From: Gammaproteobacteria bacterium
Lineage (GTDB): Bacteria > Pseudomonadota > Gammaproteobacteria > Xanthomonadales > Wenzhouxiangellaceae
DNA: 64,000 nt
Assembly: GCA_021772975.1 (NCBI GenBank)
Contig: JAJFKY010000022.1
Location: 62,001 to 126,000 of the forward strand
Direction: 5' to 3'
Below are positions 1 through 64,000 of this stretch, in pieces (position 1 is the stretch's first letter; each line of letters starts with the position of its first letter). The notes under the pieces were generated by a model that saw only the letters and a list, made by a program, of their open reading frames with translations, had not been told where the DNA came from and ran no database searches. The translations under genes and the position numbers were made by a program.

Positions 1-628
1 GAACCTGCTGAGACGGCCCATTCTGGCCGCCGGCGGCCGGCTGATATTTGTTTCTTCAACCGCGGTTTATGGCCAGAACCATGGCGAAATCGTGACTGAA
101 GACAGCCCGACCGAACCAACCCGCTTCAACGGCAGAATTCTGTTGGAAGCCGAACAACTGGCACTGGCCAGTGGCCACGCAGGCACGGTGCTCAGACTGG
201 GTGGACTGTACGGTAATAAGACCAGTTATGTGGTGCAAAAACTGCTCCAGGGCGAGCTGGACAGTGACACCCTGCATCACTGGACCAACCGCATTCATCT
301 GGAAGATGCAGCCGGATTAATCGCACATTTGTTAACCCTGCCGCAAACACCCGCACGACTCAATGGTGTCGATGACCATCCATGCCTGCGCTTTGAACTG
401 TTTAACTGGCTGGCGCTTGAAGCTGCCCGCCGATTGCCGGCACTTGACCTCGATAAAAAGCTGGCGCAGTTAAAGCAATTGTCCTTAGCCGATCACTCCG
501 GTACGCCACCACATGGCAAGCGCATCAGCAATGCACTGTCACGCAGCCTGGGTTACGACTATCAATACCCTGATTTTCGCACCGGCTATATAGCGGTGCT
601 TGACTCCCTGAAACTCGGCCAGCGATAA
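1..628 (+). CDS. NAD(P)-binding SDR-family protein, YeeZ-like (5' truncated by window edge)
   Basis: The reading frame is open from base 2, so the N-terminal Rossmann half lies outside the window. The visible part starts near the SDR beta-strand 'RLIFVSSTAVYGQ', typical of extended SDR/epimerase proteins, and continues through 'PTEPTRFNGRILLEAEQ'. At that place ordinary extended SDRs have the catalytic Tyr-x-x-x-Lys; here the residues are Phe and Ile, so the usual catalytic pair is missing. This fits the atypical YeeZ-like branch (family assignment from memory). The C-terminus ends 'YQYPDFRTGYIAVL'. Substrate and reaction are unknown. A decayed copy of its 3' half follows immediately. Confidence is high for the fold, low for function. 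Confidence 0.75.
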   Translation, partial: NLLRRPILAAGGRLIFVSSTAVYGQNHGEIVTEDSPTEPTRFNGRILLEAEQLALASGHAGTVLRLGGLYGNKTSYVVQKLLQGELDSDTLHHWTNRIHLEDAAGLIAHLLTLPQTPARLNGVDDHPCLRFELFNWLALEAARRLPALDLDKKLAQLKQLSLADHSGTPPHGKRISNALSRSLGYDYQYPDFRTGYIAVLDSLKLGQR

Positions 629-645
629 GCCTATGTCTGATAGGC

Positions 646-965
646 CATACCAGCCAACGGCGTTCATCAGGATAATGCCGCAGGTTTGATCACACACTGG
701 CTGCACAACAGACCCGAAGGTCCAGCCGTCAACGCCGTCGATAACAGCCCACCGCTACGAGTAGAACTGCTTACATGGCTGGCCGGTATTGCGTAAGATT
801 CGCCCTGACGGCAAGCTGGGTGCCTTGCTGAAGCGACTGAATGAACACCAGATTCGCGAGGACGAGCACACCGGCAAACGTGTCCGTAGCGATGCGGCAT
901 AAGACTCCGGTTATACTTTCCAATATCCCGACTACCGCGGTGGATACATGGAAATTATCCAAAAA
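646..965 (+). pseudogene. decayed tandem copy of the 3' half of the preceding SDR gene
   Basis: Translating in pieces gives 'DNAAGLITHWL', 'VNAVDNSPPLRVELLTWLA', 'GKLGALLKRLNEHQIR', 'HTGKRVRSDAA' and 'SGYTFQYPDYRGGYMEII'. They match, in order, the C-terminal half of the upstream protein ('EDAAGLIAHLL', 'LNGVDDHPCLRFELFNWLA', 'DKKLAQLKQL', 'PHGKRISNAL', 'LGYDYQYPDFRTGYIAVL'). An in-frame TAA at 794-796, a frame change just after it and a further TAA near 899-901 prevent translation. No N-terminal half is visible. It is best read as the remnant of a duplicated or paralogous SDR gene. Confidence 0.8.
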
Positions 966-1038
966 AACACACTGATAATCATTCCTGCGAAGGCACGAAG
1001 CCCTCTTTGAAACACATCCATCGCTTACGCAGATTCTA

Positions 1039-1105
1039 CAATCACTGGTCCGATCAGCCCACCGCCAGCCAACAACCATGCCGTCATTCCCGCGCAGGCG
1101 GGAAT
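1039..1105. repeat. 67-bp direct repeat, copy 1, with REP-like palindrome
   Basis: This segment matches 1322-1388 at all but two of 67 positions. Its right end holds the inverted repeat ATTCCCGC-GCAG-GCGGGAAT. Palindromes of the form 'CATTCCCGCGnAGGCGGGAATG' recur between genes in many proteobacteria. A weaker relative ('CATTCCTGCGAAGGCA') is at about 979-994. Confidence 0.85.
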
Positions 1106-1321
1106 CCATGCCGCAACGCACTTCCACTGCCGGAATAATTACCACCAGGCAGTAGCACTTATCATCTTTGAATTTAATTATCTTACTGATTAGCCGGTGG
1201 TGTTTTTATTATCAAAGGCTTGAGTTTCAAGCAAATTGCCAGGCAAATCGCCAAATAAGTTGTCAAGTAAACTGCCAGGCATATTGAGTCAGTATTCACT
1301 CAATTTGTCGATGCGGGTCTG
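1106..1321. other. non-coding AT-rich spacer between the two 67-bp repeats
   Basis: I see no convincing gene here. The stretch is AT-richer than its surroundings and has short imperfect repeats around 1227-1281 (units related to 'CAAATTGCCAGGCA'). It may be the relic of a small element bounded by the two 67-bp copies, or simply decayed spacer. Confidence 0.4.
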
Positions 1322-1391
1322 CAATCACTGAACCGATCAGCCCACCGCCAGCCAACAACCATGCCGTCATTCCCGCGCAGGCGGGAATGAC
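1322..1391. repeat. 67-bp direct repeat, copy 2, with perfect palindrome
   Basis: Second copy of the repeat at 1039-1105. Here the palindrome is longer: arms GTCATTCCCGC (1366-1376) and GCGGGAATGAC (1381-1391) around GCAG, an 11-bp perfect stem. It ends about 140 bp before the probable pdxH start and could act as an upstream terminator or mRNA stabiliser, or be a passive mobile repeat. Confidence 0.85.
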
Positions 1392-1529
1392 GATAAACTG
1401 AAGTCTTTGAGTTATTGCTGCAGCTTTGAAGGATATCCTCAAGGCATTGGTGGCCTTCAACAACGTTGGATTTCACACCACCAAACCGGGAAGTTTGCAG
1501 TACGATCTGCCACTGCTAATATATCCAGC

Positions 1530-2129
1530 ATGCCCAACCAGCCACCACCGCTGTCCGCCGAGGTTGTTGACCAATTCAACACCGGCCTGCAAGCCGCCCA
1601 AGACGCCGGCATCGTCGAACCCACCGCCATGACCGTCGCCACCCGCGAAGCCGACAAGGTATCCGCGCGAATTGTGCTGTTAAAGGATTTCGATGCCAAC
1701 GGCTTTGTTTTCTACACCCACCTGAACAGTAATAAAGGCCGGCAACTGCAACAGCATCCGGTGGCCGCACTGACCTTCTTATGGCGGGAAATTAATCAGC
1801 AGGTGCTGGTGGAAGGTGTGGTTGAACAGATTTCCGACCAGCAGGCCGATACCTATTTCGCCAGCCGTCCCCGCGCCAGCCAGATCGGCGCCTGGGCCTC
1901 GGACCAATCCCAGCCACTGGACAGCCGCCGGACATTCGAAAACAGAATTGCCGAATATGAGCAGAAGTTTGAGCAACAATCGGTGCCACGGCCGGCAGGC
2001 TGGTCAGGCTTTCGAGTAAGACCGGTGATGGTGGAGTTCTGGTTTGGTAGGGAGTTTAGGCTGCATGATCGATTTCGGTGGGGTTTAAACGAGCACAACC
2101 GCTGGCAAAGCCAACGGCTGTATCCTTAA
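1530..2129 (+). CDS. pdxH: pyridoxamine/pyridoxine 5'-phosphate oxidase
   Basis: FMN-dependent cytosolic enzyme that oxidises pyridoxamine or pyridoxine 5'-phosphate to pyridoxal 5'-phosphate, the last step of vitamin B6 salvage. From the ATG at 1530 the protein has 199 residues, close to the family's ~200-218. Hallmarks visible in order are 'EPTAMTVAT', the FMN-binding 'RIVLLKDFDANGFVFYT', 'SRPRASQIGAWAS.QS' and the C-terminal 'EFRLHDRFRW' with the His-Asp-Arg motif, ending 'RLYP' as in E. coli 'RLAP'. A longer frame begins at a TTG at 1407, but its extra 41 residues resemble nothing in the family. No strong ribosome-binding site precedes the ATG. Confidence 0.93.
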   Translation: MPNQPPPLSAEVVDQFNTGLQAAQDAGIVEPTAMTVATREADKVSARIVLLKDFDANGFVFYTHLNSNKGRQLQQHPVAALTFLWREINQQVLVEGVVEQISDQQADTYFASRPRASQIGAWASDQSQPLDSRRTFENRIAEYEQKFEQQSVPRPAGWSGFRVRPVMVEFWFGREFRLHDRFRWGLNEHNRWQSQRLYP

Positions 2130-2182
2130 TCGGGTTGAGCTTTATACTCAACCCATATTATTGATGATTAAATTTCTACGCT

Positions 2183-3820
2183 TTAGCTCGCCTCCGGATT
2201 AAACATCCGCGCCTCACCCTCCGGCGCTTCTTCCAGCGTACCCGCCTTGTACTTAGCCCAGTACTTGTTCAACTCGCGATTAACCACCGGCAACAGGAAG
2301 TACAAACCAATAATATTCGGGAACGCCATCGCCAGAATCATCGCGTCGGAGAAATCCACCACGGCGCCCAACTGCATGGTCGAGCCGATAATGATAAAGA
2401 CCAGGAAGATGGACTTGTAAACCAGATCCGTGATGCGTGATTCACCGAACAGGTAGGTCCAGGCCTTCAAACCGTAGTAGGACCAGGAAATCATGGTTGA
2501 GAAAGCAAACAGCAGTACCGCCAGCGTCAATACCCATGGGAACCATGCAATAGATGAAGCAAACGCGCTGGAGGTCAGTTCCACACCACTGATGTTGCCG
2601 GTCGGGTCATAGCTGCCGGTGATGATGATCACCAGCGCGGTAATGGTACACACCACCACGGTATCGACAAACGGCTCATACAAGGCCACCAGGCCTTCGG
2701 TTACCGGCTCGCGGGTTTTAACCGCTGAATGCGCGATCGCTGCCGAACCCACGCCGGCTTCGTTAGAAAACGCCGCCCGGCGGAAACCCTGAATCAGCAC
2801 GCCGACAATACCACCGGCCACACCTTCCGGATTAAACGCTCCGGAAACAATCGAGCCAAACGCAGCCGGAACCTCGGAAAAGTTGACCAGAATAATGGTC
2901 AAACCGGCGGTCACATAAATAATCGCCATAAAAGGCACGATTTTGGAGGTCACCCGGGCAATGCCCTTGATACCACCGATAATCACCATGCCCACCAATA
3001 TGGCCACTACGATGCCGTACAACCAGCCTTTGTCCGCCAGCCAGCTGGCATCGCCACCGGTGATGTTCACCAGCTGGGTAAACGACTGATTGGCCTGGAA
3101 GATATTACCGCCACCCATCGAACCGCCAATACACAAAATGGCGAACATGATGGCCAGAATTTTGCCCAGAAGCGCCAAACCTGGTCCGCGTTCGGCCAAA
3201 CCTTTTGACAGGTAATACATCGGCCCACCGGAAATGCTGCCATCCGCATTCACATTACGGTATTTGACCCCCAGGGTACATTCGACAAATTTAGACGACA
3301 TACCCAAAAAGCCCGCCAGAATCATCCAGAAGGTGGCACCGGGACCACCGATGCTGACTGCAACCGCCACCCCGGCAATATTGCCCAACCCCACCGTCCC
3401 GGATAAGGCGGTTGCCAGGGCCTGGAAGTGGGTCACTTCACCGGGCGCATCAGGATCAAAAAACTTGCCGCGCACCAATTGCATGCCGTGCTTTATGCCA
3501 CGGATGTTGATAAACCGGAAAAACAGGGTAAACAGCAAAGCGGCAAAGATTAACCACACGACGATAAATGGAATGGCATCCCTGCCTTGCCGTGCACAGC
3601 GATTGGCATAAGGGTCATCGGCGGCGGCGGCGAGGGCTACCGGATTCACTGACCCGTAGCAGGCTATCGGGGTAAAAACCAGGCCGGAAACGACTTTGGC
3701 GGAGGGTTCCACCATCTCATTGATACGTTCATCAATCGAGGCTTCCTGTGCGCTTGAATTCTGCGCGTAACCGATGCCTCCCATCAGTAGCAGCAGTAAT
3801 AAAAGTAGCCTGGTCATCAT
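2183..3820 (-). CDS. sodium:alanine/glycine symporter (AGCS family) with N-terminal signal peptide
   Basis: Inner-membrane Na+-coupled amino-acid importer of 545 residues. The family signature region '[19 protein letters not shown]' lies around residues 135-153, followed by about ten hydrophobic segments with Gly-rich motifs ('[11 protein letters not shown]', '[15 protein letters not shown]'). It is unusual in having a cleavable-looking signal peptide (residues 1-25, Leu-rich core ending 'YAQNSSAQ') and a ~50-residue Cys-containing segment before the first transport helix. AGCS proteins usually start close to the first helix; such extended forms are known in marine gammaproteobacteria (from memory). 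A GGAG ribosome site sits 7 bases before the tandem ATG ATG. It looks monocistronic. Confidence 0.92.
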
Positions 3821-3866
3821 TATAATTCTCCAAAGTAAACCGTATTCGGCGCGCCTATCTTACCTG

Positions 3867-4439
3867 TTATGGGTTTTGATGCCACTTGATGGAGCAGCCC
3901 ATGGAAGGCGTTTGCTGCACCGGACCTTCACCAGTGGTGGCAATTTGCTGCATCGCATTGAACAGTTCCCGAGGATGTTCGACCTCGCTGTCCCGCATCC
4001 CGCTGGCATCCAGACGACCACGATAGCGCAATTGCAACTGACTGTTATAACCGAAGAAATCCGGCGTGCAGACCGCGCCGTAGGCTTTGGCTACCGCCTG
4101 GTCCGCGTCATACAGATAAGCAAACCGATAACCGTCCTGCTGTGCCTGGCGGCGCATATTGTCCGGGGAATCGGCCGGATAGGCCTGACTGTCGTTGGGA
4201 TTGATGGCGACCACGCCGACCCCCATATCTATTAACTGATGCGCATCCCGCACCAGTTTGCCGCGGATAGCCTGCACATAGGGACAATGATTGCAGATAA
4301 ACATCACCAGCAGACCGGCCTTACCCCGGCAATCATCCCGGCTCCATAGCCTGCCGTCGGGATCGGGGAGAGAGAAATCCGGTGCGGTTTCGTCACTGTT
4401 AGTATGCGGCTGGTAAACGGGTGTGTAAGTTAATGTCAT
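3867..4439 (-). CDS. thioredoxin-like / peroxiredoxin-like protein (PRX_like1 type)
   Basis: A 190-residue cytosolic thioredoxin-fold protein without signal peptide. 'APDFSLPDPDGRLWS' at residues 19-33 is the AhpC/TSA opening strand. The redox motif is 'CNHCPYV' (around residues 50-56), and 'CTPDFFGY' and a C-terminal 'MGCSIKW' supply further conserved cysteines; this combination is typical of the cd02969-like family (assignment from memory). It probably acts as a thiol reductase or peroxidase; the substrate is unknown. The AGCS gene follows on the same strand after 46 bases. A 52-codon Cys-rich frame precedes it. Confidence 0.85.
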   Translation of the reverse strand: MTLTYTPVYQPHTNSDETAPDFSLPDPDGRLWSRDDCRGKAGLLVMFICNHCPYVQAIRGKLVRDAHQLIDMGVGVVAINPNDSQAYPADSPDNMRRQAQQDGYRFAYLYDADQAVAKAYGAVCTPDFFGYNSQLQLRYRGRLDASGMRDSEVEHPRELFNAMQQIATTGEGPVQQTPSMGCSIKWHQNP

Positions 4440-4478
4440 CGGCTTCGGTCTGTTATTAAGAGTCGGTTAATTTTGCTG

Positions 4479-4637
4479 TCAACGGGTCCATCCCGGAGAG
4501 TCTGCAGGCAGCGTAGCAAATTGTTCCCGTGCCTGCTCAGTCAGATACCGGTTCAGATAAGCTAAATAACTGGAATTGTTGCAGAACTTCTGGCAGCATC
4601 TAGGTTCAGAGCAGTGCGAGTTTAGGTTAGAAAACAT
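4479..4637 (-). CDS. possible small Cys-rich protein (52 aa)
   Basis: A 52-codon frame from ATG to TGA lies 39 bases upstream of the thioredoxin-like gene on the same strand. Its sequence looks protein-like: four cysteines near the N-terminus (C9, C14, C15, C19) followed by an amphipathic stretch 'YLAYLNRYLTEQAREQF' and 'DSPGWTR'. The cysteines could bind a metal or be substrates of the neighbouring thiol protein, which is inference. There is no clear ribosome-binding site, and the start lies 4 bp from the divergent gene's ATG. It may be chance. Confidence 0.35.
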   Translation of the reverse strand: MFSNLNSHCSEPRCCQKFCNNSSYLAYLNRYLTEQAREQFATLPADSPGWTR

Positions 4638-4640
4638 GCC

Positions 4641-5849
4641 ATGATCAGAATTAGTGCCTTAACGTTACCGAGTCAGCCCTTGCGCCTGACTGCTGGTTCG
4701 TTGTGTGCATTGATTGTGCTGCTGGGCGCTCCCCTGTTCAGCATTCCAAATGCGCTGGCCCAGGTCATAAACTCTGATAATGATGCTATCGGTGCTCCTT
4801 TCGTGCTGGACTGGATGCCGGAGGTCAGCATTTCCGGCTCACGCGCGGAGCAGGACAATCCGGACGATGAGACTCAATTCAAGATTCTGGGCGTGGGTGA
4901 ATTGCCCCTCCAGCCACTCACCCTGACCATCACACCCACTGCGCCTGTGGCGCTTAATAATCCTCAGGATCTGGAAGCGCTGGCGGCGGGTTTCTGGCAG
5001 CCGGGCGGCAACAACAGTTTCTTCCAGAACACCGGGCTGCAGTTGGGCTGGCAACTGGAGCTTCGGCAGCAGAATCCCAGCGCGCTGCTGACTGGACTGC
5101 CCACTCAATCGAGCACGCCACTGGCCACCATACAATGCGCCAGCGGACAATTAACCAGTGATTCGGTAACCGCCAGCGGCTGCCGCATAACCAGTATTGA
5201 GCAGCAGCGTGTTTCCGCGGTAGCTGACTGGTCACCGGTAGCCGGCCTGCATACCCGGGTCGGCATGTTCCGGGAAGACCAGAATGTCAGCAGCGTACCA
5301 TGGCTGCTGGACACCGCGGCGATCAACAGCGCTTTCCCCAGTCTGGCTGGTGGACGTGCTCTGAACAGTTATAACAGCACCGGCATTCAGGTCGGCGTCA
5401 GCGTGCAGGTATCGGCCGGTAACCTTGGCGAACTTGAACTTAACGCCGATCTTGCGCGGATACTCGACTACCAGCTGTCCACCCCGCTAAGCCAGGTTAC
5501 TTTTGGCCAGCCGGGACTGTCGCTGGCGAATTTGACCGGCACCAATCTGAACAGCAGCAACGATCTGGATATCGCCAAACTGCAACTGGACTGGAGCCGC
5601 GGCTCATTCAGCGGCGGGCTGGAAAGCATCTACCAGGAAACGCCTCAACTGCCCGGCATCAGCAATGGCAACGACCTGACCACTTTCAACGTGCACTTCA
5701 CCTGGCAGACACCCTGGCAGGGCTTTTTAAGCGTCGGCGCTACCAATTTGCTGGACAGCCATCTGACCGACAACGACCCGGCGATTGGTGGCGATCTGGA
5801 TTCAATCTACGGGCGTATTCCCTACGTACGTTATAAACAGGACCTGTAA
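4641..5849 (+). CDS. small outer-membrane beta-barrel protein resembling a TonB-receptor C-terminus
   Basis: 402 residues. Residues 1-41 form a signal peptide (hydrophobic core 'SLCALIVLLGAPLFSI', cleavage near 'ALAQ'). The rest alternates in short amphipathic strands ('SAVADWSPVAGLHTRVGMF', 'TTFNVHFTW') rich in Asn, Ser, Gln and aromatics, as in outer-membrane barrels. The ending 'FLSVGATNLLD...DSIYGRIPYVRYKQDL' closely resembles the last strands of TonB-dependent receptors ('VGVxNLFD ... GRxYYVRLxQRF'), but the final residue is Leu, not Phe. No TonB box or plug domain is seen, and the length is about half that of a receptor. It may be a truncated receptor-derived porin. Function unknown. 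Confidence 0.65.
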   Translation: MIRISALTLPSQPLRLTAGSLCALIVLLGAPLFSIPNALAQVINSDNDAIGAPFVLDWMPEVSISGSRAEQDNPDDETQFKILGVGELPLQPLTLTITPTAPVALNNPQDLEALAAGFWQPGGNNSFFQNTGLQLGWQLELRQQNPSALLTGLPTQSSTPLATIQCASGQLTSDSVTASGCRITSIEQQRVSAVADWSPVAGLHTRVGMFREDQNVSSVPWLLDTAAINSAFPSLAGGRALNSYNSTGIQVGVSVQVSAGNLGELELNADLARILDYQLSTPLSQVTFGQPGLSLANLTGTNLNSSNDLDIAKLQLDWSRGSFSGGLESIYQETPQLPGISNGNDLTTFNVHFTWQTPWQGFLSVGATNLLDSHLTDNDPAIGGDLDSIYGRIPYVRYKQDL

Positions 5850-6007
5850 ACCCCGCGGACGCTGAAGGGTATGCGGCGAATACTGTTTCACCGCCTGCCG
5901 CGATAACCCGCTGAAACTTCCACCTGCATCGATGTTCTCAACTAGCGGTATTTTTGCACTCGTTATGCTAGCTTATGCAACAAATTTCTACACTGACAGG
6001 TAAATTC

Positions 6008-6520
6008 GTGATTCCAATAAAATCGTCTGTATTGATTCTGGCACTCGCGCTGGTGGCTTCACAAAGCATCGCGCAAACGCCGTTTTCCTCGCTTGAGGAA
6101 CGCATGACTTACGAAGAATTCCGTGACACAGGTCTGGAAAAGCTGTCACCCACCGAGCTGGAACAACTAAACAACTGGATACGCTCGCACTCGCTGGGCG
6201 CTGAAGAAGCAGTGCTGCTGACTGCCGCACAGCAACAGCAGTTGCCGCAGGGCTTCAATCCGGAACGGATCGGCTTCCAGGACTACCGGGGTGAAGCAGT
6301 GCCGATCGTGGCCCGCTTGAAAGGCACCTTTAACGGCTGGACTGGAAAAACAGTGTTCGAATTTGAAAATGGCATGGTATGGCGTCAGATCGAGTCCGAC
6401 AAGCTGGGTGTGCGCGCCCGTGAAAACCCGGAAATGACCATTGAACCCGGGCTGTTTGGCTCCTGGTACCTGACCATCGAAGGCGTCAACAAACGCGTTC
6501 AGGTCAAGCGTATCGAGTAA
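6008..6520 (+). CDS. secreted hypothetical protein
   Basis: Starting at GTG 6008, preceded by 'GACAGG' at good distance, gives 170 residues with a clean signal peptide (core 'VLILALALVA', cleavage near 'SIAQ'). An upstream ATG at 5975 would add 11 residues before the signal and has no ribosome site. The mature part has an acidic helical segment ('EERMTYEEFRDTGLEKLSPTELEQLNNWI') and then a beta-rich half ('VARLKGTFNGWTGKTVFEFENG', 'GSWYLTIEG...VQVKRIE'). Proteins with this layout occur in Xanthomonad-like gammaproteobacteria; I know no function. A strong terminator follows. Confidence 0.7.
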   Translation: MIPIKSSVLILALALVASQSIAQTPFSSLEERMTYEEFRDTGLEKLSPTELEQLNNWIRSHSLGAEEAVLLTAAQQQQLPQGFNPERIGFQDYRGEAVPIVARLKGTFNGWTGKTVFEFENGMVWRQIESDKLGVRARENPEMTIEPGLFGSWYLTIEGVNKRVQVKRIE

Positions 6521-6551
6521 GCAGCCTGGTGGCTCCAGAGCTTTTCGCGTC

Positions 6552-6582
6552 AACCCGGTGAGTCACCGGGTTACAGTTTTTT
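6552..6582 (+). terminator. intrinsic terminator after the secreted hypothetical
   Basis: Perfect 9-bp stem AACCCGGTG / CACCGGGTT with a three-base loop AGT, followed by ACAG and six T. It overlaps the last codons of the converging zinc-ribbon gene. Confidence 0.85.
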
Positions 6583-6903
6583 GAGCCGACTGGAAAGCAT
6601 AAACAGCCACACCCGTGCCGCCAGATAACCCACCACGCCGACCCCGATCAACAGTTGGGATACCTGCCCCGGTAAACCGTTAAAACCAGTCTGCTGAAAC
6701 CACCACACCAGAAAACCGCACAGCGTGATCAGCATGCCCAGATAAGTGAGCATCCGCGCCCGGTAACGCAACTTGCGCAACTGACGTGCTTGCAGCACTT
6801 CGGGTTCAATGCTGACGCCGGTTTTACTGAAACCGCAATGTGGACAGGTATCGGCCAGGCTGGATATACGCTGGCTGCAGCTCGGACAACTGACAATAGA
6901 CAT
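6571..6903 (-). CDS. zinc-ribbon membrane protein
   Basis: 110 residues. The N-terminus carries a zinc ribbon with two CxxC knuckles ('CPSC' at 6-9 and 'CPHC' at 20-23). A basic linker ('RQLRKLRYRAR') leads to two hydrophobic helices, about residues 51-70 ('MLTYLGMLITLCGFLVWWF') and 82-105, and a basic tail. This topology suggests an inner-membrane protein with a cytosolic zinc finger. No partner gene is evident: it converges with the secreted hypothetical and is separated from the two-component genes by about 150 bp. Confidence 0.7.
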   Translation of the reverse strand: MSIVSCPSCSQRISSLADTCPHCGFSKTGVSIEPEVLQARQLRKLRYRARMLTYLGMLITLCGFLVWWFQQTGFNGLPGQVSQLLIGVGVVGYLAARVWLFMLSSRLKKL

Positions 6904-7057
6904 CTTCTCTAGCTACTCTCTCCATCGACCAGACTACAGTCTGCCATGCATCTTCTATGGAAGGAAACCGGGCTGCCGTGGGCCACTGGATGACTGTCTG
7001 AAATGCACTCTGGCAGAACCCATCGGTGCAGCCATCAGCGGTTAAGAAGCTGTTCTG

Positions 7058-8344
7058 TCAGGATGATTCAGTTTCACCGTAAAACCATATCTCCGCCCGT
7101 AAACCACCTTCCGTGGCGTTCTGGAAACGCACCTGCCAGCCATACAGCTCGCACAACCGCTTAACGATGGCCAGCCCCAGACCGGCGCCTTTGCTGCCGC
7201 TTTCCTTGCCACGATAGTGACGATCAAAGATGCGTGGCAGATCCTGCTCGTCAATACCCGGGCCTTGATCCTGAATCACGATCGCACCGGGTCGCACCGT
7301 TACCTGGATGACGCCGGAGGGTGTGTAACGAATGGCATTGCCCAGCAGGTTACCGACCGTGACCGCAATCACTGATTCAGGCGCAATCACATTGACCTGG
7401 CTTTCCAGATCACTTTTGATACGCAGATCCTTATCACCGATCAGTGGTTGATACAGTTCAATCACGTTGGCCACCACCACCGATAAGTCACGCGCATTGC
7501 TGTCTTCGGTGACACCCCGTTCAGCTCTGGCCAGATGCAGCAGCGCGGTGGTGATATCGGTTGACTGCCGGGCGGCACGCGCGATGCGCAGTAATCTTTC
7601 ATACACCTTGTCGGGCAGCTCAGGCATATTGAGCAGCAATTCGGTGGCTCCGGTGATCACCGCCAGTGGCGTGCGTAATTCATGTGAAACATCGGCGTTA
7701 AAGGCATTGTCGCGCTCAGCGCGCTCGCGCAGCTGGACGGCGTAGGTATCCAGCGCCGCGGCCAGTTGGCCAACCTCATCATCGGCAAAATTGCTGGCCA
7801 GACGCTGCGGTTTGCTGCTGGCCGCCAATTGCCGGACCCGATTGGCCAGATCACGCACCGGTTTCATCACCCGCCCCGCCGACCACAGACCCAGCGCCAG
7901 CGACAACACGGAAAATGCCAGCACGGTACCGATCAGGGCAGTCACCAGACGCCGCGTAATGGAGCGATTGGAAGAAACATCGTAGGTTAGAAATACCCAG
8001 TAGTCGTCGTCTTTGCGAATCGCCGCACGGTACAGACCGGTCGAGCTGGCGACTTTGTGCACTCCAGCCGGCAGTTCACGAAAGGCTTCCGGCACAATTT
8101 CCGCCTGATGGGGGCGGGTTACGTAGCCCTGAATGCGTGAATAAAAAGGTTCTACCTGGGTCGGGTTGGCGCGCAACTGCACCACATACTGATTCAATTC
8201 ATCCCGCAACGTCCGGGATATCAGCTGATCGGTGATGTATTCCTGCAAAGCCAGCGCGCTGGCGGCAAACAGCACACTGAGCAGTGTGCCGAACAGCATA
8301 AACGAGAAAACGATACGGCTGCGCAGCCGGCGCCGGTAATGCAT
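7058..8344 (-). CDS. sensor histidine kinase
   Basis: 428 residues. TM1 at about 11-33, a periplasmic sensor region of about 95 residues, TM2 at about 133-155, then a HAMP region (to about 205). The HisKA box is 'FNADVSHELRTPL' with phospho-acceptor His221, and the HATPase has N box 'GNLLGNAIRYTPSG', G1 'DQGPGID' and G2 'GAGLGLAIVKRLC'. It phosphorylates the response regulator encoded 19 bp upstream on the same strand. The sensor part has no recognisable ligand-binding motif. The layout is that of a PhoQ/QseC-like kinase with a short periplasmic loop; the signal is unknown. Confidence 0.93.
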   Translation of the reverse strand: MHYRRRLRSRIVFSFMLFGTLLSVLFAASALALQEYITDQLISRTLRDELNQYVVQLRANPTQVEPFYSRIQGYVTRPHQAEIVPEAFRELPAGVHKVASSTGLYRAAIRKDDDYWVFLTYDVSSNRSITRRLVTALIGTVLAFSVLSLALGLWSAGRVMKPVRDLANRVRQLAASSKPQRLASNFADDEVGQLAAALDTYAVQLRERAERDNAFNADVSHELRTPLAVITGATELLLNMPELPDKVYERLLRIARAARQSTDITTALLHLARAERGVTEDSNARDLSVVVANVIELYQPLIGDKDLRIKSDLESQVNVIAPESVIAVTVGNLLGNAIRYTPSGVIQVTVRPGAIVIQDQGPGIDEQDLPRIFDRHYRGKESGSKGAGLGLAIVKRLCELYGWQVRFQNATEGGLRAEIWFYGETESS

Positions 8345-8363
8345 TCAGTCAATTCGCAAGGCG

Positions 8364-9071
8364 TCAGCTGGCTTTGCGGTGTTCGTCCGCTACCGCCTGA
8401 GTATCAACCATCCGATAGCCAATCCCATGCCGGGTCTGGATCAAGGCATTGTTGTAGGGTTTATCAATCGCGGCACGCAGACTGTGAATATGCACCCGCA
8501 GGCTGTCACTGTCGGGCAGTTCATCACCCCATACGTGTGCTTCAATTTCAGCCCGGGTGACTACCCGCGGCGACGCCCGCATCAGGCATTCGAGAATTTT
8601 CAACCCGATCGGGTTCAAGTCGATGTGATCATTGGCGCGGGTCACCACCAGGGTATCCAGGTCGTAGTGCAGATCGCCGATATTCAATTGCCGGGTCTGC
8701 AGGCTGGGGTTGCCACGCCGGGTAATCACCTCTAATCGCGCTTCCACTTCCTGCAATTCAAACGGCTTGACCAGATAGTCATCCGCGCCACGCCGGAAAC
8801 CCTCCAGTTTGTCTTCCAACTGGTCACGGGCGGTTAGCATCAATACCGGAATGTGTTTGTGCGCCTGCTCACGCAATCGGCTGCAGACTTCCAGCCCGTC
8901 CAGGCCAGGCAGAGATAAATCCAGCACCAATGCATCGTAATCGTGCTTCAGCGCCAGATTCAGACCTGAGGTGCCATCCCCGGCAAAATCCACGGTGTGG
9001 CCACGATCATCCAGAAAATCGCCCAGATTGGCCGCAATATCCGGATTGTCTTCAATGATTAATACTCGCAT
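8364..9071 (-). CDS. OmpR-family response regulator
   Basis: 235 residues. The receiver domain has the acidic pair 'EDNPD' at 7-11, phospho-acceptor Asp51 in 'LVLDLSLPGLDGL', the conserved Thr in 'MLTARD' and Lys in 'YLVKPF'. The C-terminal half is a winged-helix DNA-binding domain with 'LNPIGLKILECLMRASPRVVTRAEIEAHVWG' features and a C-terminal 'LIQTRHGIGYRM' hairpin. It is the first gene of a two-gene operon with the histidine kinase. Likely targets cannot be inferred from the neighbours. Confidence 0.93.
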   Translation of the reverse strand: MRVLIIEDNPDIAANLGDFLDDRGHTVDFAGDGTSGLNLALKHDYDALVLDLSLPGLDGLEVCSRLREQAHKHIPVLMLTARDQLEDKLEGFRRGADDYLVKPFELQEVEARLEVITRRGNPSLQTRQLNIGDLHYDLDTLVVTRANDHIDLNPIGLKILECLMRASPRVVTRAEIEAHVWGDELPDSDSLRVHIHSLRAAIDKPYNNALIQTRHGIGYRMVDTQAVADEHRKAS

Positions 9072-9154
9072 TGGTTATTCTCACACTTGTCTGGACTGGA
9101 CGATCACTGGCCAGTCTTATCTATCAGATCGTAACGGAGTCGCCCATCCTGTCG

Positions 9155-9191
9155 AAAAAAAGCCCAAGCCGATACATTATCGTGCTTGGGC
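9155..9191 (-). terminator. intrinsic terminator of the pilTU operon
   Basis: Read on the minus strand, stem GCCCAAGC/GCTTGGGC continues into CGATA/TATCG around a 3-base loop with one bulged base, and is followed by seven T. A strong rho-independent terminator about 170 bp after the pilU stop. Confidence 0.9.
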
Positions 9192-9290
9192 CTAATTATG
9201 CTCAGTTAACCGTAATCATCGCAGTGCTTTGGACGGGCTATGACCCAAAGTACGCAATGATAATAGTCCCTATCACGTTAAACGGCAGTT

Positions 9291-9307
9291 AATAGCAAAT
9301 TGCTATT
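9291..9307. promoter_or_regulatory. 17-base palindrome downstream of pilU
   Basis: Perfect arms AATAGCAA and TTGCTATT around a single A. It is too tight to be a good RNA hairpin without losing the centre, so a protein-binding site is possible. It shares the core CAAATTG with the 25-base palindrome at 33758-33782. Confidence 0.35.
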
Positions 9308-9365
9308 ATCAACAACATTCTGGCCAGCCTGGCTGGATCTATCAGCAGCGCTATCACAGGCTCGC

Positions 9366-10499
9366 TCAACGATCTTCATTTTCAACCAGACCAACCTTGC
9401 TCAGGCCACCGGCCAGGCTGCGCATATCGCCACCCTGAGCCAGCTTGATCGCCAGCCGCACCTCATTGGCGGAGTCGGCATGCCGTAGCGCCTGCTCAAG
9501 TTCAATCTTGTCGTTCAGGTATAACTGCACCAGCGACTGATCGAAAGTCATCATGCCGTGATGGTTCGAATCACGCATGATGGTTTTCAGTTCCGGAATC
9601 TGTCCGTTGCGAATCTTTTCCTGCACCAGCGGCGTATTCAGCATGATTTCCAGCGTGACATGGCGGCGCTCGCGGTCTTTAGCGGGCAATAACTGCTGGG
9701 CGATCATGGCGCGCAGGTTAAATGACAAATCCAGCAGGACCTGCTCGCGCTGCGCTTCGGGAAAGAAGTGCATTATGCGATCCAGTGCCTGATTGGCATT
9801 ATTGGCATGCAGGGTGCTGAATACCAGATGCCCGGTTTCAGCAAACGTCAGCGCATGCTCCATGGCTTCCCGGGTCCGGATTTCACCGATCATGATCACG
9901 TCCGGCGCCTGCCGCAGCGTATTGCGCAAAGCGACCTCAAACGATTCGGTATCCACCCCCACCTCACGCTGAGTCACAATGCTCTGCGCGTGCCGGTGCA
10001 CGTATTCAATCGGGTCTTCAATGGTAATGATATGACCGGCCATGGTCTGGTTACGGTGTCCGACCAGAGCCGCCAGAGTGGTTGATTTGCCGGTGCCGGT
10101 CGCACCCACCAGAATCACAATGCCGCGCTTGGCTACCGCCAGAGTTAACAGCGATTCCGGCAGATCCAGATCCTGCACGGTCGGAATTCGCGTCTCAATC
10201 CGCCGGCAGACCATGCCCGCATCGGACTGCTGGATAAACGCACTGACACGAAAACGTGCGACATCATCCAGCGGCACCGCGAACTGGCACTCGTTGGTGC
10301 GCAGAAATTCTTCCTGCTGGCTTTCATTCATAATACTGAGCACCAGCTCCCGAGACTGTTCGGCAGTCAGCGCCTCAGGCTCCAGCGAGTGATACTTGGC
10401 GTTAACTTTTATGGTGGGCGGCGCATCGGCGGTTACAAACAGATCCGAGCCTTCTTTGCTATGTAACGTGTGCAGCCATTTGCGAACGTCATGCATCAT
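9366..10499 (-). CDS. pilU: type IV pilus retraction ATPase PilU
   Basis: 377 residues. Cytosolic hexameric AAA-like ATPase that assists PilT in pilus retraction. Walker A 'GATGTGKST' at 132-140, Asp box 'IITIEDPIEYVH', Walker B 'APDVIMIGEIRTREAM' and His box 'GHLVFSTLHANNA' are all intact. PilU rather than PilT is indicated by the extended C-terminus and by the lack of the PilT 'AIRNLIRE' motif (here 'QEKIRNGQ'). A GGAG ribosome site stands five bases before the first ATG. It follows pilT by 38 bp in the same operon. Confidence 0.95.
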   Translation of the reverse strand: MMHDVRKWLHTLHSKEGSDLFVTADAPPTIKVNAKYHSLEPEALTAEQSRELVLSIMNESQQEEFLRTNECQFAVPLDDVARFRVSAFIQQSDAGMVCRRIETRIPTVQDLDLPESLLTLAVAKRGIVILVGATGTGKSTTLAALVGHRNQTMAGHIITIEDPIEYVHRHAQSIVTQREVGVDTESFEVALRNTLRQAPDVIMIGEIRTREAMEHALTFAETGHLVFSTLHANNANQALDRIMHFFPEAQREQVLLDLSFNLRAMIAQQLLPAKDRERRHVTLEIMLNTPLVQEKIRNGQIPELKTIMRDSNHHGMMTFDQSLVQLYLNDKIELEQALRHADSANEVRLAIKLAQGGDMRSLAGGLSKVGLVENEDR

Positions 10500-10537
10500 T
10501 CATTCTCCTGCTTACAGGTTTCCGGTCGGTCAGCCGG

Positions 10538-11575
10538 TCATTCAAAATTCCGCTTATTATGCGCTTTGCGCGCAGCCTCTTTCTTGTGCACTATACCGCG
10601 GTTGACCAGTGCCTCCAGGGCCGAATCCATGGTCTGCATACCGATGTTCTGACCGGTCTGAATCGCTGAGTACATCTGGGCGACTTTATCTTCGCGGATC
10701 AGGTTACGGATCGCGGCATTGGCAATCATGATCTCATGCGCGGCCACGCGGCCACCGGACTTGCGCTGCAGCAGAGTCTGGGTCACCACCGCACGCAGCG
10801 ACTCGGACAGCATCGAGCGGATCATGGGCTTTTCACCGGCCGGGAACACATCGATGATCCGATCCACCGTTTTAGGCGCCGAGCTGGTATGCACCGTAGC
10901 AAATACCACGTGGCCGGTTTCGGCCGCCGTCATGGCCAGCCGAATGGTTTCCTGATCGCGCAGCTCGCCCACCAGAATGACGTCCGGATCTTCACGCAGC
11001 GCGGCACGCAGGGCGGAATTAAAGCTGCGCGCATCGCGGCCCACTTCACGTTGATTGATCAGGCAATTCTTGCTTTGATGAACAAATTCGATGGGATCTT
11101 CGATGGTCAGGATATGCCCGGAAGTCGTTTTATTAAGGTGATCCACCATCGCGGCCAGGGTGGTGGATTTACCCGAACCGGTCGGACCGGTGACCAGAAA
11201 CAGACCACGCGGCACCATAATCATATCGCGGAAAATCGGTGGCGCCTCGAGATCATCCAGCGTCAGAATTTCTTCCGGAATCACACGGAATGCACACCCG
11301 GTGCCACGGTCATGATGAAAGGCGTTGACCCGGAAACGCGCCAGGCCGGAGATGTTATAAGAATAATCGACATTCAGATCAGCTTCGAAATCACGCCGCT
11401 GATGATCAGTCATGGTGCTGTAAATCAGCTCCGCGGTTTCTTTCCGGTCCAGCACATCGATGTCGAGGCGGCGGATTTCACCATCCACGCGGATCATCGG
11501 CGGCAGACCAACCGATAAATGCAGGTCAGAGGCTTTGTGACGAACTGTGAATGCCAGCAACTCGGCGATATCCAT
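10538..11575 (-). CDS. pilT: type IV pilus retraction ATPase PilT
   Basis: 345 residues from the ATG at 11575, which has AGGA seven bases upstream; an in-frame GTG two codons earlier is less likely. It powers depolymerisation of the pilus for twitching motility. Walker A 'GPTGSGKST' (about 130-138 from this start), 'ILTIEDPIEFVH', Walker B 'PDVILVGELRDQETI', His box 'GHVVFATVHT' and the retraction-specific C-terminal motif 'AIRNLIREDK' are present. Length matches the P. aeruginosa protein (about 344). Divergent from yggS, as in pseudomonads. Confidence 0.97.
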   Translation of the reverse strand: MDIAELLAFTVRHKASDLHLSVGLPPMIRVDGEIRRLDIDVLDRKETAELIYSTMTDHQRRDFEADLNVDYSYNISGLARFRVNAFHHDRGTGCAFRVIPEEILTLDDLEAPPIFRDMIMVPRGLFLVTGPTGSGKSTTLAAMVDHLNKTTSGHILTIEDPIEFVHQSKNCLINQREVGRDARSFNSALRAALREDPDVILVGELRDQETIRLAMTAAETGHVVFATVHTSSAPKTVDRIIDVFPAGEKPMIRSMLSESLRAVVTQTLLQRKSGGRVAAHEIMIANAAIRNLIREDKVAQMYSAIQTGQNIGMQTMDSALEALVNRGIVHKKEAARKAHNKRNFE

Positions 11576-11706
11576 ACGCACTTCCTAAAATATTCATGCT
11601 CAAGCAGTTTAGAATAACATCCATGTCATCCGAAACTGTATCAGCTTAAAGTGACTGATGTCATCCTGAAACACAACTCGAACTGCTGCTGGAAAAACCA
11701 ACTGTC

Positions 11707-12384
11707 ATGCCGACGCTTGCACAACGCTACGAGGACTTGACCTCGCAACTGCACCAGACCGCTCCGAAAGCTCAACTGCTGGCGGTCAGCAAAGGCCAGC
11801 CGGTCAGTAAAATACGTGACCTGTATGCTTTGGGCCAGCGCGCATTCGGTGAAAACTATCTGGACGAAGCCACCCGGAAAATCGCTGCCTGTCAGGACTT
11901 GCCGGAACTACAATGGCACTTCATCGGGCCTTTGCAGCGCAATAAAACCCGCCCGATCGCCGCTCAGTTTGACTGGGTGCACAGTGTTGACAGAGCGTTG
12001 CTGATCAAGCGCCTGGCGAGCCAGCGGCCGGATCATCTGCCGCCGTTACAAATTCTGCTGCAGATCAATGTTGATGATGAAAGCCAGAAAGCCGGCGCGC
12101 CAGCCAGCCAGATTCCAGCCCTGCTGCAAACCATCGGCACATGTCCCACACTCCAGCTGCGTGGCATTATGGGCATCCCTGAAAACAACCAGAATGAGCA
12201 AGGGCTACGTGCCAGTTTCCGCGCGCTGGCGGCAGCGCACCAGCAGTGTCAAACCATCAATCGCAGCAGCCAGGATACGATTGATACCTTATCGATGGGC
12301 ATGTCGGGGGACTGGCGGATTGCGGTTCAGGAGGGTGCTACCATGGTGCGTATCGGTACCGCCCTGTTCGGCCCCCGGGATTGA
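11707..12384 (+). CDS. yggS: PLP homeostasis protein, YggS/PROSC family
   Basis: 225 residues. Cytosolic pyridoxal-phosphate-binding TIM-barrel protein without known catalytic activity, involved in B6 homeostasis. Motifs: 'LLAVSKGQPVSKIRDL' with the PLP lysine, 'FGENYLDEA', 'LQWHFIGPLQRNKT', 'LLQINVDDESQKAG', 'LRGIMGIPEN', and the C-terminal 'LSMGMSGDWRIAVQEGATMVRIGTALFG', which is nearly invariant in the family. The pilT-yggS-proC-yggT order is the common gammaproteobacterial one. Confidence 0.95.
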   Translation: MPTLAQRYEDLTSQLHQTAPKAQLLAVSKGQPVSKIRDLYALGQRAFGENYLDEATRKIAACQDLPELQWHFIGPLQRNKTRPIAAQFDWVHSVDRALLIKRLASQRPDHLPPLQILLQINVDDESQKAGAPASQIPALLQTIGTCPTLQLRGIMGIPENNQNEQGLRASFRALAAAHQQCQTINRSSQDTIDTLSMGMSGDWRIAVQEGATMVRIGTALFGPRD

Positions 12385-12435
12385 CCGCCACGGCCACCGG
12401 CAGCACCACGGCGCAGCAATGAGAACAGCGATTTT

Positions 12436-13251
12436 ATGAACGATTTACGGATAGGCATTATCGGTGCCGGCAACATGGCCCAGGCCTTAATCAGCGGCCT
12501 GGTCAAGCAGGGTTTTCAGCACGGGCTGATCGCCGCCGATCCGAGCGCGGAAGCGCGCAACGCAGTCACCGCCCACTACCAGATCAAGACAACCGCGGAC
12601 AACAGCGCCGCGGTCAGCGATGTCGATGCCATTATCCTGGCGGTCAAACCGCAAATCATGGCCGCCGCCCTGGCCAGCATCAAAGCCAGCGTGGATCAAC
12701 GGCAGCTGGTTATTTCCATTGCCGCGGGCATCCCCAGCACAGCTATCAGCGCGGGGCTGACCGCGCACCAGCCGGTGGTACGCGCGATGCCGAACACCCC
12801 GGCCCTGATTGGCGCGGGCATCAGCGGCATGGTCGCCAACCAGTATGTCAATGCTTCCCAGCGCCAGCTGGCAAAACGGATTCTGGAGGCCACCGGCGAA
12901 GCGGTCTGGCTTCCGGATGAAACTCAGATGGATGCGGTAACCGCCGTCTCCGGCAGTGGGCCAGCCTATTTTTTCCTATTACTCGAGGCACTCACCCAGG
13001 CAGGCGAAAAGATTGGCCTGGAACCGGCTACCGCGGCCCGGCTGGCGCTGGCCACCGGTGCTGGAGCATGCCGCTTAGCCAGTCAATCTGAACTCAGCCC
13101 GGGCGAGTTGCGGGCTCGCGTGACTTCGCCCGGCGGCACCACCGCGGCGGCACTGGATGTGCTGCAGGGCGGCGGTTTCAATGAGTTACTGGAGCAAGCC
13201 GTCAGCGCCGCCAGGCAACGTGGTGCCGAACTGGCTGCCGGGACTGATTGA
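12436..13251 (+). CDS. proC: pyrroline-5-carboxylate reductase
   Basis: 271 residues. Reduces 1-pyrroline-5-carboxylate to proline with NAD(P)H, the last step of proline synthesis. N-terminal Rossmann fold 'IGIIGAGNMAQALISGL' (5-21), 'VVRAMPNTPALIGAGI' and the C-terminal dimer-domain signature 'VTAVSGSGPAYFF' and 'LRARVTSPGGTTAAAL'. Length equals E. coli ProC (269). Its stop is three bases before the yggT ATG, suggesting translational coupling. Confidence 0.97.
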   Translation: MNDLRIGIIGAGNMAQALISGLVKQGFQHGLIAADPSAEARNAVTAHYQIKTTADNSAAVSDVDAIILAVKPQIMAAALASIKASVDQRQLVISIAAGIPSTAISAGLTAHQPVVRAMPNTPALIGAGISGMVANQYVNASQRQLAKRILEATGEAVWLPDETQMDAVTAVSGSGPAYFFLLLEALTQAGEKIGLEPATAARLALATGAGACRLASQSELSPGELRARVTSPGGTTAAALDVLQGGGFNELLEQAVSAARQRGAELAAGTD

Positions 13252-13253
13252 AC

Positions 13254-13793
13254 ATGCAACCGATTGCTGCATTCCTGTATCTGGCCGACACCATCATCCA
13301 GATATTTTCACTGCTGCTGTTGCTGCGCGTGCTGCTGCAACTGGTGCGCGCGGATTATTACAACACCCTGGTACAAATTATCGTGCAGATCACCGATCCG
13401 GTGCTCAAGCCCGCCCGCAAACTGATCCCTTCCGTGGGCCGGGTCGATATGGCGGGCGTGGTCTGCTTTTTCAGCTTGCAACTGCTGGCTCTGCTGCTGC
13501 GTTATCTGGCCAATGATGCCCCGATCCATTGGGGCAACCTGTTGTTCCATGCGCTGCAACGCAGCATTCAGTCAGTGTTAATCACCTATCTGGTATTAAT
13601 TATTGCCAATGTGCTGATCAGTTGGTTCGGCCAGCGGGCGCGGCATCCGATTATTCCGCTGATTTATCAGCTGACCGAACCGCTGCTGGGGCGTATTCGT
13701 AAAGTCCTGCCGGGCTTCGGCGGACTGGATTTATCGCCCCTGGTTGCCATCATCGGCATCAACTTTTTGATGATTCTGATAGGATTGAGCTAA
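13254..13793 (+). CDS. yggT: YggT-family membrane protein
   Basis: 179 residues from the ATG at 13254; an in-frame TTG at 13248 overlaps the proC stop and is less likely. Two repeated YGGT units: residues about 1-85 ('LLLLLRVLLQLVRADYYN...ITDPVLKPARKLIPSVG') and about 95-175 ('LLISWFGQ'-like segment, 'LTEPLLGRIRKVLPGFGGLDLSPLVAI'). Each half has the pattern helix - 'T(D/E)P.L.P.R..(I/L)P' - helix. Inner-membrane protein of poorly known role, linked in other bacteria to osmotic stress tolerance. Confidence 0.9.
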   Translation: MQPIAAFLYLADTIIQIFSLLLLLRVLLQLVRADYYNTLVQIIVQITDPVLKPARKLIPSVGRVDMAGVVCFFSLQLLALLLRYLANDAPIHWGNLLFHALQRSIQSVLITYLVLIIANVLISWFGQRARHPIIPLIYQLTEPLLGRIRKVLPGFGGLDLSPLVAIIGINFLMILIGLS

Positions 13794-13868
13794 CCACGGA
13801 CTGAACCACAGGGTATCGGCTGTGGCCTTACTGACTCAGGCATGTACTAATTTTAGAGGACTATCACC

Positions 13869-14309
13869 ATGCGCAAACTTGCTGTAATCGTTTTAATGCT
13901 CGGCCTGTTGCTGTCATTCAGCGCCAATGCCCAGCGCTCCCAGGATTTTGGCGACTATGTGGTGCATTTCAATGCCGTTAACACCAACCTGATTCCGCCC
14001 GCTGCCGCGCAGCAGTATGGTATTCAGCGCTCCAGCACCCGTGCCCTGCTGAATATCAGCGTGCTGCGCAAAGTACTCGACAATCCCGGCACCCCGGTGC
14101 ACGCCAAGGTCAACGCTACCGGCCGGAATCTAAGCGGCCAGTTACGTGATATCAGCCTCAAGGAAGTTGATGATCAGGGCGCCATTTATTATCTGGGACA
14201 ATTGCGGGTGCGCAATGAAGAAACATTTGACTTTTCCGTCAATATCACCCCGGATGGCGAAGACGAACCGCTGGTGTTGAAATTTCGCCAGCAGTTCTTT
14301 ACCGAATAG
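13869..14309 (+). CDS. DUF4426 periplasmic protein
   Basis: 146 residues with a signal peptide (core 'LAVIVLMLGLLLSFSANA', cleavage before 'QRSQDF'). The mature part 'DFGDYVVHFNAVNTNLIPPAAAQQYGI' and 'ALLNISVLRK' match the DUF4426 family, typically found downstream of yggT (from memory). Mainly beta-structure is expected, and no catalytic residues are known. A strong AGAGGA site lies eight bases before the ATG. Its 3' end overlaps the converging TerB-like gene by 11 bp. Confidence 0.85.
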   Translation: MRKLAVIVLMLGLLLSFSANAQRSQDFGDYVVHFNAVNTNLIPPAAAQQYGIQRSSTRALLNISVLRKVLDNPGTPVHAKVNATGRNLSGQLRDISLKEVDDQGAIYYLGQLRVRNEETFDFSVNITPDGEDEPLVLKFRQQFFTE

Positions 14310-14772
14310 ATAAATCGTCCTGGCCAGCCTGCCTGGCCGCGGCCTGCTTGGCCTGTAGATATTCCGCATGCACCAGGCCCAACTGATCGGCCACTTGCCG
14401 CAAGTGGCTTTCCTCGTAGCGGTCAATCCGGCCATCCGCAAACACCACCGCCCACAACCAGGTCAGCAATTTAATTCTTCGTTCTATCGGCCAGGCCTCA
14501 CGCAACCGGCGGGTAAAAACATAGACGCCATCACTGCTGCTCAGCAATTCCCCGGCCTGCTGCAGCAAGCTGTCAACCGCTTCCGCGCTGAGTTGAAAAG
14601 TACCGCGCAAGGCAGCCTGTAAGGCAGTCCGCTCAGCGGTTTCGACAGCACCATCCGCATGCGCGGTTTCCAGCAATAGCATCGCTGTGGCCAGTTCCAG
14701 TGACGGCGCTTCAGATGGCTGCGTTTGTCCCGCTTTAAATTGCTCACGTAAAAATTTCAGCATCTCCGCCAT
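14299..14772 (-). CDS. TerB-like (tellurite-resistance B / DjlA-type) domain protein
   Basis: 157 residues. 'ATAMLLLETAHADGAVETAERTAL' and 'LLTWLWAVVFADGRIDRYEESHLRQVADQLGL' are the two acidic halves of the all-helical TerB fold, each with the 'ADG.(I/V)...E' motif that can bind divalent metal. No other domain is present. Cytosolic and of unknown function; single TerB proteins are common in gammaproteobacteria. It diverges from asnB, with about 100 bp between the starts. Confidence 0.8.
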   Translation of the reverse strand: MAEMLKFLREQFKAGQTQPSEAPSLELATAMLLLETAHADGAVETAERTALQAALRGTFQLSAEAVDSLLQQAGELLSSSDGVYVFTRRLREAWPIERRIKLLTWLWAVVFADGRIDRYEESHLRQVADQLGLVHAEYLQAKQAAARQAGQDDLSIR

Positions 14773-14876
14773 CTTAGCATTTGCTCGGTCATTCAGCTCA
14801 CCCCGGCCTGAATGACTATTGCGCTTTGGCGCAAATCGAATATGCTGCCAGTTGTTATCTTGTCAAAACCAGCGTT

Positions 14877-16553
14877 ATGTGCGGAATATTCGTTATTTTC
14901 AACCTCACCCAGCCCGCCGAAAGCCTGCGTCCGATGGCCTTGCGCCAATCACGCAAGCAGCGTCACCGCGGCCCCGACTGGAGCGGTATCCGCATCCGGG
15001 AAGATGTGGTGATGGCGCATGAACGCCTGGCTATCGTCGACCTGGAACACGGCGCTCAACCACTGATCAGTGAAGATCAGCAGCTACTGCTGGCGGTCAA
15101 TGGAGAAATCTACAACCATCAGGAACTGCGCCGACAACTGGGCGACAACTACACCTGGCAGACTCAGTCGGATTGTGAAGTTATTCTGCCACTGTATCGG
15201 CAGCATGGCGCAGACCTGGTTGAGCATTTGCGTGGCATGTATGCATTTGCGCTGCATGACGCCGCCAGCGGTGAGTTTCTGATTGCGCGCGACCCGATTG
15301 GCATCATCCCGCTGTACTACGGCCGTGATGAGCATGGCCAACTGCTGGTCGCTTCGGAAATGAAGGCCTTGATCGATGTCTGCACCACGGTCACCGAATT
15401 TCCACCTGGACATGTGTGGAGCAGCGCGCACAACGAACCACAATGCTGGTATCAACCCGACTGGCAGGAATACAACCAGGTTGCCAATGCCTCCAGCGAT
15501 GGCGGGGTGCTGCGTGCGGCACTGGAGCAATCGGTCATCAGCCATTTGATGACCGATGTACCGTATGGGGTATTGCTGTCAGGCGGCCTGGATTCTTCCA
15601 TTATTGCCGCCCTGGCGCAAAAGCACGCGGCCCGGCGGATAGAGGACAATGAAACCAGCCCGGCCTGGTGGCCACAACTGCACTCGTTTGCGATCGGCCT
15701 GCACGGCTCACCGGATCTGGCGGCTGCCCAGCAGGCCGCCCAGCACATCGGCACCATCCATCATGGCTTTGAATACACTATCCAGGAAGGCCTGGATGCA
15801 CTTGAGGAAGTGATTTATCACCTGGAAACCTACGATGTAACCACCATCCGCGCCGCCACCCCGATGTTTCTGCTGGCGCGCAAGATCCGTGCCATGGGCA
15901 TCAAAATGGTACTGTCCGGAGAAGGCGCTGATGAAATTTTTGGCGGCTACCTGTACTTTCACAAAGCGCCGGACGCGCGCAGCTTCCATGCCGAAACAGT
16001 ACGCAAACTCCAGCGCCTGCACAGCTATGACTGTCTGCGTGCCAACAAAGCGATGGCCGCCTGGGGCGTCGAGGCGCGGGTGCCATTTCTGGATAGAGAT
16101 TTTCTGGATACCGCCATGCGACTCAATCCGCAGGTCAAAATGGCCGGGCCTGAGCGCATGGAGAAATATGTCTTGCGCGAATGCTTCGCTGACCTGTTAC
16201 CGGACAGTATCGCCTGGCGTCAAAAAGAGCAATTCTCTGATGGCGTGGGCTACGGCTGGATTGACGGCCTGCGTGATTTCAGCGAGCAGCGCGTCACCGA
16301 CCAGCAAATGCTGACCGCCCACGACCGCTTTCCCTATCATCCGCCGGTGACCAAGGAAGCCTATCTTTACCGCAGTATCTTTCAACGCCATTTCCCCTTG
16401 CGCGCCGCCGCTGAAACGGTTCCATCCGGACCCACCGTGGCCTGCAGCACACCCGAAGCCATTGCCTGGGATGCCAGCCTGCAACGCATCAACGACCCCT
16501 CAGGCCGGGCAGCGTTCGGGATACATGCAGCGGCGTATAAAGACACCGATTAG
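14877..16553 (+). CDS. asnB: asparagine synthetase B, glutamine-hydrolysing
   Basis: 558 residues from ATG 14877, chosen because it places the essential nucleophile as Cys2 ('MCGIFVIF'); E. coli AsnB has 554. Converts aspartate, glutamine and ATP to asparagine. Class II glutaminase domain (1 to about 190; 'RHRGPDWSG', 'RLAIVDLEHGAQPL', 'NGEIYNH', 'RDPIGIIPLYYG') and the synthetase domain with PP-loop 'LLSGGLDSSIIAAL', 'VLSGEGADEIFGGYLYFHKAP' and 'EARVPFLDRDFLDTAM'. Cytosolic. It may be expressed separately from the tkt operon, since 300 bp with repeats separate them. Confidence 0.96.
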   Translation: MCGIFVIFNLTQPAESLRPMALRQSRKQRHRGPDWSGIRIREDVVMAHERLAIVDLEHGAQPLISEDQQLLLAVNGEIYNHQELRRQLGDNYTWQTQSDCEVILPLYRQHGADLVEHLRGMYAFALHDAASGEFLIARDPIGIIPLYYGRDEHGQLLVASEMKALIDVCTTVTEFPPGHVWSSAHNEPQCWYQPDWQEYNQVANASSDGGVLRAALEQSVISHLMTDVPYGVLLSGGLDSSIIAALAQKHAARRIEDNETSPAWWPQLHSFAIGLHGSPDLAAAQQAAQHIGTIHHGFEYTIQEGLDALEEVIYHLETYDVTTIRAATPMFLLARKIRAMGIKMVLSGEGADEIFGGYLYFHKAPDARSFHAETVRKLQRLHSYDCLRANKAMAAWGVEARVPFLDRDFLDTAMRLNPQVKMAGPERMEKYVLRECFADLLPDSIAWRQKEQFSDGVGYGWIDGLRDFSEQRVTDQQMLTAHDRFPYHPPVTKEAYLYRSIFQRHFPLRAAAETVPSGPTVACSTPEAIAWDASLQRINDPSGRAAFGIHAAAYKDTD

Positions 16554-16853
16554 GGGGTGACTTTTAGCAGCTCTTTGCGCTGCGTCTGCATAGTTTCGCC
16601 ACTTACCGCGCAAGCGGCGAAACCTTAACTGCACTGAATGACGCAAATAGCATCAGGAGATTCCTCGTCGCTACGCTCTGTCGGAATGACAAAATTGTGA
16701 GGAGACTTAAAAATAGCGTGTGGCGATTCTTCACCGCGTCCAGAATGACAGATTAGAGTGCAGAAAAACTCTCTGCCACCCACCCAGCTTGCTACCATTA
16801 TCACCATCGGCGACAATTACCGGCTGGAAAATCACACCACCGGATACACCATC
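16554..16853. other. asnB-tkt intergenic region with hairpin and repeats
   Basis: No gene is seen. It holds an inverted repeat GTTTCGCC / GGCGAAAC (16593-16600 and 16616-16623) that could end asnB transcription, though without a T tract. A two-part intergenic repeat at about 16662-16753 follows, and then the leader of tkt. Confidence 0.6.
16662..16753. repeat. dispersed intergenic repeat ('GATTCCTCGTCGCT...GGAATGAC' type)
   Basis: Two related units, GATTCCTCGTCGCTACGCTC...GTCGGAATGACA and GATTCTTCACCGCGTCCAGAATGACA, each with imperfect terminal complementarity (GATTC/GGAATGAC-like ends). Similar elements are scattered between genes in many bacteria (from memory). Translated backwards they give the tell-tale 'TERSDEESP' and 'RGEESP' strings that make spurious proteins. 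Confidence 0.65.
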
Positions 16854-18857
16854 ATGACCGAAAGACGGACACTGGCCAACGCTATTCGCGCGCTCAGTAT
16901 GGACGCAGTGCAGCAGGCCAACAGCGGCCATCCCGGCATGCCCATGGGCATGGCCGACATCGCTGAAGTGTTGTGGAACGATTATTACCAGCACAACCCG
17001 GCCAATCCGGGCTGGTGGGACCGCGACCGGTTTATCCTATCCAACGGACACGGCTCAATGCTGCACTATTCGCTGCTGCATCTGAGCGGCTACAACCTGA
17101 GCATCGATGATCTGAAAAGTTTCCGGCAGTTGCACAGCAAAACCGCCGGACATCCCGAATATGGTGAAACGCCGGGTATCGAAACCACCACTGGCCCGCT
17201 TGGTCAGGGGCTGGCCAACGCAGTTGGCATGGCGCTGGCCGAAAAGCTGCTGGCAGCGCGCTATAACCGGGATGACATCAATCTGATTGATCACTACACC
17301 TGGGTGTTGCTGGGTGACGGCTGTCTGATGGAGGGTATCTCGCATGAAGTCTGCTCACTGGCAGGCACCCTCAAGCTGGATAAACTGATCTGCTTTTATG
17401 ATGACAACAATATTTCCATTGACGGTGAAGTCGACGGCTGGTTCAGTGATGACACACCGGCGCGCTTCCGGGCTTACAACTGGCAGGTAATCGAAGCCGT
17501 TGACGGACATGATCCAGCCGCCATAACCGCAGCCATCGATCAGGCCCGCAGCAACACTCATCAGCCTACCCTGATCTGCTGCAAAACCATCATTGGCTAT
17601 GGTTCACCCAACAAACAGGGCACCGCCGCTACCCACGGCGCCGCGCTGGGTGCTGACGAAGTTCAGGCTACCCGCGAGCAACTGGGCTGGCCGCACCCCG
17701 CCTTTGTGGTACCCGATGACATTTATGCTGCCTGGGACGCCAGCGAGCGCGGTAATCAGGCCGAACATCAATGGCAGCAACGCTGGCAGAATTATCAGAA
17801 CCTTTATCCGCAGGAAGCGCTTGAACTGCAACGCCGGATGCAGCATGAACTGCCAGCCGACTGGTCTGGCAGCGTGCTGCGGAATATGCAACAGCTGCAG
17901 TCCGAAGCCCCCCGGATAGCAACCCGCAAAGCTTCTGAACTGGCCCTGGAGGCTCTCGCGCCTATGCTGCCCGAACTGGTCGGCGGTTCAGCCGATCTGG
18001 CCGGCTCCAATAACACCATCTGGTCCGGCAGCGTAGACGTCAATCAGGACGCTGCGCGTGGCAATTACATCTATTTCGGCGTCCGCGAGTTCGGTATGAC
18101 CGCGCTGGCCAATGGTTTGGCTCTGCACGGCGGCTTTCTGCCCTATGTCGCCACCTTTCTGGTGTTCTCGGACTATGCCCGCAACGCGGTGCGCATGTCG
18201 GCATTACTACCTGCGCAGGTGGTGCATGTGTATACCCATGATTCCATCGGTCTGGGTGAAGATGGTCCTACCCATCAGCCGGTCGAGCAGCTGGCCAGTC
18301 TGCGTTTGATTCCGGGGCTGATGGTATGGCGCCCCTGCGATGCGGTCGAGACCCTGGCAGCCTGGGCGGATGCAGTGGAAAACCATCTGCAACCCAGTGC
18401 CCTTATTCTGTCCCGTCAAAATCTCGCCCCGCAGGCACGCAACGAACAGCAGTTGGCCAATATCAAACGGGGTGGTTATATCCTGCATGACCCTGATGGA
18501 GACGCACAGGCGGTAATCCTGGCGACCGGTTCCGAGGTGGAACTGGCGATTGCCGCCGCCAGCCAACTGGCGGATGAGAATGTTGCGGTACGGGTGGTCT
18601 CACTACCTAACCCGGAACGTTTCATGGCCCAGACTGAAGCTTATCGCGAGCAGGTGCTGCCCGCCGGGCTGACTGCGCGGATAGCCGTAGAGGCAGGCGT
18701 CACCTGCTACTGGCGCGGCTGGGTAGGCACTGCCGGCGAGGTGATCGGCGTGGACCAGTTTGGCGCCTCGGCGCCGGGTGATGTGTTATTCAAACATTTT
18801 GGTTTAACGGTCGACAAAGTGGTTGCCGCCGTTAAGGCCAGCCTCAATAAACAATAG
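16854..18857 (+). CDS. tkt: transketolase
   Basis: 667 residues from ATG 16854 (E. coli TktA 663). A longer frame to 16758 adds 32 unconserved residues. Thiamine-diphosphate enzyme moving C2 units between sugar phosphates in the non-oxidative pentose phosphate pathway. Motifs: '[20 protein letters not shown]', '[16 protein letters not shown]', TPP-binding '[19 protein letters not shown]...[10 protein letters not shown]', '[23 protein letters not shown]', and '[20 protein letters not shown]'. First gene of a closely spaced run with gap (26 bp), pgk and pyk. Confidence 0.97.
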
Positions 18858-18883
18858 CAAACAAGCACTTTGGAGAAACAGTT

Positions 18884-19897
18884 ATGACCATTAAAGTTGC
18901 CATCAACGGGTATGGGCGCATAGGCCGCAACGTACTGCGGGCGGTATTTGAAAGCGGCCGCGATCAGGAACTGAAAATCGTCGCGATCAATGATCTGGGT
19001 GACGCCGAAACTAATGCGCACCTGACCCGCTTTGACACCGCGCATGGTCCATTCCCGGGCGAAGTCAGTGTGACCAATGGCGATCTGGTGGTGAATGGTC
19101 AACACATCCGGGTACTGGCCGAGCGCAACCCGGCCGCCCTGCCCTGGGACGAGTTGGGTGTCGATGTGGTGCTGGAATGCACCGGCCTGTTCAACAGCAA
19201 GGAAAAAGCCAGTGCCCACATCCAGGCTGGCGCTAAGAAAGTGGTCCTTTCCGCGCCGGGCGGCAGTGATGTGGATGCCACCATTGTGTATGGCGTTAAC
19301 CATACTGTCCTGAAAGCCAGCCATACGGTTATTTCCAATGCCTCCTGCACCACCAATTGTCTGGCGCCACTGGTCAAGCCACTGCATGAGGCACTGGGGC
19401 TGGAAAGCGGCCTGATGACCACTATTCATGCCTATACCAATGATCAGGTTCTGACCGACGTTTATCACAAAGATCTGCGCCGGGCGCGCTCTGCCACCAG
19501 CAGCCAGATACCCACCAAGACCGGCGCCGCTTCAGCGGTTGGCCTGGTGCTGCCGGAACTTAACGGCAAACTGGATGGTTTTGCGATGCGGGTCCCGACC
19601 ATTAATGTATCGGTGGTCGATCTGACCTTTAATGCCGGCCGGGATACTACGGTTGAAGAAGTCAACAGCATCCTGAAAAACGCCAGCGAGAATGAATTAA
19701 ATGGCATCCTGGCCTATAACGAGTTGCCGCTGGTATCGATTGATTTCAATCACAATCCGGCCTCCAGCATTGTTGATTCCGGTCTGACCAAGGTAATGCA
19801 GGGCCGCCTGGTCAAGGTTTTATCCTGGTACGACAACGAGTGGGGTTTCTCCAATCGCATGCTCGATACCACCGTTGCATTGATGAACGCCGCTTAA
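18884..19897 (+). CDS. gap: glyceraldehyde-3-phosphate dehydrogenase, type I
   Basis: 337 residues. NAD-binding fold '[16 protein letters not shown]' (5-20), active-site Cys155 in '[13 protein letters not shown]', and C-terminal '[12 protein letters not shown]'. It catalyses the oxidative phosphorylation of glyceraldehyde 3-phosphate. 'AINDLGD' after strand 2 carries the Asp usual in NAD-dependent enzymes. Since the window has tkt and pgk beside it, it could serve either glycolysis or gluconeogenesis; an erythrose-4-phosphate dehydrogenase (epd) role is a less likely alternative. GGAG precedes the ATG by seven bases. Confidence 0.95.
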
Positions 19898-19908
19898 TCT
19901 GATCATTC

Positions 19909-21063
19909 ATGCGTACTCTGCACGACATCGATATCGGCGCCAAGCGCGTTTTGATCCGCGAGGACCTGAACGTGCCGATCAGCGATGGTCAGGTCAGCTC
20001 GGATGTCCGCATCCGGGCCGCTCTGCCGACGCTGCAATATGCCCTGCAACAGGGTGCGGCCGTGCTGGTCATGTCACACCTGGGCCGGCCCGCCGAAGGA
20101 CAGCCGGAACCTCAGTTTTCATTGGCGCCGGTGGCACAACGCCTGTCCGAACTGCTCGGTCAGAACGTACGTCTGGTCAGTGACTGGCTGGATGGTGTGA
20201 GTGTCAGTGCCGGGGAAATCGTACTGTGTGAGAACGTGCGTTTCTGTACCGGCGAAAAAGTTAACGATCCGGAACTGGCGGCCCGCATGGCGGCCCTGTG
20301 CGATGTCTTCGTGATGGATGCATTCGGCACTGCGCACCGGGCTCAGGCCAGCACCGAAGGCGTTATCCACGCCGCGCCGATAGCGGTGGCGGGACCATTG
20401 CTACAGGCCGAACTGGATGCCCTGGGCAAGGTGCTGCATGAACCCCGGCGCCCATTGGTGGCCATTATCGGTGGTTCTAAAGTCTCCACCAAACTCGGGG
20501 TAATGCACAATATTCTGCCCCAGGTCGATCATTTGATCGTGGGCGGCGGCATCGCCAATACTCTGCTGGCTGCGGCTGGCCAACCGGTCGGGCAATCTCT
20601 GCACGAACCGGATTTACTCACTGCCGCCCGCTCGCTGCTGGACAGCGGCAAAATACCACTGCCCACCGACGTGGTGGTTGGCGACAGCTTCAGCGCTACT
20701 GCTCAGGCGAGCACTAAACTGGTTGCTGAACTCAGCAGTGAGGATATGATTCTGGATATCGGCCCGGACACTGTGCGTGCTTACGCCGATATTATCGCCA
20801 CTGCCGGTACGATTTTATGGAACGGTCCGGTCGGTGTATTCGAGTTTCCGGCGTTTGCGGCCGGCACTCGGGCGCTGGCGGAAATGATCGCCGCATCGGA
20901 TGCTTTCTCAGTCGCTGGTGGTGGCGATACCCTGGCGGCCATTGAGCAGTTTGGCGTAGCCAAAAAAATAAGCTATCAATCTACCGGTGGCGGTGCATTC
21001 CTGGAATATGTCGAGGGCAAGCCGCTGCCTGCCGTGACTGCCCTGCAGGCACGCCAGCACTGA
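19909..21063 (+). CDS. pgk: phosphoglycerate kinase
   Basis: 384 residues (family about 387-415). Transfers the acyl phosphate of 1,3-bisphosphoglycerate to ADP. '[14 protein letters not shown]' (substrate Arg/Asp), 'VMSHLGRP', '[13 protein letters not shown]', '[15 protein letters not shown]', '[11 protein letters not shown]', '[12 protein letters not shown]' and '[15 protein letters not shown]...[14 protein letters not shown]' are all present. One small difference from many homologues is '[11 protein letters not shown]' in place of 'STKL.ll..L'. It begins 11 bp after gap and is probably translated from the same message; no strong ribosome site is visible before its ATG. Confidence 0.97.
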
Positions 21064-21076
21064 TTCGAACTGAAGC

Positions 21077-22564
21077 ATGTCCTCCGCTGCACTGACTAAC
21101 CGCCGCCGCACCAAAATCGTGGCCACCCTGGGACCCGCCACTGACGACCCCAAAGTATTGCAGGAGCTGTTCAGGGCCGGGGTCGATGTGGTGCGGATCA
21201 ATTTTTCACATGGTGGCCATGCCGGGGTGCGCGAGCGCGTCTCGCTGGTGCGCGACGCTGCGGCCCAAGTCCAGCGAGAGATCGCCATCCTGGCGGATTT
21301 GCGTGGTCCCAAGATTCGCATCGAGCGTTTTGCCGAAGGCCCTATTGAACTGCAGCCCGGCCAGAGTTTTAATCTGAATGGCGACCCGGATGCACCGCCG
21401 GGTGACCAGCGTCAGGTTGGGATTACCTATAGCGGGCTGGCCAATGACGTCAACCCGGGTGATCGAATTCTGCTGGATGATGGCATGCTGGTGCTGGAAG
21501 TCACCGCTGTGGACGGCTTGCTGATCAAATGCCGGGTGATCACCGGTGGCAGACTGTCGGACCGCAAAGGACTGAACAAACAGGGGGGTGGCCTGTCGAT
21601 TCCCGGGCTGGCCGAACATGATCACGCTGATATCAGGCTGGTGGCTGAATTGGAGCTGGATTTCCTGGCGGTATCCTTCCCCCGTCATGCCGAAGACATG
21701 CACGCCGCACGTAAAGCTTTGCACGCACATGGCAGCCATGCGCAGTTAATCGCCAAAATTGAGCGCACCGAAGCCATCGAGAACCTGGCCGAAATCACCG
21801 AAGCCAGTGATGCGTTACTGGTTGCGCGGGGTGACCTGGGGGTGGAAATCGGCGATGCCGAACTGCCCGCCATCCAGAAACGGATTATTCAAACCGCCCT
21901 GGCCCACAACCGGGCCGTGATTACCGCCACCCAGATGATGCAGTCCATGATTGACAGCCCGTTGCCCACCCGCGCTGAAGTGCTGGACGTGGCCAATGCG
22001 GTGCTGGATGGCACCGATGCGGTGATGCTGTCGGCGGAAACCGCGGTCGGGCGGCATCCGGTTAAAGTGGTGGAGGCCATGCACCGGGTTTGCCTGGGTG
22101 CGGAACGACACCAGGACAATGCACCGCCCCCCGATGCCTCGCACCTTAACTTTGAGCGTATCGATCAGGCGATCGCCATGGCGGCCATGTTCACCGCCGC
22201 GCATCTGCCGGTGGCCGCGATCGTCGCCTTGACCGAATCAGGAGCCACCGCTAAATGGATGTCCCGGTTTCGTTCCAATGTACCGATCTACGCGGCTTCA
22301 CCGGTGGCCGGCAGCCGGCGTAGAATTGCGCTGTATCGGAACGTGTTCGCGGTTGCCAATACCGAGCTGGGCGAGGATATGGACAGCATTGTGCAACAGG
22401 CTCTGGACACCCTGGTCAGCAAAGGCTGTTTACGCAGCGATGACCGTGTACTGGTTACCATGGGCGACCGTCCCGGTCTGCGTGGCGGCACCAATTGTAT
22501 GAAGATAATCCAACTGAGCAGTGTCGGCATGGCTGAGGCTCAGACAGAATTATCGTATCAATAA
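21077..22564 (+). CDS. pyk: pyruvate kinase
   Basis: 495 residues. Converts phosphoenolpyruvate and ADP to pyruvate and ATP. 'RRTKIVATLGPATDDP', 'VVRINFSHGGH', 'DLRGPKIRIERF', 'ILLDDGMLVLEV', active-site 'LIAKIERTEAIENL', 'VARGDLGVEIG', 'TATQMMQSMIDSPLPTRAEVLDVANAVLDGTDAVMLS' (read in parts) and a C-terminal allosteric domain ending near 'VLVTMGDRPGLRGGTNCMKII'. Nearer in length to PykA than PykF of E. coli. Starts 13 bp after pgk. Confidence 0.96.
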   Translation: MSSAALTNRRRTKIVATLGPATDDPKVLQELFRAGVDVVRINFSHGGHAGVRERVSLVRDAAAQVQREIAILADLRGPKIRIERFAEGPIELQPGQSFNLNGDPDAPPGDQRQVGITYSGLANDVNPGDRILLDDGMLVLEVTAVDGLLIKCRVITGGRLSDRKGLNKQGGGLSIPGLAEHDHADIRLVAELELDFLAVSFPRHAEDMHAARKALHAHGSHAQLIAKIERTEAIENLAEITEASDALLVARGDLGVEIGDAELPAIQKRIIQTALAHNRAVITATQMMQSMIDSPLPTRAEVLDVANAVLDGTDAVMLSAETAVGRHPVKVVEAMHRVCLGAERHQDNAPPPDASHLNFERIDQAIAMAAMFTAAHLPVAAIVALTESGATAKWMSRFRSNVPIYAASPVAGSRRRIALYRNVFAVANTELGEDMDSIVQQALDTLVSKGCLRSDDRVLVTMGDRPGLRGGTNCMKIIQLSSVGMAEAQTELSYQ

Positions 22565-22586
22565 AGATTCTGCGAGGAGATACTGG

Positions 22587-23564
22587 ATGCGTAATAGTCA
22601 GTTGATATTGCTAATACTGTGCCTCAGCTGGTTAACCCCCGGCCAAGCTGACGAATCATTGCAAACCCCACAGGCTGAAGACAACACGACACCCGGGTTG
22701 TTCGGCGATACCCAGTTTCCGCCCTTCAGCGGCATGTTATTTGCCGGGACAGCGGGTAACTCGGCCAATCCCAATGACACCTTTAACGGCATTTCACTGA
22801 TCGACCCGGCCACCGGTACGGTGATCTTTAATGCGCCGAATATCCAGACCTGGGGGGCTGCCGCCGACCCTCTGTCCCGGCGCGTATTCTTCAGTGTTTC
22901 CAGCAACAGCATCGGCTCACTGGGTGGTGACGAACTGTTTGTGCTGTCGTATGACGGCGGCACGCCCGAATCACTGGGCGTTATTCTCGACCCTCTGGGT
23001 GAGCCGCTGCGCATGGATGGTCTGGCAGTGGTTGCCGGTCAACTTTATGCGGCCCTGGATGGCGCGCCCGGTGGCGGTGATCCGGATGGACTCTATCGCA
23101 TCAATCTGGACAGCAAGGTGTCTGAGCTGGTGGTCAGCTTTACCGGCATCGGCGGGCTGGATGCTGACCCGGTCAGTGGTCGTTTGTTTGGCACCAATGA
23201 TGATGAACTGGTACTGGTGGAAATTGATATCGCGGCAGGCACTGTCACCGATTTGATCGCCTATCCAGAGGGCATCAGCGATATTGATGGCCTGGCCGGG
23301 GCCGCTGATCTGCTCTACCTGGTAAGCGATGAAGACCAGCCGATTCAGCGCTTTGATCTAACCAGCAATGATTTCAGCATCACCCTGCCCTCACCGTTTA
23401 TCACCGCCGATACCTTCTCCGGCGCAGCCCTGGCAGCCGAGGCGCCGGTGGTTAAAGAGTTTGTGCCGCCTTCGGTACCCGCACTGAATGGCTGGGGTAT
23501 GCTGCTGCTGAGCACCAGTTTGCTGCTGATCGCAATCGCGGCACGCAGATTCTTCCAAGCCTGA
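22587..23564 (+). CDS. secreted protein with IPTL-CTERM-like C-terminal sorting signal
   Basis: 325 residues from ATG 22587, which has GAGGAG 8 bases upstream; the frame extends back into pyk, but only this start gives a signal peptide (core 'LILLILCLSWL'). The mature region alternates Gly/Asp-rich loops with short strands ('ATGTVIFNAPNIQTWGAAAD', 'GGDELFVLSYDGGTPESLG', 'GLYRINLDSKVSELVV', 'IDIAAGTVTDLI'), suggesting a beta-propeller-like domain. The C-terminus is 'VPALNGWGMLLL', a transmembrane helix, then 'ARRF'. That is the tripartite layout of IPTL-CTERM sorting domains (usual motif 'IPTLSEWG'). A non-metabolic gene inside a glycolytic operon. Two hairpins follow. Confidence 0.75.
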   Translation: MRNSQLILLILCLSWLTPGQADESLQTPQAEDNTTPGLFGDTQFPPFSGMLFAGTAGNSANPNDTFNGISLIDPATGTVIFNAPNIQTWGAAADPLSRRVFFSVSSNSIGSLGGDELFVLSYDGGTPESLGVILDPLGEPLRMDGLAVVAGQLYAALDGAPGGGDPDGLYRINLDSKVSELVVSFTGIGGLDADPVSGRLFGTNDDELVLVEIDIAAGTVTDLIAYPEGISDIDGLAGAADLLYLVSDEDQPIQRFDLTSNDFSITLPSPFITADTFSGAALAAEAPVVKEFVPPSVPALNGWGMLLLSTSLLLIAIAARRFFQA

Positions 23565-23571
23565 ATCAAGT

Positions 23572-23629
23572 CTGCCGTCTCAGGCAGCTTTTCAAACGAC
23601 CTGGAAGCATGGCCGGGCTTACCCCGGCC
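23572..23629 (+). terminator. possible terminator or attenuator between the IPTL-CTERM-like gene and fba
   Basis: Two hairpins in tandem: CTGCC/GGCAG (23572-23587) followed by CTTTTC, then GGCCGGG/CCCGGCC (23611-23629). The first has a modest T tract. With the 206-bp gap this suggests that fba has its own promoter; 'TACAAT' at 23723-23728 is a candidate -10 without a good -35. Confidence 0.5.
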
Positions 23630-23770
23630 AGTCGGATCATGTGGTCTATCAGCGCAGCTATGCAAACCATCCGGACCCACCTGGAGTATTCATACTGGAG
23701 TGCCATTACCAGCCCAACCCGTTACAATAGTTGACCGGCAAAAAACAGTATTTTCAGGAGACCGCAAGGC

Positions 23771-24784
23771 ATGGATATTTCAGAACTGGTTACCACCGCA
23801 CAAGCTCTCGTCGCACCGGGCAAAGGCATCCTCGCGATTGACGAAAGCACCGGCACAATCGCCAAGCGGTTTGCCACAGTCAATGTGGAACCCACCGAAC
23901 AGTCTCGCTGCCATTACCGCAGCACACTGCTGACCACACCAGGCCTGGGCGAGCATATCTCCGGCGCCATTTTGTTTGACGAAACCCTGCGGCAAGCCAC
24001 TCCGGACGGTCAGCCACTGGTGCGGGTGATGCAGGAACAGGGCATTCTGCCCGGTATTAAAGTGGATAAAGGCGCGCATGAGCTGGCCGGGCATGGCGGT
24101 GAAAAGGTCACCGAGGGTCTGGACGGTCTGCGCGAGCGGCTGCAGGAATATTATGCGCTGGGCGCACGCTTCGCCAAATGGCGGGCAGTGATTACTATCG
24201 GTGATGGCATTCCAAGTTCTGCCTGCATCGAAGCCAATGCACATGCGCTGGCTCGCTACGCCGCGTTATGTCAGGAAACCGGTCTGGTGCCGATCGTGGA
24301 ACCGGAAGTACTGATGGACGGCAACCATGATCTGGATGATTGTTTCGACGTGACCGAGGCCACCCTGCGCAGTCTGTTTGCGCAACTGTATGATCAGGAT
24401 GTCATCCTGGAAGGCGTGGTACTGAAGGCTTCGATGGTGATTTCCGGTAGTGACTGTGACGAGCGCGCGGATGTCGAAGAAGTAGCCCAGGCAACGCTGA
24501 CCTGTCTGCTGAATGCGGTGCCGGCAGCGGTGGCGGGGATTGTGTTTTTGTCCGGTGGACAGGGTGATCAGGAAGCCACTGCTCATCTGGACGCCATGAA
24601 CCGCATGGGCGAGTTTGCCTGGCCACTGAGCTTTTCCTATGGACGTGCATTGCAGCAACAGGCGCTGAAAACCTGGGCAGCCCATCAGGACAATCCTGAG
24701 CCGGCCCAGCAGGCACTGGCTCACCGGGCGAAAATGAATGGTTTGGCAGCGCTGGGGGAATATGATCCGGCACTGGAAAAATAG
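23771..24784 (+). CDS. fba: fructose-bisphosphate aldolase, class I (eukaryotic-like)
   Basis: 337 residues. Metal-independent aldolase cleaving fructose 1,6-bisphosphate through a lysine Schiff base. 'GKGILAIDESTGTIAKRF' near residues 17-34, 'EQGILPGIKVDKG', 'FAKWRAVI', 'VPIVEPEVLMDG.H' and 'EGVVLKASMVISG' with the Schiff-base lysine, and the phosphate-binding 'GIVFLSGGQGDQEAT' are as in animal and plant class I enzymes ('LLKPNMV', 'FLSGGQSEEEA'). Many gammaproteobacteria instead have the zinc class II enzyme. The final Tyr that closes the active site in rabbit aldolase is not matched exactly here (ends 'GEYDPALEK'). Confidence 0.94.
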   Translation: MDISELVTTAQALVAPGKGILAIDESTGTIAKRFATVNVEPTEQSRCHYRSTLLTTPGLGEHISGAILFDETLRQATPDGQPLVRVMQEQGILPGIKVDKGAHELAGHGGEKVTEGLDGLRERLQEYYALGARFAKWRAVITIGDGIPSSACIEANAHALARYAALCQETGLVPIVEPEVLMDGNHDLDDCFDVTEATLRSLFAQLYDQDVILEGVVLKASMVISGSDCDERADVEEVAQATLTCLLNAVPAAVAGIVFLSGGQGDQEATAHLDAMNRMGEFAWPLSFSYGRALQQQALKTWAAHQDNPEPAQQALAHRAKMNGLAALGEYDPALEK

Positions 24785-24808
24785 ACTCAATCAGACCGGA
24801 CATTAGTT

Positions 24809-27142
24809 ATGGACGAGAAACTTCGACGCGACGCGCTTGAATATCACCGCTGGCCGGTGCCGGGCAAAATCCGGATATCCCCTACCAAGGCACTGACCAC
24901 GCAAAAAGATCTGGCGATGGCCTATTCGCCCGGGGTCGCGGCAGCGTCCGAACTGATCCATGAAAATCCGGCCGAGGCCGCCAACCTGACCGCACGCGGC
25001 AATCTGGTGGCGGTTATCAGCAATGGCACCGCGGTGCTGGGGCTGGGCGCCATCGGTCCGCTGGCCGCCAAGCCGGTAATGGAAGGCAAAGGCGTGCTGT
25101 TCCGGAAGTTCGCCGGCATCGATGTATTTGATATCGAAATTGACGAGCGCGATCCGGGCAAACTGGTGGATATTATCGCCAGTCTGGAACCCACTTTTGG
25201 CGGTATCAATCTGGAAGACATCAAGGCCCCGGAGTGCTTCGAAGTTGAGGAAAAACTCAAGCAGAGAATGGGCATACCGGTGTTTCATGATGATCAACAC
25301 GGCACCGCGGTCATCACCGCTGCCGCTGTGATCAATGCGCTGCACGTGGTGGATAAAAAAATTGAGGATGTGCAGCTGACGGCTTCCGGCGCCGGGGCTG
25401 CCGGCATGGCCTGCCTGGATTTACTGGTCAGCCTGGGAATGACGCGTGAACATATTATTGTGTGTGACCGCAATGGTGTGGTCCATGTCGGCCGCACCGA
25501 GGATATGGACGAGCGCAAGGCCGGCTACGCACGCGATATCCCGGCTCGCACCCTAGCCGAGGCGATTCAAGGCGCGGATATCTTTCTCGGTGTCTCCGCG
25601 CCCGGGGTATTAAAGCCCGAGATGGTGCAGGACATGGCAGAGCAGCCGATTATTCTGGCGCTGGCCAATCCGGTGCCGGAAATCATGCCGGACGTGGCCC
25701 GCAAGGCGCGCCCGGATGCCATTATCGCCACTGGCCGTTCGGACTTCCCGAACCAGGTCAATAATGTGCTGTGCTTTCCTTATCTGTTCCGCGGCGCCCT
25801 GGACGTCGGAGCGCGTACCATTAATGAAGCCATGAAGCTGGCCTGCGCACATGCCCTGGCAGAGCTGACCCGGCTGGAGTCCAGCGATGTCAGCGCCGCT
25901 GCTTACGGCGGCAAAACCCCTCAGTTCGGACCGGAATATCTGATTCCGCAGCCTTTTGACCCGCGCCTGCTCGGACATCTGGCGCCGGCGGTGGCACAGG
26001 CTGCCATGGATACCGGTATTGCCGAGCGTCCGATCGCAGACATGGATGCCTACCGGGAACAGCTGAATCAATTCGTATTCCGTACCGGCCTGCTGATGAA
26101 ACCGGTATTTGATGCGGCCCGGGCCAACCCGCGGCGGGTGATCTTCGCCGAGGGCGAACATGAAACCGTGCTGCGGGCAGTCCAGACGATTATCGATGAT
26201 GGCCTGGCGATACCCATTCTGATCGGTCGCCCGGAAGTGGTCAAAATGCGGGTGGAGCGGATGGGCCTGCGTTTGGAAGCCGGCCGGGATTTTGAACTGA
26301 TCAACCCACATTCGGACCCCCGCTATAAGGATTACTGGAAGACCTATCACGAACTGATGCAACGCCGGGGCGTATCACCGGAAGGCGCTAAATCCATCGT
26401 GCGCACCCGGGAAAGCGTGATTGCCGCACTGGCCGTCAAGCTGGGCGATGCGGATGCCATGATCACCGGCCTGGTCGGCCGTTATCAAAGCAAATTGCAC
26501 TATGTGCTGAATGTGCTGGGCGTCCGTGACGGCGTTGATACAGTCGGCGCGTTAAGCGTGCTGACCGGCGACAGCGGTACCTATTTTGTCTGTGATACCC
26601 ACGTCAACGCCAACCCCACTGCCGAGCAGATCGCCGAGTTGACCGAGATGGCTGCTGAGAAAGTGCGCCTGTTCGGGCTGCAACCCAAAGTCGCTCTGTT
26701 GTCACATTCTGCTTTTGGCAGTCACCATGACCGGGATGCGCAAAAAATGCAACGCGCCCTGCAGCTGTTGCGCAACCGCTGTCCGGAACTGGAGGTCGAA
26801 GGCGAGATGACCGCTGACGCCGCTTTATCAGAAGATTTTCGTGAGACCCTATTCCCGCGTTCGGTACTCACCGGAAGCGCCAATCTGCTGGTGATGCCGG
26901 ATCAGGACGCGGCGCATATTGCGTTTAATTTCGCCCGCCTGCTGACCAAAGGGGTCAGTGTTGGTCCGATCCTGATGGGCGCCGGTATGCCGGCACATAT
27001 CCTGACACCCTCGGCGACCGTGCGCCGGGTAATAAATATGACCGCTATCGCCTGCGTAGACGCACAGCGTTTTGAATATGACCGGCAGGCACATTTATTC
27101 GATGGCTTCCGTGAAATTGATGACGCGGAAGACTGGACTTAA
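24809..27142 (+). CDS. maeB: NADP-dependent malic enzyme with phosphotransacetylase-like domain
   Basis: 777 residues (E. coli MaeB 759). N-terminal malic enzyme part (1 to about 430): '[18 protein letters not shown]', '[15 protein letters not shown]', '[11 protein letters not shown]', '[18 protein letters not shown]', '[14 protein letters not shown]' and the dinucleotide-binding '[17 protein letters not shown]'. C-terminal PTA-like domain (about 430-777): '[17 protein letters not shown]', '[11 protein letters not shown]', 'HSAFGSH', '[16 protein letters not shown]'. Decarboxylates malate to pyruvate, which feeds the pyruvate dehydrogenase encoded next. The PTA part is usually regulatory (acetyl-CoA sensing). 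24 bp after fba, 12 bp before aceE. Confidence 0.97.
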
Positions 27143-27154
27143 TCTGGAGCATGC

Positions 27155-29824
27155 ATGGCAACTGACCCGCAACAAAGCAAGGATATCGATCCGCAGGAAA
27201 CCCGCGAATGGGAGGATGCGCTGGAATCGGTACTGGATGCCGATGGCGCTGAACGCGCCCATTTTCTATTGCAGGAGCTGCTTGAACAAACCCGCAGCCA
27301 GGGCATGGATCTGCCGTTTGACCTGACCACCAGTTACATCAACACCATCCCTGTCTCCAAACAGGCGCAGATGCCGGGTGACCCGGAACTGGAGCACCGT
27401 ATTCGCTCCATTATCCGCTGGAATGCGATGGCCATGGTGGTGCGCGCCAGTCGCCGGGGCGGCGAGTTGGGCGGGCATATCGCCAGTTTTGCCTCGGCCG
27501 CCACTTTATATGACGTGGGTTTTAACCACTTCTTTAAAGGCCCGCAGTCAGAGGATGGCGCCGACCTGCTGTATATCCAGGGCCACAGCTCACCGGGCAT
27601 CTATTCCCGCGCATTTCTGGAAGGCCGGCTGAGCGAACAACAGCTGGATCACTTTCGTCAGGAAGTCGGCGGCGACGGCCTGTCTTCCTACCCGCATCCG
27701 TGGCTGATGCCGGACTTCTGGCAACTGCCAACCGTGTCCATGGGTCTGGGCCCGCTGTTTGCCATCTATCAGGCACGCTTCCTGAAATATCTACATAACC
27801 GCGGATTGGCTGATACCAGCGAGCGCAAAGTGTGGTGCTTTATGGGCGACGGCGAGTCCGACGAACCTGAATCACTGGGTGCGATCGCACTGGCCGGGCG
27901 CGAGCGGCTGGATAATCTGATCTTTGTGGTCAACTGCAACCTGCAGCGCCTGGATGGACCGGTACGCGGCAACGGCAAGATCATCCAGGAACTGGAAGGC
28001 GTGTTCCGTGGCGCCGGCTGGAATGTACTTAAGGTGCTGTGGGGTTCTTATTGGGATCCTTTACTGGACAAAGACAATGCCGGCCTGCTGAAGGATCGCA
28101 TGGGCGAAGCGGTGGATGGTGATTACCAGAAGTACAAAGCCATGAATGGCGCTTATGTGCGTGAACATTTTTTCGGTGCCAACCCGGATTTGAAAAAAAT
28201 GGTCGCGGACATGAGCGACGAAGAAATCTGGCGTCTGAATCGCGGCGGCCATGATCCGCACAAGGTTTATACCGCGTATGATCGAGCCGTCAAACACACC
28301 GGCCAACCAACCGTGATTCTGGCCAAAACCATTAAAGGCTATGGCTTGGGGCAATCCGGTGAAGGTCAGAACATCAGCCATCAGCAAAAGAAACTGGATA
28401 ATGATGGCGTGCGCTATTTCCGCGACCGCTTCAAAGTCCCGGTCAAGGACGAACAGATTGAAGACGTGCCTTATTACCATCCTGGCAACGACAGCGAGGA
28501 AATACGCTATCTGCAGGAACGGCGTGCCGCGCTGGGCGGCTATCTGCCCCAACGGGTGGTCAATTCCGAGGCCCTGCCCACTCCTGAGCTGGAAGCTTTT
28601 GAAAGCATTTTGAAAGGCTCGGATGAGCGCGAGATTTCCACCACCATGGCTTTTGTGCGCTGCCTGGCGGTGCTACTGCGCGACAAACAGCTTAAAGACC
28701 GAATCGTGCCTATTGTGTGTGATGAAGCCCGGACTTTCGGCATGGAAGGCATGTTCCGCCAACTGGGTATCTATTCGTCGCTGGGCCAGGTCTATGACCC
28801 GGTCGATTCCGATCAGTTTATGTTTTATAAGGAAGAGAAAAAAGGCCAGATACTGCAGGAGGGTATTACCGAGGCCGGCGCTATTTCTTCCTGGATCGCG
28901 GCAGCCACCTCATACGCCAACAACGGATTGGCGATGATTCCGTTTTATATCTTCTATTCCATGTTCGGTTTTCAGCGGGTCGGCGATCAGGCCTGGGCCG
29001 CTGGTGATATGCGGGCGCGGGGCTTTCTGATCGGCGGAACCGCCGGACGCACGACCCTGAATGGCGAAGGTCTGCAGCATGAAGATGGCCACAGTCACCT
29101 GCTGGCAGGTGCTATTCCTAACTGTATAGCCTACGATCCGGCCTTCGGTTACGAAGTTGCGGTGATTGTCAGAGATGGCCTGCGACGCATGGTGACCGAA
29201 CAGCAGGATGTTTTTTATTACCTCACGGTAATGAACGAAAACTACCGCCAACCGGCCATGCCCGACAGCACCGAAGAAGGCATTATTCGGGGCATGTATC
29301 TGTTCAGCGAAGCCCGCCCGGCGGAACACAAGGTGCAATTACTCGGTTCGGGCACCATTCTGCGTGAAGCGATCGCCGCCGCGGATATTCTGACCGGTTT
29401 ATTCAAGGTCGGCGCCAACGTCTGGAGTGTCACCAGTTTTACCGAACTGCGGCGTGACGGCCAGGATTGCGAGCGCTTTAATCGCCTTAATATCGATGCT
29501 GATCCCCGCCAGGCTTTTGTGCATCAATGCCTGAACAATCACAGTGGGCCGATTATCGCAGCCACCGATTACGTGCGCGCCCAGGCGGAGCAGATTCGCC
29601 CCTATTTGCCGCATAATGATTATCTGGTGCTGGGCACTGATGGTTTCGGCCGCAGTGATACCCGCGAGAACCTGCGCCAGTTCTTTGAAGTTGACCGCCG
29701 TCACATTGCCTATGCGGCGCTCTACCGGTTGTTTCTGAAAGGGAAATTCTCCCGTGCTGAATTGCTGGACGCACGTCAGAAACTCAATATCGACCCCGCC
29801 AAGCCCAACCCGGTCAGCGTATGA
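27155..29824 (+). CDS. aceE: pyruvate dehydrogenase E1 component, homodimeric type
   Basis: 889 residues (E. coli 887). Thiamine-diphosphate enzyme decarboxylating pyruvate and acetylating the lipoyl group of E2. 'NAMAMVVRASRRGGELGGHI' , 'GHSSPGIYSRAFLEGRL', 'LSSYPHPWLMPDFWQ.PTVSMGLGP', TPP motif 'CFMGDGESDEPESLGAI', 'RLDGPVRGNGKIIQELEG', 'IKGYGLGQSGEGQNISHQQKKL' and 'DEARTFGMEGMFRQLGIYSS' are typical of the single-chain gammaproteobacterial form. First gene of aceE-aceF-protease-lpd. No pdhR-type regulator is next to it; the maeB linkage replaces it. Confidence 0.98.
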   Translation: MATDPQQSKDIDPQETREWEDALESVLDADGAERAHFLLQELLEQTRSQGMDLPFDLTTSYINTIPVSKQAQMPGDPELEHRIRSIIRWNAMAMVVRASRRGGELGGHIASFASAATLYDVGFNHFFKGPQSEDGADLLYIQGHSSPGIYSRAFLEGRLSEQQLDHFRQEVGGDGLSSYPHPWLMPDFWQLPTVSMGLGPLFAIYQARFLKYLHNRGLADTSERKVWCFMGDGESDEPESLGAIALAGRERLDNLIFVVNCNLQRLDGPVRGNGKIIQELEGVFRGAGWNVLKVLWGSYWDPLLDKDNAGLLKDRMGEAVDGDYQKYKAMNGAYVREHFFGANPDLKKMVADMSDEEIWRLNRGGHDPHKVYTAYDRAVKHTGQPTVILAKTIKGYGLGQSGEGQNISHQQKKLDNDGVRYFRDRFKVPVKDEQIEDVPYYHPGNDSEEIRYLQERRAALGGYLPQRVVNSEALPTPELEAFESILKGSDEREISTTMAFVRCLAVLLRDKQLKDRIVPIVCDEARTFGMEGMFRQLGIYSSLGQVYDPVDSDQFMFYKEEKKGQILQEGITEAGAISSWIAAATSYANNGLAMIPFYIFYSMFGFQRVGDQAWAAGDMRARGFLIGGTAGRTTLNGEGLQHEDGHSHLLAGAIPNCIAYDPAFGYEVAVIVRDGLRRMVTEQQDVFYYLTVMNENYRQPAMPDSTEEGIIRGMYLFSEARPAEHKVQLLGSGTILREAIAAADILTGLFKVGANVWSVTSFTELRRDGQDCERFNRLNIDADPRQAFVHQCLNNHSGPIIAATDYVRAQAEQIRPYLPHNDYLVLGTDGFGRSDTRENLRQFFEVDRRHIAYAALYRLFLKGKFSRAELLDARQKLNIDPAKPNPVSV

Positions 29825-29848
29825 CCGGCCAACCAAGAGACGCGCAAC

Positions 29849-31243
29849 ATGGCCAATAGCATAGACATCAAAGTCCCTGATATCGGTGATTTCGATAAAG
29901 TCCCTGTCATCGAAGTTCTGGTCGCCGAAGGCGATGAGGTCGCGGTGGATGACTCCCTGATTACGCTGGAAAGCGATAAAGCCACCATGGAAGTCCCGGC
30001 TTCGCACGCCGGCAAGATTACCTCGATGAAAGTGGCCGTTGGCGATGAGGTGGCCGAAGGCGATGTGATCGCAGTGGTCGAAGCCAGTGACAGTGAATCC
30101 GATGAGCAAACATCCGAATCAGCTGAGCAAACCGGCGATGATGAGTCTGAGCAGCAGTCAGCCGATCAGAACGAAGCCGGCAGCCAACCCGACGATGCTG
30201 AGCAAGAGACTCAACCAAACCAGCAGCCTGCTGAGCAGCATTCAGAAGACGATGACGGTAAGGATGAAGCTAAAGACGATGGCGACCGGCAAAAGACCAC
30301 CGGGACCGGCTCCGCCGTGGCATCCGGTGCAACTTCGCCGTCCGGCGATAGCCACGCCAGCCCCAGCGTACGCAAACTGGCGCGTAAGCTGGAGATCGAT
30401 TTAAGCACGGTAAAAGCCAGCGGACGCAAGGGCCGGATCACTGAAGATGATCTGCATGCCCATCTAAAAGGACGCATGTCCGACAGCAATGGACAGTCGG
30501 CTGGAATATCGATCGCGCCGGCACGCAATATCGATTTCAGTAAATTCGGTGACGTGGAAGAGCAGCCATTGTCACGTATCAAGAAAATCTCCGGTGCCCA
30601 TCTGCACCGCAACTGGGTCACCATTCCGCACGTCACCCAGCATGATCACGCCGATATTACCCAGTTGGAAGCGTTCCGCAAGGAACACGATGCCGAGCTG
30701 CGCGAACAGGGCACTCGCCTCACCATGATTGTGTTTCTGATCAAAGCCTGTGTGGCGGGGTTGAAGCGTTTTCCACAGTTCAACGCCTCGCTGAGCAGTG
30801 ATGGTGAAGCACTGATCTTAAAGAAATATTTTCACATCGGCATCGCCGTGGATACCGAGGATGGGCTGGTGGTTCCGGTTATCCGTAATTGCGAGCAGAA
30901 AGGTCTACTGGAACTGGCACATGAATTAACCGACCTGAGCAGCCGGGCCCGGGAAGGCAAGCTCAAACCAGCCGAGATGCAGGGCGGATGTTTATCTATT
31001 TCCAGCCTGGGCGGGATTGGTGGCACTGCATTTACCCCGATTGTGAATGGACCTGAAGTTGCCATCCTGGGTGTATCACGCGCTGCCATGCAGCCGGTCT
31101 GGGATGGCGAAGCTTTTCAGCCCAAATTGATGCTGCCGTTGTCTCTATCCTATGATCACCGTGTCATCGATGGCGCGGATGCAGCCAGGTTTGCGCGCTT
31201 CCTGGTCTCCCGCCTGGAAGACTTCCGCCGCGTGGTGTTGTAA
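29849..31243 (+). CDS. aceF: pyruvate dehydrogenase E2, dihydrolipoamide acetyltransferase
   Basis: 464 residues. One lipoyl domain (1 to about 77) with lipoyl Lys44 in 'LESDKATMEVP', a long linker (about 83-165), a peripheral-subunit-binding domain (about 170-206, 'SVRKLARKLEIDLSTVKASG', 'GRITEDDL') and the catalytic acyltransferase domain with the C-terminal 'SYDHRVIDGADAARF' (active His and Asp). E. coli AceF has three lipoyl domains and Ala/Pro-rich linkers; here there is one, and the linker is very rich in Asp, Glu, Gln and Ser. The 'NWVTIPHVTQHDHADIT' start of the catalytic domain is canonical. Confidence 0.97.
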   Translation: MANSIDIKVPDIGDFDKVPVIEVLVAEGDEVAVDDSLITLESDKATMEVPASHAGKITSMKVAVGDEVAEGDVIAVVEASDSESDEQTSESAEQTGDDESEQQSADQNEAGSQPDDAEQETQPNQQPAEQHSEDDDGKDEAKDDGDRQKTTGTGSAVASGATSPSGDSHASPSVRKLARKLEIDLSTVKASGRKGRITEDDLHAHLKGRMSDSNGQSAGISIAPARNIDFSKFGDVEEQPLSRIKKISGAHLHRNWVTIPHVTQHDHADITQLEAFRKEHDAELREQGTRLTMIVFLIKACVAGLKRFPQFNASLSSDGEALILKKYFHIGIAVDTEDGLVVPVIRNCEQKGLLELAHELTDLSSRAREGKLKPAEMQGGCLSISSLGGIGGTAFTPIVNGPEVAILGVSRAAMQPVWDGEAFQPKLMLPLSLSYDHRVIDGADAARFARFLVSRLEDFRRVVL

Positions 31244-31266
31244 GCAAACGATAGCATTTGGCACAG

Positions 31267-31785
31267 ATGCAACACGATCCTAATGCCCGCCTTGGGCGGG
31301 GCATGATCTGGCTCAGTGCGATAGCCATACTGGCGGGTATAACCTGGTTTTTTTCAGGCCAGATAGAACAACGCTATAACCCCAATCAGAATGTCACCGG
31401 CGTGGTGCGTGACAACCTGGTGGAAATCAGCCTGCAACGCAATCGCGCCGGGCATTATGTAGCCAGCGGTGCTATCAATGGCCAACCGGTGGATTTTTTA
31501 ATCGATACCGGTGCGACTGACGTAGTTTTACCCGGCAGCCTGGCCAGACAACTGCAATTGGATAACCTCGGTAGCATCAGCATGCAGACCGCCAACGGCA
31601 ACAGCCAGGGCTACCTGACACGCTTAAGCGAATTGCGGCTGGGTCCGATTGTATTACGCGACGTGCGCGCCAGCGTTGCCCCCAACCTGGAATTTGAGGT
31701 GTTGCTCGGCATGAGCGTATTGCGGCAGATGGACTGGCAGCAACGCGGTGATCAACTGATTCTGCAGCACTCCAACAACGACTAA
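31267..31785 (+). CDS. membrane-anchored retropepsin-like aspartic protease (TIGR02281 type)
   Basis: 172 residues from ATG 31267 (an in-frame TTG lies three codons upstream). One hydrophobic helix at about residues 13-31 ('MIWLSAIAILAGITWFF') anchors it, probably with the body in the periplasm. The body begins 'YVASGAINGQPVDFLIDTGATDVVLP' with the single catalytic Asp-Thr-Gly of a clan AA, dimer-forming aspartic protease, and ends 'EVLLGMSVLRQMDWQQRGDQLIL', the flexible 'LLGMS.L' second motif of the family. It sits between aceF and lpd with 23 and 18 bp spacing, so it is probably cotranscribed with the PDH complex. A role there is not established. Confidence 0.85.
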   Translation: MQHDPNARLGRGMIWLSAIAILAGITWFFSGQIEQRYNPNQNVTGVVRDNLVEISLQRNRAGHYVASGAINGQPVDFLIDTGATDVVLPGSLARQLQLDNLGSISMQTANGNSQGYLTRLSELRLGPIVLRDVRASVAPNLEFEVLLGMSVLRQMDWQQRGDQLILQHSNND

Positions 31786-31803
31786 CATCAGCCTGGATAA
31801 GCC

Positions 31804-33627
31804 ATGAATAAAGTACCCATTAAGGTTCCTGATATCGGTGACTTCGACGATATCCCGGTCATTGAAGTACTGGTTACCGAAGGTGATCAGGTCGAACAGG
31901 ATCAATCGCTGATCACCCTGGAAAGCGATAAAGCCACCATGGAGGTCCCTGCCCCACAGGCAGGCACCATCAGCAGCCTGAAGGTCAGCGTTGGCGATAC
32001 GGTTTCCGAGGGTATGGTGATTGCTGAACTGGAAATCAGTGACGCTGAGCACAGTGAGGATGCGTCACAGGATACTGCCGATGTCGGTGCCGAGGCTGAA
32101 GCTGAACAAACGGCTGCCAGCGATCATCCGGCCGCTAAGACCGATCAGCCCGATCGATCAGCCGGGCCTGAGCCTGCTGAGCGCGAACAAGATCAGGGAT
32201 CAGCAGACTCTGAGCATGACTATGACTGCGACGTACTGGTGCTGGGCGCGGGCCCAGGGGGTTATTCAGCAGCTTTCCGGGCAGCCGATCTGGGTCTTGA
32301 CGTGGTACTGGTAGAACGCGAACCGGTGTTGGGCGGTGTCTGCCTGAATGTCGGCTGTATTCCTTCCAAGGCGCTGCTGCACACCGCCAGGATTCTGGAT
32401 GAAACCCGGCATATGGCTAACAACGGCATCAGCTTTGGTGAACCGGATATTCAGCTGGACAAACTACGCAGCTGGAAGGATTCGGTGGTCAAGCGGCTTA
32501 CCAATGGATTAACCGGGCTGGCCAAACAGCGCAAGGTTCGCGTGATCACCGGCACCGGCAAATTTACCGGCTCGCATGAACTGGATATTGATGGGCGCGA
32601 CGGCAATCAGACCATCTCTTTTGCGCATGCCATTATCGCCGCCGGTTCCGAGCCGGTGCAGCTACAGGGTCTGCCCTGGGATGACGAACGGCTGATGGAT
32701 TCCACCGGCGCTCTCGAACTGGCGGACATCCCGGGTAAACTGCTGGTCATTGGCGGTGGAATTATCGGTCTGGAAATGGCTTGCGTGTATGCGGCGCTGG
32801 GCAGTGAGGTGACGATTGTTGAGTTGCTGGAACAACTCATGCCGGGCACCGATAAGGACCTGGTCAAGCCTTTGCAGAAACTGCTCACCCAGCGCTGTAA
32901 AGAAATTTGTCTGGCAACCAAGGTTGACAGCATCACCGCAACGGATGATGCTCTGCAAGTCAGTTTCAGCGGCAAACAGATTCCCGCTACCGAGCACTTT
33001 GACCGCGTTCTGGTAGCGGTAGGGCGAGTACCTAATGGGCGTGCTCTTGGCGCGGACCAGGCTGGCGTGAAGGTAACTGAACGCGGGTTCATCGAAGCCG
33101 ATCAACAGCAGCGCACCAACGTCAAACACATCTTTGCCATAGGCGATGTTATCGGACAACCCATGCTGGCCCACAAGGCCACCCATGAAGGCAAGGTGGC
33201 CGCCGAAGTGATTGCTGGAGAAGCGAGTTATTTCGATGCCAAAGTGATTCCTTCAGTCGCCTATACTGACCCTGAAGTAGCCTGGGCCGGTGTTACTGAA
33301 ACGCAGGCTCGAGAAGATGGCCTGTCCATAGAGACAGCCAAATTCCCATGGGCCGCCAGCGGCAGAGCATTGGGCATGGACCGTGACGAAGGCTTTACCA
33401 AACTGATTTTTGATGCTGACTCCAAACGCATAGTCGGCGCCGGCATTGTAGGCCCACACGCAGGTGACCTGATCGCCGAATGCTGCCTGGCGATTGAGAT
33501 GGGCTGTGATGCCGAGGATATCGGTCTGACCATCCATCCACACCCCACCCTTTCAGAAACCGTGGGTATGGCAGCGGAGGCATTTGCCGGCACGCTGACG
33601 GATCTGTACATGCCAAAGCCAAAATAA
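31804..33627 (+). CDS. lpd: dihydrolipoamide dehydrogenase (E3) with N-terminal lipoyl domain
   Basis: 607 residues. A lipoyl domain (1 to about 78; lipoyl Lys43 in 'LESDKATMEVP') and an acidic linker (about 80-135) precede a full E3. The E3 has FAD-binding 'VLVLGAGPGGYSAAFRAADL', redox disulfide 'GGVCLNVGCIPSKALLH', NAD-binding 'LLVIGGGIIGLEMACVYAALG', 'IFAIGDVIGQPMLAHKATHEG' and C-terminal 'TIHPHPTLSETVGMAAE' with the catalytic His-Glu pair. It reoxidises dihydrolipoyl groups. Lipoyl-E3 fusions are known in Neisseria, Cupriavidus and others. The domain is close in sequence to that of AceF, suggesting duplication. Confidence 0.97.
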   Translation: MNKVPIKVPDIGDFDDIPVIEVLVTEGDQVEQDQSLITLESDKATMEVPAPQAGTISSLKVSVGDTVSEGMVIAELEISDAEHSEDASQDTADVGAEAEAEQTAASDHPAAKTDQPDRSAGPEPAEREQDQGSADSEHDYDCDVLVLGAGPGGYSAAFRAADLGLDVVLVEREPVLGGVCLNVGCIPSKALLHTARILDETRHMANNGISFGEPDIQLDKLRSWKDSVVKRLTNGLTGLAKQRKVRVITGTGKFTGSHELDIDGRDGNQTISFAHAIIAAGSEPVQLQGLPWDDERLMDSTGALELADIPGKLLVIGGGIIGLEMACVYAALGSEVTIVELLEQLMPGTDKDLVKPLQKLLTQRCKEICLATKVDSITATDDALQVSFSGKQIPATEHFDRVLVAVGRVPNGRALGADQAGVKVTERGFIEADQQQRTNVKHIFAIGDVIGQPMLAHKATHEGKVAAEVIAGEASYFDAKVIPSVAYTDPEVAWAGVTETQAREDGLSIETAKFPWAASGRALGMDRDEGFTKLIFDADSKRIVGAGIVGPHAGDLIAECCLAIEMGCDAEDIGLTIHPHPTLSETVGMAAEAFAGTLTDLYMPKPK

Positions 33628-33757
33628 ACAGCTGCGTACTGCACTTTTTTTGCGTTACTGAGTAATCACTCAGCACGCCGCACAAGCCAAGCGTTGATGC
33701 TGCAACGAACTTCATGCACAGACCTGATTTATGTTGTGCGCTGCAATAACTCTTTGA

Positions 33758-33782
33758 CGCACATAACAAATTGTTATGTGCG
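33758..33782. promoter_or_regulatory. 25-base perfect palindrome upstream of the small secreted protein gene
   Basis: Arms CGCACATAACAA and TTGTTATGTGCG around one A, 12 bp each. It lies 130 bp after lpd and 92 bp before the next start. It may be an operator for the AT-rich gene downstream, or a bidirectional terminator; no T tract follows on either strand. Confidence 0.45.
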
Positions 33783-33873
33783 CTTGCTTTCAAATTAATT
33801 ATATATTGACAAAACCGTCTGTATATTGAATTTGAGCATGATGCTCATTTTTACCTCATTAAAAGGAATTTAC

Positions 33874-34191
33874 ATGAAATATTTACTTAGCTTGTTTTTA
33901 TTACTCTTTATTTCCATCAGTGCCAATGCGGGCGTTGAGCTGAACTGTGAGTCTGTAGTGGGTGGAGAATCGTATATCTGCGATATTATTCCTACCGGCT
34001 CAACGCAAATTCAAAGTAGCGCCTGGTCCGCGACTTTTCCACTAGTCGTGCAAAGCGCTACGACCTTCACCGCCACTTTCCGCTGTGCAAGCCATAATAT
34101 GGATGGTGCGGCCGCGGTCAGCTACGTCACCAACGATGGCAGCGGATCTGCATCGCATGTCACATCATGTACTGCAGGCGGGCCCTTTTAA
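33874..34191 (+). CDS. small secreted four-cysteine protein (105 aa)
   Basis: From ATG 33874, which has AAAGGA eight bases upstream, the product has a clear signal peptide (residues 1-20, 'KYLLSLFLLLFISISANA') and a mature chain of about 85 residues. The mature part contains four cysteines ('LNCES', 'YICDI', 'FRCAS', 'TSCTA'), enough for two disulfides, and many Ser/Thr/Ala/Val residues in beta-prone runs, as in small Ig-like or lectin-like secreted domains. I recognise no family. The gene and its leader are AT-richer than the flanking metabolic genes. It stands alone on its strand between lpd and the sulfotransferase-like genes. Tyr residues follow the second Cys region and near 'AVSYVTND'. 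Confidence 0.65.
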   Translation: MKYLLSLFLLLFISISANAGVELNCESVVGGESYICDIIPTGSTQIQSSAWSATFPLVVQSATTFTATFRCASHNMDGAAAVSYVTNDGSGSASHVTSCTAGGPF

Positions 34192-34201
34192 CTGATCAGC
34201 T

Positions 34202-34226
34202 CAGGAGCAGATAATTTCTGCTCCTG
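34202..34226 (+). terminator. hairpin after the small secreted protein gene
   Basis: CAGGAGCAGA / TCTGCTCCTG, 10-bp perfect stem with a five-base loop TAATT, ten bases after the stop. The following GTTCTG is not a T tract, so termination strength is uncertain. Confidence 0.6.
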
Positions 34227-34409
34227 GTTCTGCTGTGGCAGTTGTTGCCGGGTAGTAATACAATACACAACCGCGCACCTAACTACTGCTGCATACTTCA
34301 GCCTTTTTAAAGCCTATACCAGCAGCTGGCTTTATCCTCAGCACGGTTTGACAAACCCAGGATTGACGCGCAATATTCGAGCCTGACTCGCCTGCACAGA
34401 CCATTGCGT

Positions 34410-35468
34410 ATGCCAACAGCTCAAGAACTTGTTGTTAGTGAAAACTATCTTGCTTACCGCATTGACCTGCATCAAGAGATTATAGAATTCATGTCCATCA
34501 GGCGCGACGAAATGCGCCTGGTAAGTTGCCTGAAGCGTGAGTATATCGAACCACAGCGCCAGCTACACGCATTGCCTATCGCCGAAGTTCAGCAGCTGCT
34601 AAGTTCAACGGACCAGCAGAATGTCCACCCAGCACCGCACTTTATCTTTCATACCGCGTTTTGCGCGTCGACTTACTTATCACGCTGCCTGGATATTAAA
34701 GGTAAAACAGTTTCCCTCAGAGAACCGCAAATTCTTTTGGACGCAGCCAATGCAAAACGGCTCAGATGGCGCTCTCGATCCGGCCTGCTTGATCATCGCA
34801 TATTGCCAGAGCTGGCATTAAAGCTGTTAGTAAAACATGCTAAAGCAGGCGAAACGCTCATCATCAAGCCTATCAATTCAATCAATAACATTATGACTGA
34901 ATTATTACGCCTGCACGCTGACAGCAAAGCACTGCTGCTGTACACGGATGCGCGCCGCTTTCTGCTTTCGACACTCAAGAAGGGTGAAGGCGGGAAGCGC
35001 ATGATCAGGACCATGTTTGATTTGATTCGCTGTGATTTTCCTCATTTATCCAATCTTCGCTTAACCGATGTCGTCAGAATGACGGACATCACGGTTATTC
35101 TGACCTTATGGCGCCTGCATATTGAGCAGGCTGAACAAGCATTGCAACAGCACTCCGCGAATGGCAATCTCGCGTCTTTGTATGGCGAAACTGTGATAGA
35201 AAAGCCTTTAGAATCATTACAGGCGATCAATCAGTATTTAGAGCTGGGACTGTTGCCAGAAACTCTTGCAGAAATAACCGCCGGCAAGGTGCGAACGGAA
35301 GATGCCAAGCATACAGGCCAATCGTTCAGCTTATCCGAGCGCGATAAAATCCATCATCGTATTGAGACATTTTATGCCGGGGAACTGAATCAATGCCTGC
35401 AATGGCTAACCAAAAACAATCCGGAAACACGATTAATACCCAGGCTTGGCAGCCCGCTGTCAGTCTAA
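34410..35468 (+). CDS. sulfotransferase-fold-like P-loop protein, variant loop 'HTAFCAST'
   Basis: 352 residues from ATG 34410 (a TTG start two codons earlier is possible). 'PHFIFHTAFCASTYLSRCLD' near residues 77-95 occupies the place of the PAPS 5'-phosphosulfate loop of bacterial sulfotransferases ('xGMPRTGSTLLExxL' in the TPR protein of this window), but the loop Arg-Thr-Gly is replaced by Phe-Cys-Ala. Further on are 'VSLREPQILLD', 'LIIKPINSINNIMTELL', 'ALLLYTDARRFLLSTLKKGEGGKRM' and 'WRLHIEQAEQAL', in the order expected of the fold. There is no signal peptide. PAPS binding is doubtful. Homologous to the gene facing it at 35591-36607. Confidence 0.6.
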   Translation: MPTAQELVVSENYLAYRIDLHQEIIEFMSIRRDEMRLVSCLKREYIEPQRQLHALPIAEVQQLLSSTDQQNVHPAPHFIFHTAFCASTYLSRCLDIKGKTVSLREPQILLDAANAKRLRWRSRSGLLDHRILPELALKLLVKHAKAGETLIIKPINSINNIMTELLRLHADSKALLLYTDARRFLLSTLKKGEGGKRMIRTMFDLIRCDFPHLSNLRLTDVVRMTDITVILTLWRLHIEQAEQALQQHSANGNLASLYGETVIEKPLESLQAINQYLELGLLPETLAEITAGKVRTEDAKHTGQSFSLSERDKIHHRIETFYAGELNQCLQWLTKNNPETRLIPRLGSPLSV

Positions 35469-35590
35469 AACTCAAGCTGCTTATTCAATACAGCAGGCTT
35501 ATTATCACCGAGCGTAATAAAATTCTGCCGCACCGCAATAGCAGCTGGCAGCCTCGCTGCCGTGAGACTTTATAAGTAATGCCGTAAAGT

Positions 35591-36607
35591 CTATTGCAGT
35601 ATAGAATTTGCCCGCATACGCTCGAGAGCACCAGGTGGCAGCAAACCCATGGCCAGACTTTCAGTCGCCGCTATATTCTGCTGTTCTGCTGTTATATCAA
35701 GTTCCGAATTCATCGACGGGCTGTTGTTCTGCTGTTTCGAGTCTTTATTCATCACCGACGAAACAGACGTAAAGTCGCGCTTATCGCGGATACCAAAAAA
35801 CCTATCACAAGCGCTCACCACCTGCTCCGGGTGATTGACAATATCATCTTTGCTGAGCGTCACCGCAGACAGTGTTTGCTGTTGTAGAAAGCCTGAAAAC
35901 AGCCGGATCTGAGCAGCCCAGAGATAAGCGATGTCCCGCCAGAAATCATTGCCTGGCTGGTATTCGTGCCGCCATTCAATGTCTTTGCAGAGACTGCGCA
36001 GAAACACCGGCAATGTCTTAACCGCTTCCTGGCGATTCTTTAGCATCGAACGAACAAAAGAACCGATCCCCCCCCAGACAATCACTACCCGGCTCTGTTG
36101 ATCAATGTTCTGCAACTGCATCAATAAGGCATTCATATAATTCGACGTTTTCAGAATCACTTGTTGATGGGGATGAAAGGGCTTGCATAACTGCAGGCTT
36201 ATCTTTTCCAGCAGTGCTGTGTAGCCTGAAGCATTGCCCGGCTGCTGCCGATACGCATCCGCCAGCTGGTTAAATACCAATGGCTCCTTTATAGCCAGCA
36301 CGTCATCTGGCCGCTGTAACAGCCTTGCCAGCAATGTTGAGCAACAAAAGCTGGTGTGAAATATCCAGCGACTGTTACGCAAAGGTACATGCTGATGCGC
36401 GAGCAGACTCGATATTGGCACAGCGAATAGTGCTTCGTTGCTGCTGAAGGTTATGCGTTGATCCACAAATGGCGCATCGTAAAGCGCCTGTTCTGACAAT
36501 TGCCTGAACAGCACCCGAGAGTTGACACCGTCGATATGCCAAGGAATGGCGCCTGGCAGCTGCAGCAGTTCTGCAGCAGCGGTTTGGGAGAGTTTATGTA
36601 TTTGCAT
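35591..36607 (-). CDS. sulfotransferase-fold-like P-loop protein, variant loop 'HTSFCCST'
   Basis: 338 residues. 'SRWIFHTSFCCSTLLARLLQ' at 79-98 is the same variant P-loop as in the converging neighbour, followed by 'VLAIKEPLVFNQLADAY' , 'VILKTSNYMNALLMQLQ', 'SRVVIVWGGIGSFVRSMLKNRQEAVK' and 'WAAQIRLFSGFL'. The helix-rich C-terminus has a Gln/Asn/Ser-rich linker ('KQQNNSPSMNSE') and ends 'LLPPGALERMRANSIL', a motif similar to the other protein's 'LGLLPETLAEI'. The ATG directly abuts the T tract of the upstream receptor's terminator, so it has no ordinary Shine-Dalgarno site. Function unknown. Confidence 0.6.
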   Translation of the reverse strand: MQIHKLSQTAAAELLQLPGAIPWHIDGVNSRVLFRQLSEQALYDAPFVDQRITFSSNEALFAVPISSLLAHQHVPLRNSRWIFHTSFCCSTLLARLLQRPDDVLAIKEPLVFNQLADAYRQQPGNASGYTALLEKISLQLCKPFHPHQQVILKTSNYMNALLMQLQNIDQQSRVVIVWGGIGSFVRSMLKNRQEAVKTLPVFLRSLCKDIEWRHEYQPGNDFWRDIAYLWAAQIRLFSGFLQQQTLSAVTLSKDDIVNHPEQVVSACDRFFGIRDKRDFTSVSSVMNKDSKQQNNSPSMNSELDITAEQQNIAATESLAMGLLPPGALERMRANSILQ

Positions 36608-36635
36608 AAAAAAGCCGCGGCAGTGCCGCGGCTTT
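36608..36635 (-). terminator. intrinsic terminator after the TonB-dependent receptor, abutting the next start codon
   Basis: Read on the minus strand: AAAGCCGCGGCA / TGCCGCGGCTTT, 12-bp perfect arms with one central base, followed by six T and then directly ATG of the next gene. A four-base loop would form by opening the central pairs. Confidence 0.9.
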
Positions 36636-36657
36636 GATATCAGTTATCTAAGTAAAC

Positions 36658-39600
36658 TTAGAAACGATGGGTAACGCGCGCGAACCAGGAACGACCCAGC
36701 AGACGATAGGTGTCCACGTCGGTGTTCGCATTAAAGCCGCGAGTGATGAACGGAGGATCCGAATCAAAGATATTCGTAATACCACCGGAGATCTCGGTAC
36801 CCCAAGCGAAGTTGTAGCGAGCGGTTAAATCAACATACCATTCCGCAGGAATGTTGTTGATCGGACCACCTGGCGCCTGGCCAATACCCTGGTTCAAATC
36901 TTCAGTGACAGAATCCAGATATTCAACATTCACAGATGCACCAAAGTCACCCAGTGACCAGTCCAGAGTGAACAGGCCTTTCCATTCAGGATAGATAGCT
37001 TCAGTCAAACCGTTACGGTCATCAAACTGACCGGATACGTTGATCGTATCGTCAGGCAGTCCCTGGCTGGCCAGAGAGTCACCAAATACGAATGAAGTAC
37101 GTTCGTCAAGCCAGGTAACCAACAGACGTGCATCGAATAAACCGAAGCCGGTGTTGAAGTTATAGTTGAAGCCAAAGTCGATACCGCTGGCGCTTTCACC
37201 ACCGATATTGGTTGCCAGCGATTCAATCTGTGCAACTTCACCGACATTACCGAAGCTTTGACGGGTGATATCGTTACAGAATGCATCCTGACCACCCTGT
37301 ACACACAGGGCAATAACGGTCTGGGCAGCAATACCGCCACCGGCAATGGCGTTATCCAGGCTCACATCCCAGTAGTCAGCGGTGAAGCTGAAGCCAGGCA
37401 GGAAGTCTGGAGAGAACGCGATACCGACGGTGTAGGTTTCACCACTTTCAGGACCTACATTTGGATTACCGCCGACACGTGAACGTGGCTGGGCGTTGGT
37501 CTGATCAAATGTAAATGGCTGTCCGTTGGCGTCCATACCCGTTACGATTGCGCCGGTCTGAACACACCGTGCCTGTTCAGCAGCGCTCAGAGCGGCGAAG
37601 CTGTTGGTCGGGTTAGAAGCAACCGAAGCGCTGGAACGACAGATGTCCAGGAAGCTTGGGAAGCTGTCGCCCTGTGGCGAGAACAGGTTACCGATGGTTG
37701 GCTCACGGAATACTTCCGCGAAACTACCACGAACCAGGAAACCACGGAAAGGCTGCCAGCGCAGTGAGCCCTGGAAGTTGCCGGTATCACCAATGGTGGA
37801 GTAGTCGTCGTAGCGGAAACCACCACCGATTTCCAGCAGTTCTGCGCCTGGTACACCAGACAGCAGGGGAATGTTGACTTCGATGAACAATGAATCCACA
37901 TCGAATTCACCAGTGGTACGGCCAAACACGTTACCAGTTACTGAATTGGTTGCTTTACCTGAATCAGGGATAGCATCCAGTTCCTGTTTACGGAACTCGT
38001 AACCGAACGCGGTAGACAGTGGGCCAGCTGGCAGTTCAAATACGTCACCTTTGATGGTGGCGTTGAATACCTGCAATTGGGTTTCAATGCTGTCATTCAG
38101 TTCAAACTCGATGAAGTCCAGCTGTTCCTGGGTGATGCTGCCGAAACCACCGAACAGATTCAGTGGTACACAGCCTGCAATTGCGGCGCCTGGGGTACCA
38201 CAAGTTGCAACACCGTTTTCATCAAAGAAAGATGGGCCGATGGCCTGCAGGAAGTTAGCGCCAACCAGCTGACCGAAATCGGTGTTAGCTTCGCGCTCAC
38301 GACCCCAGTTCCAGGAAACGTCCCAGCTCCAGGTCGGTGCGAAATCGCCGAAGTCACCACGCAGACCACTGTTGATCTGGATGATGTTTTCTTCCTGCTC
38401 AAACCGGCGGCGGCTTTCAGCTACACGACGGCGAAGGTCGGTAACCGGCAAACCGAATGGGTTAAAGGCATTGTTGGAAGGAATACCAAACTGACCAGCC
38501 AATGGCAACGCTGGATCATTGTCCAGAGGCACTGTGGGATCGAAGATGTTCTGAATAAGGAACAGTGGGTTAGGAGCCAGTTCCTGTTCAGACTGACGGT
38601 TGTTGTAACGAGCTTCTACATAAGCTTCTAAACCATCAAACAATTCATAGTCACCCTGGAAGAACACACTGGTGCGTTCAAACGGGGTCTGGATGAAGTT
38701 AACCGGTGCGAAGTTGTACAGATCGCCGCCTGCTGCGTTGAACGGACGTATTTCACCGGTCTGCAGATCACGGGTAAATGCACCAGCGTTAGGATCATCA
38801 ACCGGGTTGAAGAAACCACCCAGGGAAGCACTGCTGCCGCCGTTGGCATTACAGCTGCCGGTTGACAGACAGCCCGGGAAGCCATCATTGATGAAACCAG
38901 CCTGATCAGCAACGTTAATAACGTTCTGAAACTGTGGTCCGATGTCGCCGCCGATCTGACCCTGATAAACCGGGCTCTGTTCGTTGAATTCAATACCAGC
39001 AACGAAGTTACCGCGCTCGGTGTTACCGCCGAAAGTGAAAGCAACACGCTTAACCGTTCCATCAGTACCGGTAAACGCCGGATTAAGATTGGTAGCGGAA
39101 GCAATGTTGTCATCCAATTCGAAAGATGCGCCATACTGCGCCTGCAGCTCAGCACCTTCAAAATCACGACGGGTGATGATGTTAATTACACCAGCAACCG
39201 CATCAGCACCATAAATAGCCGCCGCACCTTCTTTCAGTACGTCAATGCGTTCTACCAGTGCGATTGGAATATTAGAAAAGTCGCCGCCGGTGATGTCACG
39301 CTTGCCATTGATCAGTACCAGAGTACGAACTGATCCAAGACCGCGGATATCAACCAGAGTAGCACCACTGCCGCCGTTGTTGGTGCTGGTTGACAAAGGC
39401 GAACCGCCGATAGACGGCAACTGACGGATAACGTCAGCAAGGTCAGTCAAACCGATACGCTCAATGTCTTCACGATCAATTGAGGTTACCGGTGACGCGC
39501 CTTCGATATCTACTTGGCTCAGACGGGAGCCAGTTGTTTCGATGCGTTCCAGTTCAGCAGCATCATCGTCCTGGGCAAAAGCCTGACCTGACAATGCCAG

Positions 39601-39669
39601 ACCAGCAATCGCACCAGTGCCGAGCGCAAAGCGCACTGACTGGTAGAGGGGATTACGGTTAAATTGCAT
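36658..39669 (-). CDS. TonB-dependent receptor, about 1000 aa
   Basis: 1003 residues. Outer-membrane gated channel driven by TonB-ExbBD. Signal peptide (about 1-32, ending 'SGQAFAQ'), TonB-box region 'ELERIETTGSRLS', plug domain (about 45-165) with 'SPVTSIDREDIERIGLTDLADVIRQLP', 'LVDIRGLGSVRTLVLINGKR' and 'IDVLKEGAAAIYGADAVAGVINIIT', then a long barrel ending in the canonical aromatic 'YRLLGRSWFARVTHRF'. There is no N-terminal signalling (STN) domain. Large receptors of this type usually import peptides, polysaccharide fragments or other bulky ligands rather than simple siderophores, but nothing here fixes the substrate. GGAG seven bases before the ATG. Confidence 0.93.
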   Translation of the reverse strand: MQFNRNPLYQSVRFALGTGAIAGLALSGQAFAQDDDAAELERIETTGSRLSQVDIEGASPVTSIDREDIERIGLTDLADVIRQLPSIGGSPLSTSTNNGGSGATLVDIRGLGSVRTLVLINGKRDITGGDFSNIPIALVERIDVLKEGAAAIYGADAVAGVINIITRRDFEGAELQAQYGASFELDDNIASATNLNPAFTGTDGTVKRVAFTFGGNTERGNFVAGIEFNEQSPVYQGQIGGDIGPQFQNVINVADQAGFINDGFPGCLSTGSCNANGGSSASLGGFFNPVDDPNAGAFTRDLQTGEIRPFNAAGGDLYNFAPVNFIQTPFERTSVFFQGDYELFDGLEAYVEARYNNRQSEQELAPNPLFLIQNIFDPTVPLDNDPALPLAGQFGIPSNNAFNPFGLPVTDLRRRVAESRRRFEQEENIIQINSGLRGDFGDFAPTWSWDVSWNWGREREANTDFGQLVGANFLQAIGPSFFDENGVATCGTPGAAIAGCVPLNLFGGFGSITQEQLDFIEFELNDSIETQLQVFNATIKGDVFELPAGPLSTAFGYEFRKQELDAIPDSGKATNSVTGNVFGRTTGEFDVDSLFIEVNIPLLSGVPGAELLEIGGGFRYDDYSTIGDTGNFQGSLRWQPFRGFLVRGSFAEVFREPTIGNLFSPQGDSFPSFLDICRSSASVASNPTNSFAALSAAEQARCVQTGAIVTGMDANGQPFTFDQTNAQPRSRVGGNPNVGPESGETYTVGIAFSPDFLPGFSFTADYWDVSLDNAIAGGGIAAQTVIALCVQGGQDAFCNDITRQSFGNVGEVAQIESLATNIGGESASGIDFGFNYNFNTGFGLFDARLLVTWLDERTSFVFGDSLASQGLPDDTINVSGQFDDRNGLTEAIYPEWKGLFTLDWSLGDFGASVNVEYLDSVTEDLNQGIGQAPGGPINNIPAEWYVDLTARYNFAWGTEISGGITNIFDSDPPFITRGFNANTDVDTYRLLGRSWFARVTHRF

Positions 39670-39712
39670 TTGGTGTCTCCAAATATAAATCTAATAAAAA
39701 AAACAATAACTT

Positions 39713-39724
39713 AGCCACGTGGCT
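39713..39724. promoter_or_regulatory. 12-base palindrome in the receptor leader
   Basis: AGCCACGTGGCT, a perfect 12-mer 44 bases upstream of the receptor ATG, on its minus-strand leader, in the intergenic region shared with the divergent TPR-sulfotransferase. It could be an operator. On the receptor strand it is followed, after a few bases, by a run of eight T. Confidence 0.35.
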
Positions 39725-39911
39725 CAAGCACTGACTTTGTAATAATGCAACACGGCGCATACAAGACGTCGCTTGAACTTGGTTGATACTACACGTTTGA
39801 GCGCCAAATGAAAAGAGTTTGTTAAATTGGCCACCTTAGACTTGTGCGGTAACAATAGGATTAGTAAGAATATCACCCTTGGATAAAGGACTGTGAAGGT
39901 ATTTTCTCACG

Positions 39912-41411
39912 ATGCAAGCAACGCTTAAAGAACAACTCCGGCTGGCTGCTGAGCTGACCGCCCAGGGCCAGCTTGACCGGGCAGCCGGATACTATCAGCA
40001 ACTGCTGCAGGCTAACCCTGAGCTGGCTGAAGCCTTGCTTGGTTTTGGCACTTTGAACCTGCACAGCGGCCAGCCGGAGCAGGCGCTGGGCCTGTTGCAG
40101 CGGGCTTCCGCGCAATTACCCCGGCATCCCGGTGTATGGTTGAATCTGGCCCGTACCTATCGGCAACTGGCTCACACTGAAGACGCCCGGGCAGCCCTTG
40201 ACCGGGCGCTGCAATTCAGCCCGGAGGATCCGCTGGCGCATCTTGAGTCCGGCCATTTGTACACTGACCAGGCTGACCATCAGGCTGCCGTGCAGGCCTA
40301 TCAGCGAGCGCTGAGCCTGGATCGGAACTGCATGGAAGGTTATTACAGCCTGTCCCTGCTCCACCAGAGCGGCGATTACCAGTTTTCCGAAGCACAGCTG
40401 CTGCAATTGCAGCACTGGGCCGAGCAGCCAGACTCGTTCAGCACCGACCAGCTCAGCCTGCTGTATTTTACTCTGGGACGCATTCAGCACCGGGCGAGCG
40501 AATACGCTGCGGCATTCCATAGCTTTACCCGGGCCAACCAAGCTAAAAAAAATGCCCAGCAGGGCTGGGAACGGTATGATCTGGCAGCCAAACAGGCGTT
40601 GCTGGAAGCCAGCCGGCGGGCTTTTACCGAGCCGGCACAGCGCCTCACTGCCGGACCACAGCGTCAGCCTGAACCCATTTTTATCATCGGCATGCCGCGT
40701 ACCGGCTCTACCCTGCTGGAAACCTGCCTGGCGCGTCATCCGCGGATCGCTGCGGCCGGTGAGCTGGCGGTCATCAAGACCATCGCCAGACAGCAGTTGC
40801 CCCAGGCCACCGGGTTGGCTTATCCGGACTTGATGGGTCAACTGCCTGACGAACTGGCGCATCTGACAGCCCGTCATGTCAGACAGCAGCTGGCACGTCG
40901 CGCCAGGCAGCCGGATCAGACCGAGCCGCCCCGCTACATCAGCGACAAAATGCCCACCAATTTTGAATACCTGGGACTGATTAACCGGCTGTTCCCAGGA
41001 GCTCGCGTCATTCACCTGATGCGCGACCCGATGGATACTCTGTGGAGCTGTTATCAGCAGAACCTGGCGGCACGCTACAGCAATGACTTTGCTGATCTGG
41101 AGGGCCAGTACCGCTGTTACCGGGAATTTATGCGCTTATGGCGCACCAACGGCATCCCGATGCTGGAATTGCACTATGAAGCCCTGGTGACCAGTTTTGA
41201 AGCCAGCCTGCGGCAGGTGATTGACTATCTGGGCCTCAGCTGGGACAAGCGTTGCCTGGACAGCAGTGCTGATACCATCGCCGTGACCACCGCCAGCCGC
41301 ATGCAGGTGCGCAAACCAATCCATACCGGTGCTATCAGCGCCTGGCAAAAATATGCCACCCAGTTGGGCCCGCTGCGACAACGCCTGGATGATTTTTATT
41401 CGGATAACTGA
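39912..41411 (+). CDS. TPR-repeat sulfotransferase
   Basis: 499 residues. The N-terminal 240 residues are tetratricopeptide repeats of about 34 residues ('AAGYYQQLLQANPELAEALL', 'PGVWLNLARTYRQLAHTEDA', 'PLAHLESGHLYTDQADHQAA'). The C-terminal domain is a sulfotransferase with an intact PAPS loop 'IGMPRTGSTLLE' (259-270), 'YISDKMPTNFEYLGLI', the 3'-phosphate motif 'VIHLMRDPMDTLWSCYQQ' and 'LELHYEALV'. Such proteins are thought to sulfate proteins or other bulky acceptors held by the TPR part, which is inference. Cytosolic, no signal peptide. Divergent from the TonB receptor, with 242 bp between the starts. Confidence 0.9.
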   Translation: MQATLKEQLRLAAELTAQGQLDRAAGYYQQLLQANPELAEALLGFGTLNLHSGQPEQALGLLQRASAQLPRHPGVWLNLARTYRQLAHTEDARAALDRALQFSPEDPLAHLESGHLYTDQADHQAAVQAYQRALSLDRNCMEGYYSLSLLHQSGDYQFSEAQLLQLQHWAEQPDSFSTDQLSLLYFTLGRIQHRASEYAAAFHSFTRANQAKKNAQQGWERYDLAAKQALLEASRRAFTEPAQRLTAGPQRQPEPIFIIGMPRTGSTLLETCLARHPRIAAAGELAVIKTIARQQLPQATGLAYPDLMGQLPDELAHLTARHVRQQLARRARQPDQTEPPRYISDKMPTNFEYLGLINRLFPGARVIHLMRDPMDTLWSCYQQNLAARYSNDFADLEGQYRCYREFMRLWRTNGIPMLELHYEALVTSFEASLRQVIDYLGLSWDKRCLDSSADTIAVTTASRMQVRKPIHTGAISAWQKYATQLGPLRQRLDDFYSDN

Positions 41412-41476
41412 TCGATGGTTCATTCAGTCCCGGCCGCTGACCGACCGCTGCACCGGCGCGGCGGCACGCCTAAGTA

Positions 41477-43219
41477 TTAATTCAGATCGGCGGCAATACG
41501 CTGCTGCTGGTCCATTAACCCGGCGGGCAAACGTTCGCCAAACTGCTCCAGATGGACTTTGATCTGGGCCAGCTCAGCAGCCCAGCTCTGCCGGTCAACA
41601 CTCAATAGCTGCGTCAGTGCCGACGGCTCAATATCCACCCCTTCCAGATTGATATCCTCCGGCCTGGGAAGGTGGCCGATCGGACTGTGCAGGGATTCGC
41701 TGTGTCCGTGGCAACGCTGGATGATCCATTCCAGCACCCGCATGTTTTCGCCGAAGCCGGGCCACATGAACTGACCCTGCTCGTCCTTGCGGAACCAGTT
41801 AACATGAAAAACCTTGGGCAAGTGTTCCAGCCGGTCGGCAAAACCCAGCCAGTGCGCCCAGTAATCGGCGAAGTTATAGCCGCAAAAAGGCTGCATTGCC
41901 ATGGGATCACGTCGCACTATGCCGGTGGCTCCGGTGGCGGCGGCGGTGGTTTCCGATGCCATCGCCGCGCCGACCAGTACGCCATGCTGCCAGTCAAAAC
42001 TTTCAAACACCAATGGCACCAGTGACGCGCGCCTGCCTCCGAAAATGAGCGCGGAAATCGGCACCCCGGACGGCGCCTCGGCTTGTGGAGAGTAACTGGG
42101 ACAATGTTTGATCGACACGGTAAAGCGTGAGTTGGGATGCGCCGCCGGACCATTGGCGGGATCATAATCACGCCCCTGCCAGTCCTTGACCGGCAACTCG
42201 TCGGATTTGCCTTCCCACCAGGGTTCATTGTTGGCGGTAACCGCCACATTGGTAAAAATAGCGTCTTTGTTCAACATCGCCAAAGCGTTCGGATTGGTGG
42301 CTTCACTGGTGCCCGGCGCGACGCCAAAAAAGCCAGCCTCGGGGTTGATCGCCCATAACCTGCCATCCTCACCCGGATGCAGCCAGCAGATGTCGTCCCC
42401 TACCGTCCAGACTTTCCAGCCGGGATAACTGGCCGGCGGAATCAGCATGGCCAGATTGGTTTTACCGCAGGCCGAGGGAAAGGCCGCCGCCACATAGGTT
42501 TTTTCACCTTGCGGGTTCTCAATACCGACAATCAGCATGTGCTCGGCCAGCCAGCCTTCCTGGCGGGCCTGATAGCTGGCGATGCGCAGGGCGTGGCACT
42601 TTTTACCCAACAGAGCATTGCCGCCATAGCCAGAGCCGTAACTCTGAATTTGCAGCTCTTGCGGGAAATGCATGATAAAACGCCTGGCCGGATCCAGCTC
42701 GCCGATGGAATGCAGACCTTTCACGAATACGCCGTCACGCTCGATCCGCCGCAGTGCTGCGCTGCCCATCCGGGTCATCAGGCGCATATTGGCGGCTACG
42801 TATGCACTGTCGGTAATTTCCACTCCGCAACGCGACAGCGGCGAATCGATCGGCCCCATGCAGTAAGGTACAACATACATGGTCCGCCCCTGCATGCAGC
42901 CGGCAAACAGCTCATCCATTCTGCGATGCGCATCGGCCGGTGCCAGCCAGTTGTTATTGGGTCCGGCATCCTGCTCCTCTGTTGTACAGATGAAAGTCAG
43001 ATGCTCAACCCGGGCGACATCCTGCGGATCAGAGCGGTGCAGATAACAACCGGGATGGGTGGTTTGATTCAACTCCAGCAGATCACCGCAGTCCAGCATC
43101 AGCCGGATCAGCTGATCATATTCAGCCTGTGAGCCGTCACACCAGTGCACCTGCGCCGGGCTGGTCAAAGCCGCGACTTCATTGACCCATTGATTGAGCT
43201 GATCGTGTTTGCTTTGCAT
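41477..43219 (-). CDS. pckG: phosphoenolpyruvate carboxykinase (GTP)
   Basis: 580 residues. Converts oxaloacetate and GTP to phosphoenolpyruvate, the first step of gluconeogenesis from TCA intermediates. GTP-type hallmarks: 'RTMYVVPYCMGPIDSPLSR' (112-130), kinase-1a loop 'FPSACGKTNLAM' (247-258) with reactive Cys251, 'VGDDICWLHPGEDGRLWAINPEAGFFGVAPGT', 'NAIF'-like 'DAIFTNVA', and 'VNWFRKDEQGQFMWPGFGENMRVLEWI' (read in parts). Many gammaproteobacteria have the ATP-dependent PckA instead. Monocistronic and convergent with the TPR-sulfotransferase. Confidence 0.97.
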   Translation of the reverse strand: MQSKHDQLNQWVNEVAALTSPAQVHWCDGSQAEYDQLIRLMLDCGDLLELNQTTHPGCYLHRSDPQDVARVEHLTFICTTEEQDAGPNNNWLAPADAHRRMDELFAGCMQGRTMYVVPYCMGPIDSPLSRCGVEITDSAYVAANMRLMTRMGSAALRRIERDGVFVKGLHSIGELDPARRFIMHFPQELQIQSYGSGYGGNALLGKKCHALRIASYQARQEGWLAEHMLIVGIENPQGEKTYVAAAFPSACGKTNLAMLIPPASYPGWKVWTVGDDICWLHPGEDGRLWAINPEAGFFGVAPGTSEATNPNALAMLNKDAIFTNVAVTANNEPWWEGKSDELPVKDWQGRDYDPANGPAAHPNSRFTVSIKHCPSYSPQAEAPSGVPISALIFGGRRASLVPLVFESFDWQHGVLVGAAMASETTAAATGATGIVRRDPMAMQPFCGYNFADYWAHWLGFADRLEHLPKVFHVNWFRKDEQGQFMWPGFGENMRVLEWIIQRCHGHSESLHSPIGHLPRPEDINLEGVDIEPSALTQLLSVDRQSWAAELAQIKVHLEQFGERLPAGLMDQQQRIAADLN

Positions 43220-43500
43220 TGTCTAGTATTCCAATTGCAGGCAAAAATCTTGACCGGATCGCACCACTGACAACCGGCAAAACCTGAGCCTAAGGTAATG
43301 AAGCGCGCAAGGTTACCTTTGCCGCCGCTATCTTGCAAACCAGACCGGCATTTCAGCCTGCCTGAAAAAACCGCGCCCTGACTGTTGGATGCAGTCCGCA
43401 CCAGCCATGCTCAGCCGCTATCATTGCTCGAGACGGGCAGTTAAGATATTCAGCACCTGCTTTACAGCTAATCTATCCGCACTAAATCCAGCGAGTCAGT

Positions 43501-44142
43501 ATGCAGCCCAAGAAATCACAGACGCACACATTATTTCCGGCGGTGGTGCGTGAATATCAATATGGCGACCTGCCGATCAACACCGAGCTTTATCAGCGTG
43601 TTAAAGCATTTCAACAGGATCATCGGGTCGACAATGCCATAGCCAAACGCAATCTTGCGACCATTAATGGCTACCAACCCGACGTGGTATTGCATGAACA
43701 CTGGGAACAGGACCCGGTCTGGGATCAGTTCCTCAATACCTGCGTGCACCCTGGTATCCAGGCCTACCTGGCCGAGCATGCCCAGCTGGCCGGTTGGCCC
43801 ACGCCCGGCTTCAGTTACACCTTTGCCGCCAGTTGGGCGGTACTGTATCCGGCCGGTGCTTATCAGATTGCGCATTTTCATCGCAATATCTTCTGCGTGA
43901 TGGCGTATTACGCCAGAGTCCCGATACGGCCCAGACCCGAAGGCGCCATCAGTTTTATCAACCCCCACGTGGAAGCGACCTTTCCGCCCGAATACGGCTG
44001 GGATTATCACCGTAATTTCTATCCGGTCAATGGCACCGCGATTGTATTCCCCGGCTGGCTGCAGCATTACTCACACCCGCATAACAGCCAGGATGAACGT
44101 TTGCTGCTGACCTTTGATGTCAAGCTGTTGCCGCCGGATTGA
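43501..44142 (+). CDS. putative 2OG-Fe(II) oxygenase, TIGR02466-like
   Basis: 213 residues. Predicted double-stranded beta-helix dioxygenase. 'SYTFAASWAVLYPAGAYQIAHFHRN' leads into the metal-binding His pair (His125/His127), and 'GTAIVFPGWLQHYSHPH' contains the distal His189 in the pattern typical of TIGR02466 ('FP.WL.H.V.P'), followed by a basic residue region that would bind 2-oxoglutarate ('DERLLLTFDV'). Small enzymes of this family often lie near sulfotransferase-type or TonB genes in marine bacteria (from memory). The substrate is unknown. It converges with the TetR gene. Confidence 0.75.
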   Translation: MQPKKSQTHTLFPAVVREYQYGDLPINTELYQRVKAFQQDHRVDNAIAKRNLATINGYQPDVVLHEHWEQDPVWDQFLNTCVHPGIQAYLAEHAQLAGWPTPGFSYTFAASWAVLYPAGAYQIAHFHRNIFCVMAYYARVPIRPRPEGAISFINPHVEATFPPEYGWDYHRNFYPVNGTAIVFPGWLQHYSHPHNSQDERLLLTFDVKLLPPD

Positions 44143-44165
44143 CCTTTGCCGCGCTCAGCGCAGCA

Positions 44166-44753
44166 CTAACCCACCAGGGTGCTGATCAGATAATCCAGGT
44201 ATTCAACCTCGTATTCACCCGCGCCGGTCGATGGCACCGCACCACGGCTTTGCATCTGCAGAAAACCAACATAGGCATAGTACGCCAGCCGGGCCCGAAA
44301 CTCCGCTGTTTCAGCATCCAATTCCAGGTAGGCGCGGATTAAATAATCGATTCGACGTCGATCGACCTGATTCAGCAAATCGGCTATCCAGGATTGTTCT
44401 GCCTTACGACCTGCCGCCGAGATCAGCGCGGCATAAACCTGATGCGTCCGATGCTGACGGCTGTTGGCGCGGAAAAAAGCGGCCAGTTTTTCCGCCGCAG
44501 GCAGATCGACATTCAGCAACGTTTCCAGATTATGCTGATCGGTCAGCTCCCAGCGCCGCAAGGCGGCATGCAACAGTTCGCCACGATCATTGAAGTGCCA
44601 GTAAAAACTGCCTTTGGTCACTCCCAGGCGACGCGCCAGGGGCTCAATGGCCAGACCTGCCATGCCCAGTTCCGCCAACATCTGCAAGGCCGCCTGCTCC
44701 CAGTCCTCGCGGGCCAATTGCTGCCGTTCACGTTGTGCGCCAGTTTGATTCAA
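44166..44753 (-). CDS. TetR-family transcriptional regulator
   Basis: 195 residues. The N-terminal helix-turn-helix is clear: 'ALQMLAELGMAGLAIEPLARRLGVTKGSFYWHFNDRGELLHAAL' (read across about 22-65), the most conserved part of the family. The start is TTG, preceded by GGGA; no ATG is available. The C-terminal ligand domain ('DLLNQVDRRRIDYLIRAYLELD') is not diagnostic. It diverges from fadE, with 261 bp between them and a candidate operator over the fadE promoter, so it probably controls fatty-acid oxidation in response to an acyl ligand. It does not resemble FadR (GntR type). Confidence 0.85.
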   Translation of the reverse strand: MNQTGAQRERQQLAREDWEQAALQMLAELGMAGLAIEPLARRLGVTKGSFYWHFNDRGELLHAALRRWELTDQHNLETLLNVDLPAAEKLAAFFRANSRQHRTHQVYAALISAAGRKAEQSWIADLLNQVDRRRIDYLIRAYLELDAETAEFRARLAYYAYVGFLQMQSRGAVPSTGAGEYEVEYLDYLISTLVG

Positions 44754-44917
44754 ATGCTGATCCCGATTGTCTGCCCGCGGTGTCCAGTCGACACTCTAGC
44801 CGAATCGTGCCGGTTGACGCCAGCCCGGTGGCCAGTTGCCGACGCTGACGGTCCGCGGCAAAGCTGCCACTCAGGATAGCAGCCCGAGTAGCAACAAATG
44901 GCTGAAAACAGGCTCAC

Positions 44918-44955
44918 TTGACGCTCTCTCAAATCTACCATACCCTAGCGTATGG
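44918..44955 (+). promoter_or_regulatory. candidate fadE promoter with overlapping inverted repeat
   Basis: -35-like TTGACG (44918-44923), 17-base spacer, then -10-like TACCCT (44941-44946, weak). The inverted repeat CCATAC-N6-GTATGG (44938-44955) covers the -10. It lies 60 bp before fadE and downstream of the TetR start, a plausible TetR operator. Confidence 0.45.
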
Positions 44956-45014
44956 AAGCCGTCGAGCAACATTGGTAACGGCTGTATTCAACTTATTCAG
45001 GAGATTTCGACACT

Positions 45015-47486
45015 ATGCTGTGGTTAATCTTGTCATTATCAGTTGCGACGATACTGAGCGCTTATGCGGGCGTCAAACTGCGTACCTGGTCTATTATCAG
45101 TGCCTCTATATTGCTGGCATTTACGTTGTTCAGCCCGATCCACTGGGCGCTGCTGGCCTTGAGCTGGCTGCTGCTGCTCGGCATTATCATCCCCCTTAAC
45201 ACCCCGGCACTGCGACAGCAGTATCTGACCCGGTATCTGCTGGATGCGTATCTGCAGATGATTCCACGCCTCAGCCCGACCGAACAGATCGCCCTGGATG
45301 CCGGCACGGTCGGCTGGGAAGGAGAACTGTTCAGCGGCAAACCTAAATGGAAGCAGTTACTGAAGCGGCGCACGCCGGAATTAACCCTGGAAGAACGAGC
45401 CTTTCTGGACAACCAGTGTGAACAACTGTGCAGCATGCTGGATGAGTGGCAGATCTGTCACGTCGATGCGGACATGACGCCGGAAACCTGGGATTACATG
45501 AAGCGGGAACGGTTTTTCGGCATGATCATACCCAAGCAATATGGCGGACTCGGTTTTTCCGCCCTGGCACACCGGGCGGTGCTGCAGAAAGTGGGTGGCA
45601 TGAGCGCGGTAGCCGGTTCCACCATTGCCGTGCCCAACTCATTGGGTCCGGCGGAACTGCTGTTGCACTACGGCACTGAAGAACAGAAAAATCACTATCT
45701 GCCCAGACTGGCGGTGGGCGATGAAATCCCCTGCTTTGGTTTAACCGGACCGACTGCAGGTTCGGATGCCACCTCGATCCCTGATCGCGGCATCGTCTGC
45801 ATGGGCGAGTGGCAGGGCCAGCGGGTCCTGGGCATGCGCCTGACTTTTGATAAACGCTACATCACCCTGGCGCCGATCGCCACCGTGGTCGGACTGGCCT
45901 TTCGCCTGTATGACCCGGAAGGCCTGCTGGGTGAGGTGGAAGACATCGGCATCACCCTGGCGCTGATCCCGCGCGATGTGAAAGGCATTGAAATCGGCCG
46001 CCGCCATCTGCCGCTCAACAGCCCGTTCATGAATGGCCCCATTCGCGGCCAGGATATCTTTGTCCCGATTGACACCCTGATTGGCGGCCCGCCAATGGCT
46101 GGCCAGGGCTGGCGCATGCTGGTTGAATGTTTATCGGTCGGGCGAGCCATTTCTCTGCCTTCCAATAATACCGGTGCGGCCAAACTGGCCAGCCTGTCAA
46201 CCGGTGCTTATGCCCGCATCCGGCATCAGTTCAATATGCCGATCGGCCGCTTTGAAGGGGTCGAGGAAGCCATGGCCAGAATCGCTGGCCGGACCTATGC
46301 CGCCAGCGCGCTGAGCAAGATGACGGCTATCGCGGTTGATCAGGGCGAAAAGCCTTCGGTGCCGTCGGCCATCGCCAAATATCATGCCACCGAGAAAGCC
46401 CGTCAGGTGATCAGTGACGCGATGGATATCCACGCCGGCAAGGCCGTCATTCTGGGTCCACGCAACTATCTGGGCCGGGCCTGGCAGGTAGCGCCGATGT
46501 CGATTACCGTGGAAGGAGCCAATATTCTGACACGCAGCATGATGATTTTTGGCCAGGGCGCGATTCGCTGCCACCCGTATGTTTTAAAAGAGCTGCAGGC
46601 TGCCCAGTTACCCGATCAACGCGAACGGCTGGAAAAATTCGACCGGCTGCTGTTTCAGCACCTGGGACATAGCATTGGCAATGCCTGCCGGGCACTGTTC
46701 ATGGGCATGGGCAGCGGCCACTTCTCGGCAGTTCCAAGTGATCGTAAAACCGGCCGTTATTACCGTAAACTAAGCCGTTATGCCGCGGCCTTCGGACTGG
46801 TCGCTGATGTCACCATGCTGACCTTTGGCGGCAAACTGAAGCAGAAAGAACGTATCTCCGGTCGTCTGGGTGACGTGCTCAGTCAATTGTATATTGGTTC
46901 GGCCATGCTCAAACGGTTTGAAGACCAGGGCCGGCCGGCCGCTGACCAGCCGATCCTGGCCTGGGCTTTCCATGCCTGTGTGTATGACATCCAGGAAGCT
47001 CTGCGCGGGGTCTTGAATAACTTTCCCAACCGGTGGATGGCAGCGATGTTGAAGCTGATCGTATTTCCGCTGGGCGCGCGTGAGCGGCGGCCGAATGACC
47101 GGCTGGGACATAAGGTTGCGAGCCTGCTGATGGCGCCTTCTGAAACCCGCGACCGGTTAACCGACGGGGTCTACAAAACCGCCAGCCCGGGACATGTGAT
47201 TGGGGCCATGGAAGCTCTATTACCGGAAGTCATTGCGGCCGAACCACTGGCCCGTAAAGTTGACAAGGCGGTCCGGCAGGGCGAACTGACCGGCGAAACC
47301 TATGCGCTGCGGATTCAGCAGGCCCAGCAGACCAATCTGCTCAGTAAGAAAGAGGCTGAGCTGCTGTTGGACGTGCATGCCCGCAGCATGGAAATCATTG
47401 CCGTGGATGATTTCGATGATGATGAACTGCGTGCCGCGACCAGCACCCGGCTGAGCAAACAGACCGGTCGCAAGAAAGCTGCCTGA
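45015..47486 (+). CDS. fadE: acyl-CoA dehydrogenase FadE
   Basis: 823 residues (E. coli FadE 814). Membrane-associated FAD enzyme for the first step of beta-oxidation of medium and long acyl-CoAs. Two N-terminal hydrophobic helices (about 3-20 and 29-60) precede the conserved body: 'ERFFGMIIPKQYGGLGFSALAH', 'LGPAELLLHYGTEEQKNHYLPRLAVGDEIPCFGLTGPTAGSDATS' (read in parts), 'NMPIGRFEGVEEAMARIAG', 'DIHAGKAVILGPRNYLGRAWQ' and 'TVEGANILTRSMMIFGQGAIRCHPYV'. The extended C-terminal half (DUF1974) is intact. GGAG lies 11 bases before the ATG. Regulated probably by the divergent TetR. Confidence 0.96.
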   Translation: MLWLILSLSVATILSAYAGVKLRTWSIISASILLAFTLFSPIHWALLALSWLLLLGIIIPLNTPALRQQYLTRYLLDAYLQMIPRLSPTEQIALDAGTVGWEGELFSGKPKWKQLLKRRTPELTLEERAFLDNQCEQLCSMLDEWQICHVDADMTPETWDYMKRERFFGMIIPKQYGGLGFSALAHRAVLQKVGGMSAVAGSTIAVPNSLGPAELLLHYGTEEQKNHYLPRLAVGDEIPCFGLTGPTAGSDATSIPDRGIVCMGEWQGQRVLGMRLTFDKRYITLAPIATVVGLAFRLYDPEGLLGEVEDIGITLALIPRDVKGIEIGRRHLPLNSPFMNGPIRGQDIFVPIDTLIGGPPMAGQGWRMLVECLSVGRAISLPSNNTGAAKLASLSTGAYARIRHQFNMPIGRFEGVEEAMARIAGRTYAASALSKMTAIAVDQGEKPSVPSAIAKYHATEKARQVISDAMDIHAGKAVILGPRNYLGRAWQVAPMSITVEGANILTRSMMIFGQGAIRCHPYVLKELQAAQLPDQRERLEKFDRLLFQHLGHSIGNACRALFMGMGSGHFSAVPSDRKTGRYYRKLSRYAAAFGLVADVTMLTFGGKLKQKERISGRLGDVLSQLYIGSAMLKRFEDQGRPAADQPILAWAFHACVYDIQEALRGVLNNFPNRWMAAMLKLIVFPLGARERRPNDRLGHKVASLLMAPSETRDRLTDGVYKTASPGHVIGAMEALLPEVIAAEPLARKVDKAVRQGELTGETYALRIQQAQQTNLLSKKEAELLLDVHARSMEIIAVDDFDDDELRAATSTRLSKQTGRKKAA

Positions 47487-47506
47487 ACCCGGCCATTGAG
47501 GAAAGC

Positions 47507-47532
47507 CCTGCCCCGAGTCATTGCGGGGCAGG
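47507..47532 (+). terminator. hairpin after fadE
   Basis: CCTGCCCCG / CGGGGCAGG, 9-bp perfect stem, eight-base loop, about 20 bases after the fadE stop. No T tract follows on the plus strand. Confidence 0.6.
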
Positions 47533-47575
47533 CCGATATGTCATAATTCATTCAGCCAACTGCTGTTGAGGCCAC

Positions 47576-48076
47576 ATGACGGGCATGATTGAACAACATT
47601 TATTATTGATCCGGCATGCCAAAACCCTTCCCGCCGCTGCGCATCAGTCCGATAGCGAGCGTGCTCTGGCGGAGCGGGGACATCATCAGACCGAACAGAT
47701 GCGCAGCTATCTGCGGTCGCTGACGATGCCCATCGACGCTACGGTATTGTGCTCTCCAGCGCAGCGTACCCGGCAGACCCTGGACGGCTGCCTGCCGGAC
47801 CACGCGGACCAATCGATCCACTTTCTGGATGATATCTATATGGCTTATACCGGGGATCTGCTGGCATTATTAAACCAGCGGCTGATCAGCGAGCCTGGCT
47901 GGCTGATTGTGATCGGCCACAACCCGAGCCTGGACAGTCTGCTGCGCTGGCTGGGCCAATCCAGTTCCCAGGCGGCGGCTGGAATGGCCACTGGCTGCAT
48001 TGCCTATCTGCGTGGCACCGCGCCCCTGTTACCCGACAACTGGCGGGTGCATGACTGGTTTAAGCCGGCCAAGTAA
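47576..48076 (+). CDS. sixA: phosphohistidine phosphatase, SixA family
   Basis: 166 residues. Histidine-phosphatase fold: catalytic 'LLIRHAKT' near residues 9-17 (the RHG/RHA motif), 'LCSPAQRTRQT' with the second Arg, and the late catalytic His in 'LIVIGHNPSLDSLL'. SixA dephosphorylates phosphohistidine on HPt-type and PTS proteins. Gammaproteobacterial SixA proteins are about 160 residues, matching this. GAGG stands before the ATG. Monocistronic and separated from msrC by a palindrome; no phosphorelay partner is adjacent. Confidence 0.88.
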   Translation: MTGMIEQHLLLIRHAKTLPAAAHQSDSERALAERGHHQTEQMRSYLRSLTMPIDATVLCSPAQRTRQTLDGCLPDHADQSIHFLDDIYMAYTGDLLALLNQRLISEPGWLIVIGHNPSLDSLLRWLGQSSSQAAAGMATGCIAYLRGTAPLLPDNWRVHDWFKPAK

Positions 48077-48105
48077 AACGCTGAACAAACCGCCCTGTTA
48101 GCTGC

Positions 48106-48127
48106 CCGCAGTTAGCGCTAACTGCGG
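48106..48127. terminator. 22-base palindrome between sixA and msrC, likely bidirectional terminator
   Basis: CCGCAGTTAGC GCTAACTGCGG, a perfect 22-mer between converging genes. No long T tracts follow. Confidence 0.6.
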
Positions 48128-48143
48128 AACAGCCCGGGATAGC

Positions 48144-48611
48144 TCAAGCTTTGTGCACATCACTGTTATCGAGCCAGCAGGCCGCCAGTTGCTCGAACAT
48201 CGACTGATCATCCGCATTAAAACGTTGTTGCCTTGGGCTGTCGATATCCAGCACGCCCAACAGGGTCTGTGCTTTGATCAACGGCACCACCAATTCGGAT
48301 TCCGAGGCACTGTCGCAGGCAATATGACCGGCAAAATCATGCACATTATCGATGCGCAGAGTTTCCCGGCGCTGCGCCGCGGTCCCGCACACCCCCTGTC
48401 CCAAAGGAATACGGGTGCATGCCAGATTGCCCTGAAAGGGACCTAAAACCAATGAATCGCCATCCACAAAATAAAACCCGGCCCAGTTGAGATCGGGCAC
48501 CTGGGCAAAAATCAACGCACTCAGGTTGGCCGCGTTGGCGATCGCATTGGATTCGCTCTCCAGCAATGCCCGCGCCTGCTCCAATAGTAATTCACGTGCT
48601 TTGGTCTGCAT
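48144..48611 (-). CDS. msrC: free methionine-(R)-sulfoxide reductase (GAF domain)
   Basis: 155 residues. Single GAF-domain enzyme reducing free methionine-R-sulfoxide. 'NWAGFYFVDGDSLVLGPFQGNLACTRIPLGQGVCGTAA' carries the two conserved cysteines (the CxnC of the flap), and 'HIACDSASESELVVPL' carries the third, catalytic cysteine. The length and all motifs match the family (fRMsr, about 150-165). Third gene of a minus-strand run after the aldehyde dehydrogenase and DUF938 gene, starting 14 bp after the latter's stop. Confidence 0.92.
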   Translation of the reverse strand: MQTKARELLLEQARALLESESNAIANAANLSALIFAQVPDLNWAGFYFVDGDSLVLGPFQGNLACTRIPLGQGVCGTAAQRRETLRIDNVHDFAGHIACDSASESELVVPLIKAQTLLGVLDIDSPRQQRFNADDQSMFEQLAACWLDNSDVHKA

Positions 48612-48625
48612 GCTTTATCCGCTCA

Positions 48626-49246
48626 TCAGGAAGACTTAATGAATACCAATATCCGGTTGTTCGCCGGCATATCAATATCCGCCTCGGGCAATAATCCCAC
48701 TTGAGCGGCTGCCTGAAATACATCCTGGTCATTGCGGATACCCTGATGAGTGCCATCCGGATTGTCGGGCGAACGCAGGCTGGCATCAAAGGCGGCATTA
48801 CCTGCTGAGGTCGGCTGGCCGGCACGGTGAAAAGGGCCATACAACAGCAGTTGGCCATCCGCGGCTAACAGCGCAGCCGAGTTCCGCAGCATCATCAGGA
48901 CTGCCTGCCAGGACATGATGTGCGCTACGTTGGCGGCATAAACTGCTACCGGGTTGATCGCCGGCCAATGTTTACTCTGCACATCCAGCACCAGCGGCGG
49001 GCGTAGATTACCCAACCCGGCCGCCTCCAACCGCGCCCGCAATCCGGGTAAATTCCGTTCACGCTCACTGGCCTGCCATTGCAGCCCGGGTAATGCCGCG
49101 GCGAAGTGCACAATATGCTGTCCCGTACCCGAACCGATTTCCAGCACCAGCCCATGCTCAGGCAGACGTGCCTGCAGCACTTCCAGAATGGGTTGTTTGT
49201 TGCGTTCCGCCGCGGGTGCAAACGGCAACGCCCCGTGCGCTGACAC
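48626..49246 (-). CDS. DUF938 family SAM-dependent methyltransferase-like protein
   Basis: From GTG 49246 the protein has 206 residues; an in-frame TTG at 49273 would overlap the aldehyde dehydrogenase stop. The fold is Rossmann-like: 'PFAPAAERNKQPILEVLQARLPEHGLVLEIGSGTGQHIVHFAAALP' (read in parts) is almost diagnostic of DUF938, with motif I 'EIGSGTGQH' binding SAM. 'IMSWQAVLMMLRNSAALLAADGQLLLYGPF' is motif IV onward. The substrate is unknown. It is translationally close to the preceding aldehyde dehydrogenase. Confidence 0.85.
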   Translation of the reverse strand: MSAHGALPFAPAAERNKQPILEVLQARLPEHGLVLEIGSGTGQHIVHFAAALPGLQWQASERERNLPGLRARLEAAGLGNLRPPLVLDVQSKHWPAINPVAVYAANVAHIMSWQAVLMMLRNSAALLAADGQLLLYGPFHRAGQPTSAGNAAFDASLRSPDNPDGTHQGIRNDQDVFQAAAQVGLLPEADIDMPANNRILVFIKSS

Positions 49247-49257
49247 GCTGAACCGGC

Positions 49258-50700
49258 CTAGCTGCCCAGCCAACTCATCAGTTTGCGTTTCCAGGCACTG
49301 TAGGGCGGTCGGAACAGTCGCGAACCGGACAACCGCGATTGCCGGTAAACCGGCTGCGCCTTGGAAAAGCGTTCAAACCCGAACCAGCCATGATACTGGC
49401 CCATGCCACTGTCCCCGACCCCGCCAAACGGCAGTTGCAGTTGCGTCATATGGAACAGCGTGTCATCAATACAGACCCCGCCGGCGCTGATATTGGCCAG
49501 CACCTGCTCACGCTGCTGATGATTGGCACCGAACAGGTATAGCGATAGCGGCCGTGAGCGCTGGTTGATAAAGGCCATCGCAGCGTCAAGATCAGCCACC
49601 TCAATCACCGGCAGCAGCGGACCAAAAATCTCCTCCTGCATCAAACGCAGTTCACAATCCGGGTTCAACACCAGCGTGGGAGTAATCCGCCGCTGCTGAG
49701 CATTATGGGGCGTATCAAACAGCGGAATGATCCGCGCGCCCCGGCGTGCGGTTTCCGCCAGCATATCCAGCAGCCTTTCATAATGACCCTGATGAATAAT
49801 GCTGGTGTATTGGTCGTTGCTGTTGAAGTCCGGAAAAGCTTTGGCTGCCGCCTGTTTGGCCAGTTCGGCAAACGCCTGGCCCTGTCCGCTCGGCACCAGC
49901 ACATAATCCGGTGCAATGCAGGTCTGCCCGGCATTGAAAAGCTTGCCGGTCACGATTGCCGTCACGGCGCTGCTGAAGTGTTTATCGCCGGCAATGATGG
50001 CCGGCGACTTACCGCCCAGCTCCAGAGTGACAGGCGTGAGGTTTTGCGCCGCCGCGGCCATCACTTTTTTGCCGACGCCGGTAGAACCGGTAAACAGCAG
50101 ATGATCAAACGGCAATTGGGTAAACGCCGCCGACACCTCCGGCCCACCGGTAACCACCGCGACTTGCTCCGGCCGGAAAGCCTCGGTCAGCATCGCCTGC
50201 AATACCTGGTTGGTCACCGGGGTGTATTCGGATGGCTTGAGCATCACGTGATTGCCGGCCGCCAGCGCGGAAGCCAATGGCATCAAGGTCAGAGTCAACG
50301 GATAATTCCAGGGGCTGACGATACCGATCACACCCAACGGCCGGTATTGCAGCCAGGCCTGACTGGGCCAGTATTTCCAGTTAACCGCCTGATGCTGACG
50401 GCGGCACCACACTTTAAGATTGGCGCGGGTGTAGCTGATCTCCGCCTGCACCTGAATAATATCCCCCAGCATGGATTCGGCAAACGGTCGATGTCCGAAA
50501 TCTTCCGAAATAGCGGTCATCAGCCGGTCGGTATATTGATTCAGCAGCTTGCTCAACCGGCGCAGATCCGCGCGGCGCTGTGCGATATCAGGCCGCTCAG
50601 CCTGCCAGGCGGCACGACAGGCATCCAGTCTGGCCTGCAGGTCAGTGTTCATCGATTGTTGTGTGCCGCCACCGGCAACAACGGATGCGGATGCACTCAT
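49258..50700 (-). CDS. aldehyde dehydrogenase, coniferyl-aldehyde dehydrogenase type
   Basis: 480 residues from ATG 50700, which has GGAAAGG at ideal distance; the open frame runs 90 codons further upstream without family resemblance. NAD(P)-dependent oxidation of an aldehyde. 'GVIGIVSPWNYPLTLTLMPL', 'VMLKPSEYTPVTNQVL', 'LLFTGSTGVGKKVM', catalytic Glu in 'VTLELGGKSPAII' and catalytic Cys in 'LFNAGQTCIAPDYVLVPSG' are intact. The C-terminus is 'PPYSAWKRKLMSWLGS', amphipathic and possibly membrane-associated as in the fatty-aldehyde/coniferyl subgroup. The physiological aldehyde is not evident. Confidence 0.9.
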   Translation of the reverse strand: MSASASVVAGGGTQQSMNTDLQARLDACRAAWQAERPDIAQRRADLRRLSKLLNQYTDRLMTAISEDFGHRPFAESMLGDIIQVQAEISYTRANLKVWCRRQHQAVNWKYWPSQAWLQYRPLGVIGIVSPWNYPLTLTLMPLASALAAGNHVMLKPSEYTPVTNQVLQAMLTEAFRPEQVAVVTGGPEVSAAFTQLPFDHLLFTGSTGVGKKVMAAAAQNLTPVTLELGGKSPAIIAGDKHFSSAVTAIVTGKLFNAGQTCIAPDYVLVPSGQGQAFAELAKQAAAKAFPDFNSNDQYTSIIHQGHYERLLDMLAETARRGARIIPLFDTPHNAQQRRITPTLVLNPDCELRLMQEEIFGPLLPVIEVADLDAAMAFINQRSRPLSLYLFGANHQQREQVLANISAGGVCIDDTLFHMTQLQLPFGGVGDSGMGQYHGWFGFERFSKAQPVYRQSRLSGSRLFRPPYSAWKRKLMSWLGS

Positions 50701-50851
50701 AGCCTTTCCATAGATTAAAGATAGCCTGCTATTTTGCCTGCTGACCGGACCGTTGCCAAATACCTGACGCGAATGGGGCTCTGAATACCGGCCGACCTGA
50801 CTGGCCGGTCCGACGGGCAGCTTGTATGCAGTCGGTTTGCGGCCGAAGCAT

Positions 50852-50880
50852 AAAAAAAGCGCATCCAAAGATGCGCTTTT
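50852..50880 (-). terminator. intrinsic terminator of the Ig-like lipoprotein gene
   Basis: AAAAGCGCATC / GATGCGCTTTT, 11-bp perfect stem with loop CAAA (plus-strand reading). On the minus strand it is followed by seven T in total, a strong terminator. Confidence 0.93.
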
Positions 50881-50899
50881 AAGTGATTGTCTGTGAAGT

Positions 50900-53557
50900 T
50901 TACGGACTGACGCCGATACCACCACCGCCGGGGGCATTAATGCCCACGCCATCACCCACAAACTGACCATCTACCGTAGCGGTGAAGGTACATGAGCCCG
51001 TCACGTCATCAGCCTCAACAAAGATTTCAAACGGCAGCGTGCCCGAGCCATCGGTGATGCCCATGCTGACCACCGCACCCATGCCGTCTTCCAGACGGAT
51101 ATCCGCGGTGCAGGTGCCATTAACCACTACACCGCCGGCAGCGCTGCCGTCGGCGCCGGAAACCGCCACCGTCACCATGCCCGAATCACCGGACATCGGC
51201 AACGCCAGCGCACTGGGCGATACGGTCAGTTCTGCCAGCATCGGATCGGTCAGCAACAAGTCAGCCGAACTGCCGGCCGCCATAAAGGTTACCGTGGTGT
51301 CATCATCAAAATCCATAATGCCGGAACTGGTAACCGTGGTGTCCACACACCCATCCGGGCCGCTGGATAATGGCGCGCCGGATACCGTGAAGTTAAAGCT
51401 GCCGTTGACCACAAAGTCGATATCAGCATTCCTGATCGCCGAACCATTGGCGTCGGTCACGCAGATTTCCAGAGCCGCCGAGCCATTGCCCTGCACGCTG
51501 CTCGGACTTAAGGCAATCAGCGCCGGGCCCTGACCCGGGAAAGCCAGCGCCTCAACATCCGCCACCGTCTGGGTAACGCCGCCATCCGGACGGGTACCCT
51601 GAGCCCACAGCACCAGCGGTTGTCCGAGCACGGTGCTGGGATAGGTCAGCATTACGGTCGCGGACCCGTCCGCGCCGGTGACCGCGGTGCCGCCGATATT
51701 GCCGATCCGCGAGCGCCCAACCACATACGGAATCACTGAGCCATCATTGACTACATTGCCGGATGGATCATTTTCATTAAACGCATCAGTAACGCGCAGC
51801 GAGGTATCGGTCAGAACATCCGCTACTATCCGGGAGGATTCCAACTCCGCGTTGCCTGGTATCTCAGCTCCAAAAGTCACCACCGTATCACCAATTTCCA
51901 CCGCTTCATCAATGATCGCGGGATTTTCCAGGAAACCGTCACCCGGGCTGACCGCTACGCTGAAGAAGGTCCCGCCTTCGACTGGATTGCCGTCAAAACC
52001 CGAGAAGACAAAATTATTCGGGAACGATTCGGTGATTGGTGCATCGACCTTGCCAAAAGCAATCGGCGTACCCGGCAGCACCGGTGCGCCAAAGCGGTCA
52101 TTGGCGATCGCGCCAATCGGCACCATCAGGGTACCTGGCGCGGTGCCGGCCATCACCGCATCGGAAACTTCAGCGACGCCGGACAGGAAATCAGCCACCA
52201 GTTGTACGCTGAACAGTTCACCGTCACCCACCAGGATAGTCCCGGTATTGCTGACCGGGCTCTGAATCCCGTTGTCGACATTGTTATCAAAGCTGTCGCC
52301 GGTCACCGTGATCACATGCGGACCCGGTGAATTACCGCTGGTAAAAGTAAAGGTCCCGACGCTGTTGGTGGTATCGATCGAAATCGTACTGCCGCTGACC
52401 GGGTTACCGGCTGCATTGGTGCCACTGATGGTTGAACCGTTCGGATCAGGACGTGACAGTGCAATGCGCAGATTATTAAACACACCGGTATCCGATGGGT
52501 CATCGGCCGGCAGGCCGCCGCCGTCCAGCAAAGTGGCATTAACGGTCAACACGGTATTACCGCCTATGCCCTGCACAAATACCGGATTCAGCGGAATAGG
52601 TACATTCACGGCAGCTGGTACGCCATTGGCAGCGCCCTCGGTCACCGTCACGGAGACGCTGTTGCTGAAATTTTCACCGGTGATCGGATCAGTCGCGGAA
52701 ACCGTCAGTGTGGCAACACCCGGATTATTGCTGGAATTGATAAATACTGACGTGGCGCCACCGGCGGCATCCGCCGGCGCGTTGACAAAAAACTGGGTAA
52801 ATTCGTTGACATCCTGGGTATCACCATCATCCGGGGTGGAGAAAGTAGCCACACTGGCCGGCGCAATGCTGACGCCAAACGCATCGCCATCGGGGTTAAC
52901 CAACTGGCCGTCCGCACCGACGAACTGGATACCCACTTCAGCCAGGAACGGAGAACCCCGGAACGGCTCCACCAGAAACGCATTGAGTGGCAAGGTGTCA
53001 TCGGTCAAAGTCAACCTGACACGATCACCCGGATCGACCGCCGCGGTCACGGTAATCGTAATAAAAGCGGTCAGGTTGGTGCCGGTGGCCGGATCGCTGC
53101 TGGAAGCCGTCAATACCGTTGAGCCCGTCAACGCACCACTGGTTAAGAAGAAAGTGGCATTCCCGCCACTGGTCCCGGTGCCGATACTGGCAAATTGGCC
53201 GATAAATTCATTCACCGTTGGCGTAGCCGGATCATCACCTACCGAAAGCGTGCCGACGGCAGCGTTATTGGTGGTCATGTTGACGATGGTACCGTCCGGC
53301 ACGGCGGTATTGGCTTCGGTGCGTACAATCACATTGACCTGTATCGTGGTCGGCAAATCCAGGTTAGGCAACAGGCCGCCTGGATTGGATGGCAGACTGG
53401 TGCTGGCCGTGGTAATCCGGATAGTCGGCGGGTTGGGCGCCTGGGTGCCGCCGCCGGTGCCGGACGAACCGCCGCTGCTGCAGCCTGCCAACAGCCCCAG
53501 CAGCATAATCAATGTGAAGTAACGTAAATTACGCGGCAAGATATAAACAGCCTTCAT
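50900..53557 (-). CDS. large lipoprotein with bacterial Ig-like repeats
   Basis: 885 residues from the ATG at 53557 (AAAGGATC seven bases upstream), preferred over one seven codons earlier. Lipoprotein signal: hydrophobic 'YFTLIMLLGLLAGCSSGG' with lipid-accepting Cys26, then a Gly/Ser-rich spacer. The remainder is a string of beta-sandwich-like modules marked by 'VTVTEGAANGVPAAVNV', 'ITVTAAVDPGDRVRLTL', 'VTGADGSATVMLTYPSTVLG' and 'VTDANGSAIRNADIDF', as in invasin-type Ig-like (Big_1/Big_2) domains. It likely extends from the outer membrane to the surface. It follows pilQ by 96 bp on the same strand. Charge is acidic overall, with few Lys. Confidence 0.8.
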   Translation of the reverse strand: MKAVYILPRNLRYFTLIMLLGLLAGCSSGGSSGTGGGTQAPNPPTIRITTASTSLPSNPGGLLPNLDLPTTIQVNVIVRTEANTAVPDGTIVNMTTNNAAVGTLSVGDDPATPTVNEFIGQFASIGTGTSGGNATFFLTSGALTGSTVLTASSSDPATGTNLTAFITITVTAAVDPGDRVRLTLTDDTLPLNAFLVEPFRGSPFLAEVGIQFVGADGQLVNPDGDAFGVSIAPASVATFSTPDDGDTQDVNEFTQFFVNAPADAAGGATSVFINSSNNPGVATLTVSATDPITGENFSNSVSVTVTEGAANGVPAAVNVPIPLNPVFVQGIGGNTVLTVNATLLDGGGLPADDPSDTGVFNNLRIALSRPDPNGSTISGTNAAGNPVSGSTISIDTTNSVGTFTFTSGNSPGPHVITVTGDSFDNNVDNGIQSPVSNTGTILVGDGELFSVQLVADFLSGVAEVSDAVMAGTAPGTLMVPIGAIANDRFGAPVLPGTPIAFGKVDAPITESFPNNFVFSGFDGNPVEGGTFFSVAVSPGDGFLENPAIIDEAVEIGDTVVTFGAEIPGNAELESSRIVADVLTDTSLRVTDAFNENDPSGNVVNDGSVIPYVVGRSRIGNIGGTAVTGADGSATVMLTYPSTVLGQPLVLWAQGTRPDGGVTQTVADVEALAFPGQGPALIALSPSSVQGNGSAALEICVTDANGSAIRNADIDFVVNGSFNFTVSGAPLSSGPDGCVDTTVTSSGIMDFDDDTTVTFMAAGSSADLLLTDPMLAELTVSPSALALPMSGDSGMVTVAVSGADGSAAGGVVVNGTCTADIRLEDGMGAVVSMGITDGSGTLPFEIFVEADDVTGSCTFTATVDGQFVGDGVGINAPGGGGIGVSP

Positions 53558-53653
53558 GAAGTTTGATCCTTTGTTCATTTGCTATGGCCCGAAGCTTGTA
53601 TTGGATGGGTGGCGGAACAGTGCCAGTCATAGTGGTGCTTGAATATGACGCTG

Positions 53654-55927
53654 TTAATACCGCTCGGCAACTCTTTCATCCAGGATTGTAGGAGTAATGA
53701 AAATCAGTAACTCGTTCTTGTCGTTGGTGGTGCCACGACGTCGGAACAGCGCACCCAGTATCGGCACATCGCCCAGCAGCGGAACTTTCTCGTTGGTGTA
53801 CATGCTTTCCTCCTGGAAAATGCCGCCCAGCACCAGTGTTTCACCATTCTCCACCAGCACCCGGGTGCTCAATTCGGTGGTATCAATAGATGGCACCGAA
53901 CCGCCCTGAGCAGTGGGGAAAATTTCACCCACGGTATCCTGCTTGACCGACAGCGCCAACTGGATGCGGTTATCGGGCGTAATCAGCGGGGTCGCCCGCA
54001 ATTCCAGCACGGCTTCCCGGAACTGAATGCTGGTGGCGCCCGAGGAGGTAGCCTGTTCAAACGGAATTTCCACACCCTGCTGAATAAATGCCTCGGCCTG
54101 GTTGGCGGTGACTACCCGGGGGGTTGATACCACTTCGCCACGCCCTTCAGTTTCCAGCGCCGATAATTCCAGATCCAGCAGATAATCGGCTGCCAGCACA
54201 CTCAGACCCAGGCTGCCGGCTGCATTGGTAACCGGCAGGTTCACATTCAGACGATTATCCAGTGACGGTGCAATGATGCCATTGCCATTGATCGGATCGT
54301 CAATGAAATTGGGCAGACTGGAGCCGCTGGTGCCTCTGGCCAGACGATTACGCAAGGCCAGATTGTTCTGTTGATCGGTAGCGGTAATCGTTCCGGAGGT
54401 GGTAAATACGCTGCCGTTGTTGGCTTCGCCGGTAGCGGTCACCCCGAAACGCACACCCAACTGGTGAGAAAAGTCATCGTTGGCGATCACAATACGTGAC
54501 TCAATCAGTACCTGACGCACCGGCCGGTCCAGCTCGGCGACCAGCGCGCGAACCTCTTCCAGGCGGCTGCTGGAATCAGTCACCAGCAAGGTATTGGTCC
54601 GCTCATCCACACTCACCGAACCGCGTGAAGACAGCAACCCCTGATCGTCTTCGGACTCGGAGGCAGATTCAATCAATTCGGCCAGTTCCGATGCCTGGGC
54701 ATAACTGACGCTGATGATGGCGGTGCGTAATGGTTCCAGTTCGATCTTATCCTGCTGTGCCTGCAGCAGTTGCTGTTCGCGGGCGGAAATTTCGCCCGCC
54801 GGTGCTACCCAGATCACATTGCCGTTTTTACGCTTGTCGAGATTTTTGGTATCCAGCACCAGATCCAGGGCCTGATCCCAGGGCACATTGGTCAGGCGCA
54901 GGGTGACATTACCGGTGACTGAATCGGATACCACGATATTCAATTCGGACACATCCGCAATCAACTGCAACACTGAGCGTACCGGAATATCCTGAAAGTT
55001 AAAGGTCACCTGATCACCGGTGTAATCCCGGTTTTCGAACAACTGATCAATGGCATCGGCGTCTTCTTCCGGCAATTTCACCACCGGCTTGACTTCCACG
55101 ATAAATGCGTCCCCATCGCTATACGCTTCATGGGTGTATTCGCCCCGCACCGTCAGGGTGGAGCGTACCGAACCGGCCACTTCCTCGGTGGTAATACGCA
55201 TCACCGGGGTGGCGAAATCCATCACATCCAGGGTTTTTTGCAGATTGAGCGGCGCATCGGTATTAAACAGATCAACCAGTAAGCGGTTACCCCGCTCGTT
55301 GACCGCGGAACTGACGTTATCACCTGACAAATCCAGAATCAGACGCCCGCCACCGTCAGCGGTACGGCGAAAATCAATGTCCTGTAACCGGGTGCCATCA
55401 GTTCTGACAGGCGAACGCGCCGGTTCATTGCTGACAGTCGCAGCAGGTGCATCATTGACCGCGACCACGGCGGCCGGCGCAAGCACGGCGCCGCTGCTAT
55501 CCGAAAGATGCAGTACCACCTGGTTGCCGGCGGTATCAATCTCGTAAGTCGAGGGCTCGGTCAGATCAACGATGATGCGGGTCCGCTCACCATCGGAAAT
55601 GGTGGTGTAAGAGCGCACCGGATCGCTGGCCAATACAATCGGGCTGGCCGGCAGCTCGGTATGCGTGCCGCTCAGTTCAATCACAGCCCGGGGCGGATCA
55701 TCGGTCATAAAGACCACCGGCTGGCTGGCCGATTCGGCCAGAGTGAAGACAAAATCCCCACCGTCGACTACGTTTTGATAGCGCACTTCCAACAATTCAT
55801 TGGCAACCGACGAACTGGCCGCAACGCCCAATACCATTGGCAAAATGATGGAGGCACCATAGCGGACCAACCGGCTTGGCCAGTGATTCCGTTTAATTTG
55901 GGATGCTGATTGAGTCAAAGTAAACAT
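53654..55927 (-). CDS. pilQ: type IV pilus secretin PilQ
   Basis: 757 residues from ATG 55927 (GAGG upstream; the longer frame to 56023 overlaps pilP and is unlikely). Outer-membrane secretin ring through which the pilus passes. Signal region (about 1-43, ending 'SSVANE'), two AMIN domains that bind peptidoglycan (about 50-130 and 150-260, 'LEVRYQNVVDGGDFVFTL', 'DIDFRRTADGGGRLILDLSG'), an STN/N0 domain 'VTFNFQDIPVRSVLQLIADVS', an N1 domain and the secretin core ('VLIESRIVIANDDFSHQLGVRFG', 'VVSTPRVVTANQAEAFIQQG', 'GETLVLGGIFQEES'). Last pilus gene of pilMNOPQ. Confidence 0.97.
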   Translation of the reverse strand: MFTLTQSASQIKRNHWPSRLVRYGASIILPMVLGVAASSSVANELLEVRYQNVVDGGDFVFTLAESASQPVVFMTDDPPRAVIELSGTHTELPASPIVLASDPVRSYTTISDGERTRIIVDLTEPSTYEIDTAGNQVVLHLSDSSGAVLAPAAVVAVNDAPAATVSNEPARSPVRTDGTRLQDIDFRRTADGGGRLILDLSGDNVSSAVNERGNRLLVDLFNTDAPLNLQKTLDVMDFATPVMRITTEEVAGSVRSTLTVRGEYTHEAYSDGDAFIVEVKPVVKLPEEDADAIDQLFENRDYTGDQVTFNFQDIPVRSVLQLIADVSELNIVVSDSVTGNVTLRLTNVPWDQALDLVLDTKNLDKRKNGNVIWVAPAGEISAREQQLLQAQQDKIELEPLRTAIISVSYAQASELAELIESASESEDDQGLLSSRGSVSVDERTNTLLVTDSSSRLEEVRALVAELDRPVRQVLIESRIVIANDDFSHQLGVRFGVTATGEANNGSVFTTSGTITATDQQNNLALRNRLARGTSGSSLPNFIDDPINGNGIIAPSLDNRLNVNLPVTNAAGSLGLSVLAADYLLDLELSALETEGRGEVVSTPRVVTANQAEAFIQQGVEIPFEQATSSGATSIQFREAVLELRATPLITPDNRIQLALSVKQDTVGEIFPTAQGGSVPSIDTTELSTRVLVENGETLVLGGIFQEESMYTNEKVPLLGDVPILGALFRRRGTTNDKNELLIFITPTILDERVAERY

Positions 55928-55977
55928 GCTACACCTCAGTTTTGCCCAGTGTTTATGACGGTTGTCACTATCACTGC

Positions 55978-56517
55978 CTAACTCTGTTCTTGAATGTTGA
56001 GACTGGCTTCGCGCTCTAGCCAACCGCCATTACCGTCCGGTAACAGTTCGATCAGGATCACGCGATCAGGAAGCACAGCACTAACGCGGCCATGGTTTTG
56101 ACCCAGGTAATTATTTTCCGCTACGCGATGCACCACGCCATCGGTATCTTGAATCAATGCCCAGTTATTGCTTGCCGAGCGGGCCAATGTACCCACCATC
56201 TTCAATGTATCCAGTGGAAAGCGTTCCAGGTATTCCTTACGCCGGTCCGGGTCCGGGCGTGGACCGCCATCGCCGGCGCCACTGATCAGCTCCTCACGCG
56301 TTTCCGGCAGAAACGGATCGCGTAGATCCGTAGGGTCGTAAATAAAACTGTCACTGACCATGATCGGCGGAATCGGCTCAATCGGCTCAGCAGGCCTTTG
56401 CAGCACTGAGTTGACGTACTGATTCAAATCTTTTTCATTACCGTCGCAACCGTTCAACAACACGGCAGACAGCAGCAGCCAGGCGACACGGTTAATCTGC
56501 TGACAGCCACTGCTCAT
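55978..56517 (-). CDS. pilP: type IV pilus assembly lipoprotein PilP
   Basis: 179 residues. Inner-membrane lipoprotein linking the PilMNO platform to the PilQ secretin. Signal with lipobox 'LLNGCDGNE' (lipid Cys24). 'YDPTDLRDPFLPE' is the usual disordered segment interacting with PilO/PilN, and the C-terminal HR domain has 'LDTLKMVGTLARSASNNWALIQDTDGVVHRVAENNYLGQNHGRV' (read in parts). Its start overlaps the pilO stop by four bases, indicating translational coupling. 50 bp before pilQ. Confidence 0.95.
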   Translation of the reverse strand: MSSGCQQINRVAWLLLSAVLLNGCDGNEKDLNQYVNSVLQRPAEPIEPIPPIMVSDSFIYDPTDLRDPFLPETREELISGAGDGGPRPDPDRRKEYLERFPLDTLKMVGTLARSASNNWALIQDTDGVVHRVAENNYLGQNHGRVSAVLPDRVILIELLPDGNGGWLEREASLNIQEQS

Positions 56518-57146
56518 TGCGAAACCTCAGTACTTTGCTGTGCCAGCAATTCTTCTTCATCCAGATAACGATAAGTTTTAATGGTGCCTTCCAGCTTGAG
56601 GTTGCGCCCGGGCGGGCCACCTTCTACCGGCTCCAGCTCAATATCATTCATGGTTAAAATCACGACCCGTGGCAATGACGCTACGCCACTGATGAACTGA
56701 CCGAACTGATGATAATTACCGAGCATGCGGATACTGATCGGACGCTCCGCATAAAAACCCTGCAGAATTTCATTCCGTGGCTCAAACAACTGATTCTCGA
56801 TGCCAGTGGCCAGCGCAGTCTGTGAAATATCTATCAACAGTTCCGGCATTTCCGTCTTGCCGGGCAATTGGCGCAGCATGGTCTGCAGCAGATCCTGCAT
56901 TTCAGCCAGCTGGATTTTGTAATCTTCCAGATTGGCGGCTTTCTGCTGTTTGTTCTCGAACTCTGCGCGCAGACGCAGTTCAGTCTGCTCAGCAGACTGC
57001 AGCGTGGCGCGCTGATCTTTAATCTGCAGCATGTAACCCAGCACCACGATGACCAGCACCACCAGGCTGAGCACAAATACGCGTCCTCCCAGTGGCGCGT
57101 TGCCCAGGTCGGAAAAATTCAGATCACGGATTTGATTGAGGTTCAT
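56514..57146 (-). CDS. pilO: type IV pilus assembly protein PilO
   Basis: 210 residues. Bitopic inner-membrane protein: one helix (about 25-43, 'VFVLSLVVLVIVVLGYM'), a periplasmic coiled coil (about 45-95, rich in Glu/Gln/Lys) and a ferredoxin-like domain ('FYAERPISIRMLGNYHQFGQFISGVASLPRVVIL', read in parts). 'PRVVILTMNDIEL' and the preceding Tyr-His are typical. It forms heterodimers with PilN. Four-base overlaps with both pilN upstream and pilP downstream. Confidence 0.95.
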   Translation of the reverse strand: MNLNQIRDLNFSDLGNAPLGGRVFVLSLVVLVIVVLGYMLQIKDQRATLQSAEQTELRLRAEFENKQQKAANLEDYKIQLAEMQDLLQTMLRQLPGKTEMPELLIDISQTALATGIENQLFEPRNEILQGFYAERPISIRMLGNYHQFGQFISGVASLPRVVILTMNDIELEPVEGGPPGRNLKLEGTIKTYRYLDEEELLAQQSTEVSQ

Positions 57147-57757
57147 CGCGCGGCCTCCGCGTCGGTATCCAGCGATAAATCAGCCGCTTCCTGTTCCAGT
57201 GCTATCTGCTGCGGGGATGCCAGTTTGGCGCTGACCCGGAAAGAATAGGGTTGATCCGGCGTGCCATCGTCGGCATCGGCTTCAATAATGATCAATTCTG
57301 GGTTATGCAGCCAACCTGAACTTTCCAGATTACGTAAATAAGTGGATACCCGTGCATTGGACTGGGTAAACCCTTCCAGCGTCAGGGTTTGCCCCTGCTG
57401 GCCTACTTTGGTCAGGCGCAGACCTTCCGGCACGGTGCGTGATAACTGATCAAACAGGTGCACCATCAGGGTGCGACTGACCTGCAGTTCTTCGATCACA
57501 CTTTTGCGCGATAGCAACCGGGCGCGTTCTTGCTCCAGGTTTTCTATTTCCGCGATCTGCACATCCAGCTTGCGTATTTCCGTCTGCAGGCGCTGATTAC
57601 GGCTTTCCTGCCCACTGATTTTGGACCCCATCAGCCAACTGGCCAACAGCACCAGCAGAAAAGCAGCGACCGCCGTTAAACCAAGAATGGCGACAAACCG
57701 TCTCTGGCGCTCGCGACGACGCTGCCGCCGCCAAGGTAATAGATTCAGGGTATACAT
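57143..57757 (-). CDS. pilN: type IV pilus assembly protein PilN
   Basis: 204 residues. The N-terminus 'MYTLNLLPWRRQRRR' contains the cytosolic 'NLLPWR..R' tail that docks in a groove of PilM. One membrane helix follows (about 23-45), then a periplasmic coiled coil ('LQTEIRKLDVQIAEIENLEQERARLL', read in parts) and a ferredoxin-like domain. The start shares one base with the pilM stop. Confidence 0.96.
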   Translation of the reverse strand: MYTLNLLPWRRQRRRERQRRFVAILGLTAVAAFLLVLLASWLMGSKISGQESRNQRLQTEIRKLDVQIAEIENLEQERARLLSRKSVIEELQVSRTLMVHLFDQLSRTVPEGLRLTKVGQQGQTLTLEGFTQSNARVSTYLRNLESSGWLHNPELIIIEADADDGTPDQPYSFRVSAKLASPQQIALEQEAADLSLDTDAEAAR

Positions 57758-58806
57758 CAGTCATGCCCCCGTAATGCCAGCCCCATGGCCATCATCAAAG
57801 CCGGACCCTGTTCTTTCGCCAGCCGGTTGGAGACCCTGTTACTCAGCCGCATATCGCCCGGGACATCAGCCACCTGACAGGTCAGACCCTGATCTTTCTG
57901 CAGCGCCGGGGCCAGGCGAGGCAAACGTGCACCGCCACCGGTCAATACTATGCTGTCTACCGGCTGATACTGACTGGCCGAAGCAAAAAACTGCAATGCC
58001 CGGCCAACCTGCTGAATCAACTGCTGACGGAACGGCTCAAGCAGATTGTGCTCGGCGTCCTCACCAGCATCGCCGCTGAGCAGATCGGAAATGCCGGCGT
58101 CTTCACCCAGCTGCCGGCGGATTTCCTCTTCAAACTGGCGCATGCCGAAAGTCAGATCACGGGTATACAGCACCCGTTTGTTGTGCATCACCACCATCAG
58201 CATGCTGCCGGCGCCAATATCAATCACCGCCACGGTCTGGCTGCGCAGGGTGTTGGTTTCCACCAGTTCGCTGAAAGCATTGCCCAGCGCAAAGGTTTGC
58301 ACATCGATAATACCGGTGCTTAAACCAGCCTCATCAATGACCGACTCCAGGACATGGATATTTTCTGAACGTGACGCGGCTAACAGCACTTCTACCTGAT
58401 TGCGGTCACTGACCGACTCACCAATCACCTGAAAATCGATGCTGACTTCATCCAGCGCATAAGGCACGTGCTGGGCGGCCTCGATTTCTATCTGACTCTC
58501 CATTTCCTGCTCGGACATATCTCTGGGAAAGAACAGATGGCGGGTAATCACTGAGGCACCTGGCACCGCCAGTACACAATCCTTGCTTTTAGCGCCACTG
58601 TGATACCAGGCCCGGCGAATAGCCTCAGCCACTTGACCGGCATCTTTAATCGAATCGTTGTATACCGCGCCTTCCGGGAGTGATTCAACCGCCAGATGAC
58701 TGATTCGGTAACTGCCGCCCGCAGCCTCGAGGCCAACCAGCTTAACTGAGTTGGAACCAATATCGATGCCAAGCTGGTGGCGATGTTTGCTGGTGAAGAA
58801 GCTCAA
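57757..58806 (-). CDS. pilM: type IV pilus assembly ATPase-fold protein PilM
   Basis: 349 residues. Actin-like (FtsA-related) cytosolic protein of the inner-membrane platform. 'QLGIDIGSNSVKLVGLE' (about 12-28) is phosphate-1, 'VAVIDIGAGSMLMVV' phosphate-2 and 'VLTGGGARLPRL' the adenosine motif. The start is TTG, with GGGAGG only three bases away, a somewhat tight spacing; alternative starts would cut into the fold. First gene of the operon; the divergent PBP1a gene is usual at this position in pseudomonads. Confidence 0.95.
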   Translation of the reverse strand: MSFFTSKHRHQLGIDIGSNSVKLVGLEAAGGSYRISHLAVESLPEGAVYNDSIKDAGQVAEAIRRAWYHSGAKSKDCVLAVPGASVITRHLFFPRDMSEQEMESQIEIEAAQHVPYALDEVSIDFQVIGESVSDRNQVEVLLAASRSENIHVLESVIDEAGLSTGIIDVQTFALGNAFSELVETNTLRSQTVAVIDIGAGSMLMVVMHNKRVLYTRDLTFGMRQFEEEIRRQLGEDAGISDLLSGDAGEDAEHNLLEPFRQQLIQQVGRALQFFASASQYQPVDSIVLTGGGARLPRLAPALQKDQGLTCQVADVPGDMRLSNRVSNRLAKEQGPALMMAMGLALRGHD

Positions 58807-59218
58807 ATGCCTCCCTGCCCTGGTCAGTGTACGTGTATGTATAAGTTATCTAGCAAAGTTTAACTAGCTTTTAAGTATTATGGCCAAGCCACTGGAAATA
58901 AACAACTGTTTGCTTTCACATCCATGTGTTTCTCAGGCTTTATACACCACAAATGTGAAAGTTTTGTAAATAGAAAACCGCGCCGTTAAGTCTTTGTTAG
59001 CTCTGCCAAAAACAGGCTTTTCATTCCCGAAACCTTCTGGATAAAGGCCTGACAGGGGTTTATTCCGACCGCAGATATTAACCTATGTTATACGTAAGTC
59101 TTAAGCAATATCGCCTTCGCACGGCGGATTCGCTGCGCAGCATGGTATTGGTGAATACACATTGTTATGCTAGCGCGATAGAACAGCAGCAATAGCTTGT
59201 TGTCCATAGCTGGCAATC
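58807..59218. promoter_or_regulatory. divergent control region between pilM and the PBP1a gene
   Basis: A 412-bp AT-rich region without a gene. It contains a split inverted repeat CTTTCACAT (58913-58921) / ATGTGAAAG (58953-58961) and several AT-rich -10-like hexamers, none with a good -35. A motif 'GTTATGCTAGC' just before the PBP1a leader also occurs just upstream of the secreted hypothetical at about 5962; it could be an extended -10. I cannot assign exact promoters. Confidence 0.4.
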
Positions 59219-61780
59219 ATGTCCGAGGCAGTCACAACACCGATGAAACGATCAAAACTGCTGTTTATGCTGCGCTGGTTCGCGCGCCTGACTATCCTGG
59301 GTTTGGTGCTGGCGGTGCTGGTCATTGCCGGTGTCTGGCTGCGTTATGGCCCGGAACTGCCGGATACCGAAGTGCTGCGTGACGTCCAATTGCAAAGCCC
59401 GCTTACTATTTATTCGGCCACCGGCCAGGTCATTTCCGTATTCGGAGAAAAGCGCCGCATACCCACCGCCATTGAGGATATCCCGGAACCCCTCAAGCAG
59501 GCCTTTATTTCCAGTGAGGACGATCGCTTCTACAGCCACCCGGGTATTGACTGGCAGGGTATAACCCGAGCGGGACTGGAATTAATCCGAACCGGCCAGA
59601 AAGGTCAGGGTGGCAGTACGATCACCCAGCAACTGGCACGCAATTTCTTCCTTTCATCAGAAAAAACCTATGTCCGAAAAATCAAGGAAATCATGCTGGC
59701 GCTGCGCATTGAGCGTGAAATCAGCAAAGCCGAAATACTTGAGTTATATCTGAATAAAATCTTCCTTGGTCATCGTGCCTATGGGGTTACCGCAGCTGCA
59801 CAGGTTTACTATGGCAAAAAACCAGCGGAGTTGAGCATTGCGCAGATGGCTATGATTGCCGGCACCGTACAGCGCCCGTCACGGGTCAACCCCATTACCA
59901 ACCCCGCGATTGCCAAAAGCCGCAGAAATTACGTCCTCAACCGGATGCTGACGCTTGGTCATATCAGTGACCAACAGTATCAGCAGGCCGTGGCCGAACC
60001 CGTCAGTGCCTTCAATCACGGTACCGCTATCCAGGTCGGTGCACCGTATCTGGCTGAAATGGCCCGCCGCTGGGCGCTGGACACTTACGGCGAAGGCATT
60101 TATGAATCCGGACTTAAGCTGATTACAACGATCCAGGCCGACAAGCAACAGGCGGCCCAGGAGAGCCTGCGCACCGGGCTGCTTGATTATGATCGCCGGC
60201 ATGGCTGGCGGGGGCCTGAGGACAAAGTGGTGTTAAGCGAAGATGCCACGGCCACAATCTGGCTGGAGGCGCTGCAAAATAAGTTGCCGGTGGCCAACCT
60301 GATGCCTGCCCTGGTGGTGGATGTTGATCCCGAACTGGCGCTGTTATATCTCAAAGATGGGCAAACCATTCCACTGACACTGGAAAACATGGCCTGGGCT
60401 CAGCCCCAGTTAAGCCGCGACAGCCGCGGACCAAAGCCGGAGCAGGTTGATACGGTATTGCAACGCGGCGATATCGTGCGTATCAGACGTGACGATGAGG
60501 GTATCTGGCAACTCGCACAAATTCCCGAAGCACAAGCGGCGCTGGTATCGCTGGAGGTCAACAGTGGCGCCATACTGGCATTGGTGGGTGGCCTGGATTT
60601 TGACTACAGCAAATTTAACCGCGTCACCCAGGCGCTGCGTCAACCGGGTTCAAGTTTCAAGCCATTCGTTTATGCCGCCGCGATTGACGCCGGTTATCAC
60701 CCCGCCACCGTGGTCAATGATGCTCCAGTGGTATTTCGCGGGGGTGGTGATATCGAAGCCTGGAAACCACAGAACTTCAGCCGGACCTTCTATGGTCCAA
60801 CCCGCCTGCGCGAAGCGATGGTGCACTCCCGCAACCTCATTTCAGTGCGTATTCTGGAAGATATCGGGATTCGTGCAGCACGTGATTACATCAGCCGCTT
60901 CGGCTTTGATCAGGAGTCTTTACCCGAGAACCTGTCGATGGCACTCGGCAGCGCCAATCTGACCCCACTGGATATGGTGCAGGGATACGCCGTACTTGCC
61001 AACGGTGGTTATGCCGTCGAAGCCTATTGGTTGACCGAAGTCCGTGATCAGGATGACCGGGTTGTGTTCGCGCCCGCGCCGGTGCAACACTGTGACCCCT
61101 GCCCTGTTATCAGCCAGCGCGCAGCGGATGAGGGTGAGCCGCTGGGTAATAGCGATGCACAGCAACGTGAACCCCTGGTGCTGCAGACCGATGCCCCAGA
61201 TACGGCAGAGCCCATCAACGATGCCGCACCGTCGTTAACGGCCCTACCCGTCAGCGATCAGCAGCAATACGGCCCGCCGCTACCTGCCTACCGCCCCAGA
61301 GTGATTGAGGCGCCGACCGCATTTTTGGTGCGCTCGATGATGGCTGACGTGGTCAGACGCGGCACGGGTGTCAAAGCCATGCAGCTGGGCCGGCAGGATC
61401 TGGCTGGCAAGACCGGCACCACCAATGATCAGCGCGATGCCTGGTTCTCTGGCTATAACAGCGAAATCGCCACCTCGGTATGGGTAGGCTTTGATAATTT
61501 CCAGCCCCTGGGCAGGACCGAATTGGGCGGACAGGCCGCCCTGCCTATCTGGATTGATTACATGCGGATCGCCCTCAATGACTCACCTGACCCATTGCCG
61601 TTGATGCCGGTTGGCGTAGCACAGATATGGGTTGACCAGGAAACCGGTGAATTGACTGAACCGGGAGCACCAGGCGCCATTCGCGAGCAGGTTGCCGCCA
61701 ACCTGCTGGACCAGCTACGCCGCCGGGAAAAACTCTATGATGACGAGGATATCCAGGTAAATCCGTATGAAATCTTCTAG
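59219..61780 (+). CDS. mrcA: bifunctional penicillin-binding protein 1A
   Basis: 853 residues (E. coli PBP1a 850). Peptidoglycan glycosyltransferase and transpeptidase. One membrane helix (about 20-41) follows a basic start. The GT51 domain has 'FISSEDDRFYSHPGIDW' with catalytic Glu100, 'QGGSTITQQLARNFFL' and 'EILELYLNKIFLGHRAYGV'. An inserted OB/ODD-like region precedes the transpeptidase domain, whose motifs are SSFK (Ser478-Lys481), 'SRN' and KTGT (731-734). A Pro/Asp-rich insertion at about 625-700 with a 'CDPC' pair separates 'SRN' from KTGT. Divergent from pilM, the common gammaproteobacterial order. Confidence 0.97.
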   Translation: MSEAVTTPMKRSKLLFMLRWFARLTILGLVLAVLVIAGVWLRYGPELPDTEVLRDVQLQSPLTIYSATGQVISVFGEKRRIPTAIEDIPEPLKQAFISSEDDRFYSHPGIDWQGITRAGLELIRTGQKGQGGSTITQQLARNFFLSSEKTYVRKIKEIMLALRIEREISKAEILELYLNKIFLGHRAYGVTAAAQVYYGKKPAELSIAQMAMIAGTVQRPSRVNPITNPAIAKSRRNYVLNRMLTLGHISDQQYQQAVAEPVSAFNHGTAIQVGAPYLAEMARRWALDTYGEGIYESGLKLITTIQADKQQAAQESLRTGLLDYDRRHGWRGPEDKVVLSEDATATIWLEALQNKLPVANLMPALVVDVDPELALLYLKDGQTIPLTLENMAWAQPQLSRDSRGPKPEQVDTVLQRGDIVRIRRDDEGIWQLAQIPEAQAALVSLEVNSGAILALVGGLDFDYSKFNRVTQALRQPGSSFKPFVYAAAIDAGYHPATVVNDAPVVFRGGGDIEAWKPQNFSRTFYGPTRLREAMVHSRNLISVRILEDIGIRAARDYISRFGFDQESLPENLSMALGSANLTPLDMVQGYAVLANGGYAVEAYWLTEVRDQDDRVVFAPAPVQHCDPCPVISQRAADEGEPLGNSDAQQREPLVLQTDAPDTAEPINDAAPSLTALPVSDQQQYGPPLPAYRPRVIEAPTAFLVRSMMADVVRRGTGVKAMQLGRQDLAGKTGTTNDQRDAWFSGYNSEIATSVWVGFDNFQPLGRTELGGQAALPIWIDYMRIALNDSPDPLPLMPVGVAQIWVDQETGELTEPGAPGAIREQVAANLLDQLRRREKLYDDEDIQVNPYEIF

Positions 61781-61945
61781 ACAAAATTTAATTTAGACTT
61801 ATCATCTGTTAAGCACATAACCGCAGGAGCAACCCAACCAGCATCCAACTGTCTGATAATTGATCGCACTTCCGGAATCCGCGCCAAGCATCTGCGCCAA
61901 GAATGTCCGCCCGGTTCCGCACTGTCATGCGCAGGAGTCACGGCC

Positions 61946-62605
61946 ATGCATAGCAAAAAATCCGCCAAAAAATCTATCCATCAGCGGCAGTTCATCGCCC
62001 AGGAAGCCGCCCGCATCATAGCCACCGAAGGCCAGCGCAATTATGGCACTGCCAAGCGCAAAGCCGCTGATCGCCTGGGCATGAAATGCTCCCGGCAACA
62101 ATTGCCCAGCAATCTTGAGATAGAGCGCGAATTGCGTACTTATCAGGCGCTTTACGGCGGTAACCAGCACACTCAAATACAACAGCAGCTGCGCAGTTCC
62201 GCGTTGGACGCCATGAACTATTTTGCTGCTTTTCATCCCCGTCTGGTGGGACCGGTGCTGGAGGGCACCGCCGATCAGCATACCCGCATCACCCTGCATG
62301 TATTCAGCGATGACCCGGACGCAGTGCCGCGGTTTTTATACGATCAGAGCATCGCTTTCGAACAGGAATCCCGGCGTATCCGCTGGCACGATAACGGCTT
62401 TCGCAGCTTGGACATCGTGTGCCTGCAATGGTCTGAACAGCAGATTGAATTATGTCTTTTCGGTACGCTCGATCAGCGTCAGGCACCGCCCTGCCCGGTA
62501 GCCGGGCGGCCGCAACGCCGGGCCGGCGCAGTGGAGGTTGAATATCTGCTGACCGAACCGGTGATGAGTTCCGGCGGCCTGGCAGATGAATCGTTTATGC
62601 ACTAG
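61946..62605 (+). CDS. conserved hypothetical protein
   Basis: 219 residues with AGGAG 10 bases before the ATG. The N-terminal part 'FIAQEAARIIATEGQRNYGTAKRKAADRLGM' is helical and basic; 'LPSNLEIERELRTYQALY' follows. The second half is beta-rich ('RITLHVFSDDPDAVPRFLYDQSI', 'LDIVCLQWSEQQIELCLFGTL', 'VEVEYLL'). I recall similar proteins across gammaproteobacteria, without a characterised role; one possibility is a nucleotidyltransferase-like fold. It lacks a signal peptide. It converges with gltA. Confidence 0.7.
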   Translation: MHSKKSAKKSIHQRQFIAQEAARIIATEGQRNYGTAKRKAADRLGMKCSRQQLPSNLEIERELRTYQALYGGNQHTQIQQQLRSSALDAMNYFAAFHPRLVGPVLEGTADQHTRITLHVFSDDPDAVPRFLYDQSIAFEQESRRIRWHDNGFRSLDIVCLQWSEQQIELCLFGTLDQRQAPPCPVAGRPQRRAGAVEVEYLLTEPVMSSGGLADESFMH

Positions 62606-62762
62606 CGGGCCGCAGCGCAGCCGCCGGCAGCCATAGCCTACCGGGAACGCTCAATGGTTAGTCAGTGGATAGTCAGTTCAGTCCGCCGGACGACAATCAG
62701 GTTATCCGGAGACTGAGGTACCCGGGAATATCCCAGGTAGGCAATATTTACGCCCCCGGTGC

Positions 62763-64000
62763 TCAGCTGCGCTGGTCGATGGCCAGATAATCTCGTTCGG
62801 CCGCACCCGTATAGACTTGTCGCGGCCGTCCGATCCGGCCGGGATTAGCGCTTTGCTCAAGCCATTGAGCCACCCAGCCCACGGTCCGACCGATGGCGAA
62901 CATCACGGTAAACATACTGGTTGGAACACCCAGCGCCTTGTAGATAAGGCCGGAGTAAAAATCCACGTTCGGGTAAAGCTTGCGGGTCACGAAATAATCA
63001 TCTTCCAGGGCGATTTTTTCCAGCTTCATGGCCAGATCCAGTAACGGGTCAGTCACCCCCAGATCAGCCAGCACGTCGTGACAGGCCTTACGGATAATCT
63101 CGGCACGCGGGTCATAGTTTTTGTAAACCCGATGGCCAAAGCCCATCAGCCGGAATGGATCATTTTTATCCTTGGCTTTTTCAATGTACTTGCCTACCTG
63201 GCTGACATCACCAATATCATTGAGCATTTTCAGAACCGCCTCATTGGCACCGCCATGCGCCGGGCCCCACAATGCCGAAATACCGGCTGATACGCAGGCG
63301 TAGGGATTTGCACCGGTGCTGCCAACCAGGCGTACAGTGGAAGTACTGGCATTTTGTTCGTGGTCAGCATGCAGAATGAACAGCAGATCCAGCGCCCGCG
63401 CGGCGACCGGATTTACCTTATACGGCTCAGCCGGCACCGAAAACATCAGATCCAGAAAACGTTCGCAGTAGTTCAGGCTGTTGCGTGGATAGCTGATCGG
63501 CCAGCCGACGTGATGGCGGTAAGCGGCCGCCGCAATGGTCGGCATTTTGGCAATCAAACGTTTGGCGGCCAGATCGCGCTGCGCGGGATCTTCAATATCC
63601 ATCTGGTCATGATAAAAACCCGCCAGCGATGAGGTCACGCCGGCCAGTATGGCCATCGGATGAGCATCGTAACGGAACCCCTTGATAAAGGTATTTAACT
63701 GCTCATGCATCATGGTGTGATAAGTGATGTCACGCTCGAAATCACAAAACTCACCGGCCGAGGGCAACTCACCATACAGCAGCAGATAAGCTACCTCGAC
63801 AAAATTGCTGCGTTCGGCCAACTGCTCAATCGGATAACCGCGATAACGCAGGATGCCCTGATCGCCATCAATAAAGGTGATGTCACTGGAGCAACTGGCG
63901 GTAACCGAATAACCCGGATCGTAAGTAAAATAACCCAACTGTTTGTACAGACCGGCAATATCAACTGTCGGGTCGCCTGCAGTGCCTTCAACAACCGGTG
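62763..64000 (-). CDS. gltA: citrate synthase (5' end beyond window)
   Basis: The frame continues to the right edge without a start, and the codons before '[15 protein letters not shown]' ('[15 protein letters not shown]') align with the E. coli N-terminal region; roughly 20 residues are missing. Type II, NADH-sensitive-type hexameric enzyme condensing acetyl-CoA and oxaloacetate. '[22 protein letters not shown]', '[13 protein letters not shown]', '[17 protein letters not shown]' with catalytic His, '[19 protein letters not shown]', '[18 protein letters not shown]' (catalytic His) and '[17 protein letters not shown]' with the catalytic Asp are all present. Confidence 0.97.

What the first reader, a model, noticed from the sequence alone, without database searches (positions are those of the whole stretch)
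34410..36607. Sulfotransferase-like family with PAPS-loop Arg-Thr-Gly replaced by Phe-Cys-Cys/Ala
Both proteins keep the fold pattern (loop 'FHTSFCCSTLLARLL', then 'KEP', then 'ILKTSNYMNALL') but lose the residues that normally contact the 5'-phosphosulfate, gaining one or two cysteines in the loop. This suggests another ligand, a redox-active site, or a non-catalytic role. They face each other and are divergent paralogues.
Basis: partly seen in the sequence, partly recalled or inferred. Interest (0 to 1): 0.5.

Follow-up and report, generated by a model that had tools for sequence, protein, structure and literature searches.

The report
Sulfotransferase-fold partners of TonB receptors
Two neighbouring bacterial genes encode a protein family without an entry in the family libraries checked; it has the shape of sulfate-transferring enzymes but lacks the arginines that normally hold the sulfate donor, and it often sits beside an outer-membrane uptake receptor and other modifying enzymes.

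Summary
ORF1 (34410-35468, +) and ORF2 (35591-36607, -) are convergent and carry FHTAFCAST and FHTSFCCST where the neighbouring canonical TPR-sulfotransferase has PRTGST. Both confident AlphaFold models match tyrosylprotein sulfotransferases best (Z 15.7 and 14.6), and profile comparison supports sulfotransferase homology. No Pfam or NCBIfam model reaches its cut-off. The family lacks the basic PAPS-loop residue and the 3'-phosphate arginine, yet keeps the catalytic-base Glu, Lys153, Ser90/Thr91, His84 and Lys291. Arginine-bearing (GRCGST) sulfotransferases sharing its N-terminal extension are close relatives. The first Cys is shared with them and the second is often Gly, so a vicinal-Cys redox site is unlikely to be general. 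New here: members often sit beside a TonB-dependent receptor, a TPR-sulfotransferase, a TPR-Asp/Asn beta-hydroxylase and other 2OG-oxygenases, though not always. The lpd-ORF2-receptor-TPR-sulfotransferase-pckG order recurs in a congener, split by a contig end. Best reading: a cytoplasmic sulfotransferase-fold modifier of the receptor or its cargo, with a remodelled donor pocket. Donor, substrate and catalysis are untested, and a non-catalytic adaptor is not excluded.

The parts
34410..35468 (+). ORF1, 352 aa from the ATG at 34410; sulfotransferase-fold family member with loop FHTAFCAST
   Evidence: model of the 354-aa form from 34404, pLDDT 93.7; best solved match TPST1 Z 15.7; nearest relative 49-50% identical, in a locus with hydroxylases, TPR-sulfotransferases and a receptor
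35591..36607 (-). ORF2, 338 aa; sulfotransferase-fold family member with loop FHTSFCCST
   Evidence: model pLDDT 90.7; best solved match TPST1 Z 14.6; orthologue in the same genus 54% identical, also directly downstream of the receptor
36341..36364 (-). ORF2 residues 82-89 (IFHTSFCC): the degenerate PAPS loop itself
   Evidence: sequence; aligned to PRSGTT of TPR-sulfotransferases and to GRCGST relatives
36658..39669 (-). TonB-dependent receptor (Plug + barrel), 50 bp upstream of ORF2 on the same strand
   Evidence: PF07715 7.4e-22 and PF00593 2.5e-25; one of 12 PF00593 places in the whole genome
39912..41411 (+). canonical TPR + Sulfotransfer_3 protein (loop GMPRTGSTLL), divergent from the receptor
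   Evidence: PF13469 9.1e-39 plus TPR repeats
33874..34191 (+). small ORF (105 aa from the ATG at 33874; listed as 121 aa from a TTG at 33826) with a signal-peptide-like start by eye, upstream of ORF1; membership in the module is doubtful
   Evidence: no Pfam match; no hit in the 12 loci compared

Best explanation
ORF1 and ORF2 belong to a family, without a Pfam or NCBIfam model, of cytoplasmic transferases with the sulfotransferase fold, related to Arg-bearing (GRCGST) sulfotransferases. Its donor pocket has been rebuilt: the two basic residues that usually hold the 5'-phosphosulfate and the 3'-phosphate of PAPS are gone, while the catalytic-base Glu (E108), the loop Ser/Thr, and invariant His84, Lys153 and Lys291 remain. 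It works as one enzyme of a small post-translational-modification set. In the window the set is the TonB-dependent receptor, ORF2, ORF1 and a canonical TPR-sulfotransferase; in many relatives also a TPR-Asp/Asn beta-hydroxylase and 2OG-oxygenases. I think its most likely job is to transfer a group, probably sulfate from PAPS held by the rebuilt contacts, onto a residue of the receptor or of a peptide or substrate that the receptor handles. Shown: fold (predicted), homology, residue losses and retentions, gene association. Inferred: catalysis, donor, substrate and cytoplasmic location (no signal peptide seen by eye; no predictor was run).
For: Fold: ORF2 model Z 14.6 and ORF1 model Z 15.7 to TPST1, and the 50 rows shown in each list are all sulfotransferase entries. 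Sequence profile A4 against PDB chains: the 18 matches at E up to 1 are sulfotransferases; 2zq5 and 4gox are labelled otherwise there but are titled sulfotransferases. Most of those matches cover only the C-terminal part, not the loop. Profile-profile to TPR-sulfotransferases E 1.5e-8, loop to Glu included, and to GRCGST sulfotransferases E 9e-13 and 9e-17, including the N-terminal extension. Positions invariant in 30 divergent rows: H84, S90, T91, E108, P109, K153, K291 in ORF2 numbering. The spacing from loop Thr to Glu is 17 residues in tick TPST (aligned, a weak match, E 0.054), in the GRCGST relatives and in this family. Gene association: in 58 of 80 loci with at least 8 kb on both sides, a receptor lies within 3 kb in 32, the beta-hydroxylase within 500 bp in 25, a TPR-sulfotransferase within 3 kb in 23. 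Densities beyond 4 kb are roughly a tenth or less of those in the first kb. The nearest receptor within 3 kb is in one of two orientations in 44 of 46 loci. In the same genus lpd-ORF2-receptor-TPR-sulfotransferase-pckG is conserved, split by a contig end.
Against: 17 of 80 family loci, and 12 of the 58 with full flanks, have none of the receptor or enzyme genes within 8 kb; of the 20 extra neighbourhoods (L115-L134) 11 have no partner over 60 bits. So the association is not obligatory. In G371 the receptor and TPR-sulfotransferase sit by pckG without a family member beside them. Loss of both phosphate-binding basic residues is what one would also expect of a protein that no longer binds PAPS. 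An Arg stands three positions on (residue 182) in 19 of 61 rows, so a shifted 3'-phosphate contact in some members is not excluded. No substrate gene is fixed: the small ORF upstream is not conserved. 41 of the 80 loci carry sphingomonad names (my count of the titles) and are not independent. The link to receptors may reflect a shared process and not direct modification.
Confidence: 0.42

Rival explanations
1. Non-catalytic pseudo-sulfotransferase: the protein keeps the fold as a binding module and acts as adaptor or specificity factor for the canonical TPR-sulfotransferase or the hydroxylases encoded beside it.
For: Both PAPS-binding basic residues are lost across the family. A TPR-sulfotransferase lies within 8 kb in 27 of 80 loci. 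A second family member is in the locus in 12 of 80 and in the window.
Against: The positions that stay invariant in A1, whose rows go down to 17% identity to the first row, include the active-site ones (E108, K153, S90, T91, H84, K291), as expected of a working site. 17 of 80 loci have no receptor or partner enzyme of the profiled kinds within 8 kb.
Confidence: 0.27
2. Transferase or binder of a different donor or ligand: the loop has been retuned from PAPS to another phosphorylated or sulfated ligand.
For: An invariant His stands at the first loop position and a hydrophobic residue or His replaces Arg. The 3'-phosphate Arg column has no basic residue in 61 rows, so a ligand without a 3'-phosphate would fit. 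One family-bearing genome, G118, has no detected APS kinase.
Against: 17 of 18 family-bearing genomes have an APS kinase match and all 18 have Sulfotransfer_3 matches; but 42 of 44 and 41 of 44 of all genomes examined have them, so this says little, and G118 itself has 8 Sulfotransfer_3 matches. The helix Ser that usually sits by the 3'-phosphate is kept in 55 of 61 rows.
Confidence: 0.22
3. Redox-active or metal site built on the loop cysteines.
For: C88 is present in 111 of 115 sequences and C89 in 88 of 115 (80 of these were selected with FCC in the pattern).
Against: Among the 35 rows not selected by that pattern C89 is G in 25, A in 2 and C in 8 (counts minus the 80 seeds). The first Cys is also found in Arg-bearing relatives GRCGST, 4 of 4. 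Three members have V and one G at C88.
Confidence: 0.06

Closest known systems
GRCGST sulfotransferase-like proteins (alignment A6: L149, L150, L151, L154; Pfam Sulfotransfer_3 just above or below its cut-off)
   Same: Profile match over the N-terminal extension and the sulfotransferase domain, E 9e-17 with A1; same E-P and I-K segments and loop-to-Glu spacing; same first loop Cys
   Different: They keep the loop Arg (4 of 4) and the 3'-phosphate Arg in 'YR.......SF' (4 of 4); they form a separate branch, 100/100
Human and tick tyrosylprotein sulfotransferases (TPST1/TPST2; 5wrj, 3ap1, 8w5z)
   Same: Best structural match of both models: Z 14.6 with rmsd 3.6 over 216 residues for ORF2, Z 15.7 with rmsd 3.7 over 233 for ORF1; Glu at catalytic-base spacing
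   Different: About 12-16% identity; PRSGTT loop and 3'-phosphate Arg not kept; this family has an N-terminal extension and, by eye, no secretory signal
TPR + Sulfotransfer_3 proteins (PF13469), e.g. window 39912-41411
   Same: Sulfotransferase homologue in the same loci; profile match E 1.5e-8
   Different: TPR domain present; canonical loop with invariant R and G, and invariant R, D and S of the 3'-phosphate motif in 13 of 13 aligned
RaxST-type bacterial tyrosine sulfotransferases acting on a peptide (Xanthomonas raxX-raxSTAB; seen only as the start of an abstract in a search listing, PMC6637879)
   Same: Bacterial sulfotransferase encoded with the peptide system it serves
   Different: RaxST, RaxX, RaxA and RaxB were not compared or searched for here; no such precursor or exporter is evident among the ORFs listed

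Membership tests
PAPS-dependent sulfotransferase superfamily | Sulfotransferase alpha/beta fold with strand-loop-helix and strand-turn-helix | tested here: met
   predicted models of both ORFs
PAPS-dependent sulfotransferase superfamily | Conserved Lys or Arg in the PAPS loop (definition read in passages of PMC11625862) | tested here: not met
   0 of 115 sequences have R or K there; 0 of 30 in A1; two Arg-bearing hits were set apart as outgroup (L012, L013)
PAPS-dependent sulfotransferase superfamily | Arg of the 3'-phosphate motif (RxxxDxxxS, figure legend in PMC11625862) | tested here: not met
   No R or K at the aligned column in 61 rows (A 22, S 16, G 15, T 3, D 3, C 1, V 1); for A1 the call lists only the eight commonest residues (27 of 30 rows), none basic. 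R stands three positions on in 19 of 61
PAPS-dependent sulfotransferase superfamily | Ser on the 3'-phosphate helix | tested here: met
   S in 55 of 61; in A1 S 17, T 8, A 4, G 1 of 30
PAPS-dependent sulfotransferase superfamily | Catalytic base Glu or His | tested here: met
   E108 in 61 of 61 and 30 of 30, 17 residues after the loop Thr as in tick TPST; by sequence register only
PAPS-dependent sulfotransferase superfamily | PAPS-dependent sulfate transfer | not testable with these tools
   needs purified protein
Pfam Sulfotransfer_1 / Sulfotransfer_3 | Score above the gathering cut-off | tested here: not met
   ORF1 Sulfotransfer_1 13 bits against 22, ORF2 no sulfotransferase match. Of 61 members of A4, 2 match Sulfotransfer_3 and 1 Sulfotransfer_1 at E up to 0.01, best E 4.6e-4
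NCBIfam named families | Score above a curated cut-off | tested here: not met
   two window ORFs and 30 members of A1, best E 0.02
Tyrosylprotein sulfotransferase | Tyrosine O-sulfation of a protein substrate | not testable with these tools
   structural resemblance only
Tyrosylprotein sulfotransferase | PRSGTT PAPS loop | tested here: not met

The most novel reading that the evidence does not exclude
A new class of transferase that has abandoned the standard PAPS-binding arginines and modifies TonB-dependent receptors or their imported or exported peptides. It would act together with Asp/Asn beta-hydroxylases and canonical sulfotransferases, and so reveal an undescribed post-translational modification pathway of outer-membrane receptors in Pseudomonadota.
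Probability: 0.2. Interest if true: 0.8.

Novelty: new variant of a known kind. Interest (0 to 1): 0.52.

Why it matters
If active, the family would widen the definition of the sulfotransferase active site, since a review (PMC11625862, passages) says that the definition rests on the PAPS-loop Lys/Arg, the helix Ser and the sheet. It would also point to receptor-linked hydroxylation and sulfation in bacteria, a system I did not find among the papers listed (open-access library only, and only the top rows of some searches were shown). If it is a pseudoenzyme, it is a family that Pfam and NCBIfam miss. Either way, a three-gene unit (receptor, family member, TPR-sulfotransferase) conserved between lpd and pckG in one genus gives a small system to knock out.

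Tried and rejected
Pfam, NCBIfam: no assignment; the Mlh1_C and AA_kinase hits of ORF2 are below cut-off and contradicted by the fold.

First genome-contig query with the 19-row alignment failed for lack of a conserved stretch; a closer 8-row alignment was used, whose pattern contains FCC. The CC conservation in L035-L114 is therefore circular and I do not use it as evidence. Of 121 stretches matching the pattern 90 encoded a relative and the best 80 were kept.

L060 looked like a fusion (674 aa), but it has no Pfam match and I read the tail as non-coding read-through. The long N-terminal extensions of the frames in L088, L006/L134 and L003/L075 I likewise took as open-frame artefacts; these I did not test.

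APS kinase co-occurrence does not discriminate: 42 of 44 genomes have it. The same holds for Sulfotransfer_3, 41 of 44.

A horizontally acquired island was considered because GC falls to 0.489 at 34-36 kb. Synteny in the same genus shows that ORF2, receptor and TPR-sulfotransferase are old in this place. Only ORF1 and the small ORF are missing at that place in the one congener compared.

The 'FAM' counts include self matches and are replaced (12 of 80 loci with a second member). Searches count partners over 60 bits to profiles made from the same loci, so weaker kinds are missed: L053, counted as having none, has another 2OG-oxygenase next door.

Paper searches showed no description of the family or of the gene set in the rows listed. 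One paper (PMC10040529, passages only) lists, in a table of Pontixanthobacter clusters, sulfotransferases and an aspartyl beta-hydroxylase beside lasso-peptide genes; I did not check whether a family member is among its hypothetical proteins.

That K153 matches a catalytic Lys of TPST, and any TPST residue numbers, are recalled and come from no call.

Full report
What is there. ORF1 (34410-35468, +) and ORF2 (35591-36607, -) are convergent intact genes. Around them lie lpd (31804-33627, +), a small ORF with a signal-like start (33874-34191, +), a TonB-dependent receptor (36658-39669, -), a TPR + Sulfotransfer_3 protein (39912-41411, +; Pfam) and a gene I read as pckG (41477-43219, -). The names lpd and pckG are my reading of the sequences, from no call. 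Receptor and ORF2 are on the same strand with a 50-bp gap.

Family. ORF2 finds matches in 12 of 369 genomes of the class, own genome included; two of the twelve (G010, G013) match only through the Arg-bearing outgroup, so 10 of 369 hold the family proper. ORF1 finds matches in 9 of 61 relatives, own genome included. From these I aligned 30 rows (A1): 28 of the 30 non-window loci, leaving out L012 and L013, plus the two window ORFs. A scan of genome contigs with an 8-row alignment kept the best 80 of 90 confirmed loci. By my reading of the titles all names are Pseudomonadota, 41 of 80 sphingomonads. A4 has 61 rows: 59 of these 80 (21 near-redundant or doubtful frames left out) plus the window pair. 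No Pfam or NCBIfam model reaches its cut-off on the members scanned.

Fold and ancestry. The ORF2 model has pLDDT 90.7 and pTM 0.90, the ORF1 model 93.7 and 0.92. Both match tyrosylprotein sulfotransferases best: ORF2 Z 14.6, rmsd 3.6 over 216 residues; ORF1 Z 15.7, rmsd 3.7 over 233 (Foldseek, E 6.8e-6 and 6.3e-6). Profile searches agree. The closest Arg-bearing relatives found are four GRCGST proteins. They share the N-terminal extension and retain both arginines, with hhalign E 9e-13 to A4 and 9e-17 to A1. In a 64-row tree, a subsample of 118, they separate from the family at 100/100; the root is drawn at the midpoint. ORF1 pairs with a G256 protein (50% identical, 100/100) and ORF2 with its congener (54%, 99/96), so the two are old paralogues. 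The tree has several long branches, and the order of deep forks is unsure.

The active site. Of 115 members, 115 have His at the first loop position. The Arg/Lys position is F 93, H 19, Y 2, L 1. The next is C 111, V 3, G 1, then C 88, G 25, A 2, then S 115, then T 114 and S 1. 80 of the 115 were chosen by a pattern with FCC, so only the other 35 are informative for the cysteines: 31 have the first Cys and 8 the second. In A1 the residues H84, S90, T91, E108, P109, K153 and K291 (ORF2 numbering) are invariant in 30 of 30. The residue aligned to the 3'-phosphate Arg is non-basic in 61 of 61, though an Arg stands three positions on in 19 of 61. The Glu is 17 residues after the loop Thr, as in tick TPST and the GRCGST group (a weak match), so it should correspond to the catalytic base. 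The donor-holding basic residues are lost but a plausible catalytic apparatus remains.

Gene company. With home-made profiles I scored 100 loci and the window. In the 58 of 80 loci with at least 8 kb on both sides, a receptor is within 3 kb in 32, a TPR-Asp/Asn beta-hydroxylase (PF05118 in the one scanned) within 500 bp in 25, a TPR-sulfotransferase within 3 kb in 23, and 2OG-oxygenases of two kinds (PF13661/PF13640 and PF13759 in the ones scanned) within 3 kb in 6 and 5. Receptor density per locus per kb is 0.147 within 1 kb, 0.017 at 1-2 kb, 0.082 at 2-4 kb, 0.009 at 4-6 kb and 0.004 at 6-8 kb; the beta-hydroxylase falls from 0.224 within 1 kb to 0.004 at 2-8 kb. This distance profile is the only control for chance that I ran on these loci. 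Of 46 loci with a receptor within 3 kb, 35 have it convergent downstream, 9 upstream on the same strand as in the window, 2 otherwise. Of all 80, 53 have a receptor and 48 one of the enzymes within 8 kb, 38 both, 17 none; of the 58, 12 have none. Of the 20 further neighbourhoods (L115-L134), 9 show a partner over 60 bits and 11 do not; of L127-L132, all members with H at the Arg position, none has a receptor or hydroxylase, while L134, also with H, has both. The own genome has 12 receptor places, so a receptor as neighbour by chance is unlikely there.

Synteny. In the congener G369 lpd, the ORF2 orthologue and the receptor end lie on one contig, and pckG, the TPR-sulfotransferase and the receptor start at the end of another. 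In G372 the order is receptor, family member, TPR-sulfotransferase, a further frame, a second TPR-sulfotransferase, lpd. In G371 two receptors, pckG and a TPR-sulfotransferase adjoin and no family member was found in the 17 kb fetched there. ORF1 is not at that place in G369. Its closest homologue (L115, 49%) sits with two 2OG-oxygenases, a beta-hydroxylase, a second family member, three TPR-sulfotransferases and a receptor.

Reading. The gene company is one of protein- or peptide-modifying enzymes. The own genome holds another locus with beta-hydroxylase, sulfotransferase and DUF4915 domains in one 1003-aa frame, next to a 2OG-oxygenase, a predicted beta-helix protein and an APS-kinase-bearing gene; this suggests that hydroxylation and sulfation are coupled in this organism. 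I therefore favour an active transferase with a remodelled donor pocket working on the receptor or its cargo (0.42), over a pseudoenzyme adaptor (0.27), a non-PAPS donor or ligand (0.22), and a cysteine redox site (0.06). The fold is predicted and the gene association is shown; activity, donor and substrate are inference.

Noticed in passing
L143 (G000:C8:270000-289000), 1077-13608: A 1003-aa ORF holds Asp/Asn beta-hydroxylase, Sulfotransfer_3 and DUF4915 domains. It lies beside a 2OG-FeII_Oxy_5 protein, a 1813-aa beta-helix/Calx-beta protein and an APS-kinase-bearing gene.
   Followed up: partly
window 33874-34191: A 105-aa ORF with a signal-like N-terminus and several Cys lies just upstream of ORF1; no Pfam match and no hit in 12 compared loci.
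   Followed up: partly
window 36658-39669; L164 10138-10365; L126 2-484: The first 76 residues of the receptor are 91% identical to the congener's, against 57% over the last 181; the middle is cut off by a contig end.
   Followed up: no
window 34001-36000: GC is 0.489 here against 0.508-0.602 in the other 2-kb bins of the window.
   Followed up: partly
L117 661-13446: A locus with two TPR-sulfotransferases, a weak beta-hydroxylase hit and a family member lies next to a protein with a PEP-CTERM match just below its cut-off and a dockerin-bearing protein.
   Followed up: no
L115 14615-15526 and L116 5160-6125: A methyltransferase-domain gene also sits in two of the clusters.
   Followed up: no
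L039, L042, L047: Here the family gene stands near CoA-transferase-like genes (my reading of the sequences) without a receptor or hydroxylase close by.
   Followed up: no
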